Positions 1-64,000 of a stretch of 64,000 nucleotides of DNA are shown here, piece after piece. The position numbers were made by a program, and so were the translations under genes. The notes beneath the pieces are model-generated. The model was given only the letters and a program-made list of their open reading frames with translations. It did not search any database and was not told the DNA's origin. The stretch is from the NCBI RefSeq assembly GCF_003149145.1, contig NZ_QGDQ01000009.1, forward strand, positions 1 through 64,000, read 5' to 3'. How positions within the stretch are numbered: the stretch's first letter is position 1; each line of letters starts with the position of its first letter. Source of the DNA: Quadrisphaera granulorum (GTDB taxonomy: Bacteria; Actinomycetota; Actinomycetes; Actinomycetales; Quadrisphaeraceae).

Positions 1-44
1 GTCGGTTCTCACTGACATCGCGCGGTGACCGCTCAACTTGATCT

Positions 45-1119
45 TTGCGAGCCGTCGATGTGGACGGCCCGTTGATCATCGGGAGCGGCTCCGGGATTTA
101 CACCACTTCACGGGACGTGACTGCGGCCAGCGACCACCGGCAGTCCACGTTGCCGACCAGACTGGCCAGCGCTGCCACCTCGTCCGCCACTCGCTTCGCC
201 GACCCGGTCAACCCTGCCGACCAGGCCCCCTCGCTGCAGGAAGCCCTCGCCGCCCTGCCCGACCCACGCCGCGCCCGAGGAGTACGCCACCAACTACTCG
301 TCGTGCTGCTGCTGGCGTGCTGCGCGGTGCTCGCTCAGCACTCCTTCTACGTCGCCATCGCCGAATGGGTCAGCCACAGCGGACCGGCGGTCCTGGACGC
401 GCTGGGGTGGAACGACGTTCACTCATGTCGGCGTCTGCCATGCGAGTCCACGATCTGCAGGCTCCTGAGCAGCATCGATGCCCCTGCCCTGGAAGCGGCC
501 TTGTGCTCGTGGGCTGCCCGCCACCTGGCCGTCCGACGACGCGCCTTGACCCCACCCGGCTGCTGCTGCCCCGCGCCGAGGCGACCAGGGTGATCGCGCT
601 GGACGGGAAGACCCGCCGCGGCTCGGCTGCCCGCGGCACCCCCGAAGCCGATGCGGCCGCCGCCGGCGGCGGCCGCATCCACCTGGTCGCCGCCCTGGTC
701 GCCGCCCTGGTCGTCGAAGCCGGCGTCGTCCTCGGGCAGGCAGAGGGCGACATGAGTGAGGGCAAGGGCGGAGAGATCGCCACCGCACGTCACGTTCTGG
801 AGAACTGCACGAACGTGGGCTGCTCGCGGGGGCGGTGGTGACGATGGATGCGCTGCACGCCCAGCGATCCCATGCCGACTACCTGCACGCCGCCGGAGCG
901 GACTGGATCTTCACAGCGAAGGGCAACCAGCCCATCCTGCTGGCCCGATTGAAGGCGCTGAACTGGGCTGATGTCCCTGTTGGGGAGCGCATCCGCGAGG
1001 TCGGCCACGGCCGCCGCGAGACCCGGACGGTCTACGTGATGAGCATCGAGAACATCCTCGACCGCCCGGCTACGGCGTGGTGGAGTTCTTCCCCCAGGGC
1101 CAGTGCAAGGTCGCAATAA
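45..1119 (+). pseudogene. ISAs1-family transposase remnant, frameshifted and 3' truncated
   Basis: Reading across three frames recovers an ISAs1 (DDE) transposase. The N-terminal part (PDPRRARGVRHQLL, then an AVLAQHSFYVAIAEW segment) lies in one frame to about 560. The first catalytic Asp motif (ALDGKTRRGS) is at about 597-630 in a second frame. The second Asp motif (VTMDALHAQRSHADYL) begins at 835 in a third frame. The reading ends near 1119 after a VGHGRRETRTVYV segment, so the region with the catalytic Glu (usually IExxLHWxxDVTFxED) is absent. At least two frameshifts plus truncation make it non-functional. The true start and the element ends are not visible. Confidence 0.8.
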
Positions 1120-1191
1120 CTGTGTGTGACCTGCACTGATGCGCCTCGGCGGGCCAGCCTCGGCCTGCCCTGCTGTGAGCCAGTGGGCAGC

Positions 1192-2671
1192 TCATGCGGC
1201 CAGTAACACGGCGAGGGCTTCCTCCTCGCGGCGGCACCATCGACGGGTCGTACGGGCGACGTTCGACCTGCCGAACAGCCGGGCCAACGAGATCACCGTG
1301 TTGCGGATCGCGGCCATCACCTGCGGTCCCGAACCCGTCCGCACCCGCGAGGCGTCCTCACCCAGAGTTACATCCCTCACGTGATGGACGCGGTTCTCGA
1401 TCGTCCAGTGACCACGGATCCACGCCGCCAACGCCGCCGGTGTCGCCGTGGTGTGGTCCATCGAGGTGACGTAGTAGACCACCTCACGCACCTTGGTCTT
1501 CTTGGGCGTCGTGCTCTTGGGTGTCTTGCTGGTCTTGCACGCCTTGGAGGCGGCCTTGCCCTTGCCCTTCTTGGGTTTGCGGGCGGTGCGCGGACGCGGC
1601 ACCGGGGTGTCGGCAAGGGTGGTACGGGTCCGGGTCATCTGCAGCATCTGCGTCGCGCCGGGGATCGCCTTGCGCAACTCGGCCAGCTGCTCCTCGGTGC
1701 AACCCAAGACCTTGATCGAGCGGGACTCCTTACGGGCATGGCCGCGTTCACGTCCACCGCCTGCCTGCCCGGGGGCCGGCGGGATCGCCACCCACGGCTG
1801 CTCAGCCAGCAGGTCATACAGCGTGGGGGTGTTCGCCTTCACCGCGAACACGTAGTGCGCGCCGTAGCCCAGGATCTGGGTGGCGGTGGCGCGCACGGTG
1901 TGCCGAGCGTCAGCGGTGATGACGCATCCGCGCAGGTCAACCGCTGCGGCGAGGTCTTCCAGTGCGGCCTGGGCGGCGGCGACCTCATCGCCGCCTTCGA
2001 TGGCGCTCTGGGTGATGGTGATGCCGGAGTCCACGTGCAGGACTGACACGAACGCGGCCCGCACCGTGCGCGCCGCCTGCTCCTGCTCCTGGGCGGGCTC
2101 CTGGCTGGGCTGGTCATCAGCCGCGCCGACGGGCTGCTCGACGGGCTCGGGGTGGGCTGAACCCGTGGCGACCTTGCCGTCCAGGGCGAACGCATTGGTG
2201 GCCCACGCCATCTCGGTGGCTGTGCCCGGGCGGCGGCGCAGCTGTGCGGTGCGAGCTTGGGCGTGGGCCAGCATCCGCCGGGTCGCCCACCGCCGCAGCG
2301 CTGCTTCCAGCGCCGGGGCGCCGGCCGCGATCAGCACCCGGCGGATGGTGGAGCGGTGCGGCAACCCCCAGCGTGGGTGACACAGCCCGATGACGTCGAT
2401 CAGCTTCTCGGCGGCGTCTTCAGCAGCGTCAGCGATGGCGGCGAACGACCTCGCTCCGCCCATGACGGCCCAGATCGCCAGAACCAGGATCGGTAACGCA
2501 ACGCGGACGAAGCCCTTGGCGGCTGCGGCCGTCGATCTTCAAGGCGTCGGCGGCCAGCTCAGCTACGAGCAGGTGCGCGTCAGCGGCGCTGACCTCCTCC
2601 AGGGTGGGCAGGACGTCGGCGGGGAGAGCACTCAGGGCAGGCAGGACATGGGAAGATGGGAACGCGGACAC
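1192..2671 (-). pseudogene. ISAs1-family transposase, one frameshift near the N-terminus
   Basis: The long frame ending at 1192 encodes most of an ISAs1 transposase. GGARSFAAIA follows the N-terminal domain, FALDGKVATGS carries the first Asp, ITADARHTV the second Asp, and IENRVHHVRDVTLGEDASR the Glu region. The expected start of the protein lies in another frame: a GTG at 2671 reads MSAFPSSHVLPALSALP and continues to about 2525, where a one-base shift joins it to KGFVRVALPILVLAIWAVMG. The basic, Thr/Lys-rich stretch near 1490-1570 is an unusual insertion between the second Asp and the Glu. The GTG lies only 13 bp from the left end of the next IS, so the 5' end of this element appears lost. 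Function is doubtful unless the shift is programmed. Confidence 0.75.
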
Positions 2672-2683
2672 GGGCCACCTCGG

Positions 2684-2704
2684 CAGGGTCACCGCATAGT
2701 CGCG
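2684..2704 (+). repeat. Left terminal inverted repeat of the ISAs1 element
   Basis: CAGGGTCACCGCATAGTCGC plus one G matches the reverse complement of 4718-4738 with one mismatch (A versus G at the eighth base). It lies about 118 bp upstream of the transposase ATG at 2822, a normal position for an IS end. Confidence 0.75.
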
Positions 2705-2821
2705 AATACGGTGCGTGACCTGGGCGTTTGAACTGCGGGGATGCCGCTCGCAGAAGGGTCCGGACCCTGGGGTGAGGATGTGGGTGTCTAGACCAGTCCC
2801 ACCAAGAGAGCCCGGACCCGC

Positions 2822-4714
2822 ATGGCATCTTCCCCGACTGCCGCGGTGATCGACCACCCCACACCGGTCAGCACCGTCCACCACGTCGCCAACCACCATC
2901 TCGAGCACCCTGCCGGGCACGCTGCCGACCGTGTCGATCACGCCGTCGATCACGCCGTCGATGTACTGCCGGAGTCGCTGGCTGCGCTGGTCACCGACGC
3001 CCGCACCGAACCCGCGACCTCGGCGCACTCTTCGCTGCTGATGCAGCTCGAACGCGGCCCCGAGGACCTCACCGCTGTGCACGACGCCCTGGCCGCGCTC
3101 GGCAAAGCCGAGCTGAAAGCCTTGGCAGCAGCGTTGGGACGCGCCAACCGCGTCGCGGTGTCCTCCCTGGCCGCTGCCGCAGCCACCCTGGTCGACCCTC
3201 GTGACCCCCGAGGGGTGCGCCACCCCTTCATCTTGATCGTGGTGGTGACGGCGTGCGCGGTGCTGGCCGGCAAGAACAGGTGGGTCTCGATCGCTCGCTA
3301 CGCCGCGGTGCGTGGCCCCGCCATCCGCGCCGCGCTGATCGCCGAAGGATGGATCCCCCCAGAACCCCAGGACGACCTCAGCGGCGGTGGTGTCGGTGGT
3401 GTCCGTCGTTCTCGCCGCAAGGGCAGCAAGGGCAAGGGCGGCAAGAACGTCACCGCCCCCCGGGGCGATGCCGAGCCAGGATGTGTTCGCCCGCACCATC
3501 GCCGACATCCCCGCCGGGGAGCTGGCGGGGATGCTGGCGACCTGGACCATCGCCTCCCTGGCCGCCGCCCGAGCTGTTGCTCTCGGCCTGAACGGCACCA
3601 GCGTTGGTGCCCCCACCAGCACAAACACCAGCACCAGCACCAGCAGTGGTACTGGCACGGGCGCTGGTACGCGGCCGTTCGTGCCGGTCAATGCCCGCCG
3701 GATGGTCATCAGCATGGACGGCCAGACCGCTCGGGGGTCGGGCACGCAGAACACCGGCCCGGACGGGCGGGTGCACATCGTCTCGGCCTACGAGCACGCC
3801 AGCGGCTTGACCCTGGGCCAGGTGGCCACCGGCGCCCACAACACCCACGCACACACTGCGACGAGCACGACGAGCACGGAGTCCAGCTCACAGCGGGAGG
3901 ACCCGCAGGTCGACGCCGACGTGAGCACCGACGAGCACTCCCAGGTCGACCCTGCGGCCTGCACAGCTGCCTGCCGTGACGGCAGTGACCGTTCCGGCAA
4001 GGGCGGGGAGGTCGCCGCCGCCCGCGTGTTGATCGACGACCTCGCCGACCGGGCCTGATGAAGGGCACTGTCATCACCGGCGATGCCGGCTTCACCTGCC
4101 GTGACCTGGCCGGACACATCCTCGCCATCGGCTGGGAGTACCTGCTGCGGATCAAAGGCAACGCCGGCACCGTCCATGACCGCCTCAAGGCGCTGCCGTG
4201 GTCGGCCGTTCCTGAGGCAGCCAAAGTGATCAGCGTCGGGCATGGTCGGGCCGAGACCCGCACCATCCGCGTCATCGACCTGGCCGCTTCCCGCGACGCC
4301 GCCTACGCACGTCGGGGTGGGTTCTACCCCGGTGCGGTGCAGGCCGCCAAGATCGTGCGCCGGCGCAAGGTCAACGGCCGCTGGCAGGTCCGCACCGTCT
4401 ACGTGATCACCTCGTTGGGGGCGGGGCAGGTGGACCCGGCGTTGCTGGCAACCTGGGTGCAAGATCATTGGGGTATCGAGGTGCGCCTGCATTGGATCAA
4501 GGACGTGACCTGGGGCCAGGACGCCTGCCGGGTGCGGCGGCGCAACGGCCCGGCGAACCTGGCCGCGTTCAACACCTTGGCGTTGAACGCCCATCGGTTG
4601 GCGGGGTGGACGAACATGGAAGCCGCCCAAGACGAGCATCAGCTGGTACCGACGCTGGCGTTGCACACCTTCGGGCTCCTGTCGGACCCCTTACCGGCCA
4701 GCTCATCAGCATGA
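2822..4714 (+). pseudogene. ISAs1-family transposase in three frames, with low-complexity inserts
   Basis: The ATG at 2822 opens a frame with a long His/Asp/Ala-rich N-terminus, then the ISAs1 hallmark VDPRDPRGVRHPF and CAVLAGKNRWVSIARYA. From about 3390-3480 the homologous reading passes to another frame (SQDVFARTIADIPAGEL; first catalytic Asp in ISMDGQTARGSG near 3715). From about 4045 it passes to a third frame (VITGDAGF with the second Asp near 4083; GIEVRLHWIKDVTWGQDACR with the Glu near 4475), ending at 4714. Ser/Thr-rich inserts at about 3600-3670 and 3840-3990 are not normal for the family. Two frame changes suggest a dead gene, although some IS transposases use programmed shifts. Confidence 0.75.
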
Positions 4715-5086
4715 TCACGCGACTATGCGGCGACCCTGGAGGGTCGGGCCGTCTGTGGCTGAGCGGTCCACGAAGGCATCGAGGTGGGCTGCTGTTGCCT
4801 GCGCGGTGATCCCGGCCTGCCAGCGGCCGTCAACCGTGCTCGACGGCGGTGTGTCGCGCAGGATGACCACCCGCGGAGGCTCTCCGGTGAAAGGAGCCGG
4901 CAACGTCCGCAGCGGGGCTTGCGTCGAAGCAGATGAGGCCGCCCCCTGCGCCGTCGCCGGTGCCGGTGCCGAATGAACGGTGTTGGAGCCGCACGCTGTG
5001 GTGAGCAGGGCGGCGCTGGCCAGGAGGGCTCGCCGTGACATCACCGAACTGTGATGCGAATCACTGGGGCGTTTTGTGATCGCCAT
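4715..5086 (-). pseudogene. Secreted lipoprotein gene, 3' end cut by the IS
   Basis: The predicted product starts at an ATG at 5086 preceded by GGAGG, and shows a twin-arginine-like leader (MSRRALLASAALLTTAC) with a cysteine suited to lipid attachment. A Ser/Ala/Pro linker and about 50 residues of a soluble domain follow (PRVVILRDTPPSSTVDGRW). The last nine residues, TLQGRRIVA, are mostly encoded by the inverted repeat of the ISAs1 element, so the native C-terminus was lost. The missing part is not found on the other side of the IS, which suggests a deletion. The family of the remaining domain is not recognised. Confidence 0.6.
4718..4738 (-). repeat. Right terminal inverted repeat of the ISAs1 element
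   Basis: CGCGACTATGCGGCGACCCT plus G is the inverted partner of 2684-2704. It starts 4 bp after the transposase stop codon and forms the last codons of the interrupted lipoprotein gene on the opposite strand. Confidence 0.75.
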
Positions 5087-5109
5087 CGCTGACCTCCGCA
5101 TGAGGGGGC

Positions 5110-5478
5110 ATGACTCAGCTCAGATTCCGCCTTCTTTCCGGCGCCATCGCCATGATCGCACTGCTGCTCGCAGGAGCCCCTGCTGCCGGTGCCTACACGG
5201 TGCAGGGCACAGAGGATTGCCCTTCGAGTCGCCTCTGCCGCTGGCCGGAGTCAGGGTTCCAGGGGCGGATGCAGGTGGTCCCCTCCTCCTCCACGGTGAT
5301 CAACGTCAGTGGCACCTACTCGTCGTTGTACGTGAACCGCTCGGGAGCAGTGAGGCTTCACTCCGGCAGCAACGGCACCGGTTCGGCCGTGTGCATCCGC
5401 CCTGGCCGGGCCGTCAGCTCCCTCAGCGGCTGGCGGGCCAGCCCCGGCTCGATCACGCTGCTCTCGAGCGGTTGCTGA
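5110..5478 (+). CDS. Secreted peptidase inhibitor family I36-like protein
   Basis: This is a 122-residue secreted protein. A signal peptide (residues 1-28, hydrophobic AIAMIALLLAGAPAAGA) precedes a small cysteine-containing domain. CPSSRLCRWPESGFQG is the hallmark opening of actinobacterial I36 / beta-gamma-crystallin-like inhibitors of the Streptomyces metalloproteinase inhibitor type, and four cysteines could form two disulfides. It probably acts outside the cell as a protease inhibitor or structural protein; target unknown. It is divergent from the truncated lipoprotein with only 23 bp between starts, and the SD-like AGGGGG is very close to its ATG. The ECF sigma gene begins 128 bp downstream on the same strand. 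Confidence 0.7.
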   Translation: MTQLRFRLLSGAIAMIALLLAGAPAAGAYTVQGTEDCPSSRLCRWPESGFQGRMQVVPSSSTVINVSGTYSSLYVNRSGAVRLHSGSNGTGSAVCIRPGRAVSSLSGWRASPGSITLLSSGC

Positions 5479-5606
5479 CGTTCCATGGTGCTGACCATCG
5501 AACCCTTACGCCGGATCATCTCTGGGGGCGGCGGTCGGACTCCGTACGCTGCGGTCCGGACAGGCCCGCCATCGGGCGCAGTTATGAGGTGCCGGGGTGG
5601 GTATCG

Positions 5607-6134
5607 GTGCAGGAGGCGCAGTTCGATGCCCTCCACCGGACCATGGCCGACGAGGTCTACCGCTTCGCCGCTCGCCGTACCAGTCACGCCACGGCTGAGG
5701 AGGTGACGGCCGAGGTGTTCATGGCGCTGTGGACCGGCCGCCACAAGATCCCTGAGCCACCCGATGAGCAGCGGGCGTGGGTGTTCGGGGTGGCTCGCCG
5801 CCAGTTGCTGCGGGCACAGGCCGCAGAGGAGCGCCATCGCACCATCGGGGCAAGGGTGCGTGCCGCGCTGGGGGTCGGGGCGCCGGTCGTCGAGGAGGAC
5901 GTGGCGCTCGACGTCCTGGAGACCCACGCCGCGCGGCGGCTGTGGGACCAACTGCCGGTACGAGACCAGGAGGTGTTGGCGTTGACCGCATGGGAGGGAC
6001 TCACTCCGGCCCAGGTAGCGGCGGTGCTCGGCGTGAGCATCACGGCGGTCACCACTCGCCTGCATCGCGCTCGTAGGCACCTGGCGGACCTGCAGCAGTC
6101 CCCGCATGAGGACACCGCGGGAGACAGGTCATGA
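5607..6134 (+). CDS. ECF-type RNA polymerase sigma factor (sigma-70 family)
   Basis: The 175-residue product has a sigma-2 region (residues about 5-70, FDALHRTMADEVYRFAARRT then a VFGVARRQLLRAQ segment) and a sigma-4 helix-turn-helix (about 110-165, LPVRDQEVLALTAWEGLTPA then VSITAVTTRLHRARRHL). This is the normal ECF two-domain layout. A GTG at 5607 is chosen because homology begins just after it; longer upstream readings in this frame are not conserved-looking. The stop overlaps the start of the next gene by ATGA, so the two are translationally coupled, and the partner is probably its membrane-bound regulator. Confidence 0.85.
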   Translation: MQEAQFDALHRTMADEVYRFAARRTSHATAEEVTAEVFMALWTGRHKIPEPPDEQRAWVFGVARRQLLRAQAAEERHRTIGARVRAALGVGAPVVEEDVALDVLETHAARRLWDQLPVRDQEVLALTAWEGLTPAQVAAVLGVSITAVTTRLHRARRHLADLQQSPHEDTAGDRS

Positions 6135-7315
6135 ACCGCCGCCGGCTGCGACGCGCGTTCGGTGAAGCGTCAGCCGATCAGCGACGTGCCGCCGACGAGG
6201 CAGCGGCTCAGGCGCGCGCGGACCTCGCCGCCGGCGGCTTCGCCGCGAACGTCTCGCCTGATCCGGCGCTGGAAGCGCAGGCTCGTGCCGTCAGCTTCGA
6301 CGCAGTCATGAGGCTTCGGCAAGCCGAGGCCGAGGGCAAGGCCACCAGCGCCCGTTCCGCAGCGCTCAGTTCCGCAGCGCCCCGCTCGGTGCTGCGGCGA
6401 CCGGTGCTGCTGACCGGACTGGTCGCCGCAACAGTGGTGGTGGCGGTCGTGGTCAGCGCCGTCTTGCCCGGGGGTACACCGTCCGCAGCGGCAGGCACGC
6501 CGCCGCTCCTGACCTTCTCCCAGGTGTCGGTCTCCACCGACCTCGACGATGTCGAACCCGCCCGCGCGGAGCTGCTCACCCTGGCCTCGCGCGCCGCGGC
6601 ACAGCCCGCGGTGGACGGCAGCCGCGGGTACGTACTGACCCGCTCGGAATGGGCGTTGTCCTCCTCGGCCGACGCCTCGGACCCTCGGGCCGCTGTGGTG
6701 CCCTTCGAGACCACCATCACCGTCACCCCGGATGGCGCGGCCGTCCGAGTCGACCACCGGGGAACTCCGCTGACCCCTGACGGGCGCGGCATCGCGGGCT
6801 CTAGCGCACCTCCGGGCGGGCCTGCTCTCCAGACTGACCGGTTTCCCCCCGGCTACCTCGACCTCCAGCTGCCGGCGTCATTACCGAGGGACCCGACGGC
6901 GTTGCGAGGGGACCTCGTGCAGAGGGGCGACTGCCTCGCCGCGTCGGCGCAAGGGGCCGCCGCGTCCGGCGGCGATGATGGCGAGGACGCTGTATGCCTG
7001 GTGAAGGCCGTCACGTCCCTGTACTCCTACCAGCTGCTGCCTCCGGATCTCCAGGCTGCGCTGTGGCAGGTCCTGGCTGCCGAGCCCGGACTGAAGCTCG
7101 CAGGAACGGGCACTGACCGCGCGGGGCGCCCGTGTGTCGCCGTCGTCCTGGACACCTCCCAGGGCGGCCGCACCGAACGGTGGGTGCTCATGGCAGACCC
7201 CGCCACCGGTGCCTTCCTCGGCATGGACCAGATGCTGACAGCGGGCTCCGAGGGAGGGGTCCCGGCGCCCGTCGTCCTCGACTTCACCGTCGAGCGCGGC
7301 GCGCGCTCCTTCTGA
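6131..7315 (+). CDS. CU044_5270-like membrane-anchored partner of the ECF sigma factor
   Basis: The 394-residue protein has a charged cytoplasmic N-terminus (about 90 residues, Ala/Arg/Asp rich), one transmembrane helix at about 93-115 (LTGLVAATVVVAVVVSAVLP) and a large extracytoplasmic domain. The coupling to a sigma gene and the topology match the actinobacterial CU044_5270 family, which usually sits directly downstream of ECF sigma factors and is thought to sense or modulate sigma activity. No zinc-binding anti-sigma motif (HxxxCxxC) is visible, so it is not a ZAS-type anti-sigma factor. The role is inferred from context. Confidence 0.65.
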   Translation: MNRRRLRRAFGEASADQRRAADEAAAQARADLAAGGFAANVSPDPALEAQARAVSFDAVMRLRQAEAEGKATSARSAALSSAAPRSVLRRPVLLTGLVAATVVVAVVVSAVLPGGTPSAAAGTPPLLTFSQVSVSTDLDDVEPARAELLTLASRAAAQPAVDGSRGYVLTRSEWALSSSADASDPRAAVVPFETTITVTPDGAAVRVDHRGTPLTPDGRGIAGSSAPPGGPALQTDRFPPGYLDLQLPASLPRDPTALRGDLVQRGDCLAASAQGAAASGGDDGEDAVCLVKAVTSLYSYQLLPPDLQAALWQVLAAEPGLKLAGTGTDRAGRPCVAVVLDTSQGGRTERWVLMADPATGAFLGMDQMLTAGSEGGVPAPVVLDFTVERGARSF

Positions 7316-7344
7316 CGGTTGCCCACGGACCCCGGCGGCGCAGC

Positions 7345-8634
7345 TCAGCCGGCGCCGGGGGCGGGGTGAGAGGTCGACGACGGCGGCAGCAGCGGCCGCG
7401 TTCGCGCCAGCAGGCCCGTGAGTACCAGCGCCACCAGCGCCGCCGCCCCTGCGAGCAGCACCACCGCGGACCACCCTCCGGCGGACCACGCGACCCCGCC
7501 GCCGGTGCCTCCCAGCGACGAGCCGACGTAGTAGGCGAACAGGTACGTGGACGCCGCCTGCGCCGTCGCCCGGCCACCGGCCCCGGCGCGCGCGGCCACC
7601 CAGCCGCTGGCCACGCCGTGCGCGGCGAAGAACCCGGCGGTGAACACCGCCATCCCCACGATCACGGCCCACAGTGGCGCCGCCACCGTGATGGCGAGCC
7701 CGACACCCATGACCACCACCGAGACGGGGACGACGACGCGCCGGCCGAGTGCATCAGCCAGCCGCCCGCCCTGCGCCGACGTGTACGACCCGAGCGCGTA
7801 GACCGTGAAGACAAGCCCCGCGACGGCCGGGCCCAGCGAGTACGGCGGAGCCTCGAGGCGGAACCCGATGGCGTTCCACACCGCCACGAAGGAGCCCATG
7901 AGCGTCAGCGACAGCCCGTACAGCGCGAGCAGCGCCGGGTCGGTGACCACTCCGCGGGTGCGGTGCGCGAGCGCCCGCAGGCCCGCGGGCGCTGGGGTGA
8001 ACCGCCGCGAGCGCGGCAGCAGCCACCACACGAGCGCCGCGCACACCAGTCCGAGGACGGCGACGCCGCCCTGCGCGGCCTTCCACCCTCCGAGCTCGGC
8101 GAGCCCGGAGGAGACCAGCCGGCCGAGCATCCCCCCGATGGCGTTGCCGCCGACGTACAGCCCGGTCGCGCGGCCCGCGGCCAGCGGGTGCACCTCCTCT
8201 CGGAGGTAGGCGACGGCGACGGCGGGCAGCCCGGCCAGCGCGAGTCCTTGGACGGCGCGCAGCGCGACCAACCAGTCCCACGTTGGCGCGAGCACCGCGA
8301 CCAGCCCGAGCACGCTGGCCAGGACGAGGGAGCTGTGCACGAGGCGTGTGCGCCCGAAGCGTTCCGAGACAGGCCCCGCGACCAGGAGCCCGACCGCCAG
8401 CGCCGCCGTGGTGGCCGAGACCGCCAGGGTGGCGGCCGCCGGTGTCTGGGAGAAGTCCGACGCCAGCAGCGGCAGCAGTGGCTGCGGCGCGTAGAGCAGC
8501 GCGAACACCGCGACCCCGGCGAGGAACAACGCCCACGAGGCCCGCCGCAACCCGGAGGAGCCGGGCAGGTAGCCCTCGTCCGCTCCGGGGCTGCCACCGG
8601 AGTCGGCTCCGGGATCGGGAGGGATCACGGGCAC
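7345..8634 (-). CDS. MFS transporter of the YnfM/AraJ-like drug or sugar efflux group
   Basis: The protein of about 429 residues has 12 predicted hydrophobic segments. The MFS signature between TM2 and TM3 ([13 protein letters not shown]) and the TM4-5 motif ([29 protein letters not shown]) are typical of the YnfM subgroup, which exports small molecules with proton exchange. The start is uncertain: GTG codons at 8634 and 8628 lie just before the hydrophilic N-terminus, without a strong SD. It is divergent from the alcohol dehydrogenase gene, about 100 bp apart, and ends 29 bp from the convergent CU044_5270-like gene. The substrate cannot be read from sequence. Confidence 0.85.
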
Positions 8635-8738
8635 CAACGCTAAGGACCCATCGTGCGCGACCCGCAAACCGGCCCCAGGATGGTTCGGTAACCCAACCGT
8701 TCGTGACGGAACCCGACCCTCGACCACGGAGGAGACCC

Positions 8739-9794
8739 GTGCCCACCATCGTGCACGCCCGCAGCACCGCCGGACCCGGCGAGCCGTTCCAGGCGGCCAC
8801 CATCGAGCGCCGTGACCTGGGCCCTAAGGACGTCCTCATCGACATCGCCTACGCCGGCATCTGCCACTCCGACATCCACACCGCTCGCGGCGAGTGGGGC
8901 AAGACGCTGTACCCGCTGACCCCCGGGCACGAGATCGCTGGCGTCGTCGCCGAGGTCGGCTCCGAGGTCACCCAGCACGCTGTCGGTGACCGCGTCGGCG
9001 TCGGCTGCATGGTCGACTCCTGCCGCGAGTGCTCCGAGTGCCAGGCCGGCCGCGAGCAGAACTGCCAGAACGGCAATGTCGGTACGTACAACGCCATCGG
9101 CAAGGACGGGCGCCCCACCGAAGGTGGCTACAGCGAGAAGATCGTCGTCGACGAAGACTTCGTGCTGCGCATCCCCGAGGGCATCGACCTCGACGTCGCC
9201 GCGCCTCTGCTGTGCGCCGGCATCACGCTGTACTCGCCGCTGAGTTACTGGAAGGCCGGGCCCGGCAAGCAGGTCGCCATCGTCGGCATGGGCGGCCTCG
9301 GCCACATGGGCGTGAAGATCGCCCACGCGATGGGCGCCGAGGTGACCGTGCTGTCGCAGTCACTCAAGAAGCAGGAGGACGGCCTGCGCCTCGGCGCTGA
9401 CCACTACGTCGCCACCGGTGACGAGGGTGCGCTGGAGTCCCTCAAGGGCACCTTCGACCTCATCATCACGACGATCTCCGCCGACGTCGACATCAAGCCC
9501 TACATCGCCGCGCTCAAGCCCGAGGGCGTGCTGTGCACCGTGGGCCTGCCGAGCAAGCCGTTCCAGGTGCCGGCCGGAGCGCTGATCATGGGCCGCAAGA
9601 GCCTGGCCGGCTCCAACATCGGCTCGATCGCGGAGACCCAGGAGATGCTCGACTTCTGCGCCGAGCACCACATCGGCGCCGAGGTCGAGGTCATCACCGG
9701 TGACCAGATCGACGAGGCGTGGGACCGCGTCGTGAACTCCGACGTGCGCTACCGCTTCGTCATCGACACCGCGACGCTGGCGCCCTCCGCCTGA
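8739..9794 (+). CDS. NAD(P)-dependent zinc alcohol dehydrogenase (CAD/YahK-like)
   Basis: The 351-residue medium-chain dehydrogenase starts at a GTG behind a strong GGAGGAG. Catalytic zinc ligands are seen in [14 protein letters not shown] and [12 protein letters not shown]; structural zinc cysteines lie in [15 protein letters not shown]. The Rossmann loop is [24 protein letters not shown] to it, [14 protein letters not shown] is characteristic of the cinnamyl-alcohol-dehydrogenase/YahK branch, which prefers NADPH and reduces a broad set of aldehydes in the cytoplasm. It appears to be a single-gene transcript ending in the strong hairpin at 9800-9842. Confidence 0.9.
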
Positions 9795-9799
9795 CAGCT

Positions 9800-9842
9800 G
9801 CTCCGGAGGTCCATGGTCACCGTGATCATGGACCTCCGGAGC
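9800..9842. terminator. Perfect 16-bp hairpin and follow-on partial copy
   Basis: Arms 9800-9815 and 9827-9842 (GCTCCGGAGGTCCATG and its complement) enclose an 11-nt loop, just after the dehydrogenase stop and before the end of the converging Rieske/FAD gene. There is no U-tract, as is common in high-GC actinobacteria. A further partial copy of the right arm with its flank (CGTGATCATGGGCTTCCGGA) lies at 9857-9876, so this is also a repeat unit. Confidence 0.6.
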
Positions 9843-9881
9843 ACGTTCACTTCCCCGTGATCATGGGCTTCCGGAGCACCT

Positions 9882-11528
9882 TCAGGGACGGAGCAGCTCC
9901 TCTTCCAGCTGCAGCACTTCGAGGTCGCGACCGACGCCGGCGACGGCGGTGACCCGGCCATCGGCGTCGCGGTAGCGGATCACGGCGTCGCCGTCAGTCA
10001 GGGAGCCGTCCACCTCCGCGGAGCCGTCAGAGAGGTCCGGCACGTCTCCGGCCAGGCGGTACTGGCGGCTGAACTGCTTGGTCCAGAAGAACGCCGGCTC
10101 CGCCAGACCGCCCTCCTCGCCGCGACCGAGGATGTCCAGCGCAGCCGCCGCCCCCTGCCGCTGCGCCTGCGCCCAGTGCTCCACCCGACGACGACGGCCC
10201 GTGGTGGCGTCCGGCCAGGCGGCGATATCACCCGCGGCCCAGACACCCGGCGCCGAGGTGCGCCCGCACGCGTCGACGAGCACGCCCCCGCCGTCGTCGT
10301 CGCCGGCCATCGCGAGATCCGCGCTCTTGGCGAGGTCGAGTCGCGGCGTCACCCCCACCCCGACCACCAGCAGGTCCGCGCGGCCCTCGGCCGGCGCCCG
10401 CGAGCCGTCCTCGAGCTCCAGCACCCCGTCGTTCCAGCGGGCAGCGCGCCCGGTGACGAACGCGACTCCCTCCGACTCGTGCGCGGCGCGGACGGCACGG
10501 CCGACGTCCTCGCCCATCTGCCGCGCCAACGGCACCGGCGACGTCGCCACGACGGTGACCTCCACGCCCTTCTCGCGCAGCACCGCCGCGGCCTCCAGAC
10601 CGATGAAGCCGGCGCCGAGCACCACGGCCCTGCGCTGGGTACCGGGCGACTCGGGGGAGTCACCGACGACGGCGAGCAGCGCATCGGCGTCGTCGAGGGT
10701 GCGCAGCACGTGGACGTCGTCACGGGTGAAGCCCGGCAGCGGCGGGCGCACCGGCTCCGAGCCGGGCGCCAGCACCAGCGCGTCGTAGCCCATGACCGTG
10801 GGCGCCCCGTCGGGCCCGCGCACCGTGAGGCGCTTCTGGGCCTTGTCGAGCACCGTGGCCTCGCTGGCCAGGCGCAGCTCGACGCCGTGCTCGGCGTACC
10901 AGTCGGTGCCCAGCAGCGGCAGCGCGTCCTTCGGCTTGGCGCCCGCGAGGTAGAACTTGCTCAGCTGCGTCCGGTCGATGGGTGGGTGCGGCTCCGCGGA
11001 GACGAGCACCAGCTCGCCGTCGTAGCCCTCGCGGCGCAGCCGTTCCACCGCCGCGAATCCCGCGGCGCCACCTCCGACGACGACGACGCGGTGCAGCGCC
11101 CCTTCGCGCGGCGCGACCGCGGCGTCCGGGCCGGGCGCCGGCTCCTCCGCGGGGCCGATGACGCGGACGACGGCGTCGTCGCCGTCCCCGCTCACCTCCA
11201 CGGAGTACCGCGTCAGCGGCGCGTACGCCGGAGCCAGCAGTGCCTCACCCGAGCGCAGGTCGAAGCACGCGTGGTGGAACGGGCAGCGCACGAGGTTCCC
11301 TGTGCGCAAGCCCTTCGCCAGCGGCGCACCGACGTGCGTGCACGTCGCGGAGACCGCGGAGACGCGCACTGGGCCGTCGCGGGCGTCGTCGTCGACGAAG
11401 CGGGTCAGCAGCACCTGCTCGGCATCGTCACCCGTGCCCAGGGTGCCGGCGAGCACGCCGTCGAGGGGGAGGTCGCGCAGTGGGACGCCGCGCGTGAGGT
11501 CGGGGGTCGTGTCGGTGTCTTCAGCCAC
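9882..11528 (-). CDS. Rieske [2Fe-2S] plus FAD/NAD-dependent oxidoreductase fusion
   Basis: The 548-residue protein has an N-terminal Rieske domain (residues about 15-115; ligands in CTHVGAPL and CPFHHACFD) and a pyridine nucleotide-disulfide reductase module (about 145-460). The latter has an FAD-binding GGGAAGFAAVERLRREG, the NAD site VVLGAGFIGLEAAAVLREKG, and a second FAD motif ending in GVWAAGDIA. A reductase C-terminal domain follows. The layout matches the AIFM3 / ferredoxin reductase-like family that passes electrons from NAD(P)H through FAD to a Fe-S centre; the partner is unknown. It stands alone, flanked by strong hairpins on both sides, so it is probably monocistronic. Confidence 0.88.
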   Translation of the reverse strand: MAEDTDTTPDLTRGVPLRDLPLDGVLAGTLGTGDDAEQVLLTRFVDDDARDGPVRVSAVSATCTHVGAPLAKGLRTGNLVRCPFHHACFDLRSGEALLAPAYAPLTRYSVEVSGDGDDAVVRVIGPAEEPAPGPDAAVAPREGALHRVVVVGGGAAGFAAVERLRREGYDGELVLVSAEPHPPIDRTQLSKFYLAGAKPKDALPLLGTDWYAEHGVELRLASEATVLDKAQKRLTVRGPDGAPTVMGYDALVLAPGSEPVRPPLPGFTRDDVHVLRTLDDADALLAVVGDSPESPGTQRRAVVLGAGFIGLEAAAVLREKGVEVTVVATSPVPLARQMGEDVGRAVRAAHESEGVAFVTGRAARWNDGVLELEDGSRAPAEGRADLLVVGVGVTPRLDLAKSADLAMAGDDDGGGVLVDACGRTSAPGVWAAGDIAAWPDATTGRRRRVEHWAQAQRQGAAAALDILGRGEEGGLAEPAFFWTKQFSRQYRLAGDVPDLSDGSAEVDGSLTDGDAVIRYRDADGRVTAVAGVGRDLEVLQLEEELLRP

Positions 11529-11568
11529 GGCGACCCCCTACCCGGGCAGTCCCCACTTCACGCACCCA

Positions 11569-11637
11569 CCCCTCCTCGACGATCAAGGACGTTGTGCACG
11601 GTCACCGTGCACAACGTCCTTGATCGTCGAGGAGGGG
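11569..11637. repeat. 69-bp near-perfect palindrome (dispersed repeat family, copy 1)
   Basis: Arms 11569-11602 and 11604-11637 are perfectly complementary over 34 bp around a single central base, and contain the core GACGATCAAGGACGTTGTGC twice, head to head. It lies between the stop of the CoA-binding protein gene and the start of the Rieske/FAD gene. The position suits a terminator, and the same core recurs at five other intergenic sites in this window. Confidence 0.85.
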
Positions 11638-11641
11638 GCGG

Positions 11642-12169
11642 TCAGGCGCGGATCTGGCGCCGGCTGGAGATGACGCCGGTGTCGAAGCCCGCCAGGTGCA
11701 GCCCGCCGTGGAAGCGCGCGTGCTCGATCTTCACGCAGCGATCCATGACCACGGACAGTCCCGCAGCCTCGGCGCGACGGGCGACGTCCTCGTGCCAGGA
11801 GCCCAGCTGGAGCCACAGCACCGACGGCGAGGTGCTGCCCCCCTTCGCGTCCCGGAGAGCGAGTACCTCGTCGAGCACCGACGGCAGGTCGTCGTGCCTG
11901 CGGAACACATCCACGACGTCCGGCACCACCGGCAGCGCGTCGAGGCTCGGGTACACGGGGTGCCCGAGGATCTCCTTCGCGCGCGGGTTGATGAAGTAGA
12001 CGTCGTAGGGGGAGCTGGAGAGCAGGTACGTCGACACGAAGAAGCTCGCGCGCGCCTGGTTCTCCGAGGCGCCCACGATGGCGATGCTCTTCGCCGCACG
12101 CAGCAGCACGAGGCGCTCGGGGGCGGTCGGGCCCACCCAGGTGCGGGTGGTGTCCACGGTCAGGGTCAT
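11642..12169 (-). CDS. CoA-binding domain protein (YccU-like)
   Basis: The 175-residue cytoplasmic protein is a single Rossmann-like CoA_binding_2 domain. SIAIVGASENQARASFFVSTYL contains the nucleotide loop, and HPVYPSLDALP and VVMDRCVKIEHARFHGGLH are conserved family segments. It probably binds CoA or acyl-CoA; no enzymatic role is established for this family. Its start lies 4 bp after the metY stop, so the two are almost certainly cotranscribed and perhaps translationally coupled. Confidence 0.85.
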   Translation of the reverse strand: MTLTVDTTRTWVGPTAPERLVLLRAAKSIAIVGASENQARASFFVSTYLLSSSPYDVYFINPRAKEILGHPVYPSLDALPVVPDVVDVFRRHDDLPSVLDEVLALRDAKGGSTSPSVLWLQLGSWHEDVARRAEAAGLSVVMDRCVKIEHARFHGGLHLAGFDTGVISSRRQIRA

Positions 12170-12173
12170 CGCC

Positions 12174-13580
12174 TTAGCCCTCCTTCACAGCGGCGGTCAG
12201 GGCCTGGTCGAGGTCCCAGAGGATGTCGTCGAGGTCCTCGAGCCCGACAGAGATGCGGACCAGCTCCGGCTTCACGCCGCCGGCTTCGAGCTGCTCGGCG
12301 CTCAGCTGCTGGTGCGTCGTCGACGCGGGGTGGATGACGAGGGTGCGGGTGTCGCCGACGTTCGCCAAGTGCGAGGCGAGCTGCACCGCCTCGATGAAGC
12401 GGCGTCCAGCCTCGCGGTCACCGGCCACCCCGAAGGAGAACACCGACGACGGCCCCAGCGGCAGGTACTTCTTGGCCCGCTCGAAGTGCACGTGCGAGGG
12501 CAGCCCGGCCCAGTTCACCCAAGCCACGCGCGGGTCCCGGTCGAGCCACTCGGCCACGCCGCGGGCGTTGCGTAGGTGCTCCTCCATGCGGGGAGCGAGC
12601 GTCTCGACGCCCTGCAGCAGCTGGAACGCCGACTGCGCGCTCAGCGTGGGCCCGGTGTCGCGCAGCTGCTCCGAGCGCAGCTTGGTGAGGAAGCCGTACT
12701 CGCCGAAGTTCTGCCACCAGCGGATGCCGTTGTAGCTGGGCACCGGCTCGGTCATCTGCGGGAAGCGACCGCTGCCCCAGTCGAAGCGACCGCTCTCGAC
12801 GACGACGCCGCCCAGCGTGGTGCCGTGCCCGCCGAGGAACTTCGTGGCGGAGTGGATGACGATGTCGGCGCCGTGCTCGATGGGCCGCACGAGGTAGGGC
12901 GGGGTGAGCGTGGAGTCGACCACGAGCGGCACACCCGCGGCGTGCGCCGCCGCGGCCAGACCGGCGAGGTCGGCGACCTGGCCGGAGGGGTTGGCCACCA
13001 CCTCGGTGTAGACGGCCTTGGTGTTGTCCTTGATGGCGGCGGCGTAGTCGGCCGGGTCGGTGCCCGCTACGAACGTCGTGTCGATGCCGAAGCGGCGCAG
13101 CGTCACGTCGAGCAGCGTCACCGTGCCGCCGTACAGCTGCGAGCTCGCGACGATGTGGTCGCCCGCGCCGGCCAGCGCCGCGAGCGTGATGAACTCCGCG
13201 CTCATCCCGGACGCGGTGGCCACGGCGCCGATGCCGCCCTCCAGGGAGGCGATGCGCTCCTCGAACGCCGCCACCGTCGGGTTGGCCAAGCGGGAGTAGA
13301 TGTTCCCGTACTTCTGCAGGCTGAAGAGGTTCGCGGCGTCGGCGGTGTCCTCGAACACGAACGACGTCGTCTGGTAGATCGGGACGGCGCGGGCGCCGGT
13401 CGCCGAGTCGGGGGTGCCGCCGGCGTGCAGCGAGCGGGTGCGGAAGCCCCACGTGCGCTCGCCGCTGGGCCGCTGGGCGAGCGGGTCCGGGGAGACCGCG
13501 CCGGGAACGGCCTGTGGGGTGGCTTGCTGGCCGGCGGTCTCCGGGTCGACGGCGGCGCCGCCGGGGGTGTCCTGGCTCAT
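12174..13580 (-). CDS. metY: O-acetylhomoserine sulfhydrylase / aminocarboxypropyltransferase
   Basis: The 468-residue PLP enzyme makes homocysteine from O-acetylhomoserine and sulfide (direct sulfhydrylation) in methionine synthesis. The Cys/Met metabolism PLP signature is clear: the Schiff-base lysine is in VIHSATKFLGGHG, and the substrate/PLP segments RLANPTVAAFEERIASLEGG, ATASGMSAE and SSQLYGGT are present. An extra 40 or so hydrophilic residues precede the conserved GFRTRSLHAGG. The ATG is preceded by GAGAGAGGAT. The usual metX partner (homoserine acetyltransferase) is not adjacent. No SAM riboswitch is recognisable in the 140-bp leader. Confidence 0.92.
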   Translation of the reverse strand: MSQDTPGGAAVDPETAGQQATPQAVPGAVSPDPLAQRPSGERTWGFRTRSLHAGGTPDSATGARAVPIYQTTSFVFEDTADAANLFSLQKYGNIYSRLANPTVAAFEERIASLEGGIGAVATASGMSAEFITLAALAGAGDHIVASSQLYGGTVTLLDVTLRRFGIDTTFVAGTDPADYAAAIKDNTKAVYTEVVANPSGQVADLAGLAAAAHAAGVPLVVDSTLTPPYLVRPIEHGADIVIHSATKFLGGHGTTLGGVVVESGRFDWGSGRFPQMTEPVPSYNGIRWWQNFGEYGFLTKLRSEQLRDTGPTLSAQSAFQLLQGVETLAPRMEEHLRNARGVAEWLDRDPRVAWVNWAGLPSHVHFERAKKYLPLGPSSVFSFGVAGDREAGRRFIEAVQLASHLANVGDTRTLVIHPASTTHQQLSAEQLEAGGVKPELVRISVGLEDLDDILWDLDQALTAAVKEG

Positions 13581-13631
13581 GCGTCCATCCTCTCTCTGAC
13601 TGTCGTGGGGCCTGTCTGTCCACTCCCTTGA

Positions 13632-13706
13632 CGACGATCAAGCGCTCCAGCGCCACCCCGCCAGGCCCGCAGCCTGTGGGCGTGACGCTCACGTGCTTGA
13701 TCGTCG
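13632..13706. repeat. Inverted repeat with GACGATCAAGC arms (repeat family, copy 2)
   Basis: CGACGATCAAGC at 13632-13643 is perfectly complementary to 13695-13706, with a 51-nt GC-rich loop that itself contains CGCCAGGCCCGCAGCC-type short inversions. It lies in the acs-metY intergenic region, between the acs stop and the metY start on the minus strand. It may terminate acs and/or form the metY leader. Confidence 0.6.
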
Positions 13707-13721
13707 CGGAGGGGGTGGGGG

Positions 13722-15794
13722 TCAGGGGGCGGAGCGGGCGCGGCGGGCGGCGATGCCGTCGCGGACGGCGTCCACGGCGCGCTCGTCGGACAGCGACGTC
13801 GTGTCGCCCGGCGCCCTGCCCTCGAGCAGGTCGCCGAGGATGCGCCGCATGATCTTGCCGCTGCGGGTCTTGGGCAGGTCGCGCACCACCACGACGTGCT
13901 TGGGCTTGGCCACCGGCCCGATGACGGTGGCCACCTGGGCGCGCAGCGCCGCCTCCAACGCGGGGTGCGCGTCGTCGTCGTCGAGCACCACCCGGCGGGA
14001 CGGGATGACGAAGGCCGCCACCGCCTGGCCGGTCAGCTCGTCGCTGATGCCCACCACGCCGGCCTCGGCGACGTCGGGGTGCGCCACCAGCGCCGACTCC
14101 ACCTCGGTGGTCGACAGTCGGTGCCCGGAGACGTTGACGACGTCGTCGAGGCGGCCCAGCAGCCACAGGTACCGGTCGGCGTCGTAGCGGGCGCCGTCAC
14201 CGGCGGCGTAGTAGCCCTGCACGGCGAACTGGCGCCAGTACGCGTTGCGGTACCGCTCGGGGTCGCCCCAGACCGTGCGGGCCATGCCCGGCCACGGCTT
14301 CCGCACCACCAGCCAGCCGCCCTGCCCGGGCTCGACCTCACGGCCGGTGTCATCGACGACGGCGGCGTCCAGGCCCGGCAGCGGCCGCGTGGCCGAGCCC
14401 GGCTTGAGCGTGGTCGCACCCGGCAGGGGAGCGACCACCGTGGCGCCGGTCTCGGACTGCCACCACGTGTCGACGACGGGCGCGGTGCCCCCGCCGACGT
14501 GCTCGCGGAACCACATCCACACCTCGGGGTTGATGGGCTCCCCGACGCTGCCCAGCAGCTTCAGCGAGGACAGGTCGTAGCGGGCGGGCACGTCGTCGCC
14601 CCACGTCATGCATGCCCGGATCAGTGTCGGCGCGGTGTAGTACGTCGTCGCGCGGTACTTCTCGATGATCTCGAAGTGCCGGCCCGGGGCCGGGAAGTCG
14701 GGCACGCCCTCGTACATGACCTGCGTGACCCCGTTGAGCAGCGGCCCGTAGATGGCGAAGGAGTGGGCCGTCACCCAGGCGAGGTCGGCGGTGCACCAAT
14801 GGACGTCGGTCTCGGGGTGGGCGTCGAAGTGCGCCCAGTGCGCGTACCGCGCGTGCGTGAGGTAGCCGCCCGTGGTGTGCAGCAGCCCCTTGGGCTTACC
14901 GGTCGAGCCGGAGGTGTAGATGATGAAGAGCGGGTGCTCCGCGGGGAAGGCGACGGCCTCGTGGACGGGCTCGGCCACCTCGACGGTCTCGTGCCACCAC
15001 ACGTCGCGGCCCTCGGCCCAGGGGATGGGCTCCCCGGCGTAGGCCTCCTCGCCCGTGCGGCGCACGACGAGTACGTGCTCGACGTGGTCGAGCCCAGCGA
15101 CGGCCTCGTCGACGGCGGCCTTCACCGGCACCGCCTTGCCGCGGCGGAACTGCCCGTCGGTGGCGACGACGACCTTCGCCGTCGTGTCCGCCACCCGGAA
15201 CCGCAGCGCCTCCGCGGAGAAGCCGCCGAACACCAGCGAGTGCACCGCCCCGATGCGCGCGCACGCCAGCACCGTGACGAGCGTCTCAGGGATGACCGGC
15301 AGGTACAGCACCACGCGGTCACCCGGCTCCACCCCCAGCGCCGTCAGCGCGTTGGCGGCGCGGCTGACCTCGGCGAGCAGGTCGGCGTAGGTGATGGTGC
15401 GGGTGTCGCCGCGCTCACCCTCGAAGTGCGTGGCCGCCCGGTCTCCGAGGCCCGCGGCGACGTGCCGGTCGAGGCAGTTCACGGCGGCGTTGAGGGTGCC
15501 CCCGTCGAACCACCGCGCCGACGGCACGGACAGCTCCGCCAGAGGGTCGGCGGGGTCGGCGCCATCCCCGAACTGCGGCGGTGACCACTGGAGCACCGTG
15601 TGCCACGGCGTCTCCCAGTCCAGGTGTGCCGCCTGCTCCGCCCAAAAGCCCTCCGGGTCGTCCTCACCGCGCTGCCGCCAGGCCTCCGCCGTGGCAGCGT
15701 CGAGGTTGGCCACCTCGGCGACGGCTGCCGGCGCGGGGAACGTGCGCTCCTCGGCGAGCAGGGTGGTCAGCGTGGCGCTCGCGGGCTGCGGCAT
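13722..15794 (-). CDS. acs: Acetyl-CoA synthetase (AMP-forming)
   Basis: The 690-residue enzyme converts acetate, ATP and CoA to acetyl-CoA. The ANL superfamily P-loop is FIIYTSGSTGKPKGLLHTTGG; WWQSETGAT and YYAAGDGARYDADRYLWLLG follow. The C-terminal PKTRSGKIMRRIL holds the catalytic lysine usually regulated by acetylation. The ACS-type N-terminal cap (WEQ-like AEQAAHLDWETPW, and ARWFDGGTLNAAVNCLDRH) supports acetate rather than a longer acid. The ATG at 15794 follows GGAGGATC; longer upstream reading is not conserved. It is divergent from the small membrane protein gene. Confidence 0.93.
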   Translation of the reverse strand: MPQPASATLTTLLAEERTFPAPAAVAEVANLDAATAEAWRQRGEDDPEGFWAEQAAHLDWETPWHTVLQWSPPQFGDGADPADPLAELSVPSARWFDGGTLNAAVNCLDRHVAAGLGDRAATHFEGERGDTRTITYADLLAEVSRAANALTALGVEPGDRVVLYLPVIPETLVTVLACARIGAVHSLVFGGFSAEALRFRVADTTAKVVVATDGQFRRGKAVPVKAAVDEAVAGLDHVEHVLVVRRTGEEAYAGEPIPWAEGRDVWWHETVEVAEPVHEAVAFPAEHPLFIIYTSGSTGKPKGLLHTTGGYLTHARYAHWAHFDAHPETDVHWCTADLAWVTAHSFAIYGPLLNGVTQVMYEGVPDFPAPGRHFEIIEKYRATTYYTAPTLIRACMTWGDDVPARYDLSSLKLLGSVGEPINPEVWMWFREHVGGGTAPVVDTWWQSETGATVVAPLPGATTLKPGSATRPLPGLDAAVVDDTGREVEPGQGGWLVVRKPWPGMARTVWGDPERYRNAYWRQFAVQGYYAAGDGARYDADRYLWLLGRLDDVVNVSGHRLSTTEVESALVAHPDVAEAGVVGISDELTGQAVAAFVIPSRRVVLDDDDAHPALEAALRAQVATVIGPVAKPKHVVVVRDLPKTRSGKIMRRILGDLLEGRAPGDTTSLSDERAVDAVRDGIAARRARSAP

Positions 15795-15842
15795 GGGGCG
15801 GATCCTCCGGGCAGGGATGCGGGTGACGGGCGACAGTGGGGT

Positions 15843-16319
15843 GTGAGCGGTGGCGTGGAGAGTCTGGCGATCGTGCTGCTCGTCGCAGCCACCGCGCTGC
15901 ACCTGGGCTTCCAGCTGGTGGTGACGCTGCTGGTCTACCCGGTGCTGCTGGCGGACGGCACCGAGCAGGACGACGACGGCGACGGGCGGGGCGAGGGCCG
16001 CTGGCGCCGCGCGCACGATCTCCATCGGAGGCGGATCACGCCCGTGGTCGGCCTCGTGTACGGCCCGCTGGCGATCGCCTGCGCGTGGGTGCTGCTGGTC
16101 GGAGCGCCGACAGGGTGGCGGGGCGTGGCAGCACTGCTGGCCGTGGCGGCGGTCGTCGTCGTCGTCCTCATCACGGCGACGACAGCAGGCCCGGCCCACG
16201 GGCAGCTTGCCAGCAGGGGTCGGTCCGAGGCGCTGGTGCGCCGGCTGCGGCGCGCCGACGCTGCTCGGCTGGCGGGCGCTGCCGTCGCGGCGGTAGCAGC
16301 CCTGCTCGCAGCGGTGTGA
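15843..16319 (+). CDS. Small integral membrane protein, function unknown
   Basis: The 158-residue protein starts with a GTG and has about four hydrophobic helices: near 8-33 (LAIVLLVAATALHLGFQLVVTLL), 68-90, 95-115 and the C-terminal end. A charged Asp/Glu/Gly-rich cytoplasmic loop (DGTEQDDDGDGRGEGRW) separates the first helices. HDLHRRRITPVVGLVYGPLAIA is reminiscent of DUF1772-type proteins but too weak to assign. Convergent with the ABC permease gene, with only 4 bp between stops. Confidence 0.7.
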   Translation: MSGGVESLAIVLLVAATALHLGFQLVVTLLVYPVLLADGTEQDDDGDGRGEGRWRRAHDLHRRRITPVVGLVYGPLAIACAWVLLVGAPTGWRGVAALLAVAAVVVVVLITATTAGPAHGQLASRGRSEALVRRLRRADAARLAGAAVAAVAALLAAV

Positions 16320-16323
16320 CGCC

Positions 16324-17214
16324 TCACGCCCACCGCCGCAGCGCCCAGCGCTCGAACAGCCCGACCACCGCGTCGCTGAGCTTGCCGAGCACTGCGAGGG
16401 TGATGATGGCCAGGAAGATCCTGTCGGTGCGGCCGTTGTTGACGCTCTCGGTGAGCAGGTAGCCCAGGCCGATGGACGAGGCCAGCAGCTCCGCTGCCAC
16501 CAGGAACAGCCAGGACTGCGCCAGCGCCAGCCGCAGTCCCGCGATGACGGCCGGGACGGCGGCGGGCAGCTGCACCTGGGTGAGCAGCGCGATTCCGCGC
16601 AGACCGTAGGCGCGGCCGGCCTCCACGAGCCCGGCGTCGACGTGGCGCAGCGCCGACGCCGTGGTGGTGAACACGGGGAAGAACGCCCCGATGGCTACGA
16701 GCGTCAGTTTGGGTGGCTCACCCAAGCCGATCCACAGGAGGAGCAGCGGCACCCACGCCAGTGACGGCACCGCGCGCAGCGCGCCGATGGTCGAGCCGAG
16801 CAGGGCGTCGGCCCAGCGGGAGAGCCCGACCAGCGAGCCCACCGCGAGGCCCGCGGCGGCGCCCAGGGCGAAGCCCACGAAGACGCGCTGCGCGGAGATG
16901 GCGATGTGCTGCTGCAGCAGCCCGCGCTCCCACAGGTCGCCCGCCGCGCGCACCACGGCGGCGGGGGAGGGCAGCTGCGAGGCGGGGTAGTTGCCCGTGC
17001 TCGTGGCCAGCTGCCACGCGCCGAGGAGCACCAGCGGCAGCAGCGCCCCCCACCACGGGGAGAGCCGCTTGCGCGTGCCTGGTTCACCACTCGCAGCGGG
17101 GCGACGCGGGCCGAACCCCGCTCTCAGCCCCCGCGGTGAGGACGGCTCGTCCGAGCCACCGAGGCCTTGAGCCTGCGCGCTGCGACCGCTCAGCGGGACA
17201 GCGTCGGCGCTCAC
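16324..17214 (-). CDS. ABC transporter permease, SsuC/TauC-like
   Basis: The 296-residue inner-membrane protein has about six helices after a roughly 50-residue hydrophilic N-terminus. The EAA loop that contacts the ATPase is EAGRAYGLRGIALLTQVQLPAAVPAVIAGLRLA, and RAVPSLAWVPLLLLWIGLGE is the sulfonate/nitrate/taurine permease hallmark. The start overlaps the stop of the binding-protein gene by ATGA. It is the last gene of a three-gene minus-strand operon (ATPase, binding protein, permease). Confidence 0.9.
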   Translation of the reverse strand: MSADAVPLSGRSAQAQGLGGSDEPSSPRGLRAGFGPRRPAASGEPGTRKRLSPWWGALLPLVLLGAWQLATSTGNYPASQLPSPAAVVRAAGDLWERGLLQQHIAISAQRVFVGFALGAAAGLAVGSLVGLSRWADALLGSTIGALRAVPSLAWVPLLLLWIGLGEPPKLTLVAIGAFFPVFTTTASALRHVDAGLVEAGRAYGLRGIALLTQVQLPAAVPAVIAGLRLALAQSWLFLVAAELLASSIGLGYLLTESVNNGRTDRIFLAIITLAVLGKLSDAVVGLFERWALRRWA

Positions 17215-18272
17215 GACGGGTCGGCCTTCTGCGCGTAGGTCGGCTCGAAGAGGCTCCCGAGGGCCTTGTCCACCGTGGCCTGGTCGGGCACGTCACCGTT
17301 GGCCACGAAGAGGGGGCCGATCTTCTCCAGCACCGCTTGCTGCGTGGCGCCGGGAACGGGGGAGATGTCGAGCTTGGTGCGTCCCAGCGTGGTGGTGGCC
17401 ACCTGCGGGTCGATGCCGGCGACCTCGGCGAGCAGCGCGGTAGCGGCGTCGAGGTTGGCAGGTACCCACGCACGGGCCTTCTCGTAGGCGTTCACCACGG
17501 CCTGAGCGAGGTCGGGGTGCTCGGCGAGGAAGTCCTCGCGGGCGTTGAGCACGCCGTAGGAGTTGAAGTCGATGTTCTGGTAGATGATCTTTGCGCCGCT
17601 CTCGGCCTGCGCAGCGGCCATGATCGGGTCGAGTCCGGCCCAGGCGTCGACGTTGCCGGCATCGAGCGCGGAGCGGCCGTCGGCGTGCTGAAGGTTCTCC
17701 AGCGTCACGTCCGACGTGGTCAGCCCGGCCGTCTCGAGAGCCTGCACGAGGAAGAAGTACGGGTCGGTGCCGGTGGTCGCGGCCACGCGCTTGCCGCGCA
17801 GCGCTGCGACGTCGGTGAGCGGAGAGTCCTTGCCGACCACCACGCCGGACCAGTTCGGCTGGCTGAAGACATCGACGACCTTGATGGGCGAGCCGTTGGA
17901 ACGCGCCAGCAGGGCAGCAGCCCCGGCGGTGGAGCCGATCTGGATGTTGCCGTTGCGGAGGAACTCGTTGGCCTTGTTCGAGCCTGCTGACTGCACCCAC
18001 TCCACCGTGACGCCCTGGCCGCCGAGCTCGGTCTCGAGCCACTTCTGGTCCCTGATGACCAGGCTGAGCGGGTTGTAGGTGGCGAAGTCGAGGGTCAGCG
18101 TGCGGGCGGCCTGACCTGCCGAGGAGGCGCCGCCGGTCGCGGCGGGAGCAGCCCCGGAGGCGTCCTCGCCCTGCGCGCAGGCGGCCAGTCCAGCCGCGCC
18201 GAGGGGAGCAAGGGCGAGCAGGCCGAGCAGGGACCGGCGTGAGGGCTGGCTGGGCAGGACGTGGCTGGGCAC
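17211..18272 (-). CDS. ABC transporter substrate-binding lipoprotein, SsuA-like
   Basis: The 353-residue protein has a twin-arginine signal (SRRSLLGLLALAPLG) ending in a lipobox, GLAAC, so it is exported folded and lipid-anchored. The mature domain is of the NMT1/SsuA type: LDFATYNPLSLVIRDQKWLE, GSTAGAAALLARSNGSPIK and RGKRVAATTGTDPYFFLVQALE are typical. Probable ligands are aliphatic sulfonates or related organosulfur compounds. No SsuD monooxygenase is nearby, so substrate assignment is by family only. Confidence 0.88.
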   Translation of the reverse strand: MPSHVLPSQPSRRSLLGLLALAPLGAAGLAACAQGEDASGAAPAATGGASSAGQAARTLTLDFATYNPLSLVIRDQKWLETELGGQGVTVEWVQSAGSNKANEFLRNGNIQIGSTAGAAALLARSNGSPIKVVDVFSQPNWSGVVVGKDSPLTDVAALRGKRVAATTGTDPYFFLVQALETAGLTTSDVTLENLQHADGRSALDAGNVDAWAGLDPIMAAAQAESGAKIIYQNIDFNSYGVLNAREDFLAEHPDLAQAVVNAYEKARAWVPANLDAATALLAEVAGIDPQVATTTLGRTKLDISPVPGATQQAVLEKIGPLFVANGDVPDQATVDKALGSLFEPTYAQKADPS

Positions 18273-18356
18273 GGTGGAACTCCAAGGGGGTCGGCGCAGG
18301 GCGTCGGCACTGGGCGTCGGCGCGGTGGGTGATGCGGGTGCGAGGTCGGTGCGCCG

Positions 18357-19196
18357 TCAGGCGCGAGGCACACCGAGTAGCTCGAGCAGCTCGGCGCGCA
18401 AGGAAGCCAGGTGTGCGTCGCCACGGTCGCGCGGGTGCGCCAGCTCGACCTCGGTGGTGCGCAGCACGCCCGCGCCCTGCTCGGGGGGAGCGCCGGTGGG
18501 GCGCCCCAGGACGACGACGCGGTCGGCCAGGTGCAGCGCCTCGTCGACGTCGTGCGTGACGAGCAGCACCGTGGTGGGCGTGGCTGCCAGCACGTCGAGC
18601 AGGAGGTCCTGCATGGTCAGCCGGGTCAGCGCGTCGAGCGCAGCGAACGGCTCGTCGAGCACGAGGACACCGGGACGGCGCGCCAGCGCCCGTGCCAGCG
18701 CCGCACGCTGCGCCATGCCCCCGGACACGCTGCGGGGGCGGTGGTCGGCGAAGCGGGCCAGGCCGACGACGTCGAGGAGGGCGGCCACGCGCTCTCGGCC
18801 CTCGGCCTTCGGGGTACCCGGCGGCAGGCCCAGGGCCGTGTTGCCGGCCAGCGTGCGCCACGGCAGGAGACGGGGCTCCTGGAAGGCGACGGCGCAGCGC
18901 GGGTCGTGGTCGCGCACGGGGGCGCCGTCGAGCAGCACGCTGCCCGTGCTCGGTGCGTCGAGGCCGGCGACGGCCCGCAGCAGCGTCGACTTGCCGCAGC
19001 CCGACGGCCCGAGCAGCGCCACCACCTCGCCGGCGGCGACGTCGAGGTCGACGTCAGCGAGGACGACGTGGTCGCCGAAGGTGCGGCCCACACCCTGCAG
19101 CTGGACCGCCACGGGGGAACCTGCGCCGCGCGGCGCGGCGGCGGAGCCGGCGCGGGACGCGGGTGCGCTGACAGCGCTGGACACGAGAGCCTCCAT
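18357..19196 (-). CDS. ABC transporter ATP-binding protein, SsuB-like
   Basis: The ATPase of about 279 residues is complete: Walker A GPSGCGKSTLL, Q-loop FQEPRLLPW, signature SVSGGMAQRAALARAL, Walker B VLVLDEPFAALDALTR and H-loop LLVTHDVDEAL. The PRLLPWRTL segment is typical of the nitrate/sulfonate/taurine group. The ATG at 19196 has AGGA seven bases upstream and is preferred over an in-frame ATG six codons earlier. It is the first gene of the operon; an 84-bp gap precedes the binding-protein gene. Confidence 0.9.
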   Translation of the reverse strand: MEALVSSAVSAPASRAGSAAAPRGAGSPVAVQLQGVGRTFGDHVVLADVDLDVAAGEVVALLGPSGCGKSTLLRAVAGLDAPSTGSVLLDGAPVRDHDPRCAVAFQEPRLLPWRTLAGNTALGLPPGTPKAEGRERVAALLDVVGLARFADHRPRSVSGGMAQRAALARALARRPGVLVLDEPFAALDALTRLTMQDLLLDVLAATPTTVLLVTHDVDEALHLADRVVVLGRPTGAPPEQGAGVLRTTEVELAHPRDRGDAHLASLRAELLELLGVPRA

Positions 19197-19524
19197 CGGT
19201 CCTGGCGGTAGCACCGGCCCGCGCTGGAGTGCGCGGGTGGTTGCTGCGGCGTCGCTGAGCCAGGTCTCTCGGCCGCTCGGGATGGTCGGCGTCCATCTTA
19301 CGGGCCGGTCAGCTGTGCCTGCCCGCGCTGACCGCGCGGACGATGGGGCGGATCACCGTGCAGATCACCGTGCAGATCACCGGGCGCGTGACCGCGTTGT
19401 GGTCCGCCGGTGACAGTTGGGCCTCCGCTCGGGGGAGGGCAGTGCCCCGGGCGGCCCCCTGTGTCGCCCGACCGGAGTGCTCCGCGGTGGACAGCCCCCT
19501 CGCCGAGAGGACAACCTCCCGGAC
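19197..19524. other. Intergenic region with a 12-bp tandem repeat
   Basis: This 328-bp region separates the ABC operon (minus) from the BlaI/M56 genes (plus) and must hold both promoters. GATCACCGTGCA occurs twice in tandem at 19351-19374, followed by a degenerate third copy (GATCACCGGGCG, 19375-19386). The repeats could be regulator sites. No convincing -35/-10 pair is seen. Confidence 0.4.
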
Positions 19525-19644
19525 GTGGACACCGCGACGGAGCAACTCATCGCCTCTCTCGAGGCGCTGTTGCACGCCGCCAGTCTCGACGGCCCGACCA
19601 CACAGGTCGTTCCGCTGGAGGACTGGGCTGCTGAGCAGGCATGA
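19525..19644 (+). CDS. Possible small protein, 39 residues
   Basis: A GTG-started frame encodes a short acidic product (DTATEQLIASLEALLHAASL then VVPLEDWAAEQA) whose amphipathic character looks protein-like. It ends 7 bp before the BlaI-like gene start and could be the first gene of that operon. The SD is weak and no family is recognised. A chance frame remains possible. Confidence 0.3.
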   Translation: MDTATEQLIASLEALLHAASLDGPTTQVVPLEDWAAEQA

Positions 19645-19651
19645 TGCTTCG

Positions 19652-20023
19652 ATGGCAGGGGGCGGGGCGCGGCGTGCGCGAGGCGATCTCGAGCGCGAGG
19701 TGCTCGCGGCCCTGACCGCCGCGGGAGCCCCGTCGACGCCGGCCGAGGTGCGCGAGCGGATCAGCGCCGACCTCGCCTACACCACGGTGATGACCACGCT
19801 GGTGCGTCTGCACGAGAAGGGCCTCCTCGCGCGTGAGCGCGACGGGCGCGCCCACCGCTACTGGGTGGCCGACGCCGCCGAGGTGGCCGCGGCGCGCATG
19901 CGGCAGGCGCTCGAGGCCAGCGACCGGCGCGACGCCGTCCTGGCCCGCTTCGTCGGTGACCTGCCCCCCGAAGACGTGCCGGTGCTGGAACGGCTGCTGC
20001 GCGACGCCGAACGCCGCGGCTGA
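19652..20023 (+). CDS. BlaI/MecI/CopY-family transcriptional repressor
   Basis: The 123-residue product is a winged-helix repressor of the Penicillinase_R family. LEREVLAALTAAGAPSTPAEVRERISADLAYTTVMTTLVRLHEKGLLARERDGRAHRYW covers the whole DNA-binding domain, with YTTVMTTLVRL the recognition helix. A short dimerisation tail follows (RFVGDLPPEDVPVLERLL). BlaI repressors are removed by proteolysis when a paired M56 protease senses a signal, and such a protease is encoded next door, 15 bp downstream. Confidence 0.88.
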   Translation: MAGGGARRARGDLEREVLAALTAAGAPSTPAEVRERISADLAYTTVMTTLVRLHEKGLLARERDGRAHRYWVADAAEVAAARMRQALEASDRRDAVLARFVGDLPPEDVPVLERLLRDAERRG

Positions 20024-20038
20024 GGGCGGGCGGTCGGC

Positions 20039-21049
20039 GTGCTCTACGCGATGCAGGCGCCCCTGGTGGCGAGCCTCCTGCTGACCCTCGTCGCGCGCGC
20101 CGTGGCCCACCGCTGCCCGCCGAGGGCGGCGGTCATGGTGCTCGTCGCGTGCGCCGTCGGGTGCGCCGTGACCACAGCGCTGGTCCTGGCCCTGCACCTG
20201 CTCGTGCTGGTCGCGCAGCAGCCTTCCGTCGCCGCGGCCCTCGGCTACGACCCCGCGCGCTTCGCCCACCACGTTCCGGTGCCCTGGCAGGCGTCCCTGC
20301 TGGCCGTGGCGCTGCTCGCGGTCGCCGTGGTGCGGGTGCGACTGCTGCGCCGTCGGCGCAACCGGGCCCTGCGCGCCGCTGACGACCTGTGCTCCCGGCT
20401 GGGCGGGCAGGTCGGCGGGGTCGTCGTCGTCGATGACGGCGCGGAGGCGTTCGCCCTGCCGACGCGCGGCGGACGGGTCGTCGTCTCACGGGCGCTGCTC
20501 GAGGCGCTTCCCGCTGGCGAACAGGCGGCGCTGCTGGCCCACGAGCGGGCCCACCTGCGTGACCACCACGACCTGCTCCGCGCAGCCACCGCATGGGCGG
20601 CCGCGATCGACCTGCTGCTGCTCGGGGTGCCCGCCGCGGTGCGGTACGCCAGCGAGCGGTGGGCCGACGAGTCCGCCGCGGCCGAGCTCGGCGGTGATCG
20701 GCCGCTCGTGGCGCGTGCAGTGGCCCGCGCCGGCCTGGCGCGCACTGCGCTGCAGGAGCGACCCGCCTGGGCGAGCGTCGCGCTCGCAGGTGGTGAGGGC
20801 GACGTCGTACGGAGGGTGCGGGCGCTGCTGGCGCACCGCCCCGGCCGCGGGCGGCCCCTGCTGGGGCTGGGGGCGGTGTGCCTGGCCCTGCTCCTCGCGG
20901 CCGGGGGGCACGCGGTGGAGGACACCGCGGAGGTGTTGCAGCACGTACGCAGCGGCGGCCAGGACACCGAGCACGGGCTGGCGTCCGTGGAGCTCGCCCA
21001 CCAGGTGGGCCACCGAGCTCTCGAGGAGCTGGTGCCGTCGAGGGGCTGA
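20039..21049 (+). CDS. M56-family (BlaR1-like) membrane metallopeptidase
   Basis: The 336-residue protein has N-terminal membrane helices (residues about 7-60 and 80-100), then a cytoplasmic zinc protease domain with AHERAHLRDHHD (HExxH) and downstream RYASERWADESAAAELG supplying the third ligand. A last helix is near 283-300. It lacks the extracellular penicillin-binding sensor of true BlaR1, like most actinobacterial homologues, so the signal is unknown. GTG start at 20039. Together with the BlaI-like gene it forms a two-gene sensing module. Confidence 0.85.
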   Translation: MLYAMQAPLVASLLLTLVARAVAHRCPPRAAVMVLVACAVGCAVTTALVLALHLLVLVAQQPSVAAALGYDPARFAHHVPVPWQASLLAVALLAVAVVRVRLLRRRRNRALRAADDLCSRLGGQVGGVVVVDDGAEAFALPTRGGRVVVSRALLEALPAGEQAALLAHERAHLRDHHDLLRAATAWAAAIDLLLLGVPAAVRYASERWADESAAAELGGDRPLVARAVARAGLARTALQERPAWASVALAGGEGDVVRRVRALLAHRPGRGRPLLGLGAVCLALLLAAGGHAVEDTAEVLQHVRSGGQDTEHGLASVELAHQVGHRALEELVPSRG

Positions 21050-21109
21050 CGGTCGCTCACGGCGAGTTACCGCCATTACCCGTTCGGCAGAGCGCCGTAG
21101 ATGCTCTAT

Positions 21110-21150
21110 CTCCGATCTCCTACTACGTTCTCAGTAGTAGGAGATCGGAG
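21110..21150. promoter_or_regulatory. 17-bp perfect inverted repeat overlapping the acyltransferase SD
   Basis: Arms 21110-21126 and 21134-21150 (CTCCGATCTCCTACTAC and complement) enclose the loop GTTCTCA. The right arm ends in GGAGATCGGAG, which overlaps the SD of the acyltransferase GTG at 21156. As RNA, it would hide the ribosome-binding site; as DNA, the TACTAC...GTAGTA half-sites resemble BlaI-family operators, although the spacing differs from the classic one. It could also end the M56 transcript. Confidence 0.65.
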
Positions 21151-21155
21151 GATGC

Positions 21156-22445
21156 GTGGTCCACCACGTCCCCGCCCGCTCGGCGGCCACCTCACCGGCC
21201 GTTCAGTCGGCGCCCACGCGCAGCGGCTTCCGCCCGGACGTCGAGGGCCTGCGCGCCGTCGCCCTGGGTCTGGTCCTGCTCTTCCACGCCGGAGTCCCGG
21301 GATCAGGGGGCGGCCGCCTCGGCGTCGACGTCTTCTTCGTCATCTCCGGCTTCCTCATCACCGGGCTGCTGGTGCGCGAGGTCGAGCGCACCGGCCGCCT
21401 CGACCTCGCGGGGTTCTACGCCCGGCGTGCCCGCAGGATCCTGCCGGCGGCCGTCGTCGTCCTCCTCGCCACCCTGACGACGACGGCGGCCCTCGCGCCC
21501 GCCCAGCTCGCCACCACCGGGCGCGACGGCCTGGCCGCGGCCCTGCAGCTGGCCAACTGGCGCTCGGCCCTGGCCGACCCGATGGACCTGCACCCCGACG
21601 CCGCCGCCAGCCCGCTGCTGCACTACTGGTCGCTGGCGGTGGAGGAGCAGTTCTACCTGCTCTGGCCGCCGCTGGTGCTCCTGGCGCTCGCCGCCGCTCG
21701 GCGCCGTGGCAGGTCATCTGACGGGCCGGGTGGCACCTCGATACGGCGGGCGCTCGCGGTGGCCGCAGGCGCCGTCGCCGTCGTGTCGCTGGCCTGCTCG
21801 GTGCTGCTCACCCCGGTCCTGCCGACCCTCGCCTACCTGGGCACGCCCACGCGCGCCTGGCAGCTGGCGGCCGGCGCCCTGCTCGCGCTGGCCGTGCCCC
21901 GGCTGCAGTGGTGGAGCACCGGTACGTCGCAGAGGCGGCACCTGCGGCGGTGGGCGCCCGCCGTCAGCTGGGCCGCACTCGCCGTGGTGCTCACCAGCTC
22001 GCTCTGGACGGACGACGTCCCCTACCCCGGCTGGGCGGCCCTCGTGCCCACCCTGGGCACGGTCGCGCTCATCGCGGCGGGCATCCCGGGGCTGACGGGC
22101 GCTTCGGGTCAGGGTGACGACGGCGTGGGTGCCCGACCAGTGGGCGCTGCTCGCCTGTTGTCCGCCCGGCCCGTGCGCTGGGCGGGGCGGGCCTCGTACT
22201 CCTGGTACCTGTGGCACGTGCCCGTGGTCTTCGCCGGGGAGGCCCTCGGCGTCTCGGGCTGGCCCGCGCTGCTCGCCCTGGAGCTGCTCGTGGCCGGGCC
22301 CCTGGCCGCGCTCACGCTCGTCGTCGTCGAGCAGCCGTTCCGCACGTCTCCGCGCTTCGCAGGCGCACGGCGAGGGCTCGTCCTGGGCGCTGTCGCCACG
22401 GCTCTCGGGGTCGCGGCCTCGGTGCTCGCCATCGCCGCCTCATGA
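21156..22445 (+). CDS. Acyltransferase family 3 membrane protein (OafA/YrhL-like)
   Basis: The 429-residue protein has about ten membrane helices. It opens with FRPDVEGLRAVALGLVLLFHAG, whose Arg and His are the conserved acyltransferase-3 residues, then RLGVDVFFVISGFLITGLL and RRARRILPAA. HYWSLAVEEQFYLLWPPLVLL is another hallmark. Such enzymes O-acetylate cell-surface sugars or secondary metabolites. The C-terminal SGNH domain found in many homologues is absent. The GTG start has a GGAGG that lies in the hairpin at 21110-21150. Confidence 0.88.
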   Translation: MVHHVPARSAATSPAVQSAPTRSGFRPDVEGLRAVALGLVLLFHAGVPGSGGGRLGVDVFFVISGFLITGLLVREVERTGRLDLAGFYARRARRILPAAVVVLLATLTTTAALAPAQLATTGRDGLAAALQLANWRSALADPMDLHPDAAASPLLHYWSLAVEEQFYLLWPPLVLLALAAARRRGRSSDGPGGTSIRRALAVAAGAVAVVSLACSVLLTPVLPTLAYLGTPTRAWQLAAGALLALAVPRLQWWSTGTSQRRHLRRWAPAVSWAALAVVLTSSLWTDDVPYPGWAALVPTLGTVALIAAGIPGLTGASGQGDDGVGARPVGAARLLSARPVRWAGRASYSWYLWHVPVVFAGEALGVSGWPALLALELLVAGPLAALTLVVVEQPFRTSPRFAGARRGLVLGAVATALGVAASVLAIAAS

Positions 22446-22545
22446 GGCCGGGTCCGCTGGGTCACTGCCTGTCCACTCGTCTCGGAAGGGTGAGATCGCA
22501 GGGTGGGCTCCCGCGCGGCGCCGCGGTGGAGCAGACTCCCGCCAC

Positions 22546-23919
22546 GTGAACCACCCGAACCCCCACCCGGCGCCTGACTCTGCTGTGCAGCCGGGCGGCG
22601 CGTCCCAGTGGCAGATCGCGACCCTCGGCACGGCGCGACTCGACTCGCCGCTGAAGCCGCTCATCGAGGCCCGGGAGCGCAGCGAGAACTACGTCGACGA
22701 GAGCGACCTCGTCCTCGTCGACGACGTCCTCTCCACCGCCTGTGAGCGCGGGGTGCCCGTCGAGCAGCTGCCCGGGCTCGAGCCGGGCGGACCGCGCCGC
22801 AAGATCTTCTTTGACCCTTCCAAGCTGCGGGCCGCCATCGTCACGTGTGGCGGCCTGTGCCCGGGCCTCAACAACGTCGTGCGCGGCGTCGTCGACGAAC
22901 TGTGGTGGCAGTACGGCGTGCGCCGTATCCACGGGATCCGCAACGGCTACGAGGGGTTCATCGCCTCCTACGGGCACGAGGTGCTCGACCTGACCCCCGC
23001 CTCCGTGCGCGGCATCGACGAGCAGGGCGGCACGGTGCTCGGCACCTCCCGCGGCCAGCAAGACCCAGAGGAAGTGGTCGACTGCCTGGAGCGCCTCGGC
23101 ATCGGCGTGCTCTTCGTGGTGGGTGGCGACGGGTCGATGCGCGGAGCCCTGCGGATCGCGAGCGTCGTCGCCGAGCGGGGCTTGAAGATCAGCGTGGTCG
23201 GCATCCCCAAGACCATCGACAACGACATTCCCTTCATCGACCACAGCTTCGGCTTCCAGACCGCGTTCGCGCGCGCTGCCGAGACCATCCGGTCGGTGGT
23301 GGTCGAGGCCCGCTCCACGCCGCACGGCGTGGGCCTGGTCAAGCTCATGGGGCGTCACTCGGGGTTCATCGCCGCGTACGCCGCACTCGCCCGCAACGAC
23401 GCCGACTTCGTGCTCGTCCCCGAGGTGCCGTTCGGGCTCGACGACGACGCCGACGGCAGGCCGGGGCTGCTCTCGCTCGTGCAGCAGCGGGTGGCGGAGC
23501 GCGGCAACGCCATCGTCGTCGTGGCCGAGGGCGCCGGTCAGGACCTCGTGCCCGGCGAAGGCGTCGACGCCTCCGGCAACGCCGTCCTCGGTGACGTGGG
23601 GCGCTACCTGCGGCGGCGCCTCCTCGACTCCTTCGCCGAGGCGGGACGCCCGGTGAACCTGCGCTACGTCGACCCGAGCTACGCCATCCGCAGCGTGCCC
23701 GCCAACGGCTACGACGCCGTGTTCTGCCTGCGCCTCGCCCACGCCGCGGTGCACGCGGCCATGGCCGGCCGTACCGCGATGGTGGTGGGTCGCTGGCACG
23801 GCAGGTTCGTGCACGTGCCGACCGAGCTGGCGATCAGCCGCCGCAATGTCGTCGACCCCCACGGCGACCTGTGGCTGTCCGTGCTGGAGGCCACCGGGCA
23901 GCCCCCGCGCATCGGCTGA
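22546..23919 (+). CDS. 6-phosphofructokinase, long ATP-PFK-like form
   Basis: The 457-residue enzyme phosphorylates fructose 6-phosphate in glycolysis. An N-terminal extension of about 90 residues precedes the catalytic domain (RAAIVTCGGLCPGLNNVV). FVVGGDGSMRGA (near residue 193) has the Gly typical of ATP users, whereas GIPKTIDNDI (near 221) has the Lys typical of PPi-dependent enzymes. KLMGRHSGFIA binds the sugar phosphate. This mixed signature is known in the plant-like/spirochaete-type ATP-PFK group. The GTG at 22546 is chosen by fit to homologues (NHPNPHPAPDS start); the SD is weak. Confidence 0.88.
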   Translation: MNHPNPHPAPDSAVQPGGASQWQIATLGTARLDSPLKPLIEARERSENYVDESDLVLVDDVLSTACERGVPVEQLPGLEPGGPRRKIFFDPSKLRAAIVTCGGLCPGLNNVVRGVVDELWWQYGVRRIHGIRNGYEGFIASYGHEVLDLTPASVRGIDEQGGTVLGTSRGQQDPEEVVDCLERLGIGVLFVVGGDGSMRGALRIASVVAERGLKISVVGIPKTIDNDIPFIDHSFGFQTAFARAAETIRSVVVEARSTPHGVGLVKLMGRHSGFIAAYAALARNDADFVLVPEVPFGLDDDADGRPGLLSLVQQRVAERGNAIVVVAEGAGQDLVPGEGVDASGNAVLGDVGRYLRRRLLDSFAEAGRPVNLRYVDPSYAIRSVPANGYDAVFCLRLAHAAVHAAMAGRTAMVVGRWHGRFVHVPTELAISRRNVVDPHGDLWLSVLEATGQPPRIG

Positions 23920-23930
23920 GCTCCGCCGCT

Positions 23931-23967
23931 CGGGTCTGCGGCGTTCGGGTCTGCGGCGTTCGGGTCT
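23931..23967. repeat. 15-bp tandem repeat between convergent genes
   Basis: CGGGTCTGCGGCGTT is present twice in tandem (23931-23960), with a third start (CGGGTCT) running into the stop codon of the FAD oxidase gene. It fills almost the whole gap between two convergent genes. No hairpin of note. Confidence 0.6.
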
Positions 23968-25343
23968 CAGGCGCCCGCCGGGAAGAGGCCGCCGGGGTCG
24001 AAGGCGGCCTTGAGGCGCCGGTACAGCGCGGTCTGCGCGCTGCCGCGCTGCAGTTCCAGGTAGGGCAGCTTCGCCAGGCCCACGCCGTGCTCGCCGGTGA
24101 TGGTGCCGCCCAGCTCGAGCGCCGTCCGGTACACCTCGCCCCAGGTGGCCCGGGCGGCGTCCGCGGCGCCGTCGTCGGACGGGTCGTAGCAGAGGACGGG
24201 GTGCAGGTTGCCGTCGCCGGCGTGACCGAACACGGCGACGTCCAGGCCGCGGCCTCGCGTGGCCTCGCCGATGCGGTGCACGGCCTGCGCCAGGTGCGGG
24301 CGGGGCACGCCGACGTCGCCCAGGTCGGCCACGGGCGCCAGCCGCTGCAGCGCCGGGAGGGCGCAGCGGCGCGCCGCGAGCAGGTCCTCCGCCTGGGCTG
24401 CGCCCTCGGCGACGACGACGTCGCGACCACCGCCGGCCGCGCACACCTGCGCGATCTGCTCCAGCGACCGCTGGACGGCGCTCGCGTCGCCGTCGTCCCC
24501 GAAGATCAGCAGCGCCCCGGCCGTGGTGTCCAGACCCAGGTGGGCGGCGTCCTCGACGGCCGTGATCGAGCGGTGGTCGAGGAACTCCAGCGTCGCCGGG
24601 ACCACGCCCGCGGCGAGCACGGCGGTCACGGCGCGGCTGGCGGCCTCGAGGTCGTCGAAGACCGCCACGCCCGTGCTCGAGGTCTGCGGCACCGGCTGCA
24701 GCGCCACGATGAGCTCGGTGATGACGCCGAGTGTGCCCTCCGAGCCCACGAGCAGCCGCGTGAGGTCGTAGCCGGCGACGTCCTTGCGCAGCCGACCGCC
24801 GGTCCTGATGACCTCGCCGTCGGCGAGGACCACCTCCAGCCCGAGCACGGCCTCGCGGGTGGTGCCGTGCTTGAGGCCTCGCAGTCCGCCCGCGCTCGTC
24901 GCGGCCGAGCCGCCGAGCGTGGCCCACGCCGAGCTTGCCGGGTCGGGGGCGTAGCGCAGGCCGTGCTCGTCGGCGGCGGCGTCGAGATCGGTGAGGACGA
25001 CGCCCGGCTGGGCGACCGCCAGCAGCTCCGGCCGGCTCACCTCCAGCACGCGGGCCATCCTGCGCGTGGAGAGCACGACCCCGCCGCGGCTGGGCACCGC
25101 AGCGCCCGCCAGGCCCGACCCGGCGCCGCGCACGGTGACCGGAGCGTCCAGTGCCGCTGTGGTCCGCACGACGGCGACCACCTCGGCGGTGCTGGAGGGC
25201 TCGACGACGACGTCGGGGCGCGCCGCGTGCAGCGGAGCGGTGTCGCGGCCGGCCGCGGTCAGGGCGGCGTCGTCGACGAGGACGGCGTCGGCCGGGAGGA
25301 CCTCGACCAGGGCGGCGACGAGCCTGTCAGCGCTGACGTGCAC
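23967..25343 (-). CDS. FAD-binding oxidase/dehydrogenase, GlcD-like
   Basis: The 458-residue flavoprotein has a PCMH-type FAD domain (residues about 38-215: VTVRGAGSGLAGAAVP, GGSAATSAGGLRGLKHGTTR, LLVGSEGTLGVITE) and a vanillyl-alcohol-oxidase-type C-terminal substrate domain with AVFGHAGDGNLHP and GEHGVGLAKLPYL. This is the layout of glycolate/D-lactate dehydrogenase. It probably oxidises a 2-hydroxy acid and passes electrons to a membrane acceptor. No GlcE or GlcF iron-sulfur partner is adjacent. Confidence 0.88.
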   Translation of the reverse strand: MHVSADRLVAALVEVLPADAVLVDDAALTAAGRDTAPLHAARPDVVVEPSSTAEVVAVVRTTAALDAPVTVRGAGSGLAGAAVPSRGGVVLSTRRMARVLEVSRPELLAVAQPGVVLTDLDAAADEHGLRYAPDPASSAWATLGGSAATSAGGLRGLKHGTTREAVLGLEVVLADGEVIRTGGRLRKDVAGYDLTRLLVGSEGTLGVITELIVALQPVPQTSSTGVAVFDDLEAASRAVTAVLAAGVVPATLEFLDHRSITAVEDAAHLGLDTTAGALLIFGDDGDASAVQRSLEQIAQVCAAGGGRDVVVAEGAAQAEDLLAARRCALPALQRLAPVADLGDVGVPRPHLAQAVHRIGEATRGRGLDVAVFGHAGDGNLHPVLCYDPSDDGAADAARATWGEVYRTALELGGTITGEHGVGLAKLPYLELQRGSAQTALYRRLKAAFDPGGLFPAGA

Positions 25344-25366
25344 CCCGTCATCCTGCCCCGGTGCTG

Positions 25367-25867
25367 TCAGGTGCGCGGCGGGGTGTGCTCGCCCTTGATG
25401 ATGAAGAACGAGCCACGGATGGTGCCCGCCAGCTTGGACCGCTGGCGGGCGAACTTGAACTTGTCGGCCAGCTCCGGGGGCACCTCCATACCGTCGGAGA
25501 GCTTGAAGCCGACGGCGCGCTTGGACCCGGGCTCGAGGCCGTAGAGCACGTTGATGCTCAGTCCCGACGCGTAGAAGACGTACGTCCAGCTGGTGCCCTC
25601 GACGACGAAGGTCGTGGCCTCCAGCGGCGGGGAGGCGATGACCAGGTCGCGCTCGGTGGCGAGCAGGTCGGCCACCCAGGCCGCCAGGTCCGCGCCCGGC
25701 TCACCGCCGCCCGCCGGCTCGGTGGTGAAGACGTGGCCGTACTTCGTGTGGAAGTAGCGGGCCTCGTTCGCGCGCAGGCCCGCGAGGGCCGGCGCGACGG
25801 GGGATGACTCCAGACCGGCCGTCGAGACGGTGGTGAAGTCGACGGCGTGCGGCGCGGGGACGGACAT
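25367..25867 (-). CDS. Conserved-looking hypothetical protein, 166 residues
   Basis: The predicted protein is soluble, without signal or membrane segments. ARYFHTKYGHVFTTEP, TTFVVEGTSWTYVFYASGLS and KFARQRSKLAGTIRGSFFIIKGEH look like folded-domain sequence, and codon use agrees with neighbours. No family is recognised. It is followed on the same strand by the FAD oxidase gene, 23 bp away, so the two may form a short operon. A tRNA gene is just upstream. Confidence 0.65.
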   Translation of the reverse strand: MSVPAPHAVDFTTVSTAGLESSPVAPALAGLRANEARYFHTKYGHVFTTEPAGGGEPGADLAAWVADLLATERDLVIASPPLEATTFVVEGTSWTYVFYASGLSINVLYGLEPGSKRAVGFKLSDGMEVPPELADKFKFARQRSKLAGTIRGSFFIIKGEHTPPRT

Positions 25868-25911
25868 GTCCGCATCTTGCTCCGGGCACCGGGACCGTGC
25901 TTCGGAGCCTG

Positions 25912-25985
25912 TGGAGCGGGTGACGAGAATCGAACTCGCGTAGCCAGTTTGGAAGACTGGTGCTCTACCATTGAGCTACACCCGC
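25912..25985 (-). tRNA. tRNA-Gly (TCC)
   Basis: On the minus strand GCGGGTG starts the acceptor stem and CACCCGC closes it, with an encoded CCA. The anticodon stem CCAGT/ACTGG holds the loop CTTCCAA, giving anticodon TCC. The T-arm GAGTTCGATTCTC is canonical. It is 74 nt including CCA. Confidence 0.95.
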
Positions 25986-26094
25986 AACACCGTGAGTCAC
26001 TGACCCCGAGGGGTCGTGCACAACGGCGCGAGGATGAGAGTAGCGGCACGGCGCAGGGTCCCGGGCGCGTAGCCTTCGGTACGTCCGCCGGGCA

Positions 26095-26168
26095 CGGGGT
26101 GTGGCGCAGTCAGGTAGCGCGTCCGCTTTGGGAGCGGAAGGCCCCCGGTTCGAATCCGGGTACCCCGA
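26095..26168 (+). tRNA. tRNA-Pro (TGG)
   Basis: CGGGGTG starts and TACCCCG ends the acceptor stem. The anticodon stem TCCGC/GCGGA holds the loop TTTGGGA, giving anticodon TGG. The T-arm is CCCGGTTCGAATCCGGG. CCA is not encoded. It reads toward tig, divergent from the Gly tRNA. Confidence 0.95.
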
Positions 26169-26325
26169 CGTGCGGCGATAGAGTGACCGGCAGTGCCCGG
26201 CGTCGATGAGTGCTGTGCGGTTCGGTGTTGCCCGCGTGAGTTGGCACCTGGTCGTCGCCATCACGCTTGAGCACGACCTGATCGCTGGAACGCCCGACCA
26301 CCTGAAGACCTGGAGAACCCCTGCC

Positions 26326-27918
26326 GTGAAGAGCGACGTCGAGACCCTCAACCCGACGCGGGTCAAGCTCACCGTCGAGGTGTCCTACGCCGAGCTGAAG
26401 CCGAGCCTCGACAAGGCGTACAAGTCGATCGCTGGCCAGGTCTCGGTGCCGGGCTTCCGCCGCGGCAAGGTGCCCGCGCGCATCATCGACCAGCGGTTCG
26501 GCCGCGGCACGGTGATCCAGGAGGCCGTCAACGACGCGCTGCCGGGCTTCTACCAGCAGGCCGTTCAGGAGAGCTCGGTGCGCCCGCTGGGCCAGCCCGA
26601 GGTCGAGATCACCGAGGTGCCCCTCGGTGAGGGCAAGGACGCCGGTGAGCTGAAGTTCACCGCCGAGGTCGACGTCCGCCCCACCATCGACCTGCCTGAC
26701 TTCTCCACCATCGCCGTCACCGTCGACGACGTCGAGGTCACCGACGCCGACGTCGACGCGAAGCTCGAGGAGCTGCGCGTCAGGTTCGGCACCCTCGTTC
26801 CGGTCGACCGCGCCGTCCAGACCGACGACACCGTGAGCCTCGACCTGCGCGCCGAGATCGACGGCGAGCTCATCGACTCCGCCGATGGCATCACCTACGT
26901 GGTGGGCATCGGCACCATGCTCCCCGGCCTGGACGAGGCGCTCGAGGGCGCCACCATCGACGAGGAGCGTTCCTTCACGACCACGCTGGCCGGTGGCGAG
27001 CACAAGGGTGAGACCGCCGAGGTCACCGTCGTCGTGAAGGCCGTCAAGGTCCGCGAGCTTCCCGACCTCGACGACGACTTCGCCCAGCTCGCCAGTGAGT
27101 TCGACACCGTCGAGGAGCTCCGCACCGACCTGCGCGACAAGGCCGAGGACGAGGCCGTCTTCCGCCAGGGCGTCCAGGCGCGCGACAAGGTGCTCGAGGC
27201 GCTGCTGGAGCAGGTCGAGATCCCCGTGCCGGACGGCGTCGTCGAGGACGAGGTGCACCGCCACCTGGAGAACGAGTCCCGCCTCGAGGACGACGAGCAC
27301 CGCGCCGAGGTCACCGAGGAGACGCGCCGCGTGCTGCGCACGCAGTTCCTCCTCGACGCCGTCGCCGAGGCCGAAGAGGTCACGGTGGCTCAGCAGGAGC
27401 TCATCGAGTACATCGTCGCCCAGGCGCCCGCCTACGGCATGGACCCGAACTCCTTCGCCCAGGCCATGGACCAGGCCGGCCAGGTGCCGGCGCTGGTGCA
27501 GGAGGTCGCCCGCCGCAAGGCGCTGGCCGCCGTCCTGGAGAAGGCCGTCGTGACCGACGCTTCCGGCAACACCGTCGACCTCGGGGACGACGAGGACGAC
27601 GACGCCGAGGCCAGCGCCGAGGCCGACGCCCCGGCCGCCGAGGAGAAGCCGAAGCGGACCCGCGCCAAGAAGCCGGCCGCTGACGCTGCCGACGACGCTT
27701 CCGCCGCGGAGGACGCCGGCGAGGAGAAGCCGAAGCGCACCCGCGCCAAGAAGCCGGCCGCTGACGCTGCCGACGAGGCCCCCGCGGAGGACGCCGCCGA
27801 GGCGCCCGAGGCCGAGGAGAAGCCGAAGCGCACCCGCAAGCCGAAGGCCGAGGCCGCTGAGGCCGCCGGTTCGGCCGAGGCTGCCGAGGGCGCTGAGGCT
27901 GCCGGCACCCAGAGCTGA
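26326..27918 (+). CDS. tig: Trigger factor (ribosome-associated chaperone, PPIase)
   Basis: The 530-residue chaperone binds nascent chains at the ribosome exit. The N-terminal ribosome-binding domain has the signature [17 protein letters not shown]. The FKBP-type PPIase domain is at about 160-245 ([17 protein letters not shown]), followed by the substrate-binding C-domain. An unusual tail of about 100 residues adds three copies of EEKPKRTR([10 protein letters not shown]) separated by acidic Ala-rich stretches. The GTG at 26326 follows GGAG. It lies upstream of the clp genes, the normal actinobacterial order. Confidence 0.95.
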
Positions 27919-27922
27919 CGCC

Positions 27923-27951
27923 CGTGGCTCCGCCTCTGCCGCGGAGCCACG
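27923..27951 (+). terminator. Hairpin after tig
   Basis: CGTGGCTCCGC (27923-27933) and its complement (27941-27951) form an 11-bp perfect stem with a 7-nt loop, starting 4 bp after the tig stop. There is no U-tract. Probable intrinsic-type terminator. Confidence 0.65.
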
Positions 27952-27977
27952 GCGTTGCCACCACCGCCAGTCCTGAC

Positions 27978-28030
27978 TGGCACGGGGTGGCCCTGTGCCA
28001 GACCTACTGGCACGGGGCCACCCCGTGCCA
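27978..28030. repeat. Complex palindrome with GGCACGGGG units
   Basis: TGGCACGGGGTGGCC (27978-27992) pairs perfectly with 28016-28030. Inside it, GTGCCA and TGGCAC form a nested 6-bp stem around GACCTAC. As a result TGGCACGGGG-type units occur in both orientations. It lies in the tig-clpP1 gap, downstream of the terminator at 27923-27951. Confidence 0.6.
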
Positions 28031-28154
28031 TTCCGGGACGGGCGTAGATCCACCCAGACCTGGGGCGCGAGGCCGCCGTCGTCGTCGTCCTCGGATGTCG
28101 CCCTGGCCCCTGTCGCGGCGCACGCCCGAGCGTCGGCCTCCGGCTCGCGGCGTG

Positions 28155-28168
28155 CGCTCGCAGCGAAC
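28155..28168 (-). promoter_or_regulatory. Putative ClgR box upstream of clpP1
   Basis: CGC-N5-GCGAAC (minus strand GTTCGC-N5-GCG) matches the operator described for ClgR, the activator of clp genes in Streptomyces and other actinobacteria. It is about 130 bp upstream of the clpP1 start, a suitable place for an activator. No clgR gene is in the window. Confidence 0.55.
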
Positions 28169-28295
28169 AGGAACGCAGACCGGGACTGACGCGTCAGCGC
28201 CCGGCGCTAGGGTCGACAGGGTCGCCAACCCGTCACAGGGGGCGACCACGACGGTGGCCGGAGCGTTCCGGCCCAGATGGATGGAGACCGACCCC

Positions 28296-28949
28296 GTGAG
28301 CGATTCCCGGCCGCGCGGACCCGAGGCCGCCGACGTGACGGCCCGCAGCCAGCCCTCGTCCCCGATGGGGCTCGACGAGCACATCTACCAGCGCCTCCTG
28401 CGCGAGCGGATCATCTGGCTCGGCTCGGACGTCCGTGACGACAACGCCAACGCGATCTGCGCCCAGCTGATGCTGCTCGCCGCCGAAGACCCCGACCGCG
28501 ACATCTGGCTGTACATCAACAGCCCCGGTGGCTCGGTGACCGCGGGCATGGCCATCTACGACACCATGCAGTACGTCAAGCCCGACGTCGCCACGGTGGC
28601 GATGGGCCTCGCCGCGTCGATGGGCCAGTTCCTGCTGGCCAGCGGCGCCAAGGGCAAGCGCTACGCCACGCCCCACGCGCGGATCATGATGCACCAGCCC
28701 TCGGGCGGCATCGGCGGCACGGCCAGCGACATCGCCATCCAGGCCGAGCTGATCCTCGACATGAAGCGCACCCTGTCCCAGCTCACCGCTGACCAGACCG
28801 GTCAGACGATCGAGCAGATCAACAAGGACAACGACCGCGACCGCTGGTTCACCGCGGCGCAGGCCAAGGAGTACGGCTTCATCGACCACGTCATCACCAG
28901 CGCCGCCGACGTGCCCGAGGGTGGCGGCACCGGCTCGGCCGCGGCCTGA
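28296..28949 (+). CDS. clpP1: ATP-dependent Clp protease proteolytic subunit 1
   Basis: The 217-residue serine protease is one ring of the actinobacterial ClpP1P2 barrel. It has [20 protein letters not shown], the catalytic Ser in [14 protein letters not shown] and His in [10 protein letters not shown]; the Asp is in the DRDRWF region. A hydrophilic leader of about 30 residues (Ser/Arg/Ala rich) precedes [12 protein letters not shown] and is probably processed. A GTG at 28296 with GGAGA 8 bp upstream is preferred over an ATG 5 codons earlier. clpP2 follows 31 bp later as an operon. Confidence 0.94.
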
Positions 28950-28980
28950 GCGCGCCGACGAGCAGAGTCAGGAGACTCCC

Positions 28981-29631
28981 ATGAACACCCCGGCCTTCCC
29001 CCACGGCGCTCCGACGTCGCGGTACGTGCTCCCGCAGTTCGAGGAGCGCACCGCCTACGGCTTCAAGCGCCAGGACCCGTACACCCGCCTCTTCGAGGAC
29101 CGCGTGATCTTCCTCGGGGTGCAGGTGGACGACGCCTCCGCCGACGACGTCATGGCCCAGCTCCTCGTCCTCGAGGCGCAGGACCCGGACCGCGACATCA
29201 CGCTGTACATCAACAGCCCCGGTGGCTCGATGACGGCGCTGACTGCGATCTACGACACCATGCAGTACATCCGCCCCGACATCCAGACCGTCTGCCTCGG
29301 GCAGGCGGCGTCGGCGGCCGCGGTGCTGCTCGCCGCGGGCAGCCCCGGCAAGCGCCTGGCGCTGCCGAACGCCCGTGTGCTCATCCACCAGCCGGCCAGC
29401 CCGGGCGGTGACTACGGCCAGGCCTCGGACATCGAGATCCAGGCCGCCGAGGTGCTGCGCATGCGCTCCTGGCTGGAGACCACGCTGGCGCACCACACCG
29501 GACGGACTGCCGAGCAGGTCAAGATCGACATCGAGCGCGACAAAATTCTCACCGCCGCCCAGGCCAAGGACTACGGCCTCGTCGACCAGGTGCTCGAGAG
29601 TCGTAAGGCCTCTGCCCTCACCTCTGCGTGA
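28981..29631 (+). CDS. clpP2: ATP-dependent Clp protease proteolytic subunit 2
   Basis: The 216-residue partner of ClpP1 has [20 protein letters not shown], the catalytic Ser in [14 protein letters not shown] and His in [12 protein letters not shown]. The two subunits differ in the loop near the active site (AASA versus AASM), consistent with the known mixed ClpP1P2 tetradecamer of actinobacteria. ATG is preceded by a GGAG-type SD. Confidence 0.94.
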
Positions 29632-29635
29632 CCCC

Positions 29636-29673
29636 GCGGGCGGTGCCCGGAAGAACCTCCGAGCACCGCCCGC
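29636..29673 (+). terminator. Hairpin between clpP2 and clpX
   Basis: GCGGGCGGTGC (29636-29646) and its complement (29663-29673) form an 11-bp perfect stem 5 bp after the clpP2 stop. There is no U-tract. It suggests that clpX has its own promoter in the following 90 bp. Confidence 0.6.
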
Positions 29674-29766
29674 AACTCAGGCTGTCCCGCTGACACAGCG
29701 TCGTCAGTGGTGTTCCATGGACCTATCCGCGCGGGTGCGCGGGACGACTCGAGGAAGGCCCCCCAC

Positions 29767-31050
29767 GTGGCACGGATCGGCGATGGCGCGGACCTGCTCA
29801 AGTGCTCGTTCTGCGGGAAGAGCCAGAAGCAGGTCAAGAAGCTCATCGCGGGCCCTGGGGTCTACATCTGCGACGAGTGCATCGACCTCTGCAACGAGAT
29901 CATCGAGGAGGAGCTGGCCGAGGCCAGCGAGCTGGGCCTGGTGGAGCTCCCCAAGCCCCGCGAGATCTTCAGGTTCCTCGAGCAGTACATCATCGGCCAG
30001 GACGACGCCAAGCGCGCTCTGAGCGTGGCCGTCTACAACCACTACAAGCGCATCCAGGCGTCCGACCCGGCGAAGAAGGTCGAGGAGCCCGTCGACATCG
30101 CCAAGTCGAACATCCTGCTCATCGGCCCCACGGGCTGCGGCAAGACGTACCTGGCGCAGACGCTCGCGAAGATGCTGAACGTGCCGTTCGCCATCGCCGA
30201 CGCCACGGCCCTCACGGAGGCGGGCTACGTCGGCGAAGATGTCGAGAACATCCTCCTCAAGCTCATCCAGGCCGCCGACTACGACGTCAAGAAGGCCGAG
30301 ACGGGCATCATCTACATCGACGAGGTCGACAAGATCGCTCGCAAGAGCGAGAACCCGTCGATCACGCGTGACGTCTCCGGTGAGGGCGTGCAGCAGGCGC
30401 TGCTGAAGATCCTCGAGGGGACGACGGCGTCGGTGCCGCCGCAGGGTGGTCGCAAGCACCCGCACCAGGAGTTCATCCAGATCGACACGACGAACGTGCT
30501 GTTCATCGTGGGCGGGGCCTTCGCCGGCCTCGAGGAGATGATCTCCGGGCGGATGGGCAAGAAGGGCATCGGCTTCGGAGCCCCGCTGCACGCCGCGTCC
30601 GACCTGCCGAGCATGTTCGGCAAGGTCATGCCGGAGGACCTGCTGAAGTTCGGCCTGATCCCCGAGTTCATCGGCCGTCTGCCGGTCATCACGTCGGTGC
30701 GCGAGCTCGACTCCGAGGCGCTGGTCCGGATCCTCACCGAGCCCCGCAACGCCCTGGTGAAGCAGTACCAGCGGATGTTCGAGATCGACGGCGTGGAGCT
30801 GGAGTTCACCGACGAGGCGCTCGTCGCCGTCGCCGAGCAGGCCATCCTGCGCGGCACCGGGGCCCGCGGTCTACGCGCGATCATGGAGGAGGTCCTCCTC
30901 CCCGTGATGTTCGACCTGCCGAGCCGTGACGACGTCGCCCGCGTCGTCGTCGACCACGACGTCGTGCTGAAGAACGTCAACCCGACGCTGGTACCGAAGG
31001 ACAAGGCGTCCGAGGCTCGCAAGCGCGAGCGCCGCGACAAGTCCGCCTGA
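29767..31050 (+). CDS. clpX: ATP-dependent Clp protease ATP-binding subunit ClpX
   Basis: The 427-residue AAA+ unfoldase feeds substrates to ClpP1P2. An N-terminal zinc domain ([11 protein letters not shown] and [10 protein letters not shown]) is followed by Walker [16 protein letters not shown], Walker [12 protein letters not shown], sensor and [14 protein letters not shown] arginine motif. The IGF-type ClpP contact loop is GIGFGAP. A GTG at 29767 with GAGGAAGG upstream is chosen; earlier residues in frame are not conserved. The repeat pair at 31053-31117 follows. Confidence 0.95.
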
Positions 31051-31052
31051 CC

Positions 31053-31117
31053 CTCGACGATCAAGCAAGTTCTGCACGGCTCCTCTCCCCTTTCTCACGA
31101 TCAAGGAAGTTCTGCTC
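31053..31117. repeat. Two direct copies of the GATCAAG repeat (family, copy 3)
   Basis: GACGATCAAGCAAGTTCTGC (31056-31075) and CACGATCAAGGAAGTTCTGC (31096-31115) lie in tandem, separated by a pyrimidine-rich stretch. Here the units are direct rather than inverted. They fill the gap between clpX and the convergent AbiEi/DUF559-like gene and overlap that gene's stop. Confidence 0.7.
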
Positions 31118-32054
31118 ACCAGAGCCGCTTCCGGATCTGCGGTTCGAGGCCGAGGAGTTCCCCGACAGCGCGTTCCACCGCCATGTCGTGTCCGAGCACC
31201 TCGCCCTTGCGGACTGGCCACACGGTCCAGCCGTAGCGGTTGCGTAGGTCGTCGCGGCGAGCGTCGTCGTGGTCCTGTGCTTCCTGGGAAGTGTGGTCGG
31301 CTTCGCCGTCGTACTCGATGGCCTTCCGTAGTTCCTCCCAGCCCATATCGAGCCGGTAGGCACCTGGACGCTTCTCAGGCACCCAGATCTGCGGACGAGG
31401 CCGGGGAAAGCCGGCATCGACGATGCGCAGCCGTGTCCACGACTCCCCGTAAGACTCAGTGTCTGGCTCGCAGAGGTCCAGGCACCTCTTGCCCCGGGCC
31501 ATCCAGCGCTGTCGCGGTGGCCATTCGTCGTAGCGCGTCAGGAGCTCGACCGGGTCGACGAGCCCCGCGTGAGCGATGGCGTCAGCGACGGCCAGGCCCA
31601 TGTGTGGCGCGAGGAAGCGCGATGTGTCGAGAACCGTCCGCTCGATCGTGGTGACCGCGATGCCGTGAATGGTGGTGACATCGTCGTCAGGGAGCCTGTC
31701 GCGGTGGGTGATGAGGCCACGACGGTCTGGGGTTCGTCGGCCAGGTACCGCCACGCACTCGAGAGCGAGCGGCCGCTCCTGCTCGTGGGGTGCTCGGGGA
31801 TCGAACCCGTGCAGCCAGGCCGCCAGCCCACGTGCCACAACAGCATCGTCACCCGTGGCGAGGTGGATGACCTGGGCACGAATGATGGCGTCGTCCGCGA
31901 GGCGCGCGTCAACGTAGACGCCTGTCACGGGCTGGAGCATCGCTCCCGATCTCAGCGACGCAGCCAGGGCCCGGCGTGAGATGCCGAGCCCGGTGAGGTC
32001 GCGGTAGCGAAACGGGTGCGGCGGCTCATCCGAGAGCCACGAGGGAGTCGTCAC
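31116..32054 (-). CDS. AbiEi-antitoxin-like N-domain fused to a DUF559/Vsr-like nuclease domain
   Basis: The 312-residue protein belongs to a class common in actinobacteria. Residues about 15-60 (GISRRALAASLRSGAMLQPVTGVYV) form the winged helix seen in AbiEi antitoxins. The middle part has an ITHRDRLPDDDVTTIHGIAVTTIERTVLD segment. The C-terminal half has a PD-(D/E)xK-like layout: RLDMGWEELRKAIEYDGEADH followed by DDARRDDLR. No toxin (AbiEii nucleotidyltransferase) gene is next to it, so a classic toxin-antitoxin pair is not supported. Function, perhaps DNA cleavage or regulation, is open. Confidence 0.7.
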   Translation of the reverse strand: MTTPSWLSDEPPHPFRYRDLTGLGISRRALAASLRSGAMLQPVTGVYVDARLADDAIIRAQVIHLATGDDAVVARGLAAWLHGFDPRAPHEQERPLALECVAVPGRRTPDRRGLITHRDRLPDDDVTTIHGIAVTTIERTVLDTSRFLAPHMGLAVADAIAHAGLVDPVELLTRYDEWPPRQRWMARGKRCLDLCEPDTESYGESWTRLRIVDAGFPRPRPQIWVPEKRPGAYRLDMGWEELRKAIEYDGEADHTSQEAQDHDDARRDDLRNRYGWTVWPVRKGEVLGHDMAVERAVGELLGLEPQIRKRLW

Positions 32055-32089
32055 CTCTGCACTGTGGCGGCTCCGTGAGAAGAGCCGCT

Positions 32090-32151
32090 GAAGTTATCCA
32101 CAGGCCAGGGCGCGGCTGTGCATAACTTCCTTGATCGTCGCGGGGGAGGGG
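32090..32151. repeat. Inverted repeat carrying the GATCAAG unit (family, copy 4)
   Basis: GAAGTTATCCACAG (32090-32103) pairs with 32116-32129 with one mismatch, around a 12-nt loop. The right side continues into CTTGATCGTCGCGGGGGAGG, the reverse-oriented family unit. It lies between the valS stop and the start of the AbiEi/DUF559-like gene on the minus strand. Confidence 0.65.
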
Positions 32152-32174
32152 CGGCGACCAAGGAAGCGCGCCCG

Positions 32175-34838
32175 TCAGGCGGTGGGGGCGGGGGGAGCCA
32201 GCTCCACGTCGGTCACGGTGATCGCCTCGGCGCCACCGGCCGCCGCGGGGTCGGCAGCGATTCGCAGGTCGGCCACGCGGCCGGCCGCGGCCAGGTCGGA
32301 CGCACCCGCCTCCAGCAGCGGCACGAGTGCGGCCGGCGCCGTGACCGTGGCCGTGAGGACCTCGGCGCGCATGCCGACCTTTGCCACCGTCTTGGCCTTG
32401 CGGACCCCGGCCAGCGCCCGGCCGACGGCGGGCAGCAGCGCCGGGTCGGCGCCGGCGGCCACCTCGGCCAGCGGCTCGGCGGACGGCCACGGCGCGGTGT
32501 GCACCGAACCCTCCGCGGCACGCCACCAGCTCCAGACCTCCTCCGTCGCGAAGGGCAGGAACGGAGCGAACAGCCGGAGCATCGTGTCGAGCGAGCGGGC
32601 CAGTGCCGCCCGGGCAGAAGCGGCGGCCGCCTCGCCCTGGGCGCCGTAGGCGCGGTCCTTGACGAGCTCGACGTAGTCGTCGCAGAACGCCCAGAAGAAC
32701 GCCTCGGCAGCCTGCAGAGCGGCAGTGTGCTCGTAGCGCTCGAGCGCGTCCGTCGCCGTCCTGACCACCGACGCCAGCCCCGCGAGCACCGCGCGGTCAA
32801 GAGGCTCTGTGACCGGCGCGGTCGGGTCGGTGGCGCCCATGGACAGGGCGAACTTGGAGACGTTGAGCAGCTTGAGCGCCAGGCGGCGCCCGATCTTCAT
32901 CTGCCCGACCTCGAAGGCGGCGTCGGTGCCCAGGCGCGCGGACGCGGCCCAGTACCTGACGCCGTCGGCGCCGTGCTCCTCCAGCAGGCCCAGTGGCGTC
33001 ACGACGTTGCCCTTGGACTTGCTCATCTTCTTGCGGTCGGGGTCGAGGATCCACCCGCTGATGGCGGCGTCGGACCACGGCAGCGACCCGTGCTCGTGGT
33101 GCGCGCGGACCACGGTGGAGAACAGCCAGGTCCTGATGATGTCCTGCCCCTGCGGGCGCAGGTCGAAGGGGAAGACCGCGGAGAACAGCTCCGGGTCACG
33201 CTCCCATCCACCGGCGATCTGCGGGGTCAGTGACGACGTCGCCCAGGTGTCGAAGACGTCGGTCTCCCCGACGAAGCCTCCGGGGACCCCGCGCTGCGCC
33301 TCGGTGAAGCCCGGCGGCACGTCGGTGGACGGGTCGATCGGCAGCGACTCCTCGGACGGCACGAGCACGTCCTCGTAGGACACCTCGCCGGACGGCGAGA
33401 TCCGGTACCAGACCGGGATCGGCACACCGAAGAAGCGCTGGCGCGAGACCAGCCAGTCACCGGTCAGACCGCCGACCCAGTTCTCGTAGCGCACGCGCAT
33501 GAAGTCGGGGTGGAACCCCAGCTCCTTGCCGCGCGCCAGCAGCTGGTCACGCAGGTCCTCGAACCCGGCGGCGGAGCGGCCGCCGTTGCGCAGGTACCAC
33601 TGGCGCGAGGTGACGATCTCGAGAGGCTTGTCGCCCTTCTCGAAGAAGTTGGCCTTGCGCTGGGTGGGCTTGGGGTCGGCCTTGAGGGCCCCGGAAGCCT
33701 TGAGGGCGTCGACGACGGCGACGCGGGCCGAGTGCGTCGTCTTCCCGGCGAGCTCGCCGTACGCCTCCGCGCCCGCGCCGGACAGCCACGCCGGCACCTC
33801 GCGCACGAGCCGGCCGTCCCGGGCGACGACGGGGCGGGTCGGCAGGTCGAGGTCGCGCCACCACGTGACGTCGGTGAGGTCGCCGAAGGTGCAGCACATG
33901 GCGATGCCGGCGCCCTTGTCGGGCTCGGCGGCGGGGTGCGCGAGCACCGGCAGCTCCACCCCGAACACAGGGGAGACCACCGTGGTGCCGAACAGCGGCT
34001 GGTAGCGCTCGTCGTCGGGGTGGGCGATGAGCGCCACGCACGCCGGGAGCAGCTCGGGGCGGGTGGTCTCGATGACCACCTCGCCCGTTCCGTCAGCCTT
34101 GGTGAACGCGACCTCGTGGTAGGCGCCCGGGTAGTCGCGGGCCTCCAGCTCGGCCTGGGCGACTGCGGTCTGGAACGTCACGTCCCACAAGCCCGGGGCC
34201 TGCGCCTGGTAGGCGCTGCCGCGGGCGAGGTCGCGCAGGAACATCCGCTGGGATGCGGCACGCGCCGGGCCGCCGATGGTCGAGTACGTCAGCGACCAGT
34301 CGACCGAGAGGCCGAGCCGGCGCCACAGCGCCTCGAACTCCTTCTCGTCCTCGGCGGTCAGCTGCTCGCACAGCGCCACGAAGGTGCGCCGTGAGACGGG
34401 CACCTGATCAGCGGCCTTGACCGACCCAGCGTCACCGGCGTGCGGCGGCGTGAAGTCAGGCCCCTCGTAGGGCAGCGACGGGTCGCAGCGGACGCCGTAG
34501 TAGTTCTGCACGCGGCGCTCGGTCGGCAGGCCGTTGTCGTCCCAGCCCATGGGGTAGAAGACCGTGCGCCCGCGCATCCGCTGGAACCTGGCGACGACGT
34601 CGGTGTGCGTGTAGCTGAACACGTGCCCCACGTGCAGCGAGCCCGAGACGGTCGGCGGCGGGGTGTCGACGGCGAAGATGCCGCCGGGCGCGGCCAGCGC
34701 GTCGGCGCGGGGGAAGGCGTAGGTGCCGCGCTCGGTCCACGCGGCGTCCCAGGTCTGCTCCAGGCCCTCCAGGGCCGGGCGGTCGGGCACGCCGGCCGGG
34801 GTGCTGCTCGGGGAGGTGGGGCGGTCAGTCACGGACAC
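32175..34838 (-). CDS. valS: Valine-tRNA ligase
   Basis: The 887-residue class I synthetase has SGSLHVGHVFSYTHTD (HIGH motif), an editing domain with TTRPELLPACVALIAHPDD, KKMSKSKGNVVTPLG (KMSKS) and WATSSLTPQI. A C-terminal anticodon-binding helical domain and a coiled tail (VAKVGMRAEVLTATV) complete it. It is the shorter actinobacterial type with a replaced CP region. The GTG at 34838 with GGGAGGATG upstream is preferred over an earlier non-conserved reading. No T-box is seen before it. Confidence 0.94.
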   Translation of the reverse strand: MSVTDRPTSPSSTPAGVPDRPALEGLEQTWDAAWTERGTYAFPRADALAAPGGIFAVDTPPPTVSGSLHVGHVFSYTHTDVVARFQRMRGRTVFYPMGWDDNGLPTERRVQNYYGVRCDPSLPYEGPDFTPPHAGDAGSVKAADQVPVSRRTFVALCEQLTAEDEKEFEALWRRLGLSVDWSLTYSTIGGPARAASQRMFLRDLARGSAYQAQAPGLWDVTFQTAVAQAELEARDYPGAYHEVAFTKADGTGEVVIETTRPELLPACVALIAHPDDERYQPLFGTTVVSPVFGVELPVLAHPAAEPDKGAGIAMCCTFGDLTDVTWWRDLDLPTRPVVARDGRLVREVPAWLSGAGAEAYGELAGKTTHSARVAVVDALKASGALKADPKPTQRKANFFEKGDKPLEIVTSRQWYLRNGGRSAAGFEDLRDQLLARGKELGFHPDFMRVRYENWVGGLTGDWLVSRQRFFGVPIPVWYRISPSGEVSYEDVLVPSEESLPIDPSTDVPPGFTEAQRGVPGGFVGETDVFDTWATSSLTPQIAGGWERDPELFSAVFPFDLRPQGQDIIRTWLFSTVVRAHHEHGSLPWSDAAISGWILDPDRKKMSKSKGNVVTPLGLLEEHGADGVRYWAASARLGTDAAFEVGQMKIGRRLALKLLNVSKFALSMGATDPTAPVTEPLDRAVLAGLASVVRTATDALERYEHTAALQAAEAFFWAFCDDYVELVKDRAYGAQGEAAAASARAALARSLDTMLRLFAPFLPFATEEVWSWWRAAEGSVHTAPWPSAEPLAEVAAGADPALLPAVGRALAGVRKAKTVAKVGMRAEVLTATVTAPAALVPLLEAGASDLAAAGRVADLRIAADPAAAGGAEAITVTDVELAPPAPTA

Positions 34839-34950
34839 CCCGTCATCCTCCCACCAGCTTGCTTGCGTGCTTGCAAGCGCGCAGGCTTGCCGGCGCGGTC
34901 GTGGCTCGGGGCATGGCCGACGAGGTGCCCCGACGTGGTGGGATCTCCTC

Positions 34951-35730
34951 ATGAGTTCGGACGTCGCCCGCACCTCCACGCCTACCGCCGTCGTCACCGG
35001 GGCCAGCTCGGGCATCGGCGCCGCCACGGTGCGTCGCCTGCGCGCCGAGGGCTTCCACGTGCTCGCCGTCGCCCGTCGTGCCGACCGCCTCGAGGCGCTG
35101 GCCGCCGAGACCGGCGCCGCCGTCCTGACCGCTGACCTCACCCACGGCGACGACGTCGCCCGTCTGCGCGACGCCGTGCAGGACCGTTTCGGCGGTGACC
35201 TCACGGCGCTGGTGAACAACGCGGGTGGCGCCTTCGGCACCGACACCGTGGAGCACGGCAAGGTCGAGGACTGGCAGCGCATGTTCGACGTCAACGTGCT
35301 CGCCACGCTGCGTGTCACGCAGGCCCTGCTTCCGGCGTTGCGCACCGGCCGCGGCGGTGACGTGCTGGTCATGAGTTCGACGGCGGCGCGCATCGTCTAC
35401 GAGGGCGGCGGCGGCTACACCGCGGCCAAGCATGCCGAGGCGGCCATCGCCGAGACGCTGCGCCTGGAGCTCGCAGGCGACCCGGTGCGGGTGCTCGAGG
35501 TGGCGCCGGGCATGGTCAAGACCGAGGAGTTCTCCCTCAACCGCACCGGCGGCGACTCCGCTCGCGCCGATGCCGTCTACGCGGGGGTGAAAGAGCCCCT
35601 GGTGGCCGAGGACATCGCCGACGTCGTCGCGTGGATGCTCACTCGCCCGCGGCACGTCAACGTCGACCTGCTGGTGGTGCGCCCGCTGGCCCAGGCCGCT
35701 CAGCACAAGGTGGTGCGGGAGAAGCAGTAG
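34951..35730 (+). CDS. Short-chain dehydrogenase/reductase
   Basis: The 259-residue Rossmann enzyme has the NAD(P) loop TGASSGIGAATVRRL with an ARR next to strand 2 (AVARRADRLEAL), which favours NADPH. NNAGGAFG and the catalytic Ser/Tyr/Lys appear as VMSSTAARIVYEGGGGYTAAKHA. The substrate is unknown; related actinobacterial proteins are generic oxidoreductases. It is divergent from valS by about 110 bp and appears monocistronic. Confidence 0.88.
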   Translation: MSSDVARTSTPTAVVTGASSGIGAATVRRLRAEGFHVLAVARRADRLEALAAETGAAVLTADLTHGDDVARLRDAVQDRFGGDLTALVNNAGGAFGTDTVEHGKVEDWQRMFDVNVLATLRVTQALLPALRTGRGGDVLVMSSTAARIVYEGGGGYTAAKHAEAAIAETLRLELAGDPVRVLEVAPGMVKTEEFSLNRTGGDSARADAVYAGVKEPLVAEDIADVVAWMLTRPRHVNVDLLVVRPLAQAAQHKVVREKQ

Positions 35731-35787
35731 CCGGCGTCAGGTCTCCGGCTGAAAGTGTTCGGGAAGTCCATGATCAGGGGCGGGGTG

Positions 35788-36672
35788 TCACGGATGGGGG
35801 GTGGCGCGGCGGGCGGCGAAGGCCTCCAGCACCCGCCGGCCCGCGTCGTAGGTGAGGCGGCACGCCTCTCCGGCGCCACCGGCCACCACGGCATCGGAGA
35901 GCACCTCCGTGGCCACCGTCGCCGGTGGCCGCGATGCGGAGCCGTCCAGCGCGGGGGCCAGTGCGTCCAGCCAGGCGAGCAGGTCTACCGCCCCCGCGCC
36001 GGGCAGCTGCCGGTAGTGGCGACCTTCCTCTCGCAGGTCGGGCATCCGTTCCGGTAGGGCGTCGCACAGCTGCACGGACACGACGAGCCCGTCCTCCGCG
36101 GCGGCTGCAACCTCCTCCAGCGAACCGCCGGAGCGGTGCCAGTGCCAGGCGTCGAGGATGAGCCCGGAGTTCGGGGCGCCGACGTCCTCCACGAGCGCGC
36201 GAGCGGCGGCCAGGGTGCGCAGCTCCGCGTACGGCATGAACTCCACCCCGATCCGCAGCCCGTGCCGGGCGGCCCGCGTGCAGAGCCGCTCGAAGCCGCG
36301 GCGCACGACGTCGTCGGGGACGACGTCGAACAGCCCCACGTTGATCTGCTGCGCGCCCGTGAGGTCGGCCAGGTGCAAGAGGATGTCCTCCTCCAGGCGT
36401 GTGCCGCGCACGTCGGCGTCGGTCCACCAGTCGCGCAGGAACTCCAGCTCCACCACCTCCAGCCCCGTGCGGGTGAGGTAACCGCGGATGTCGTCCTCGG
36501 CGATACCGCTGCGGCGGGCGCTGAGGTAGTCGGCCGCGCCCAGGCCGATGCCGGCATATCCCGCGGAGGCTGCAGCGCGCACCCGCTGGGCGAACGCCGT
36601 CGTCTTGAGCGTGAGCGCCGACAGGTGCAGCGGCGGCGCGCTGAGGGGGGTCGGAGGGTTCGGCTGGATCAT
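35788..36672 (-). CDS. Sugar phosphate isomerase/epimerase-like TIM-barrel protein
   Basis: The 294-residue product fits the AP-endonuclease-2-type TIM barrel family. FAQRVRAAASAGYAGIGL is the first strand/helix, followed by GLEVVELEFLRDWW, RIGVEFMPYAELRTL, GLILDAWHWHRSGGS and VVSVQLCDA, which carry the Glu/Asp/His metal ligands. It starts at the ATG 36672 with GGAG upstream. It is divergent from the A-T-TE synthetase, 83 bp apart, so the two may share regulation and a pathway. The exact reaction is unknown. Confidence 0.8.
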   Translation of the reverse strand: MIQPNPPTPLSAPPLHLSALTLKTTAFAQRVRAAASAGYAGIGLGAADYLSARRSGIAEDDIRGYLTRTGLEVVELEFLRDWWTDADVRGTRLEEDILLHLADLTGAQQINVGLFDVVPDDVVRRGFERLCTRAARHGLRIGVEFMPYAELRTLAAARALVEDVGAPNSGLILDAWHWHRSGGSLEEVAAAAEDGLVVSVQLCDALPERMPDLREEGRHYRQLPGAGAVDLLAWLDALAPALDGSASRPPATVATEVLSDAVVAGGAGEACRLTYDAGRRVLEAFAARRATPHP

Positions 36673-36755
36673 GGGCGGGTACTCCGAGCGGTCGACGTGA
36701 CCTGGCGGCTTCCGCTTCTGACCGTAGGGTTGGCCGTTGATCGAGGGGGGCTCAG

Positions 36756-39383
36756 ATGGGCTGGTCGGGGGACCGTGAGCAGGGCCGGGGGGCGTTCGTC
36801 GCCTTGACGGCCCATGAGGTGCACCAGCACGTCGTGACGCGCGTCCGCGCCGTTGCCGCCGCCCAGCCGGGTGCGCTCGCCGTCGACGACGGCTCGCTCC
36901 GGCTCGACTACGCCGAGCTCGAGCGGCGCGCAGCCGCCCTCTCGGCACGGATCGCGGCAGTGGCGCCGGCGGGCGAGCCGGTGGCGGTGCTCCTCGGGCA
37001 GGGCGCGACCGTGGCCGTGGCGGTACTGGCGGTGATCGGCACGGGCGCCCCCGTCGTCGTCCTCGACTCGACCACCCCGGTGGCCCGGCTGCGCCACTAC
37101 GTCGAGCTGGCAGGAGCCACCACGGTGGTCACCGACGCCGTGCGCGCCGCTGACGGCGCGGAGCTGTGCGCCCGCGTGGTGAGGGCCGACAGGTCGTTGG
37201 TGGCGCTCGGGGAGGACGGCGACCCCACCGCCTCCGCCCTCGCGTGGCCCTGCAGCGAGGAGCAGCTCGACAGCCGCGCGCCCGTCGTCATCGTGTTCAC
37301 CTCAGGGTCCACGGGACGCCCCAAGGGGGTGTCGGCGCACTCGGAGTCCGTCCTTCACGACGCCACCACCAACGGCCGCGGCTGCTACGGCCCGGGCGCG
37401 GTGATCGCGAACCTCCTGCCGATGGCGTTCAGCGCGGGCATCGGCCTGCTGCTGGCGGGCCTGGCCACCGGCTCGGGGCAGGTGCTGTTCGACCCGCGCA
37501 CCCGGCCCGTCTCGGAGCTGCCCGGCTGGCTGCTGCAGACCGGTGCCACCGTGCTCGCCGCGAGCCCGGCCATCCTGCGTGGCGCCGTCGCCGCGCTCGC
37601 CCCCGGGGAGCAGCTCGGTCACCTCAAGGCGGTGACGACGGCGGGGGAGACCATCCACGCCGCGGAGATGCAGCGTCTGCGTGCGGCGCTGGGCCCGGGG
37701 TGCGCCGTCCACAACCGGTACGGCTCCACCGAGACCTGGCTCATCGCTGAGCACGTCATTGCCCCTGCTGACAGCGGACCCGCCGGCGCCGTGCCGGTCG
37801 GGCGACCGGTAGACGGTGTGTCGCTGCACGTGGTCGACGAGCACGGCACACGCCACGACTCCGGCACCGGCCGCCTCGAGGTGACCTCGCGATGGCTTTC
37901 GGACGGCTACTGGAACGCCCCCGAGGCGACCGCCGCCGTCTTCACCGACCACGCCGACGGCTCCCGCTCCTACCTCACCAGCGACACCGCCACCATCGAC
38001 GACGACGGCGTGGTGCGCCTCCTCGGCCGCGTCGACCACAGCGTGAAGATCCGCGGGCACCTCGTGGAGCCCGGCGAGGTCGACGCCGTGCTCCACGCGC
38101 TGCCCGAGGTGCGCGAAGCCGTGGTGGTCGGGGTCGTGCCTTCCGTTGATGAGGGCGACGACGGCGACAGCGCTGGAACGGGCCGCGCCCGGCTCGTCGC
38201 GTACGTGGTGCCCGAGAGCGCTGCACTGCAGATTCCGGAGCTGCGGCGCTCGGTGCGCGCCGTGCTGCCGTCGTTCATGGTGCCCGAGCAGGTGGTGCTG
38301 CTCGACGCGCTGCCGCGCACCGAGCGCGGCAAGCTCGACAGGTCAGCCCTCCCGCCTCCGCCCGCCGTGCAGGTGGGAGCCGCGCCGCCCCGCACCGACT
38401 GGGAGCGGGTGGTGGCCTCGTTCGTGGCGCGCGCCCTCGACCTCGACGGCGTCGGCGCCCACGACGACTTCTTCGAGCTGGGCGGCGACTCCCTGGCCGC
38501 CGAGGCGCTCATGGCGGCGATGGCCGCCTCCCTCGACGTGCCGTCCGGCGTGCTCACCACACGTCTCATCGCGGAGAACCCGACCGTCGCCGAGCTCGCC
38601 GAGGCGCTGCGGCGGCGCCGCCGGCCCGGGCGCGACGCCGCCGTCGTCACGTTCAACGCCACCGGCACTCACCGCCCGCTGTTCGTCGTGGCCGGCGCCG
38701 GCGGCGTGGCCCTCGCGTTCCGGCGCCTGGCCGAGCGCCTCGGGTGCGACCAGCCCGTCATCGCCCTGCAGGCCCGGGGCCTGGAGGGCGGCGGACGCCC
38801 GGAGTGGTCGGTGCGGAGCCGCGCCCGCCACCACCTGGAGCAGCTGCGGCGGGCGCAGCCCGAGGGGCCCTACCGCCTGGCGGGGCACTCGCTGGGAGCG
38901 CTGGTGGCGCTCGACATGGCGCAGCAGCTGCGCGAGGCCGGCGAGGAGGTGGAGTCGCTGATGATCATCGACTCGTTCCCGCCCGACCCGGACGTCGCGC
39001 CCCCGGCGCTGGAGGGCCCGCTGCCGCAGCGCGCCAAGATCCTCGCGTCGATCCTGCTCACCGGCGTGGTGCAGAGCCGCGGCCTGGGCCACTACGACAG
39101 GTTCCACCTGCAGGGCAAGCTGCTCCAGCGCCGGTACCGCTCGCAGCCGTGGGCCGGTCGGGCGCTCGTGCTGGTGGCCGCTGACGACCCCGACGCCGAT
39201 GCTCGCTCCCGGTGGGCCCAGCACCTGACGGGCACGTGGTCGCTGCACCGGACGGGCGGAGACCACACCGGCGTGCTCCAGGAGCCGCACGTCGGCCCGC
39301 TGGCGCGGCTGGTCAGGGCCGAGCTCGACGCGCTGGACCGGCTCGGAGCCGACGCCGTCCAGCGCCCCGCCGGCGCCGCCTGA
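36756..39383 (+). CDS. Stand-alone NRPS-like enzyme with A-T-TE architecture
   Basis: The 875-residue protein has an adenylation domain (about 20-530: VIVFTSGSTGRPKG near 180, NRYGSTETW near 322, RTERGKLDR with the catalytic Lys near 526), a carrier domain (FFELGGDSLAAEAL, Ser near 578) and a thioesterase (GHSLGALVALDM near 710, GGDHTGVLQEPHV near 836). There is no condensation domain. In the substrate-pocket region (LPMAFSAGIGLLL) the Asp that normally binds the amino group of an amino acid is not seen (Ser/Ala instead), which points to a non-amino-acid substrate such as a 2-keto or aryl acid. Bacterial and fungal A-T-TE enzymes of this kind join aryl-keto acids into furanones or quinones. 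Product unknown. Confidence 0.85.
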   Translation: MGWSGDREQGRGAFVALTAHEVHQHVVTRVRAVAAAQPGALAVDDGSLRLDYAELERRAAALSARIAAVAPAGEPVAVLLGQGATVAVAVLAVIGTGAPVVVLDSTTPVARLRHYVELAGATTVVTDAVRAADGAELCARVVRADRSLVALGEDGDPTASALAWPCSEEQLDSRAPVVIVFTSGSTGRPKGVSAHSESVLHDATTNGRGCYGPGAVIANLLPMAFSAGIGLLLAGLATGSGQVLFDPRTRPVSELPGWLLQTGATVLAASPAILRGAVAALAPGEQLGHLKAVTTAGETIHAAEMQRLRAALGPGCAVHNRYGSTETWLIAEHVIAPADSGPAGAVPVGRPVDGVSLHVVDEHGTRHDSGTGRLEVTSRWLSDGYWNAPEATAAVFTDHADGSRSYLTSDTATIDDDGVVRLLGRVDHSVKIRGHLVEPGEVDAVLHALPEVREAVVVGVVPSVDEGDDGDSAGTGRARLVAYVVPESAALQIPELRRSVRAVLPSFMVPEQVVLLDALPRTERGKLDRSALPPPPAVQVGAAPPRTDWERVVASFVARALDLDGVGAHDDFFELGGDSLAAEALMAAMAASLDVPSGVLTTRLIAENPTVAELAEALRRRRRPGRDAAVVTFNATGTHRPLFVVAGAGGVALAFRRLAERLGCDQPVIALQARGLEGGGRPEWSVRSRARHHLEQLRRAQPEGPYRLAGHSLGALVALDMAQQLREAGEEVESLMIIDSFPPDPDVAPPALEGPLPQRAKILASILLTGVVQSRGLGHYDRFHLQGKLLQRRYRSQPWAGRALVLVAADDPDADARSRWAQHLTGTWSLHRTGGDHTGVLQEPHVGPLARLVRAELDALDRLGADAVQRPAGAA

Positions 39384-39391
39384 CCACCACT

Positions 39392-39447
39392 CCTCGACGA
39401 TCAAGGAAGCTGTGCATGGGGGCGTGCACGACTTCCTTGATCGTGCC
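39392..39447. repeat. Imperfect palindrome after the A-T-TE gene (family, copy 5)
   Basis: CGATCAAGGAAGCTGTGCA (39398-39416) pairs with 39424-39443 with a few mismatches. It starts 9 bp after the synthetase stop and precedes the ileS T-box. It is likely the transcription terminator of the synthetase gene. Confidence 0.75.
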
Positions 39448-39479
39448 CGAGGGTGAGGGGTGAAGGTCGACGCGACCCC

Positions 39480-39745
39480 GGCGTAGGATCTGCGGCACAG
39501 GCATCGACCCGGCCATCACCGGTGAGCCTCCGGAAGAACAGGGCCCGCGCCGCACGGTGAGCGGCCCCCAGTAGAACCGGACGGGAGCAGCCCGTCAGCG
39601 CTGCACGACGAGCGGTCGTCGTCGTCGTCCTCGGCGGGTTCGAGGACGGTGGTGGCGGCAAGCGGGGTGGTACCGCGGGGCCTGGCCAGTACGGCGGGCG
39701 TCGTCCTCGCACCGACCTGACATCGAGCTGACAGCCAGATGACGG
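39480..39745 (+). promoter_or_regulatory. Isoleucine T-box riboswitch of ileS
   Basis: GGTGGTACCGCG at 39666-39677 is the T-box sequence that contacts the uncharged tRNA acceptor end. An ATC (Ile) specifier lies at 39515-39517 within CCGGCCATCACCGGTGAG, in an ultrashort stem I of the actinobacterial type. The linker CAGTAGAACCGGACGGGA (39570 onward) is also typical of actinobacterial ileS leaders. Uncharged tRNA-Ile would raise ileS expression; in actinobacteria this class is mostly translational. The exact boundaries are approximate. Confidence 0.88.
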
Positions 39746-39755
39746 ATGGTGTGAC

Positions 39756-42700
39756 GTGAGCGAGCGCAAGAGCTACCCCCTGGCCTCGGCGCTGGGCGCC
39801 GAGCGCGGCGTACCGGCCTCCCCGAGCTTCCCCGACCTCGAGGCTGCAGTGCTGGCGCACTGGAAGTCCGACGACACCTTCGAGGCGTCCGTCGGTGCGC
39901 GTGAGGCCGGTGAGAAGGGGAGCAACGAGTACGTCTTCTACGACGGCCCGCCCTTCGCCAACGGACTGCCCCACTACGGCCACCTGCTCACCGGGTACGT
40001 CAAAGACGTCGTGCCGCGGTACCAGACCATGCTCGGCAAGCGCGTCGAGCGGCGCTTCGGGTGGGACTGCCACGGCCTGCCCGCCGAGGTCGAGGCCGAG
40101 CGGCAGCTGGGCATCACGCACAAGAGCCAGATCGAGGAGCTGGGCGTCGCGGCGTTCAACGACGCCTGCCGCACCTCGGTGCTGAAGTACACCGACGAGT
40201 GGCGCGACTACGTCACCCGCCAGGCCCGCTGGGTCGACTTCGACCACGACTACAAGACCCTCGACACCGACTACATGGAGTCGGTGATGTGGGCCTTCAA
40301 GACCCTGTGGGACAAGGGCCTCGTCTACGAGGGCTTCCGCGTGCTCGCGTACTGCTGGCGCTGCGAGACGCCGCTGTCCAACACCGAGACCCGCATGGAC
40401 GACGTCTACCGCCAGCGGCAGGACCCGGCCGTCACCGTGGGCATGACGCTGACCAGCGGCGACTGGGCCGGCGCGAAGGCCCTCATCTGGACGACGACGC
40501 CGTGGACGCTTCCTTCCAACCTCGCCATGGCCGTCGGCCCGGACGTCGAGTACGCCCTGGTGGAGCCGTCCGAGGGCGCCTTCGCCGGGCAGCGCCTCGT
40601 GCTGGCCGCGGCGCGGGTCGGCGCGTACGCCCGCGAGCTGGGCGGCGGTGACGCGGCGCCGACCGTGCTCGCAACCAAGCTCGGCCGTGAGCTGCTCGGC
40701 ACCACGTACACGCCGCCGTTCGCGTACTTCACCGGCCGCGAGAACGCCCACCAGGTGCTCCTGGCCGACTACGTCACCACCGACGACGGCACCGGCGTCG
40801 TCCACATCGCCCCGGCCTTCGGTGAGGACGACAAGCTCGTCACCGACGCCGCCGGCATCGAGGCCGTCGTGCCCGTGGACGGGCAGGGAACGTTCGACGC
40901 CCGCGTGAGCGACTACGAGGGCCAGCACGTCTTCGACGCCAACGCGGTGATCATCAAGGACCTCAAGGCCGCCACGCGCGGCGACGCGACCGAGCCGACC
41001 CCTGTCACCGAGGGCACCGTGCTGGTCCGCCAGGAGACCTACGACCACCCATACCCGCACTGCTGGCGCTGCGGCAACGCCCTCATCTACCGGGCGGTGA
41101 GCAGCTGGTTCGTCAAGGTCACGGCCATCCGTGACCGCATGGTCGAGCTCAACCAGCAGATCGACTGGGTGCCCGGCCACGTCAAGGACGGGTCCTTCGG
41201 CAAGTGGCTCGAGGGCGCCCGCGACTGGTCGATCAGCCGCAACCGGTTCTGGGGCAGCCCGATCCCGGTGTGGACCAGCGACGACCCGACCTACCCGCGG
41301 GTCGACGTCTACGGCTCCCTCGCCGAGCTCGAACGCGACTTCGGCGTGAAGGTCACCGACCTCCACCGGCCCTTCGTCGACGAGCTGACCCGCCCGAACC
41401 CCGACGACCCCACGGGCAAAAGCACCATGCGGCGCGTCCCCGAGGTGCTCGACTGCTGGTTCGAGTCCGGCTCGATGCCGTTCGCGCAGGTCCACTACCC
41501 GTTCGAGAACGCCGAGTGGTTCGAGCACCACTACCCGGGTGACTTCATCGTCGAGTATGTCGGCCAGACCCGCGGCTGGTTCTACACGCTGCACGTGCTG
41601 GCCACCGCGCTGTTCGACAGGCCCGCGTTCCGCACCGCGCTCGTGCACGGCATCGTGCTCGGCGACGACGGCCGCAAGATGTCCAAGAGCCTGCGCAACT
41701 ACCCGGACGTCTCCGAGGTGTTCGCGCGCGACGGCGCCGACGCCATGCGCTGGTTCCTCATGTCCAGCCCCATCCTGCGCGGCGGCAACCTCGTCACCAC
41801 CGAGGCCGGCATCCGCGACGGCGTGCGCCAGGTGCTCCTGCCCCTGTGGAGCACCTGGTACTTCCTCGCCCTCTACGCCGGCGCGCTGCGTCCCCAGGGT
41901 GATCAGGACGACGACGGCGAGGGCGTCGCTCCGTCAGCGGGGCTCGTCGGCCGCTGGCGCACCGACTCGCCCCACGAGCTCGACCGGTACGTCCTCGCCA
42001 GCCTGCGCGACCTCGTCTCGGACGTGCGTGGCCAGCTCGACGCCCTCGACGTCGCCGGGGCCTGCGAGAGCGTCCGCGTCTTCCTCGACTTGCTCACCAA
42101 CTGGTACGTGCGGCGCTCGCGGGAGCGGTTCTGGGGCAACGGCCCGGACGCCGTCGACGCCGTCGACACCCTCCACACGGTGCTGGAGGTGCTCACGCGC
42201 GTGGTGGCGCCGTTGCTGCCGCTCACCGCGGAGGAGATCTGGCGCGGCCTGACGGGCGGGCGCAGCGTGCACCTGGCCGACTACCCCTCACCCGAGGACC
42301 TGCCTGCGGACCCCGACCTCGTCGAGGCCATGGACGCCGTCCGCGCCGCGTGCTCGGCGGCCCTGGGCCTGCGCAAGGCCGGTGGCCTGCGCGTGCGGCA
42401 GCCGCTGCCGCGCCTCACGATCGCCGTCCCCGGAGGCGGGTCCGAGGGGGCCCTCAGGGAGCTGGTGGGGCTCGTCGCCGACGAGGTCAACGTCAAGGAC
42501 GTGGTGCTGCTCGACGCGGAGGACTCCGCCGCCGAGAACTTCGGCGTCACCCAGAAGCTCACCGTCAACGCCCGCGCCGCCGGTCCGCGCATCGGCAAGC
42601 AGGTGCAGCAGGCCATCCAGGCTTCCCGCAGCGGTTCCTTCGAGGTGCGGACCGCGCCCGACGGCAGCGAGTTCGTGGTCGCAGGCGGCATCGAGTTGCT

Positions 42701-43082
42701 CCCCGGCGAGTACGAGCTGAGCACCGTCGTCGGGAACGCCGACGCGGGGGCCGAGCGCGTCACGGCGACCCTGCCGGGCGGCGGCTTCGTCGCCCTCGAG
42801 ACCACCGTCGATGAGGGGCTCGCCGCCGAAGGCTGGGCCAACGACGTCGTCAGGCTTGTCCAGGACGCCCGCAAGACCGCGGGCCTGCACGTCTCCGACC
42901 GGATCGCCCTGGTGCTCGACGTGCCGGACGAGCGGGAGGCATGGGCCCGCGCCCACGCCGACCGCATCGGCGCCGAGGTGCTCGCCACGAGCGTCGAGGT
43001 GCGGCCCGGTGCTGACGACGTGCTCGTCGAGGTCACGAAGGCGCCATCAGCCGAAGGCTCGACCGTCGGGACCGCCCGATGA
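39756..43082 (+). CDS. ileS: Isoleucine-tRNA ligase
   Basis: The 1108-residue class I synthetase has [18 protein letters not shown] (HYGH form of HIGH), an editing domain ([17 protein letters not shown]), [16 protein letters not shown] and [15 protein letters not shown]. The HYGH and the KMSKS context are those of eukaryote-like IleRS (type 2), a group often naturally mupirocin-tolerant; this is inference. A GTG start at 39756 follows the T-box leader. The stop overlaps the start of folC by ATGA. Confidence 0.95.
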
Positions 43083-44497
43083 GCCGCGTCGACGGAGCAT
43101 CGCCGGAGCGCGCCGCTCACGAGGCGGAGGAGCGGCGGGCCGCGGCCGAGCGGCTGCGCGCCGTCTACGCCGAGCTGCTCGCCCGCACGCCCGAGAGCGC
43201 TGTCCAGCCCCGGCTGCAGCCCATCCGCGACGTGCTGGAGCTGCTGGGAGACCCGCAGCGCGCCTACCCGGTCATCCACCTGACGGGCACCAACGGCAAG
43301 ACGTCGACGTCGCGGTTCGCCGAGCGGCTGCTGCGCGAGATGAACCTGCGCACGGGACGGTTCACCAGCCCGCACCTGAGCAGCGTCACCGAGCGCATCA
43401 GCATCGACGGCGAGCCGATCTCCGACGAGGCGTTCGTGGCGGTCCACGAGGACGTCGCGCCCTACCTCGCCATCGTCGACGGCCGCCTGCGCCAGGCGGG
43501 GGAGGTGCCGCTGACGTACTTCGAGGTGCTCGCCGTGCTGGCGTTCGCGGCGTTCGCCGACGCGCCCGTCGACGTCGCCGTCGTCGAGGTGGGGGTGGGC
43601 GGGGAGTGGGACGCGACCAATGCCGCCGACGCGACCGTCGCCGTCGTCACCCCGATCTCCCTGGACCACACCGAGCTGCTCGGCGACACCGTCGATGAGA
43701 TCGCCGAGACCAAGGCGGGCATCTTCACCGAGGGCTGCGCTGTGGTGCTCGCCCAGCAGCCCGTCGAGGCGGCGCAGGTGCTGTTGCGTCGCGCGGTCGA
43801 GGTGGGCGCCACCGTGGCCCGCGAGGGCCTGGAGTTCGGGGTCACCTCGCGCGTGGTGGCCGTCGGTGGGCAGGTACTCGAGCTGCGGGGCATCGGTGGC
43901 ACGGTCTACTCCGACGTGCTGCTCACGGCGTTCGGGGAGCACCAGGGCCATAACGCCGCGGTCGCCCTGGCGGCCGTGGAGGCCTTCCTCGGCGGGGACG
44001 GCCTTGAACCCGACGTCGTGCGTGCCGCCTACGCCGACGTCACCACGCCGGGGCGTCTGGAGGTGGTGCGCCGCTCGCCGGTGGTGCTCGTCGACGCCGC
44101 CCACAACACCGGCGGCGCGCAGTCGCTGGTGGCGGCCCTGGAGGACTCCTTCGAGTACACCCGCCTGGTGGGTGTGGTGGCCATCCTCGACGGCAAGGAC
44201 GCGCTCGGCGTGCTCGAGGTGCTCGAGCCCGTACTCGACGAGGTGGTCGTCACCCGGTCCAGCTCGCCGCGCGCCATGGAGGTCGACGACCTCGCCGACA
44301 TCGCCCTGGACATCTTCGGCGGTGACCTCGGCGAGCGCGTCCACGTGGCCGAGCGCCTCGACGAGGCGCTGCAGGTGGCAGTGGACAGGGCAGAGTCCGA
44401 GGCGCCCGGCGGCCTGGGCGCCGGCGTGCTGGTCACCGGCTCCATCACGCTGGTCGGCGACGCCCGGACGCTGCTGCGCGCTCCGGCGCCCCACTGA
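43079..44497 (+). CDS. folC: Bifunctional folylpolyglutamate / dihydrofolate synthase
   Basis: The 472-residue Mur-ligase-like enzyme adds glutamate to folates, and often makes dihydrofolate from dihydropteroate. ATP loop [59 protein letters not shown] and [15 protein letters not shown] are all present. An N-terminal extension of about 30 charged residues is seen. It is translationally coupled to ileS. The usual next gene, DUF4233, is displaced by about 3.5 kb. Confidence 0.93.
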
Positions 44498-44654
44498 CGG
44501 GGCCGACGGCCACCGGAGCTGCTGCACGTCGAGACGAGGCTCGACGAGCGCGGTCGCGTCACCCTGCGCTTGCAAGGTCGCTGAAGCTCCTCTCCCCGGT
44601 GATCATTCCGGTGCTACGTTCCCGGCGCGGAGCTACCAGCGGGGACGGGGTTGC

Positions 44655-45257
44655 ATGGGCAGCAGGCAGAAGGTCACGCGGGCGTTCCTGTGGCTCGCTG
44701 TGCTCGCGGGCGGACCGCTCCTCGGCGCCAAGCTCTTCGACCTGGTCGTCCTCGCCAGCGCGTGGAGTGCAGACCCGCCAGCGTCGCTGGCGATGATGCC
44801 CTACGGGGAAGACTGGCTTGTCGACACCGGCGTGTTCTTCATCCCATTGTCGGCGGCGATGCTGGTGGCGGGCTTCGGTGCTCTCGTCTCCGGCTGGCGC
44901 ACCCCGTGGCGCTACCGGTGGCTCCTCTGCCTCCCGTCGATCGGCATCCTGCTGCTGCTCGTCCTGACGGTGGTCGCCTTCTGGCCGATGAACGCTGCGC
45001 TCTACTACCACGGCGTCCACTCGCCGAAGGACTCGATCTCTGACGCCGAGTCGATCGCGATGGCTCATCGCTGGGTCCTGCTGGACTGGGTCCGCGTTGC
45101 GGGCGCGACCGCCGCCTTCGTCGCTCCGCTGCGTGCTCTGACACTTCCCTGGCCTGCGCAGGAGGCACCGAAGGACCCTCCTGCCGTGCGGATCGTGCTG
45201 GCGCTGGCACTCCTCGGCGTCGCGGCCTTCGTCGTCTGGTTCGTCCAGAACCTCTGA
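44655..45257 (+). CDS. Membrane protein, possibly DUF1772-like
   Basis: The 200-residue protein has four to five hydrophobic segments: near 9-35, 60-82, 90-113, 145-160 and 178-197. The FWPMNAALYYHG and WVRVAGATAAFVAPLRALTL segments recall DUF1772 proteins (anthrone-oxygenase-like) but the match is weak. The ATG at 44655 has GGGGACGGGG upstream. It opens the accessory segment that separates folC from DUF4233-ndk. Confidence 0.6.
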   Translation: MGSRQKVTRAFLWLAVLAGGPLLGAKLFDLVVLASAWSADPPASLAMMPYGEDWLVDTGVFFIPLSAAMLVAGFGALVSGWRTPWRYRWLLCLPSIGILLLLVLTVVAFWPMNAALYYHGVHSPKDSISDAESIAMAHRWVLLDWVRVAGATAAFVAPLRALTLPWPAQEAPKDPPAVRIVLALALLGVAAFVVWFVQNL

Positions 45258-45355
45258 GGCTCACGGCCCACCACGCAGCGGCAGTCCGGACCGGGAACCG
45301 CCCGTGGGCGGTCGAGCACCCTGCCCGAGGACGGCCGATGTGAGGTTGCTCGAGC

Positions 45356-45421
45356 AGAGCTGGCTCGGTACAGCTCCACGGCGGCCGTGCGGAACTCCTC
45401 GGAGGAGGTCTTGCGTGCCAC
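45356..45421 (-). pseudogene. IS3-family transposase OrfA remnant (N-terminus only)
   Basis: A GTG-started segment behind GGAGGAAGC reads MARKTSSEEFRTAAVELYRA, the typical start of IS3-family OrfA helix-turn-helix proteins. Homology stops after about 22 codons, so most of the element has been deleted. The rest of the gap 45258-45626 holds no other recognisable gene. Confidence 0.6.
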
Positions 45422-45626
45422 GTGCTGAGTCTCGCTTCCTCCAGGCCCGGCCTGGGTTCAGCGTGTCCACGAGACGGGGTCAGGTCCCGACCGCCGACCG
45501 GCACGGCGCGGGGCGCCTCGGTGGTCACCGGCAGGGATCGCGCTCCTCGTGCGGGAGCGTGCCGCTCGCCCCCTAGCGCCTGCGTTCCCGATGACGCATG
45601 CGTTGAAGCGCCCCTCTGCCTGACGG

Positions 45627-46793
45627 CTACGACGGCTCGAACCACGCACCGCACACCTCAACCACAGGGGGTGATCCGTGCACGGTGACGTCGACGACGT
45701 CGAGATCGGAGGTGGACCAACCGAAGCGCACCGTCCCGTGCACGGTGTCCAGCAGCACCGAGTCCTCCTCGTCCAACGGTGCAAGCTGAGCGACGGCGAC
45801 AGCGGCCTTGCCCAGCGGGGACGTGAAGTCTCCGCGCAGTCGGCGGCTGAGGTGCTTGGTGAACGCTTCCCAGTCCGAGGTGTCCAAGGACGTGGACCAC
45901 TCCACCGCCGACGCACCGAGCTGCCGAGTACCGGCGAGAGCCGTCGCCTGCTCCAGCCGGCGCCGCGCGGCGCGGTAGCGACGTCCCCGACGGGCCAAGT
46001 CCTTGTCGCGCTCCCACGCCACCCACGGCATCTCCATCGGGCCCGGACTCGCCGCGAGGTGCTGCTCCACTCCTGGTAGCGCGCGGTTGCTCTGGCGGAA
46101 CCTGAAGGCGGCCTCACCGAAGAGCGTCCGGACCGTCGTGACGTCTGCCGAAGGGTGCGAGTCCGGTGACTCCCAGGGGCTGGTAGCGGTCTGAACCAGC
46201 AGCGCGTGCTCGCCGGCGGCTTGCGCGAAGGGCAGGGATCGCAGCGCGGGCTTGGCCTCGACGATGGCTCGGCCGTAGTAGTTCAGCCAGAACACTCCTT
46301 GCAGCCCCGAGGTCGGCGTGGGGCTCGGGTTCTCGCGGCTGACCGGGGAGGGGTCTGCGTCCAGGTATCCGTAGCTGGCGTCCATCGCCTGCGCCAGGTC
46401 GATCAGCAGTCCGACTGCCTCCTGCAGCGCGCAGGACTGGCTCATGGTGGTGGCGTTCCAGCGGTGTTCGATGTGGTTGCCGACGAGCAGGTAGTTCATC
46501 TCTTTCTGCGCGTCTTCCGTTCCGATGGCCCCGCCGCGTCCGGGGTACAGGGAAATCTGTCCGGACTCGTAGGTGTCGTCGTCGACGTCGCCTCGTACAG
46601 TCAGCCAGTCGATGGGCAGCCCGGTCTTGGCGATGACCGCTTCCATGCTCTGTTCGACCTTGATGCGTGCTGGGTCGCCGCCGACCTTGTGGGGGCGCAG
46701 CTGGGGGTGGGCGTCGTAGGCGAGGCCCACCCGCCGGGCTCGCTCGGTGGTCATGTCCGCGAAGGAGTGGATCAGCAGTCGTAGGCCACCCAT
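45627..46793 (-). CDS. Uncharacterised protein, 388 residues
   Basis: The product is soluble, without signal or membrane helices. Notable segments are RLLIHSFADMTTERARRVGL, TGLPIDWLTVRGDVDDDTYE, EMNYLLVGNHIEHRWNAT, FWLNYYGRAIVEAKPAL and WVAWERDKDLARRGRRYRAARRRL; the C-terminal 120 residues have an alpha/beta look. No family is recognised. It starts at an ATG with GAGGCAGG upstream. It lies in the accessory segment between folC and ndk, next to an IS3 scrap, so acquisition by transfer is plausible. Immunity or defence functions are possible but unproven. Confidence 0.6.
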   Translation of the reverse strand: MGGLRLLIHSFADMTTERARRVGLAYDAHPQLRPHKVGGDPARIKVEQSMEAVIAKTGLPIDWLTVRGDVDDDTYESGQISLYPGRGGAIGTEDAQKEMNYLLVGNHIEHRWNATTMSQSCALQEAVGLLIDLAQAMDASYGYLDADPSPVSRENPSPTPTSGLQGVFWLNYYGRAIVEAKPALRSLPFAQAAGEHALLVQTATSPWESPDSHPSADVTTVRTLFGEAAFRFRQSNRALPGVEQHLAASPGPMEMPWVAWERDKDLARRGRRYRAARRRLEQATALAGTRQLGASAVEWSTSLDTSDWEAFTKHLSRRLRGDFTSPLGKAAVAVAQLAPLDEEDSVLLDTVHGTVRFGWSTSDLDVVDVTVHGSPPVVEVCGAWFEPS

Positions 46794-47437
46794 GTGAATC
46801 AGCCTGCCTCGGGTCCTTGGCTGAGCGGTCACCTCTGCGCACGATGCCACCCGTGTGCCTGTCGAGCCGCACGCGATGACCACACGACCCCGGAGCGGTT
46901 CACGCCGTCGGATGTCGACCGCGACGTCGTGTCGACAGGCGAACGCCGACCGGCAGGGCTGAGGAACTCATGACCGCCACCGTCATGGGCCGCGACCGTG
47001 TTCCGCTCGGGCACGCTGTTGGGGCACATCCCGGTGCATTTCCCGGGGACGTGGGGGCTGGGCCCCGTGGCACGGGGCGGCCCGACGGCGAGGATCGACG
47101 AGGCACCGCACTCCGGGAGAGCCGTGGTGACGAGCACGCATCGAGTGCCCCTGCACGCCCAGCTGCGTGCATCGGATCGGGCGGGACGGCTGCGCACATG
47201 AGGGCGGGAGAGGGTCTGTGCGCTGGCCGTGCGCCGGGCTCGAGCGCTGCGACGCCGTGGAGGTGCTCGCTGTGGCCTGGCGTCCACTCGCGCACGCCCA
47301 GCGGCCCATGAGGAAGGCCTGGTGCACGGGGAGGTAGATCGATGAGCTCTGGTGAGCGCTCTGGACATCGACGTGATGGCTCAGCTGGCCATCAGCCCCG
47401 TGACGGGACGGGCGAGCGCGGGCACGTCGGCGCGTCA
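46794..47437. other. Apparent non-coding or decayed stretch
   Basis: No frame in these 644 bp looks like a real protein: the open frames are Arg/Pro/Gly-rich and overlap each other. Short inversions are seen, for example GGCCCCGTGGCACGGGGC near 47059. The stretch is probably decayed accessory DNA upstream of the methyltransferase-like gene. Confidence 0.45.
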
Positions 47438-47881
47438 GTGCCACCCATCCCTCCACCCGTGTACTAGGCGGCCGGGATCGCGGGCGGCATGGCGCTGGAC
47501 CGGTGGCTGCCCTGGAGCGTGCCCGGCCGTGCGACGGCCACGGCACTCGGGCTGGTCTTGATCGCTGCCGGCGTGACCGTGGCGGCGTGGGCCGTCAGCA
47601 GCGTCGTGCGCCACCGGACGACCATCGTTCCTCACCACGCGGTGACGACCCTGCTCACCACAGGACCGTTCGCCCGCTCGAGGAACCCCATGTACACCGG
47701 CCTCGCCGTGATCTACCTGGGTGTGTCCTTCGTGCTGGGATCCCTGTGGCCCGTCGTGCTGCTCCCGGGCGTCCTCGCCCTCGTCGGCCGGCTCGTGGTC
47801 CACCGCGAGGAGGCCTACCTCGCGGTCCGCTTCGGTGCCCAGTACGACGCCTACCGGGAGCACGTGCGGCGGTGGATCTGA
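47438..47881 (+). pseudogene. Isoprenylcysteine methyltransferase-like membrane protein with in-frame stop
   Basis: From an ATG at 47489 the frame gives a 130-residue ICMT/phospholipid methyltransferase-like protein: two helices, then GPFARSRNPMYTGLAVIYLG and REEAYLAVRFGAQYDAYREHVRRW, the family hallmarks that bind SAM. Homologues usually start with a PPPVxYLAA helix. Exactly that reads upstream in frame (VPPIPPPVY, stop, AAGIAGGMALDRW) but with a TAG at 47465 where a Leu codon would be expected. The gene is therefore either a nonsense mutant or is translated from the internal ATG without its first helix. Confidence 0.65.
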
Positions 47882-47954
47882 TCGACGACGTCGACCCTTC
47901 AAGGGACGCTCCACGGCGTGGACCCGGTGAGCGGCGAGAACGAGGTCGAGGGCG

Positions 47955-47993
47955 GCTGTGCACGATTTCCTTGATCGTCGGGGCGGGGGAGGG
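47955..47993. repeat. Single GATCAAG-family unit (copy 6)
   Basis: GCTGTGCACGATTTCCTTGA followed by TCGTCGGGGCGGGGGAGGGG matches the right half of copies 4 and 5. It lies between the methyltransferase-like gene and DUF4233, at the end of the accessory segment. Confidence 0.65.
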
Positions 47994-48011
47994 GCGACGT
48001 AGGCTGGAGGC

Positions 48012-48491
48012 GTGTCTGACAGCCCGCAGCAGCCGAGCGCGCCCGAGGGCCAGAGGACAGGCCAGGAGCACGGGCAGCAGGGCGACCTCACGGTGCCGCC
48101 GCCCACCATGACGGCCCGCCTCGCGTCGACCACGCTGCTGCTGGAGGCCTTCGCCGTCCTCTTCGGCACCATGGTGGCCGCCGCGTTCCTGCCACCGCTG
48201 GGCGTGGGACTCGGCTGGGTGTGGGGCATCGGCCTGGCGCTCGTCGTCGTCTGCGTCCTCGCCACCGGTACCGCGCGGAGCCCGCGCGGCGTGGTGATCG
48301 GGAACGCCGTCCAGGTGCTCCTGGTGGCGGTCGGCGTGGTGCTCGCGGTGCTCGTGTTCGAGGCGGGTATCGCCACGCTCGTCGTCGCGATCGGGTTCGC
48401 CGCACTGTGGTGGTGGCTGGTGTCCATCGGCAGGCGCATCGACACCGACCGGCGACGCTGGGCCGCTCAGCTCGCAGAGCAGCAGCGCTGA
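48012..48491 (+). CDS. DUF4233 membrane protein
   Basis: The 159-residue protein has a hydrophilic Gln/Pro-rich N-terminus (about 30 residues), four helices (near 38-55, 62-82, 92-112, 117-135) and a positive tail (RRIDTDRRRWAAQLAEQQR). The size, topology and TARSPRGVVIGNAVQVLL segment fit DUF4233, which normally lies between folC and ndk in actinobacteria. Here it is separated from folC by an insertion and from ndk by the heme oxygenase gene on the other strand. Function unknown. Confidence 0.8.
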   Translation: MSDSPQQPSAPEGQRTGQEHGQQGDLTVPPPTMTARLASTTLLLEAFAVLFGTMVAAAFLPPLGVGLGWVWGIGLALVVVCVLATGTARSPRGVVIGNAVQVLLVAVGVVLAVLVFEAGIATLVVAIGFAALWWWLVSIGRRIDTDRRRWAAQLAEQQR

Positions 48492-48501
48492 TGCAGTCGC
48501 A

Positions 48502-49170
48502 CTAGCGGCGCCACTGCGGAAGCAGCGCGCTGAGCTCGGTGAACAGCTCCTCGTTGAGCCGGTAGCCCCGGCGAGCCTCCTCGACCACGCGGTCGCGCTC
48601 GGCGTCGTCCCAGGGCGCCGCGTCCAGCAGCGACCGGTAGTGGTCGCGGTACCGCTTGGGCGAGGGCACCTCGGGGAAGTCCCACGAGCGCAGCTCGGCC
48701 TCCGGCCAGCCGTACGCCCGCGCCAGCAGCCGTCGCACCACCTGCCCGCCGGACAGGTCACCGAGGTAGCGCAGGTAGTGGTGGGTCACCAGCCCCGCCG
48801 GCCACACCGCCACCTCCTGCAGCCGCTGGGCGTACCGCTCGGTGGCCGGCAGCGGCACGAGGTGCTCGTGCCAGTCCTCCCCGGCGTGGGCGCGCAGGTC
48901 AGCCGAGACCGCCGGCAGCCGCCGCAGGCGGTCGTCGGCGAAGGGCGCGACGACGACGTCGTGGCGCAGCGCATCGACGGCGGGCTCCAGCACGGCGTAC
49001 AGCTGGTGCACCTGGGCGAGGAAGGTGGTCAGCGCCTGCGGCGCCAGCGCGCCGGAGAGCAGCTCCTCCATGAAGGGTGAGCGCTCCGCCGCACCGTGAG
49101 CTTCGGCCGTCTCCCGGCGCAGCCGGGCGGCGAAGCCGTCGTCGGTGTTGCGGCCCGCGTCGTCGTCCAC
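48502..49170 (-). CDS. Biliverdin-producing heme oxygenase
   Basis: The 222-residue helical enzyme opens heme to biliverdin, CO and iron. The proximal His is in LRRETAEAHGAAERSPFME, and YLRYLGDLSGGQVVRRLLARAYG is the distal-helix signature with the flexible Gly pair. The size matches HmuO-type enzymes. A GTG start at 49170 is used. It is convergent with DUF4233 and divergent from ndk. No heme transporter is nearby. Confidence 0.92.
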   Translation of the reverse strand: MDDDAGRNTDDGFAARLRRETAEAHGAAERSPFMEELLSGALAPQALTTFLAQVHQLYAVLEPAVDALRHDVVVAPFADDRLRRLPAVSADLRAHAGEDWHEHLVPLPATERYAQRLQEVAVWPAGLVTHHYLRYLGDLSGGQVVRRLLARAYGWPEAELRSWDFPEVPSPKRYRDHYRSLLDAAPWDDAERDRVVEEARRGYRLNEELFTELSALLPQWRR

Positions 49171-49270
49171 GTCCCCATGCTCTCCCGGCGGCGACCGCGG
49201 GCCGTCGCGGGTCACCCGCGAGGGTGCGGCAGGGTCGGCCCGGTCCCGGCGCGCCGCTAGGGTCCGGGCC

Positions 49271-49717
49271 GTGAGCACTGAGCCGACCACCGCGTCGACC
49301 ACCGAGCGCAGCCTCGTCCTCGTCAAGCCGGACGGCGTCCGCCGCGGCCTTACCGGCACGATCCTCGCCCGCATCGAGGCGAAGGGGTACCGGATCGTCG
49401 CGCTGCAGCAGTGCGAGGCCACCGAGGCCGAGCTGGCGGCGCACTACGCCGAGCACGAGGGCAAGCCCTTCTACCCGCCGCTGCTGGAGTTCATGGCCTC
49501 CGGGCCGCTCGTGGCCGTGGTCATCGAGGGCGAGCGCTGCATCGAGGGTTTCCGCTCCCTGGCCGGCACCACCGACCCGACCACCGCCGCCCCCGGCACC
49601 ATCCGCGGCGACCTGGGCCGCGACTGGGGCCTGAAGGTGCAGCAGAACCTCGTGCACGGCTCGGATTCTCCCGAGTCGGCGGCGCACGAGATCGGGATCT
49701 GGTTCCCGTCCCTGTGA
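49271..49717 (+). CDS. ndk: Nucleoside diphosphate kinase
   Basis: The 148-residue enzyme balances NTP pools. SLVLVKPDGVRRGLTGTILARIE begins the domain, GTIRGDLGRD follows, and the phospho-His is in NLVHGSDSPESA. A short Thr/Ser N-terminal extension (about 10 residues) precedes it. GTG start at 49271. It is convergent with the sortase gene. Confidence 0.95.
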   Translation: MSTEPTTASTTERSLVLVKPDGVRRGLTGTILARIEAKGYRIVALQQCEATEAELAAHYAEHEGKPFYPPLLEFMASGPLVAVVIEGERCIEGFRSLAGTTDPTTAAPGTIRGDLGRDWGLKVQQNLVHGSDSPESAAHEIGIWFPSL

Positions 49718-49737
49718 GGTGCTGCTGAGCGGCTGGA

Positions 49738-50634
49738 CTACGACGTGGTCGTCTGCGCCAGCCGCGCGTAGACGACCACGTTGTCCACGTAGTGACCGGT
49801 GCCCTCGTCGAAGGCACCGCCGCACGTGATGAGGCGGAGCTCCGGCCCGGCCACCGGGCCGTAGACGGCCTGCGTGGGGAAGGCGTCCTTGGCGACCTGC
49901 TCCACGCCCGTCACCACGAACCGGACGGTGGAGCCGTCAGCGCGGTCGACCTCGACCTCGGCCCCCCGGGCGATGCTGCCGAGGTCGGCGAAGATCCCGG
50001 GCCCGCGGCGGGAGTCGACGTGACCGGCGATCACCGCGGGACCCTGCGCGCCGGGCGCCACACCCTGCGCGAACCACCCCGCCTGCGCCGCGTCGGCGGG
50101 CACCTCGAGGGCCCCGTCAGCCGTGGTGCCGAGGCGGACGAGGTCCGAGGTGATGCCGAGGGAGGGCACCCGCACCGCCGTCGGCGCGGGCACCGTGACA
50201 CCCGCGGCGAGGGGGACGGCGGACGGCGCCGGCACCGCGCCGTCAGCACCATCGACACTGCCAGCGCCGTCGGCGCTGCCCGTGGAGTCTTGGGGGGCGG
50301 TCGTGCTCCCACCCTCAGCAGCGGCACCAGCACTGGTCGCCGCTGATGCCCCCGCCACCACCGCGGTCTCCGTCAGCTCGGGCGGCGGGCCGGACAGCAC
50401 CGCCGCCCCCGCCGACCCGGCGACCGCCAGCAGGCCTACGCACACCACCGCCGCTGCCGCGCGGCTTGCCGGCGAGGTGCTGCGGCGTTCGCCGTCGAGG
50501 GGCGGGAGCACCGCGGGACGACGCGAGGACGCGTGCCGACCGCGCCGACGCTCGCGGCCCCTGCTCGACGGCTCCGAGAGCTCCGACGGCTCCGACGGCT
50601 CCGACGGTTCCCGCGGTGACCCGGCCGCCGTCAC
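49738..50634 (-). CDS. Class F sortase
   Basis: The protein of about 298 residues has a basic, Ser/Pro-rich cytoplasmic part, one membrane helix (AAAAVVCVGLLAVAGSAGAAVL, near 67-88), a Ser/Thr/Gly linker and a sortase domain. VIAGHVDSRRGPGIFADLG holds the catalytic His and ELRLITCGGAFDEGTGHYVDNVVVYA the Cys; the active Arg is replaced or lies outside the visible motif. A GTG at 50634, 11 bp after the stop of the DUF4397 gene, is the likely start; the longer reading overlaps that gene. The pair forms an operon. Class F sortases are common in actinobacteria with mostly unknown targets. Confidence 0.82.
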   Translation of the reverse strand: MTAAGSPREPSEPSEPSELSEPSSRGRERRRGRHASSRRPAVLPPLDGERRSTSPASRAAAAVVCVGLLAVAGSAGAAVLSGPPPELTETAVVAGASAATSAGAAAEGGSTTAPQDSTGSADGAGSVDGADGAVPAPSAVPLAAGVTVPAPTAVRVPSLGITSDLVRLGTTADGALEVPADAAQAGWFAQGVAPGAQGPAVIAGHVDSRRGPGIFADLGSIARGAEVEVDRADGSTVRFVVTGVEQVAKDAFPTQAVYGPVAGPELRLITCGGAFDEGTGHYVDNVVVYARLAQTTTS

Positions 50635-50644
50635 CGGAGCGCCG

Positions 50645-51553
50645 TCATCGGTCGGCGTGAGCCCCGCGACGACGGCGGCCCAGCGCCAGCGCGACGGCGA
50701 GGGCGCCGCCCGCCAGCGCCGTCCCCGCCGCCGCGGAAGCCGCAGGGCCTGCCCAGGACCCGTCGGCGGCGTGCTCGGCGAGGTAACCCCCGCCGGTCGC
50801 GGCGCCGCCACGGGGGACCACACCGGAGCCGGTGGCGTCCGTCACGGGCTTGAGCGTGATGCCGGTGGAGCCGTCGGCCAGGACGAGCACGGTGTAGACG
50901 CTTCCCCCGGCCAGCGTCGTCGTCTCCTGCCCACGGCGCTGTCCCGTGCTGGCCTGGAAGGTCACCTCACCGGCGGGGACGTCGACGTAGCCGGTGGGCT
51001 CGGAGAACGCCGCGCCCGTCGCCACGGCGCGCCCGCTGGCCGTGACATCGGTGGTCTGACCGGGCTCGGCCGCCGGCAGCACCCGCACCCTGGCGGTGCC
51101 GGGGCCGGGGGAGGTCAGGTCGTCGTCGAGGGCCGACAGTCGCGGCGCCGTGCTGTCGCCGAGGCCCGCGATCGTGTAGGCGGCGCCCGGCTGGGCGGTG
51201 AGGGTCTGCGTGAGCACCGGGGCCGTGCTCGGCGAGGCGCCCACCGGTCGTACCGCGACGGCGTAGGACCCCGCCGGGAGCGGCTCGTAGGGAGTGATGG
51301 CGCCGTACGTCGCCTCCGGGGCCAGCGTCAGCTGCCGGGTCGACCCGTCGAAGCTCGTGAGCGTGGCCGTCATGGTGACGCCGCCGAAGCCCGGGACGAG
51401 GTGCGCGACCCGGATGTAGGCGTCGTTGCCGGAGGCCGCCCCGCCAGCCGCGCGTCCGGAGGCCGCCGCCCCGGATGCCGGACCCAGGGCCAGCGTCGCC
51501 AGCAGCAAGCCGACGAGCGCAGTCCTCCTCGTCGCACGGTGTGCAGCGTGCAC
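50645..51553 (-). CDS. DUF4397 secreted protein with C-terminal membrane anchor
   Basis: The protein of about 302 residues starts at a GTG behind GGAAGGG. A signal peptide (TALVGLLLATLALGPASGAAA) precedes two DUF4397-like beta domains (AYIRVAHLVPGFGGVTM, PAGSYAVAVRP, RVRVLPAAEPGQTTD). At the end a helix (PAASAAAGTALAGGALAVALALG) and a basic tail follow. The tail has the helix-plus-RRRR shape of a cell-wall sorting signal but no clear LPxTG motif. It is directly upstream of the sortase gene, so it may be a sortase substrate or partner. Confidence 0.78.
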   Translation of the reverse strand: MHAAHRATRRTALVGLLLATLALGPASGAAASGRAAGGAASGNDAYIRVAHLVPGFGGVTMTATLTSFDGSTRQLTLAPEATYGAITPYEPLPAGSYAVAVRPVGASPSTAPVLTQTLTAQPGAAYTIAGLGDSTAPRLSALDDDLTSPGPGTARVRVLPAAEPGQTTDVTASGRAVATGAAFSEPTGYVDVPAGEVTFQASTGQRRGQETTTLAGGSVYTVLVLADGSTGITLKPVTDATGSGVVPRGGAATGGGYLAEHAADGSWAGPAASAAAGTALAGGALAVALALGRRRRGAHADR

Positions 51554-51710
51554 GGGTCCCCACCCTTCCGGCCGAACGGCGGGCACCGTCTGTTGCGGTG
51601 TCGTCGCTCACCGCTGCGTTCGGTCGCGCGTCATCATCCACGGGTCGCTGAAGGCCCGCCACCCGTCGGACGCGTACCCGGCACACCCCCGCAGCCCTGT
51701 TATCGCGCCA

Positions 51711-52811
51711 TCACGTCCCGACGGGAGGCAGCTCGAGCCGGAGCAGCGTCGTCGGGCCGTCCTGCTGCTGCTTGGCGCTGGCGCGGTAGGGACTGTCCTG
51801 CGCGCTGAGCTGCCGTTCCAGCGACGCGAGAGCATCGGGGTCGGCTCCCACGGCCCGCCCCGCCAGGCCGTCGACGAGCACCGCCCGCACCGGCTCGGAG
51901 GCGCCGAACGTCGGCGGCAGGTCGGACACGGACAGCGGTTGGACGGCAGCGAGCTGGACCAGCAGGGCCGCCAGACGCAGGTCGATCGGCCGGCTGCGCA
52001 GCGCGTCGCGGGCTTGCGGTGAGAAGTCGAGGCGAGGATTGCGCAGGAGCTGCTCGACGGCCGCGGGGTCCGCGGGGGTGGCCGTCGGTGGCGGGGGAGC
52101 CGAGGTGACGGCGGGGGACGTCGTGCCGTCGGCCGCCAGAGGCACCACCGGCCGGCTCGGGGCGCTCCCTCCTGGCAGTTCTCGGACCTCCACGCGGTCC
52201 TCTCCGCTGCCGAAGACGGCCACCTCGCTCGACGTGGCAAGCGCCTGCGCCAACCACGAGCCAGGCTCGGCCTCAGCTCGCAGGGCTGACCCCGCGACCA
52301 CCCAGCGCACCGCGACGTCCCTGTCCGTGCTGGAGGTCGGGGCCGGCACCAGGCGGGAGGCCAGCTGGGCGGAGCTGGCGACGTCGTCGTAGAGGGCTGG
52401 GTCGACGGCGACGCGCCCGGCCTGCGGCGGCTGCGCGGCGAGCCACAGCGCCGCCGCCTGAGCTGCCCCCTGCGCGGTGGCGGAAGCGCCGCTGAGAGAC
52501 GAGGCCGGCGCTCCGGCCGGCGGGGACGAGGTCACCGAGGTCGTCGAGGACTCTGACGACGGCACCGTCGCCGTCGTCGTCCCCGCGGAACCGCGTGGCG
52601 CGCCGGCGGTGGCCGAGTCCAGCCCGCTCGACGGCGGCCGCTCCACGACCACCGCCGTGACCACGATGGCCGCCGCGAGCAGCGCGAGCGTCGGGAGCAG
52701 GGCGCGCCCGCGCCGACCGGCTCCGCCTGCGGCGCGGTGTCGCGCGTGCTCCGTCACCCGGGTCTGCTGATCGGTTGGCGCACCGGTTCGGGCAGCCCGG
52801 GGAGCGATCAT
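51711..52811 (-). CDS. Membrane-anchored hypothetical protein, 366 residues
   Basis: The N-terminus is cytoplasmic and basic (residues 1-38), followed by one helix (LLPTLALLAAAIVVTAVVV, about 39-57), a long Ser/Thr/Pro linker, and an extracellular region with two soluble segments, one at about 115-215 (LAAQPPQAGRVAVDPALYDDV) and one at about 245-365. The ATG at 52811 follows GGAGGC. No family is recognised. It is divergent from the NYN RNase gene by about 130 bp. Confidence 0.65.
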   Translation of the reverse strand: MIAPRAARTGAPTDQQTRVTEHARHRAAGGAGRRGRALLPTLALLAAAIVVTAVVVERPPSSGLDSATAGAPRGSAGTTTATVPSSESSTTSVTSSPPAGAPASSLSGASATAQGAAQAAALWLAAQPPQAGRVAVDPALYDDVASSAQLASRLVPAPTSSTDRDVAVRWVVAGSALRAEAEPGSWLAQALATSSEVAVFGSGEDRVEVRELPGGSAPSRPVVPLAADGTTSPAVTSAPPPPTATPADPAAVEQLLRNPRLDFSPQARDALRSRPIDLRLAALLVQLAAVQPLSVSDLPPTFGASEPVRAVLVDGLAGRAVGADPDALASLERQLSAQDSPYRASAKQQQDGPTTLLRLELPPVGT

Positions 52812-52940
52812 CGCGGGCCTCCGAGACGGGAGTGGGTGGAACCTCCATGGTCTCTCCGCGGACGACCGGTCGCACAGCGTGGCCACCCGTCGTGGTCGGC
52901 GGGGCACCGGGGGCGCCCTGCTGGTGGCTAGGCTGCGGAG

Positions 52941-53531
52941 GTGGTCGGCGTCAGTGATTCCCCCGGTGCCCCGCAGCGGGTGACGTACCTGCTGGTCGAC
53001 GGCGAGAACATCGACGCGACGCTCGGCATGAGCGTGCTCGGGCGCCGTCCTTCCCCGGGGGAACGCCCACGGTGGGACCGCGTCAGAGACTTCGCCGAGC
53101 AGGCCTGGGGCCAGCCCGTGCGCGCCCTGTTCTTCCTCAACGCCACCTCGGGCTCGATGCCCATGAGCTTTGTCCAGGCGCTGCTGGCCATGGACTACCG
53201 CCCGATCCCGCTGGCCGGCGGCCCGGGCGAGAAGGTGGTCGACCTCGGTATCCAACGCACGCTGGACGCCATCGCCGACCGCCCCGGTGACGTGCTGCTG
53301 GCCAGCCACGACGGAGATTTCACCGCCCACCTGCGGCAGGTGCTGGAGAGCGAGGGCCGCCGCGTCGGCCTGCTCGGGTTCCGCGAGTTCGTCAGCTCCA
53401 CCTTCAACGATCTCGTGACCCGTGGCCTGCAGGTCTTCGACCTGGAGGACCACGTCAACGCCTTCACCGAAGTGCTGCCCCGGGTCCGCGTCATCCCGCT
53501 GGCCGACTTCGACCCCGAGCGCTACCTCTGA
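52941..53531 (+). CDS. NYN-domain ribonuclease-like protein
   Basis: The 196-residue protein is a PIN-like NYN nuclease: TYLLVDGENIDATLG carries the first Asp, EKVVDLGIQRTLDAI the second acidic cluster and DVLLASHDGDFTAHLRQVL the third. The GTG start at 52941 is assumed. It lies just upstream of rne, an arrangement that is common in actinobacteria and suggests a part in RNA turnover. Confidence 0.85.
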   Translation: MVGVSDSPGAPQRVTYLLVDGENIDATLGMSVLGRRPSPGERPRWDRVRDFAEQAWGQPVRALFFLNATSGSMPMSFVQALLAMDYRPIPLAGGPGEKVVDLGIQRTLDAIADRPGDVLLASHDGDFTAHLRQVLESEGRRVGLLGFREFVSSTFNDLVTRGLQVFDLEDHVNAFTEVLPRVRVIPLADFDPERYL

Positions 53532-53919
53532 CGCGTCGTCCACCCGGGCGACGCTCGGTGGGACCAGCCGGGGCGAGGGGGCTGGACGGCCTGTGCGAAA
53601 CTGGCCGTGGACGAGCGGCACTCCACACCTGACGCCCGTCCCGACGACGTCCTCGCCGCTCGTGGTGGTGGCCCGACTCCGCGCCGCAGCCCCTCACCGG
53701 TGGCTCGCAGGCGCAGGGGCGCGCCTCACGGGCGGTTGCAGGGGCACCGGTCCCCCGGTGCTCTCCGGGCCGTCGCCGACGCCGGGGAGGACCGCGCCGG
53801 GGCCACGAACCCAGCGGCGCTCCTACCCGGCCACCAGACTTCCCACCGCTCGAGGGCGGTGGCCGAGCACCCGAGCGGCTCCGGTGGTGTGGCCGGTCCC
53901 CGGGGTGGACGGAGCTCCC
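53532..53919. other. rne upstream region, no gene recognised
   Basis: These 388 bp between the NYN gene and the rne start lack a convincing frame. Open frames are Arg/Gly/Pro-rich. They may hold the rne promoter and a long 5' leader, as known for self-regulated rne in other bacteria, but no specific structure is read here. Confidence 0.4.
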
Positions 53920-56900
53920 GTGAGCACCAGCAACGACGTCGACGACGACGGGACGACAGCGCCGGGCCCGCGGCGCCGGCGGGGCCACCACCGCGCCGCG
54001 TCGCGTCCCGCCGGGCCCCCCGCACTGCACTTCGAGTCCGGCGCCCCCGGCGCCGGTGAGCACGACGACGCCAGCTCGGCGTCCGAGGCGGGGCCGGTCG
54101 AGCGCCAGGCCACCGGCAGCGCGCTGCCGGTGTTCCAGACCGCGGTGACCGCCCCGGCTCCGGTGGCGCCCCCCGCTGCCACCCCGGCACCCGCGCCCGC
54201 AGCCTCCGCGGAGCAGCCGGCCTCCGAGCAGCCGGCCTCCGAGCAGCCGGCCTCCGAGCCCGCTCCTCAGGCCGCCCCGCAGACGGGGCGCCGCCCCCGC
54301 CGGCGCGCAGCCACCCGCCCCGCCGGCCCCCCGGTGGAGGTCCCCCAGGACAGTGCGCCGGCCGAGGTGAGCGACCCCTTCGACGCGGACGACCTCATCG
54401 ACGTCGTGGACGCTGCGGACACGGACACCTCCGACCCGGCCGATGTCCTCGACGTCCTGGCCGCGCTCGACGCCGCTGACCTCTACTTCGATCTCCCCGA
54501 AGACTCCGAGGCCACCGACGAGCCCGACGTCGATGCAGCTGACGACTCGGCCGACGACTCAACCGACGACGCGGGTGATGACTCCGAGGAGTCCGAGGAC
54601 GGCACCGCCCGTCCACGTCGCGGCCGTCGGCGTCGTGGCGGCCGCGGTCGTCGCCGTCGCACCGGCGAGGACGGCGACGACGCCACGGATGACACGTCCG
54701 AGGACACACCCGAGGGTGCGACCGGCCGAGTGACGGATGGCGCGGACATCGCCAGCGCCGACCACGCCGAGGAGCCCGAGGGCACCACCACGGGAACCGT
54801 GGGCGCGGCGGTCGCCGTGGAGGACACCGACGACGACGCGGACGACACCGACGCCGATGGCGACGGCGAGGAGACCGAGGACGACGGCGACGCGTCGTCC
54901 TCCTCGACCCGTCGGCGCCGTCGTCGGCGGCGTCGCGGCGCCGGTGAGACCGAGGACGAGCCCGCCGAGACAGAGGCCGAGGCCACGTCCACGACGTCCC
55001 GCCGCTCGCGGTCGAGGCGGAACCGCAGCGAGAGCACCGAGAGCAGCGACGTCACCGCCGTCAAGGGCTCGACCCGCCTGGAAGCCAAGCGGCAGCGGCG
55101 ACGCGACGGCCGTGACGGCGGTCGTCGTCCCCGGGTGCTGTCCGAGGCGGAGTTCCTCGCCCGGCGCGAGAGCGTCGAGCGGACGATGGTCGTGCGCTCG
55201 CGTGGTGGCCGTTCGCAGGTCGCCGTCCTGGAGGACGGCGTGCTCGTCGAGCACTACTCCGCGCGCAAGCAGCAGACCTCGATGATCGGCAACGTGCACC
55301 TCGGCCGCGTGCAGAACGTGCTGCCGAGCATGGAGGCGGCCTTCGTCGACATCGGCCGCGGCCGCAACGCCGTGCTCTACGCCGGCGAGGTCGACTGGGA
55401 CGCCGCGGGCCTGTCCGGTCAGGCCAAGAAGATCGAGTCGGCGCTGAAGTCGGGCGACCCGGTGCTCGTGCAGGTCACGAAGGACCCGATCGGTCACAAG
55501 GGCGCCCGTCTGACCAGCCAGATCTCCCTGCCCGGCCGCTACCTCGTCTACGTGCCCGGCGGAAGCATGACGGGCATCTCCCGCAAGCTGCCCGACACGG
55601 AACGGTCGCGGCTGAAGTCGATCCTCAAGGACGTGGTCCCCGAGGACGCCGGCGTCATCGTGCGCACCGCCGCCGAGGGTGCCAGCGAGGAGGAGCTGCG
55701 TCGCGACGTCGAGCGCCTCACCGCCCAGTGGGCGGAGATCTCCGCGCGTGCCAAGCAGGTCAGCCCCCCGACGTTGCTGCACGGCGAGCCGGACCTCGTC
55801 ATCAAGGTGGTCCGCGACGTCTTCAACGAGGACTTCGCCCACCTCGTCGTCGAGGGCGAGGAGGCGTGGAGCTCGATCAAGCCCTACGTCGACTCCGTCG
55901 CCCCCGACCTCGCCGAGCGGGTCACCCGCTGGGACGACGACGCCGAGGGCGCGCCCGCCGGCGGAGCCTTCGCCCGCTATCGCATCGACGAGCAGATCGC
56001 CAAGGCCCTCGAGCGCAAGGTGTGGCTGCCCTCGGGCGGTTCCCTCGTCATCGACAGGACCGAGGCGATGACGGTCGTCGACGTCAACACCGGCCGCTTC
56101 ACCGGCTCCGGGGGCAACCTCGAGGAGACCGTGACGCGGAACAACCTCGAGGCGGCCGAGGAGATCGTGCGCCAGCTGCGGCTGCGCGACATCGGCGGCA
56201 TCGTCGTCGTCGACTTCATCGACATGGTGCTCGAGTCCAACCGCGACCTTGTGCTGCGCCGCCTCGTCGAGTGCCTCGGCCGCGACAGGTCCAAGCACCA
56301 GGTGGCCGAGGTCACCTCGCTCGGCCTGGTCCAGATGACCCGCAAGCGCGTGGGTCAGGGGCTGCTGGAGACCTTCAGCGAGCCGTGCGAGCACTGCGCG
56401 GGCCGAGGTGTGGTTGTCCAGGACGATCTGGGGGGCAGCTCGTCGCACTCCGGCCCTTCCAGCCACTCTGGGCCCTCTGGCTACGCGGGGACCTCCGGTT
56501 CTTCTGGCGGGGGAAACCCGGCGGGCGTGCTACCCCTGCCGGCTCCGCCGCGACTGCGCGGCGAGCCGCGCACCGCCGACAGGCCTGAGCGGGCCGACAG
56601 GTCCGACAGGTCTGAGAAGCCCGAGCGCCCCGACACGTCGGAGCGGCCCGAGCGCCCCGAGCGCCCAGCGCGTGAGAGCAAGAGCCGCACCGCACCCGCT
56701 GAGCGCACCAAGCCCGCTGAGCGCGTCGAGCCGACCGATCGCGCTGAGGGTGGCGACGGCGCGGCTCGCAGCCGCGAGGAGGCCGCCCGTGACGCGGTGC
56801 GCGAGGCCATGAACGGCATCGCCCTCGCATCCCTGAAGCCCGCCCACCCAGCACCGCCTGCCCCCTCCCCGGAGGCGGCAGCGCTGCTGGCGGCGCTGGG

Positions 56901-57180
56901 TGGCCTCGAACCCGTCCACACCGACACCGACACCGACGCCGCGGAAACTGCCGGCGCCACAGCCGGTGACGATGCGCCCGTCGACAGCGTGGAGGTCGCG
57001 GTGGCGGAGGCCGCCGTCGTCGAGCTGGACCTGCCGCCGCTGCGCTCGAGCGGGCAGCTTGACCAGGAGGCCGACCAGCCTGCCCCGGTGTCCTTCGACG
57101 AGCAGCCCGGCTTCTCCGGAGAGCCGTTCGAGGAGTCACCGCATGGCGGCTCCGAGCACGGTGGGGGAGACCACAGCTAA
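53920..57180 (+). CDS. rne: Ribonuclease E/G family endonuclease
   Basis: The 1086-residue RNase has the catalytic core near residues 420-830: S1 domain (MIGNVHLGRVQNVLPSMEAAFVDIGRGRNAVLYAGEV), KKIESALKSGDPVLVQVTKDPIGHKGARLTSQI, catalytic Asp residues in MTVVDVNTGRFTG and GIVVVDFIDMV, and the zinc-link EPCEHCAGRG. Unlike E. coli, the long disordered part is mostly N-terminal (about 400 acidic and Arg-rich residues with AEQPAS-type repeats), with a second tail of about 230 residues. Both are typical of actinobacterial RNase E. A GTG at 53920 with GGAG upstream is chosen. Confidence 0.93.
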   Translation: MSTSNDVDDDGTTAPGPRRRRGHHRAASRPAGPPALHFESGAPGAGEHDDASSASEAGPVERQATGSALPVFQTAVTAPAPVAPPAATPAPAPAASAEQPASEQPASEQPASEPAPQAAPQTGRRPRRRAATRPAGPPVEVPQDSAPAEVSDPFDADDLIDVVDAADTDTSDPADVLDVLAALDAADLYFDLPEDSEATDEPDVDAADDSADDSTDDAGDDSEESEDGTARPRRGRRRRGGRGRRRRTGEDGDDATDDTSEDTPEGATGRVTDGADIASADHAEEPEGTTTGTVGAAVAVEDTDDDADDTDADGDGEETEDDGDASSSSTRRRRRRRRRGAGETEDEPAETEAEATSTTSRRSRSRRNRSESTESSDVTAVKGSTRLEAKRQRRRDGRDGGRRPRVLSEAEFLARRESVERTMVVRSRGGRSQVAVLEDGVLVEHYSARKQQTSMIGNVHLGRVQNVLPSMEAAFVDIGRGRNAVLYAGEVDWDAAGLSGQAKKIESALKSGDPVLVQVTKDPIGHKGARLTSQISLPGRYLVYVPGGSMTGISRKLPDTERSRLKSILKDVVPEDAGVIVRTAAEGASEEELRRDVERLTAQWAEISARAKQVSPPTLLHGEPDLVIKVVRDVFNEDFAHLVVEGEEAWSSIKPYVDSVAPDLAERVTRWDDDAEGAPAGGAFARYRIDEQIAKALERKVWLPSGGSLVIDRTEAMTVVDVNTGRFTGSGGNLEETVTRNNLEAAEEIVRQLRLRDIGGIVVVDFIDMVLESNRDLVLRRLVECLGRDRSKHQVAEVTSLGLVQMTRKRVGQGLLETFSEPCEHCAGRGVVVQDDLGGSSSHSGPSSHSGPSGYAGTSGSSGGGNPAGVLPLPAPPRLRGEPRTADRPERADRSDRSEKPERPDTSERPERPERPARESKSRTAPAERTKPAERVEPTDRAEGGDGAARSREEAARDAVREAMNGIALASLKPAHPAPPAPSPEAAALLAALGGLEPVHTDTDTDAAETAGATAGDDAPVDSVEVAVAEAAVVELDLPPLRSSGQLDQEADQPAPVSFDEQPGFSGEPFEESPHGGSEHGGGDHS

Positions 57181-57196
57181 GCCCGTGCCAGCCGCT

Positions 57197-57226
57197 TTGA
57201 CGCTCGCAGGCCGGGGTCAGTATCCT
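57197..57226 (+). promoter_or_regulatory. Putative sigma-70-type promoter of rplU
   Basis: TTGACG (57197-57202) and TATCCT (57221-57226) are separated by 18 bp, close to the housekeeping sigma consensus. They lie just after the rne stop. This leaves a leader of about 170 nt before rplU with strong GC hairpins near 57236-57290. Confidence 0.65.
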
Positions 57227-57401
57227 GGCTAGTCGGTGCGCCCCCGGTGCGCCTGTGCGCGCCTACGGCGCGCGCCCGCCGGGAGCTCCACAGCAGCCCA
57301 CCACCGGTCGCCGCCGGTGATGGCGGTGCGCCGGAGAGCAGCAAGTGCCAGCAGTACCCAGCACAGCCAGTCCAGCAGTTCCAGCAGAGAGTGAGCGACA
57401 C

Positions 57402-57707
57402 GTGTACGCCATCGTCCGTGCGGGCGGCCGCCAGGAGAAGGTCGCCGTCGGCGACATCCTCGTCGTCGACCGGGTCAAGGGTGGGGCTGGCACGTCCGTC
57501 TCGCTGACGCCGCTGCTCCTGGTCGACGGCGAGACCGTCACCAGCGCTGCTGATGCGCTGGCGAAGGCCACCGTCACCGCTGAGGTGCTGCGCGACGAGC
57601 GCGGCCCGAAGATCATCATCCAGAAGTACAAGAACAAGACCGGCTACAAGAAGCGCCAGGGCCACCGCCAGGACCTGACCCGCCTGCGCGTCACGGCCAT
57701 CGGCTGA
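57402..57707 (+). CDS. rplU: 50S ribosomal protein L21
   Basis: The 101-residue r-protein starts at GTG 57402: [23 protein letters not shown]. The C-terminal [28 protein letters not shown] is the L21 signature. rpmA follows after 28 bp in the standard operon. Confidence 0.97.
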
Positions 57708-57735
57708 CGCCGACGATCTAGGGGAGAGCACTGAG

Positions 57736-57999
57736 ATGGCACACAAAAAGGGCGCCAGCTCCAGCCGCAACGGTCGCGACTCGAACGCCCAGCGCCTCGG
57801 CGTGAAGCGCTTCGGTGGCCAGGTCGTCGGCGCTGGCGAGATCATCGTCCGCCAGCGCGGCACCCACTTCCACCCGGGCGACAACGTCGGCCGCGGTGGT
57901 GACGACACGCTGTTCGCCACGGCTGCCGGTGCGGTGCAGTTCGGCACGCGCGGCGGTCGCCGCGTCGTCGCCGTCGTGCCCGTAGCCGTCGAGGCCTGA
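57736..57999 (+). CDS. rpmA: 50S ribosomal protein L27
   Basis: The 87-residue r-protein starts [20 protein letters not shown], followed by [27 protein letters not shown]. The N-terminus needs no processing, unlike that of Firmicutes L27. It is followed by a strong terminator at 58052-58077. Confidence 0.97.
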
Positions 58000-58051
58000 G
58001 CACAGCAACAGCTTCACCGGGACGCCGCGCCTGACGCGGCGGACCACCGAG

Positions 58052-58077
58052 GGGGCGGCCGGACCACCGGCCGCCCC
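58052..58077 (+). terminator. Hairpin after rpmA
   Basis: GGGGCGGCCGG (58052-58062) and its complement (58067-58077) form an 11-bp perfect stem with an ACCA loop and TTC following. It separates rplU-rpmA from obg, which probably has its own promoter or is reached by read-through. Confidence 0.75.
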
Positions 58078-58155
58078 TTCGTGCGTACCGGACGTCGGTG
58101 CGCACCGCACGGCCGTGCGATCAGCGCGGCCGGTCTGACTAGAGGAGAAGACCCG

Positions 58156-59697
58156 GTGGCGACGTTCGTCGACCGCGTCGTGGTGCACGTGGCAGCGGGC
58201 AGCGGCGGCAACGGGTGCGCATCGGTGCACCGCGAGAAGTTCAAGCCGCTCGGCGGTCCCGACGGCGGCAACGGTGGACGCGGCGGTGACGTCATCCTCG
58301 AGGTCGACACGTCCACCACCACGCTGCTCGACTACCACCACGCTCCGCACCGCCGGGCGACCAACGGCAAGCAGGGCGCGGGGGGCCACCGCAACGGCGG
58401 CGACGGCGACGATCTCGTGCTCCGCGTTCCGGAGGGCACCACGGTGCGCAGCGAGGGCGGCGAGCTCCTCGCCGACCTCGTCGGGCACGGAACGCGCTTC
58501 ATCATCGCGGCGGGGGGCCGCGGTGGCCTGGGCAACGCTGCCCTGGCGAGCCCGCGCCGCAAGGCGCCCGGCTTCGCGCTGCTCGGTGAGCCCGGCGAGT
58601 CCGCCGACGTCGTCCTGGAGCTGCGGAGCCTGGCCGACGTCGCTTTCATCGGTTACCCGAGCGCCGGCAAGTCGAGCCTGGTGGGGGCGCTCTCCGCGGC
58701 GAAGCCGAAGATCGCCGACTATCCGTTCACCACGCTGGTGCCCAACCTCGGGGTGGTCACCGCCGGCGACGAGCGGTTCACCGTCGCCGACGTCCCGGGT
58801 CTCATCCCCGGCGCCAGCCAGGGCAAGGGCCTGGGCCTGGAGTTCCTGCGGCACGTGGAGCGGTGCGCCGCGCTGGTGCACGTGCTCGACTGCGCCACCC
58901 TCGACCCCGGGCGCGACCCGATCACCGACTTCGACGTCATCGAGGCCGAGCTCGCGGCGTACCCGATCGCTCCCGACGCGACCGGCCCCGCCTCGGTGCC
59001 GCTGCCCGACCGCCCGCGCCTGGTGGTGCTCCACAAGGTCGACGTGCCCGAGGCCAAGGAGCTCGCCGAGCTCGTGCGCCCCGAGCTGGAGGCCCGCGGC
59101 CTGTCCGTGCTCGAGGTCTCCTCCGCGAGCCACGAGGGCCTGCGGCAGCTGTCCTTCGCGATGGCGGCGCTCGTGCGCCGCGCCCGCGAGGAGGCGCCCG
59201 AGCTGCCCGCGCCGCGCGTCATCATCCGGCCGAAGGCCGTCGACGACGCAGGCTTCACCGTCACCCGCGAGGGCGCGCCCGCCTACGCCGAGGCTCACGA
59301 GGACGTGGTCTTCCGCATCCGCGGCGCCAAGCCCGAGCGCTGGGTGCGCCAGACGGACTTCGCCAACGACGAGGCCGTCGGCTACCTCGCCGATCGCCTC
59401 GCCCGCCTCGGCGTGGAGGAGGAGCTCTTCAAGGCCGGTGCGGTGGCCGGCTCCACCGTGGTCATCGGCCCCGGGGACGACGGCGTCGTCTTCGACTGGG
59501 AGCCCACTCTCGTGGGCACCGACATGGCCGTCGGCCCGCGCGGCACCGACCTGCGCCTGGAGGGCACCGGACGCGCCAGCCGCGAGGAGAAGCGCGAGAT
59601 CTACGAGGAGCGCCGCACCGCCAAGCGCGAGGCCCGCGAGGAGCTGGCCGAGGAGCGTCGGGCCGGTGTCTGGACGGACGCCGGAGACGAGGGGTGA
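58156..59697 (+). CDS. obg: Obg family GTPase
   Basis: The 513-residue GTPase acts in ribosome assembly and stress control. The glycine-rich Obg fold is at 1-160 ([38 protein letters not shown]). The G domain has [14 protein letters not shown] and [11 protein letters not shown]-terminal OCT domain ([39 protein letters not shown]) and a charged tail end it. GTG 58156 with GAGGAGA upstream. The stop overlaps proB by GTGA. Confidence 0.95.
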
Positions 59698-60917
59698 GCA
59701 GCGCGGGCGGTGCGAGCGCGACCGGGGCCGCACGGCTGGCCGACCGGTCAGCTCTCGCCGCCGCGGGTCGCGTGGTGGTGAAGGTGGGGTCCTCCTCGCT
59801 CACCACGCCGAGCGGCGGCATCGACGATGCCCGGCTCATCGCCCTCGTCAACGCCCTCGCCGAGCGCATCCAGTCGGGCACGCAGGTGGTGCTCGTCTCC
59901 AGCGGCGCCATCGCCGCGGGGCTGGGACCGCTGGGGCTGGCCCGCCGCCCGCGCGACCTGGCCACCCAGCAGGCCGCCGCCAGCGTCGGCCAGGGGCTGC
60001 TCGTGGCGCGGTACACCTCGGCCGCGGCAGCGCACGGCCTGACCGTCGGGCAGGTACTACTCACCGCCGACGACGTCATCCGCCGCACCCAGTACCGCAA
60101 CGCCCAGCGCGCGCTGGAGCGGCTGCTGGGGATGGGCGTGCTGCCGGTGGTCAACGAGAACGACACCGTGGCCACCGCTGAGATCCGCTTCGGCGACAAC
60201 GACCGGCTCGCCGCGCTCGTCGCGCACCTCGTCCACGCCGATGCGCTCGTGCTGCTCTCCGACGTCGACGCGCTCTACGACGGCCCGCCCAGCCGGCCGG
60301 GCTCGCGGCGGGTGCCCGTGGTGACGTCCGCGGCCGACCTCGACGACGTCGTCATCGGCGGCAGCAGCTCGGCCGTGGGTACCGGCGGCATGACGACCAA
60401 GCTGCAGGCCGCCTCCATCGCGACCGGCGCCGGCATCGCCACGGTCCTAGCGTCGGCGGCGCAGGCCGGGGAGGCGCTGCGCGGCGACGACGTCGGCACG
60501 TGGTTCTCTCCCACCGGAGCCCGGCCCCGCACCCGCATGCTCTGGCTCGCGCACGCCGCCAACCCGCTGGGGAGGCTCGTGCTCGACGCGGGCGCCGTTG
60601 CCGCGGTGGTGAAGCGCGGTGCGTCGCTGCTGCCGGCGGGCGTGGTGGCCGCCGAGGGCACCTTCGAAGCGGGCGACCCGGTGGACCTGTGCGATGAAAC
60701 CGGCCACGCCGTGGCCCGCGGCCTGGTCAACTACTCATCGGCAGAGGTGCCCGAGTTGCTCGGGCGCTCGACCCGGGAGCGGCTCGACGCTCTCGGGCCG
60801 GGGTACGACCGCGTGCTCGTCCACCGTGACGACCTGGTGCTTCTGCCGCGGCGTCGCCCAGCAGGGCCCGTCGCTCCCTCAGCCTCGAGTAGCCGCGAGC
60901 ATGCGGTGATGCCGTAG
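59694..60917 (+). CDS. proB: Glutamate 5-kinase
   Basis: The 407-residue enzyme does the first step of proline synthesis. [17 protein letters not shown] begins the kinase domain, [18 protein letters not shown] follows, and [25 protein letters not shown] binds the substrate. [16 protein letters not shown] is present. The C-terminal PUA domain is at about 300-385. The start overlaps the obg stop. proA, which normally follows, is not here. Confidence 0.95.
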
Positions 60918-60973
60918 CACCGTGACGCCGTGACACTGCGGTGCCGCAGCACCTGAAGGACGGAGAAAGTCCC

Positions 60974-61429
60974 GTGGACGACGCCCCGAGTCAGACGAAG
61001 CCCCGCCGGCTGGCGCTGGCGCCCGATGTGGCCGAGTCCGATGTGGCCGAGTCCACTGCCGCCGACGACGGCGGTGCGTTCACCGAGTCCGGCCAGGTGT
61101 TGCTGTGGCACGTCACCGTGACGTTCGCCGGGCCGAGGCGGCCGCGCCAGCAGCTCCACGCGGCGCTCGTGCGCCTGGTGGAGGCGCAGCCGTTCCCCGC
61201 CACCGTCCGCTACAACGACGAGCGCGCTGAGATCAGCTACTGGGACGAGGCGGAGGACGTCGACGACGCCGCCGCGCTCGGTCTGCGTCTGTGGGCCGAG
61301 CACCGCCGCACGGCGGACCTGCCGGGCTGGCGCGCCGTGGGCATCGAAGTGGTCGACCGCGCCACCCTGCGAGCCCGTGGAGATCGGACGCCGCCACCCG
61401 CAGCCCTTGGCGACGTTCGGCCGTGGTGA
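60974..61429 (+). CDS. Conserved-looking hypothetical protein, 151 residues
   Basis: The acidic N-terminus contains a 6-residue direct repeat (DVAESDVAES). The rest is a compact alpha/beta domain (VLLWHVTVTFAGPRRPRQQLHAALVRLVEAQPFPATVRYNDERAEISYWDEAED, then LGLRLWAEHRRTADLPGWRAVGIEVVDR). GTG 60974 with GGAG upstream. No family is assigned. It stands where proA is often found. Confidence 0.7.
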   Translation: MDDAPSQTKPRRLALAPDVAESDVAESTAADDGGAFTESGQVLLWHVTVTFAGPRRPRQQLHAALVRLVEAQPFPATVRYNDERAEISYWDEAEDVDDAAALGLRLWAEHRRTADLPGWRAVGIEVVDRATLRARGDRTPPPAALGDVRPW

Positions 61430-61526
61430 CCTGGCAGACTGTTCCCGGTCCGATCGTTGCACCCGCCGCCCCTGGCGCTGGTGCCCCTGAACTCCTCGTG
61501 GAGGCACCGTGCTCGTCGCCCTGGTC

Positions 61527-61661
61527 ATGAGCGCTGCAGGTTCTGCTGAGGCCGAGCACTCGGGGATGCCCCCCCTCGTCTACGGACTCATCGCGTTCGC
61601 CGTCTTCCTGCTGCTGCTGGGGATCACCTGGTCGTTCCGCCACGTCGGCAACCGCCACTGA
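61527..61661 (+). CDS. Small single-pass membrane protein, 44 residues
   Basis: The frame [20 protein letters not shown] continues to [20 protein letters not shown] and GNRH. It has one transmembrane helix (about 16-38) and a short positive tail. Similar-sized one-helix proteins sit just upstream of nadD in other actinobacteria, which supports a real gene. A GTG six codons earlier is an alternative start. Function unknown. Confidence 0.6.
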
Positions 61662-61675
61662 TCACCCCCGGCGCG

Positions 61676-62293
61676 GTGCCTGCCCCGGAGCGGTCTGCGG
61701 GCAGGCCCAGGGTCGGGGTGATGGGCGGCACGTTCGACCCCATCCACAACGGCCACCTGGTGGCCGCAAGCGAGGTCGCCGCTCGCTTCGACCTCGACGA
61801 GGTCGTCTTCGTCCCCACGGGTGAGCCCTGGCAGAAGAGCGAGCGCGAGGTCTCCCCGGCCGAGCATCGCTACCTCATGACCGTCATCGCGACGGCGTCG
61901 AACCCCCGCTTCACGACCAGCCGTGTCGACGTCGACAGGCCCGGCCCCACCTATACGGTCGACACCCTGTCCGACCTGCGTGCCGAACGACCTGACACCG
62001 AGTGGTACTTCATCACCGGCGCTGACGCCCTCGCGCAGATGCTCACCTGGAAGGACGCCGAGCGCCTCGCCGAGCTCGCGAGCCTCGTCGGCGTGACTCG
62101 CCCGGGCCACGACCTCGCCGTCCCCGCGGCGGGCTCCTTGCCCGCTGGCGCGGTGCACCTGCTGGAGGTGCCGGCACTGGCCATCTCCTCGACCGACTGC
62201 CGCGACCGGGTGCGCCAGGGCCTGCCCGTCTGGTACCTCGTGCCGGACGGCGTCGTGCAGCACATCGCCAAGCACGGCCTCTACCTGTCCTAA
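61676..62293 (+). CDS. nadD: Nicotinate-nucleotide adenylyltransferase
   Basis: The 205-residue enzyme makes deamido-NAD. [20 protein letters not shown] carries the HxGH motif, [24 protein letters not shown] contacts the nucleotide, and [24 protein letters not shown] is the ISSTxIR-like motif. GTG start at 61676. rsfS follows in the usual order. Confidence 0.94.
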
Positions 62294-62338
62294 GCCCGCG
62301 GTCGGGTGCAGCGCCGGGTCCGTGCCATCCTTGGGAAG

Positions 62339-62749
62339 GTGACTGCCACCCCCCGAGCCGTGGAGCTGGCCGTGGCGGCCGCTCGCGCGGCCTCCGAGAA
62401 GGGCGCCACCGAGGTGCTCGCCCTGGACGTCAGCGAGCAGCTGGTGATCACGGACGTGTTCGTCCTGGCTGCCGCCGCCAACGACCGGCAGGTGCGTGCC
62501 GTGGTCGACGCCATCGAGGACGCGCTGCACCAGCTCGGCTCCGACGTCGTCCGCCGCGAAGGCATGTCCGAGGCCCGCTGGGTGCTGCTGGACTTCTCCG
62601 ACATCGTCGTGCACGTCCAGCTCGCGGAAGACCGGCAGTACTACGCCCTCGAGCGCCTCTGGAAGGACGGGCCCTCCATCGAGCTCCCGGAGGACGTCAC
62701 CGGCCCTCGCAGCGCGTACGACAGCGGAACGGCCGGGATCGCCCGGTGA
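62339..62749 (+). CDS. rsfS: Ribosome silencing factor
   Basis: The 136-residue protein binds L14 and blocks subunit joining in starvation. AAARAASEKGATEVLALDVSEQLVITDVFVLAAAANDRQVRAVVD and WVLLDFSDIVVHVQLAEDRQYYALERLWKDGP are clear family signatures. GTG 62339 fits homologue starts (VTATPRAVELA). The stop overlaps the next start. Confidence 0.95.
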   Translation: MTATPRAVELAVAAARAASEKGATEVLALDVSEQLVITDVFVLAAAANDRQVRAVVDAIEDALHQLGSDVVRREGMSEARWVLLDFSDIVVHVQLAEDRQYYALERLWKDGPSIELPEDVTGPRSAYDSGTAGIAR

Positions 62750-63456
62750 GCGCGGCCGGCGGTGGCGCTTCGCGACTCGTGCTCTGGCGGCACGGACGGA
62801 CGACCTCCAACGCCGAGGGCCGCTTCCAGGGGCAGCTCGACATCCCCCTCGACGAGGTGGGGCATGCCCAGGCCCGCGCCGCCGCCGAGCAGATCGCGGC
62901 GATGCGCCCGGACCGGCTCGTCAGCTCCGACCTCTCCCGCGCCCGGGCCACTGCGGCGCACCTCGAGGAGCTGACGGACCTGCGTGCCGTGGAAGACCGG
63001 GCGCTGCGGGAGCTGCACGCCGGCGCCTGGCAGGGCCTGCTGCACCGCCAGATCGAGGACCACTGGCCCGAGGGGCACCGAGCGTGGCGCTCCGGTGAGG
63101 ACGTCAGGATCGGCGGGGGTGAGAAGCGCAGCGAGCTGGGCCGACGGGTCGCGGCGTCGCTGGAGCACCACGCGGCCCTGACCCGGGACGGCGGCCTGCT
63201 GGTGGCGGCCTCGCACAGCGGTGCCCTGCGTGCCGGTGTGCTGACGCTGCTCGGTCTGCCGCCGGAGGCGTGGGCCAACCTCGCCTCCATCGGCAACGGT
63301 CGCTGGGCCGTGGTGGAGCGCCGCTTCGGTCGATGGGTGCTGCGCGGGTACGACCTCGGCCCCCGTGGCGTGGGAGAGGCGCTGGAGGGTCGCACCAACG
63401 CCGACGGCGCCCTCTCCCGCTCCGAGGCGGAGCGGTCGGCGGGCGCCGTCGTCTGA
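62746..63456 (+). CDS. Histidine phosphatase family protein
   Basis: The 236-residue phosphatase has the phosphoglycerate-mutase-like core: LVLWRHGRTTSNAEGRFQGQLDIPL (phospho-His), VSSDLSRARATAAHL, RELHAGAWQG and VAASHSGALRAGVL. The gene is directly coupled to rsfS, an arrangement common in actinobacteria, where it is often annotated as phosphoglycerate mutase; broad-specificity phosphatase is more likely. Short tail of about 25 residues after the domain. Confidence 0.9.
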   Translation: MSAAGGGASRLVLWRHGRTTSNAEGRFQGQLDIPLDEVGHAQARAAAEQIAAMRPDRLVSSDLSRARATAAHLEELTDLRAVEDRALRELHAGAWQGLLHRQIEDHWPEGHRAWRSGEDVRIGGGEKRSELGRRVAASLEHHAALTRDGGLLVAASHSGALRAGVLTLLGLPPEAWANLASIGNGRWAVVERRFGRWVLRGYDLGPRGVGEALEGRTNADGALSRSEAERSAGAVV

Positions 63457-63510
63457 GCGGTTCCGGGGCAGTTCCCCCGAGGCAGTTCCCCGGGGGAGAC
63501 CCCGGGAGCG

Positions 63511-64000
63511 TCAGTTCTCGAGGATCTTCTCGGAGACCTTGATGCCCACGTGGCGGCCGGGCTCCCAGATGCCGCCGAGGAGCTTCTCGCCGGGTTTGAC
63601 CTGCGTGAGGTTGCGGACCTCGCCGCCATCGCCCATGACCCGCACGTGCCAGTCGTCCTGGAGGATGACGTTGACGAGCGAGCCGGAAGCCTCGTCGCGG
63701 GCTTCCAGCAGGCGCAGCGGGCGTAGCTCGATCTTCACGCGGCCCACGGAGGTGTCGCGGAAGCGACCGGCCGCGTTGACGCCCGAGACGGGCGCCCCTG
63801 CCCGCAGGTCGGTGATGTACGACGTCGTGGTGGGGGAGAAGACGTAGGAGTGCACCGCCCCGGCGTTGACCCGGAACGGGCGCAGGTCCATGTACGGCAG
63901 GTAGTGCACCTCGGCGCACACGAGGATGCCGCCCGAGGACGTCGATCCGATGATCATGCCTTCGTCGTCGTCGAAGAGCGTCGTGGTGTCGATGCAGCCG
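63511..64000 (-). CDS. 3-dehydroquinate synthase II-like protein, partial (C-terminal part)
   Basis: Only the last 163 codons are in the window; the start lies beyond the right edge. Segments GMIIGSTSSGGILVCAEV, RPFRVNAGAVHSYV, ITDLRAGAPVSGVNAAGR, GRVKIELRPLRLLEA and EASGSLVNVILQDDWHVRVMG are typical of the archaeal-type DHQ synthase II family. In actinobacteria this family is mainly represented by GriH-like enzymes that make 3-amino-4-hydroxybenzoate, a secondary-metabolite precursor. Which of the two it is cannot be decided from this part. The gene is convergent with the histidine phosphatase gene; a GC-rich stretch lies between. Confidence 0.8.
   Translation of the reverse strand, partial: GCIDTTTLFDDDEGMIIGSTSSGGILVCAEVHYLPYMDLRPFRVNAGAVHSYVFSPTTTSYITDLRAGAPVSGVNAAGRFRDTSVGRVKIELRPLRLLEARDEASGSLVNVILQDDWHVRVMGDGGEVRNLTQVKPGEKLLGGIWEPGRHVGIKVSEKILEN

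Follow-up and report, generated by a model that had tools for sequence, protein, structure and literature searches.

A stand-alone A-T-TE synthetase of Quadrisphaera granulorum and its dehydratase-like TIM-barrel neighbour: gene associations suggest a benzoate-type substrate

The window is the whole stretch of DNA that was analysed, 64,000 nucleotides of Quadrisphaera granulorum (contig NZ_QGDQ01000009.1, positions 1 to 64,000). Two divergent genes, P0001 and P0002, were found in it together with the following features:

35788 to 36672, minus strand: P0002, TIM barrel of 294 aa, 3-dehydroshikimate dehydratase-like, with Glu144, Asp174, His177, Gln201 and Glu256 (PF01261, Lmo2234/QuiC-type matches, pairing)
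36673 to 36755, no strand: divergent intergenic stretch of 83 bp, partly conserved in five genomes of the genus
36756 to 39383, plus strand: P0001, A-T-TE synthetase of 875 aa (Pfam domains, ORF, orthologues)
36849 to 38333, plus strand: adenylation domain with AMP-binding_C, residues 32-526 (PF00501, PF13193)
37416 to 37445, plus strand: A4 pocket segment LPMAFSAGIG, residues 221-230, with Ser226 at the GrsA Asp235 position (alignments)
37713 to 37739, plus strand: A5 segment NRYGSTETW, residues 320-328, with Arg321 at the GrsA Ala322 position and Ser324 in place of Pro (alignments)
38412 to 38609, plus strand: carrier (T) domain, residues 553-618, with Ser579 (PF00550)
38673 to 39314, plus strand: thioesterase domain, residues 640-853, with Ser712, Asp739 and His837 (PF00975)

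The reading frame of P0001 is intact, running from an ATG at 36756 to a stop at 39383. A preliminary description had given the gene the span 36672-39383; its stop is correct whereas 36672 is the start codon of P0002. Pfam places AMP-binding at residues 32-386 (179 bits), AMP-binding_C at 441-526, PP-binding at 553-618 and Thioesterase at 640-853. No condensation domain was found by Pfam in P0001 and the whole genome gave 0 matches to PF00668, so the A-T-TE layout without condensation domain was correctly recognized earlier; the idea that P0001 is a piece of a larger NRPS was rejected because the genome has no C domain. The motif TSGSTGRPKGV begins at residue 182 and Lys526 is also present. We take Ser579 to be the carrier serine and Ser712, Asp739 and His837 to be the candidate TE triad. 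Orthologues of P0001 occur in four of the five other genomes of the genus with identities of 78-84%. A contig scan with P0001 alone returned 78 loci, where only L024 and L025 were close (77-83% identity) and the others shared 23-39%. The predicted structure (pLDDT 78.6) matched NRPS modules and A domains; among the matches listed no substrate class was favoured and residues 18-580 alone were well covered. Downstream, no T-box was found by Rfam in 39384-39770, the sole match being a chance-like microRNA far below its gathering score.

The adenylation pocket lacks the Asp that binds the amino group in alpha-amino-acid A domains, as had been noticed before. A gapless alignment pairs LPMAFSAG with the FDAG segment of row G663, a canonical A domain, and so places Ser226 at the position of GrsA Asp235. 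HMMER alignments to LgrA put the gap elsewhere and still show no Asp there. A shifted Asp, which would have undermined the earlier reading, was looked for and rejected, as there is neither Asp nor Glu within residues 206-245. The residue at position 235 was observed to be Ser in 13, His in nine and Tyr in three of the 25 core rows among 47 proteins. According to passages in PMC11253843, from which the GrsA code numbering of A5 was also taken, A domains for aryl acids, for alpha-hydroxy acids and even for L-Phe can have a residue other than Asp at 235, and therefore this state is no specific sign of keto acids. The aryl-acid domains DhbE and EntE, in the excerpts compared, resemble P0001 in lacking Asp at 235, and an aromatic acid is also the substrate proposed here for P0001. 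However, their A5 motif QQVxFMAEGL is absent from P0001, which has NRYGSTET instead and an A domain fused to T and TE domains.

From the missing Asp it had been concluded that the enzyme joins two aryl-keto acids to a furanone or quinone. The A domain would then activate an aryl-keto acid, the TE would join two of them to a furanone, quinone or related compound and the barrel would modify the precursor or the product. RalA and EchA have the A-T-TE layout. As far as the passages compared extend, DatA, EchA, RalA and the polyporic acid and atromentin synthetases are, like P0001, stand-alone A, T and TE proteins without a C domain where Asp235 is replaced, and this identical layout with its missing Asp is what the explanation draws on. 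RalA and EchA are named as bacterial quinone/furanone synthetases of this kind in a passage of PMC10316625, the characterised fungal A-T-TE enzymes all take aromatic keto acids according to one in PMC9047271, and Streptomyces DatA forms polyporic acid from phenylpyruvate according to one in PMC9379647. Furthermore, the Pro of YGPTE is Ser in P0001 and is likewise missing from the keto-acid domain StsA, as stated in part of PMC11253843. On the other side, Val at code position 1 marks alpha-keto-acid quinone synthetases in a passage of PMC10316625 that deals with basidiomycete and related enzymes, whereas, in a comparison with this published rule, the position is Ser in P0001 and Ser, His or Tyr throughout the 25 core rows. 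The genes linked to the P0001 family, either a barrel resembling a dehydratase or a DHQS-II cassette, also set it apart from the quinone/furanone synthetases and indicate benzoate supply. The earlier conclusion was thus not upheld, and we consider two-keto-acid coupling quite unlikely.

MysE of the mycosporine-like amino acid clusters also has the A-T-TE layout, where an amino acid is the substrate and the TE transfers it to another small molecule; in contrast, no mycosporine genes were seen beside P0001 in the window. MysE is named as NRPS-like in a passage of PMC11888242.

P0002 matches PF01261 with 65 bits and its start codon is separated from that of P0001 by 83 bp. The preliminary description, which had called it an isomerase-like TIM barrel 83 bp away, was right on fold and distance, but the protein is better read from its sequence as a 3-dehydroshikimate-type dehydratase-like protein, an isomerase being less likely. 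The closest solved chain is Listeria Lmo2234, which we take to be QuiC2 and near which a shikimate dehydrogenase is encoded. P0002 shares the barrel and the E-D-Q-E metal site (Glu144, Asp174, Gln201 and Glu256) with QuiC1 5hmq, AsbF and Listeria QuiC2. These four residues are retained in 16/16 aligned barrels, including full-length QuiC-like proteins, and the His following the Asp in P0002 is also found in the latter. P0002 differs from QuiC-type dehydratases in being single-domain, in adjoining an A-T-TE gene and in lying far below the cut-off of the NCBIfam QuiC model NF042435 (47.5 of 1200 bits), a model of 635 positions against 294 residues which five two-domain proteins match with just 471-560 bits. 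The predicted barrel structure was poor (pLDDT 56.2, built from three sequences). In a relative, G026, a related barrel lies 33 bp from a type II 3-dehydroquinate dehydratase.

The barrel profile matches IolI (4.2e-25) more strongly than the QuiC-type chain 5hmq (7.8e-21), and a weak match to hydroxypyruvate isomerase comes from NCBIfam. Another explanation is that P0002 is an isomerase or epimerase resembling IolI or hydroxypyruvate isomerase, that it works with a partner similar to tartronate-semialdehyde reductase, and that P0001 takes the resulting hydroxy, keto or cyclic acid, which would not be aromatic. A second carboxylate would then be bound by Arg321, a residue invariant in the ten-row alignment. 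A reductase-like gene of this type does lie beside the pair in four genomes of the genus and at two of the five clustered g42 loci. However, Gln201 agrees with the QuiC-type chain and not with the IolI row, the two reductase-like proteins compared are 36% identical, no such gene lies beside the pair in the window, and the cassette pattern of g97 described below would stay unexplained. This explanation is considered unlikely. The reductase-like gene is at most a possible third member of the association.

The pairing of the two genes is real. The A-T-TE family is present in 26 of the 297 genomes of the order and the divergent barrel in 11, where it adjoins the A-T-TE gene in 11/11 (a twelfth barrel copy, G200:C8, was left out). 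The pairs belong to two families with differing flanks, and this together with the complete adjacency makes chance unlikely, so chance was set aside. The conserved co-occurrence proposed for checking was thus found on searching, and the guess that the barrel belongs to the same pathway has gained ground, since a related association recurs in the genus g97. The genera g1, g17, g42 and g97 are probably Quadrisphaera-, Kineococcus-, Kineosporia- and mycobacteria-like, respectively. Gene calls in the GC-rich loci were made with our own script and some gene names were assigned by eye. A siderophore role was not adopted: an iron-type ABC transporter (by eye) adjoins the second copy L135 and not L132 or L136, the other two second copies compared.

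Within the order, DHQS-II and the barrel do not alternate. DHQS-II was observed in eight of the 26 A-T-TE genomes, seven of which also carry the barrel, and 14 of the 26 have neither it nor the paired barrel. The present genome has DHQS-II-like and aldolase-like genes at C9:63511-65477, 24 kb away, and the A-T-TE enzyme might instead use 3-amino-4-hydroxybenzoate from these while the barrel does another job. Both genes score below the NCBIfam cut-offs (275 of 375 and 224 of 241 bits), and a P0001 paralogue at C9:111680 may be the user of that acid instead. In addition, the barrel lies beside the A-T-TE gene in 5/5 A-T-TE genomes of the genus, yet two of these (G002 and G005) lack DHQS-II. We regard this explanation as very unlikely.

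In g97 the supply genes were observed to replace each other. Among 60 genomes drawn from the larger genus (cut-offs E<=1e-150 for A-T-TE, 1e-30 for the barrel and 0.001 for PF01959), ten carry an A-T-TE homologue; seven of them have a related barrel and the other three a DHQS-II cassette, and the remaining 50 genomes carry neither. The metal-site alignment covers all seven barrels and the identity table four. The cassette is of the 3-amino-4-hydroxybenzoate type (aldolase and DHQS-II) and leads into the A-T-TE gene with a gap of 20 bp in G612, while in G693 and G728 it occupies the position of the G711 barrel; barrel and cassette thus take up one and the same locus in different genomes. G693 has, besides the cassette, a QuiC-like protein (118 bits with the barrel profile). 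The cassette is homologous to BagB/BagC (FevI/FevH) in its aldolase and DHQS-II. These two form an operon with the A-T-TE homologue in G612, whereas in G693 and G728 they stand together elsewhere in the genome. The cassette differs from BagB/BagC in an added 4-hydroxybenzoate-3-monooxygenase-like gene and in scores below the exception-model cut-offs (241 of 500 and 405 of 750 bits). Position 235 is Ala in all eight proteins from genomes with the barrel and Gly in all three from genomes with the cassette, and the latter do not form a single clade in a tree of 26 of the 47 proteins (all 11 relevant g97 rows, with other lineages represented by one or a few each). Fisher values for the counts take no account of how closely the genomes are related. 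Since G577 and G567 also carry Gly235 with neither supplier, Gly may be the older state. P0001 shares 30-36% identity with the g97 proteins and has Ser in its pocket.

The genes that travel with the A-T-TE family suggest that a 3,4-disubstituted benzoate is what they supply; such an acid lacks the alpha carbon and would therefore be unsuited to the coupling of two keto acids. The comparison across bacteria, as judged from sequences, suggests a protocatechuate-kind acid rather than an arylpyruvate as the synthetase substrate. With a probability of roughly 0.55, the two genes form a pathway where P0002 makes protocatechuate or a close relative, P0001 activates it and the TE transfers it. P0002 would do so as a metal-dependent 3-dehydroshikimate dehydratase, protocatechuate being 3,4-dihydroxybenzoate. 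Lacking the amino-binding Asp, the A domain would adenylate the 3,4-disubstituted benzoate and load it onto Ser579. The TE would take the aroyl group onto Ser712 and pass it on to an acceptor with a hydroxyl or amine, which could be a further aryl acid, a saccharide or some other small molecule. In favour of this pathway are the barrel pairing, the Lmo2234 resemblance, the metal-site residues, the barrel neighbour in G026 and the replacement and pocket pattern of g97. Against it count the 14 A-T-TE genomes of the order with neither supplier, the missing alternation there, the stronger IolI match, the low QuiC-model score, Gly235 in G577 and G567, the QuiC-like protein of G693, and the low identity of P0001 to the g97 proteins together with its Ser pocket. 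We infer the catalytic activities of both proteins, the exact benzoate and the entire TE step. No A-T-TE enzyme paired with a dehydroshikimate dehydratase was described in the titles and abstract openings listed by searches of the open-licence literature.

Orphan A-T-TE proteins are usually interpreted by analogy with keto-acid enzymes, and here gene replacement in relatives suggests the substrate class ahead of any chemistry. The residue found in place of the Asp varies with the supply genes and so offers a code for A-T-TE enzymes of the benzoate type that can be tested directly. If the two-gene pathway is true, the layout would gain a second product class and single-domain barrels of the Lmo2234 type a role beyond quinate/shikimate use. 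More tentatively, and somewhat doubtfully, there may be an unnamed actinobacterial system where the A-T-TE enzyme moves a 3,4-disubstituted benzoate to an acceptor that is either lipid-linked or a saccharide of the cell surface. Its suppliers would be interchangeable, the barrel providing the 3,4-dihydroxy acid and the aldolase and DHQS-II the 3-amino-4-hydroxy acid, and a single pocket residue would differ to match.

In relatives, the A-T-TE enzyme of such a system has a long extra N-terminal part that resembles a membrane domain, or is encoded near glycosyltransferases and a flippase.

The divergent gene pair described here is best read as a benzoate-type A-T-TE synthetase (P0001) that would work with its own putative dehydratase (P0002), and as such a novel form of the NRPS-like A-T-TE architecture.

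36756-39383, + strand: A-T-TE synthetase P0001, a reading frame of 875 aa; domains AMP-binding, AMP-binding_C, PP-binding, Thioesterase
35788-36672, - strand: divergent TIM barrel P0002, 294 aa

The layout without a condensation domain agrees with the preliminary description, which placed the gene at 36672-39383; its start was misplaced, since the divergent gene is the one that starts at 36672 and P0001 begins at 36756. No match to PF00668, the condensation family, was found in its own genome, and P0001 has its catalytic and carrier residues. The proposed loss of the amino-group-binding Asp was borne out, as the A4 pocket segment aligns without gaps with the segment that reads FDAG in a canonical A domain and Ser226 occupies the position of GrsA Asp235. 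An Asp at a shifted position was not found either: there is no acidic residue in 206-245, and when HMMER aligns it to two LgrA domains the gap falls elsewhere, still with no Asp at the pocket position. The earlier proposal of two aryl-keto acids as substrates, leading to a furanone, quinone or related product, is not supported, and P0001 is not classed as a quinone synthetase because it differs from these enzymes at code position 1 (the Asp235 position). Nor is it classed as a DhbE-type domain, from which it differs in A5. Quinone-synthetase-type coupling is unlikely because benzoates have no alpha carbon; the TE domain would then either hydrolyse the acyl group or transfer it to an O or N atom.

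Orthologues of P0001 (78-84% identity) were found in 4/5 other genomes of its genus; G003 (91% complete) has neither A-T-TE nor barrel at orthologue level. A ten-member profile (E<=1e-120) detects the A-T-TE in 26/297 genomes of the order, and at the laxer 1e-90 the profile has matches in 31/396 genomes of the phylum set, many of these in frames >1,300 aa, the size of larger NRPS. Of 47 aligned rows, the 25 core ones share the patterns LP[MLI][AG]F[SHY]AG and [NH][RK][YF]GS[ST]ET, with Arg321 conserved in 24/25 and Lys in one. A paralogue in the same genome (G000:C9:111680-114202, - strand, locus L013) is 37% identical over the whole alignment and has the motifs PAFAMG and NCLGSSET, Ala taking the place of Asp235. 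It adjoins three genes that by eye are ATP-grasp, alpha-E and transglutaminase-like.

The suggestion that the TIM-barrel gene belongs with the A-T-TE gene was strengthened by co-occurrence. The barrel is present in 11/297 order genomes as 12 copies (E<=1e-30), and each of these genomes belongs to the 26 with an A-T-TE (Fisher p = 2.3e-13 in this sample, with a true weight that is smaller owing to kinship). In 11/11 genomes one barrel copy is divergent from and adjoins an A-T-TE, with 83-324 bp between the match boundaries, a tally covering 11 of the 12 copies (the twelfth is G200:C8). The flanks are valS and ileS in the genus of the window and unrelated genes in genus g42, and therefore it is the pair, not the region, that is conserved. 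A tartronate-semialdehyde-reductase-like gene lies near the A-T-TE in four genomes of the genus and two of g42 (loci L019, L020, L021, L022, L131 and L137), with none in the window. Next after the barrel of L131 is a glutathionylspermidine-synthase-like ATP-grasp gene (12745-13950, - strand; PF03738, 395 bits) whose cluster was found in 5/5 of the g42 barrel loci clustered, and at L135 three genes (5949-8946, + strand), by eye an iron-type ABC transporter, lie beside a second A-T-TE copy.

P0002 is a PF01261 match in Pfam, and its closest solved chain is Lmo2234 (2g0w, 4.5e-43), which we take to be QuiC2. The barrel profile also matches IolI (4.2e-25), chain 5hmq (7.8e-21), presumably QuiC1 and listed by the PDB as 4-hydroxyphenylpyruvate dioxygenase, and, less strongly, AsbF (1.5e-06). 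The metal-site residues E, D, Q and E are conserved in 16/16 aligned barrels and the His after the metal-site Asp in 15/16, the exception being G026; P0002 also shares the RHxR..PGxG stretch with two full-length QuiC-like proteins. For AsbF, one study gives Glu142, Asp172 and Glu253 as metal ligands (PMC9324987). The title of a cited work describes QuiC2 as a class of dehydroshikimate dehydratase from Listeria. The Lmo2234-like gene there has a LysR-type gene on one side, and downstream of it are a flavin-oxidoreductase-like gene, a shikimate dehydrogenase (562 bits against a cut-off of 432, the sole neighbour there identified by search) and two transporter-like genes. In G026, 33 bp separate a related 268-aa barrel, which had no match to NCBIfam models at 1e-12, from a downstream type II 3-dehydroquinate dehydratase (226 bits, cut-off 171), the enzyme producing 3-dehydroshikimate, and in Embleya a 44% identical barrel is followed by an intradiol dioxygenase. 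These settings are those of aromatic or shikimate chemistry. The barrel may still be an isomerase, and P0002 is termed only dehydratase-like.

A second genus, g97, provided an independent test. Among its 60 genomes, an A-T-TE homologue was found in 10, a barrel of this type in seven (27-31% identical to P0002 in the 4 of 7 measured) and DHQS-II in three. The barrel and DHQS-II genomes are disjoint and jointly make up the 10 with A-T-TE, the other 50 being without either (Fisher p = 3.1e-7 counting the barrel alone, 1.3e-11 counting either supplier; kinship ignored). In 5/7 (G714, G691, G731, G696 and G720) no more than about 5 kb separates the barrel from an A-T-TE; in G711 and G719 the barrel is located elsewhere. 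G612 has three genes, for a 4-hydroxybenzoate-3-monooxygenase-like protein, an aldolase and DHQS-II, that stand in line with the A-T-TE gene and end 20 bp before it. In G693 and G728 this trio (65-78% identical) has a transporter-like gene on one side and a ribD-like gene on the other, and G711 has the barrel at this site, with flanking proteins 63-87% identical (flanks named by eye). Aldolase and DHQS-II of this type lead to 3-amino-4-hydroxybenzoate in bagremycin and ferroverdin producers by NCBIfam descriptions, the scores here lying below the cut-offs of those two models, so we infer that both suppliers would yield a benzoate substituted at positions 3 and 4.

The pocket differs with the supplier in g97, in a sample with only two such switches: the Asp235 position is Ala in 8/8 A-T-TE proteins of the seven barrel genomes and Gly in 3/3 of the cassette genomes, and GS[ST]E is followed by TL or VC in the former and AS in the latter. 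In a 26-row tree the cassette A-T-TE proteins do not form one clade, with well-supported branches forcing two changes, and the supplier label is no more clustered than shuffled labels (82/500 as low). Gly may be the older pocket state because it also occurs in G577 and G567, both without either supplier.

Against the benzoate reading, 14/26 order genomes with A-T-TE have neither a paired barrel nor DHQS-II, 11 of them in g17. Two-domain QuiC-like proteins in three g17 genomes (G025, G098 and G137), G044 and G138 align over most of the QuiC model at 471-560 bits, below its cut-off of 1200, and might provide a supply from elsewhere; no barrel match was found in G111 at 1e-8. G693, a cassette genome, has a QuiC-like protein as well. 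DHQS-II is present in 8/26 A-T-TE genomes of the order, seven of these with the barrel as well, and does not alternate with it. P0001 is 30-36% identical to the g97 A-T-TE proteins.

In some g97 proteins (L178, L190, L191 and L192) the A domain is preceded by about 450 additional N-terminal residues, which look like a multi-span membrane domain; in L190, where the A domain starts at residue 466 of 1276, a Pfam search of this extension named no family. This stretch hints at surface acylation in relatives, as do the GT2 and GH16 genes near L190 and the flippase-type polysaccharide-synthesis gene that lies some 7 kb from a second g17 A-T-TE copy (L145); the window has no sign of it.

Elsewhere in the window, a DHQS-II-like gene (63511-63999, - strand) starts beyond it at C9:64626, and upstream is an ADH-synthase-type aldolase (C9:64653-65477); both are below NCBIfam cut-offs, and such pairs produce 3-amino-4-hydroxybenzoate in some actinobacteria. 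By eye, the sequence ahead of ileS (39490-39750, + strand) resembles a T-box leader, with none reported by Rfam, and a SAM riboswitch (19190-19288, - strand; 46.6 bits, gathering 44.4) was observed upstream of genes that by eye form an ABC transporter.
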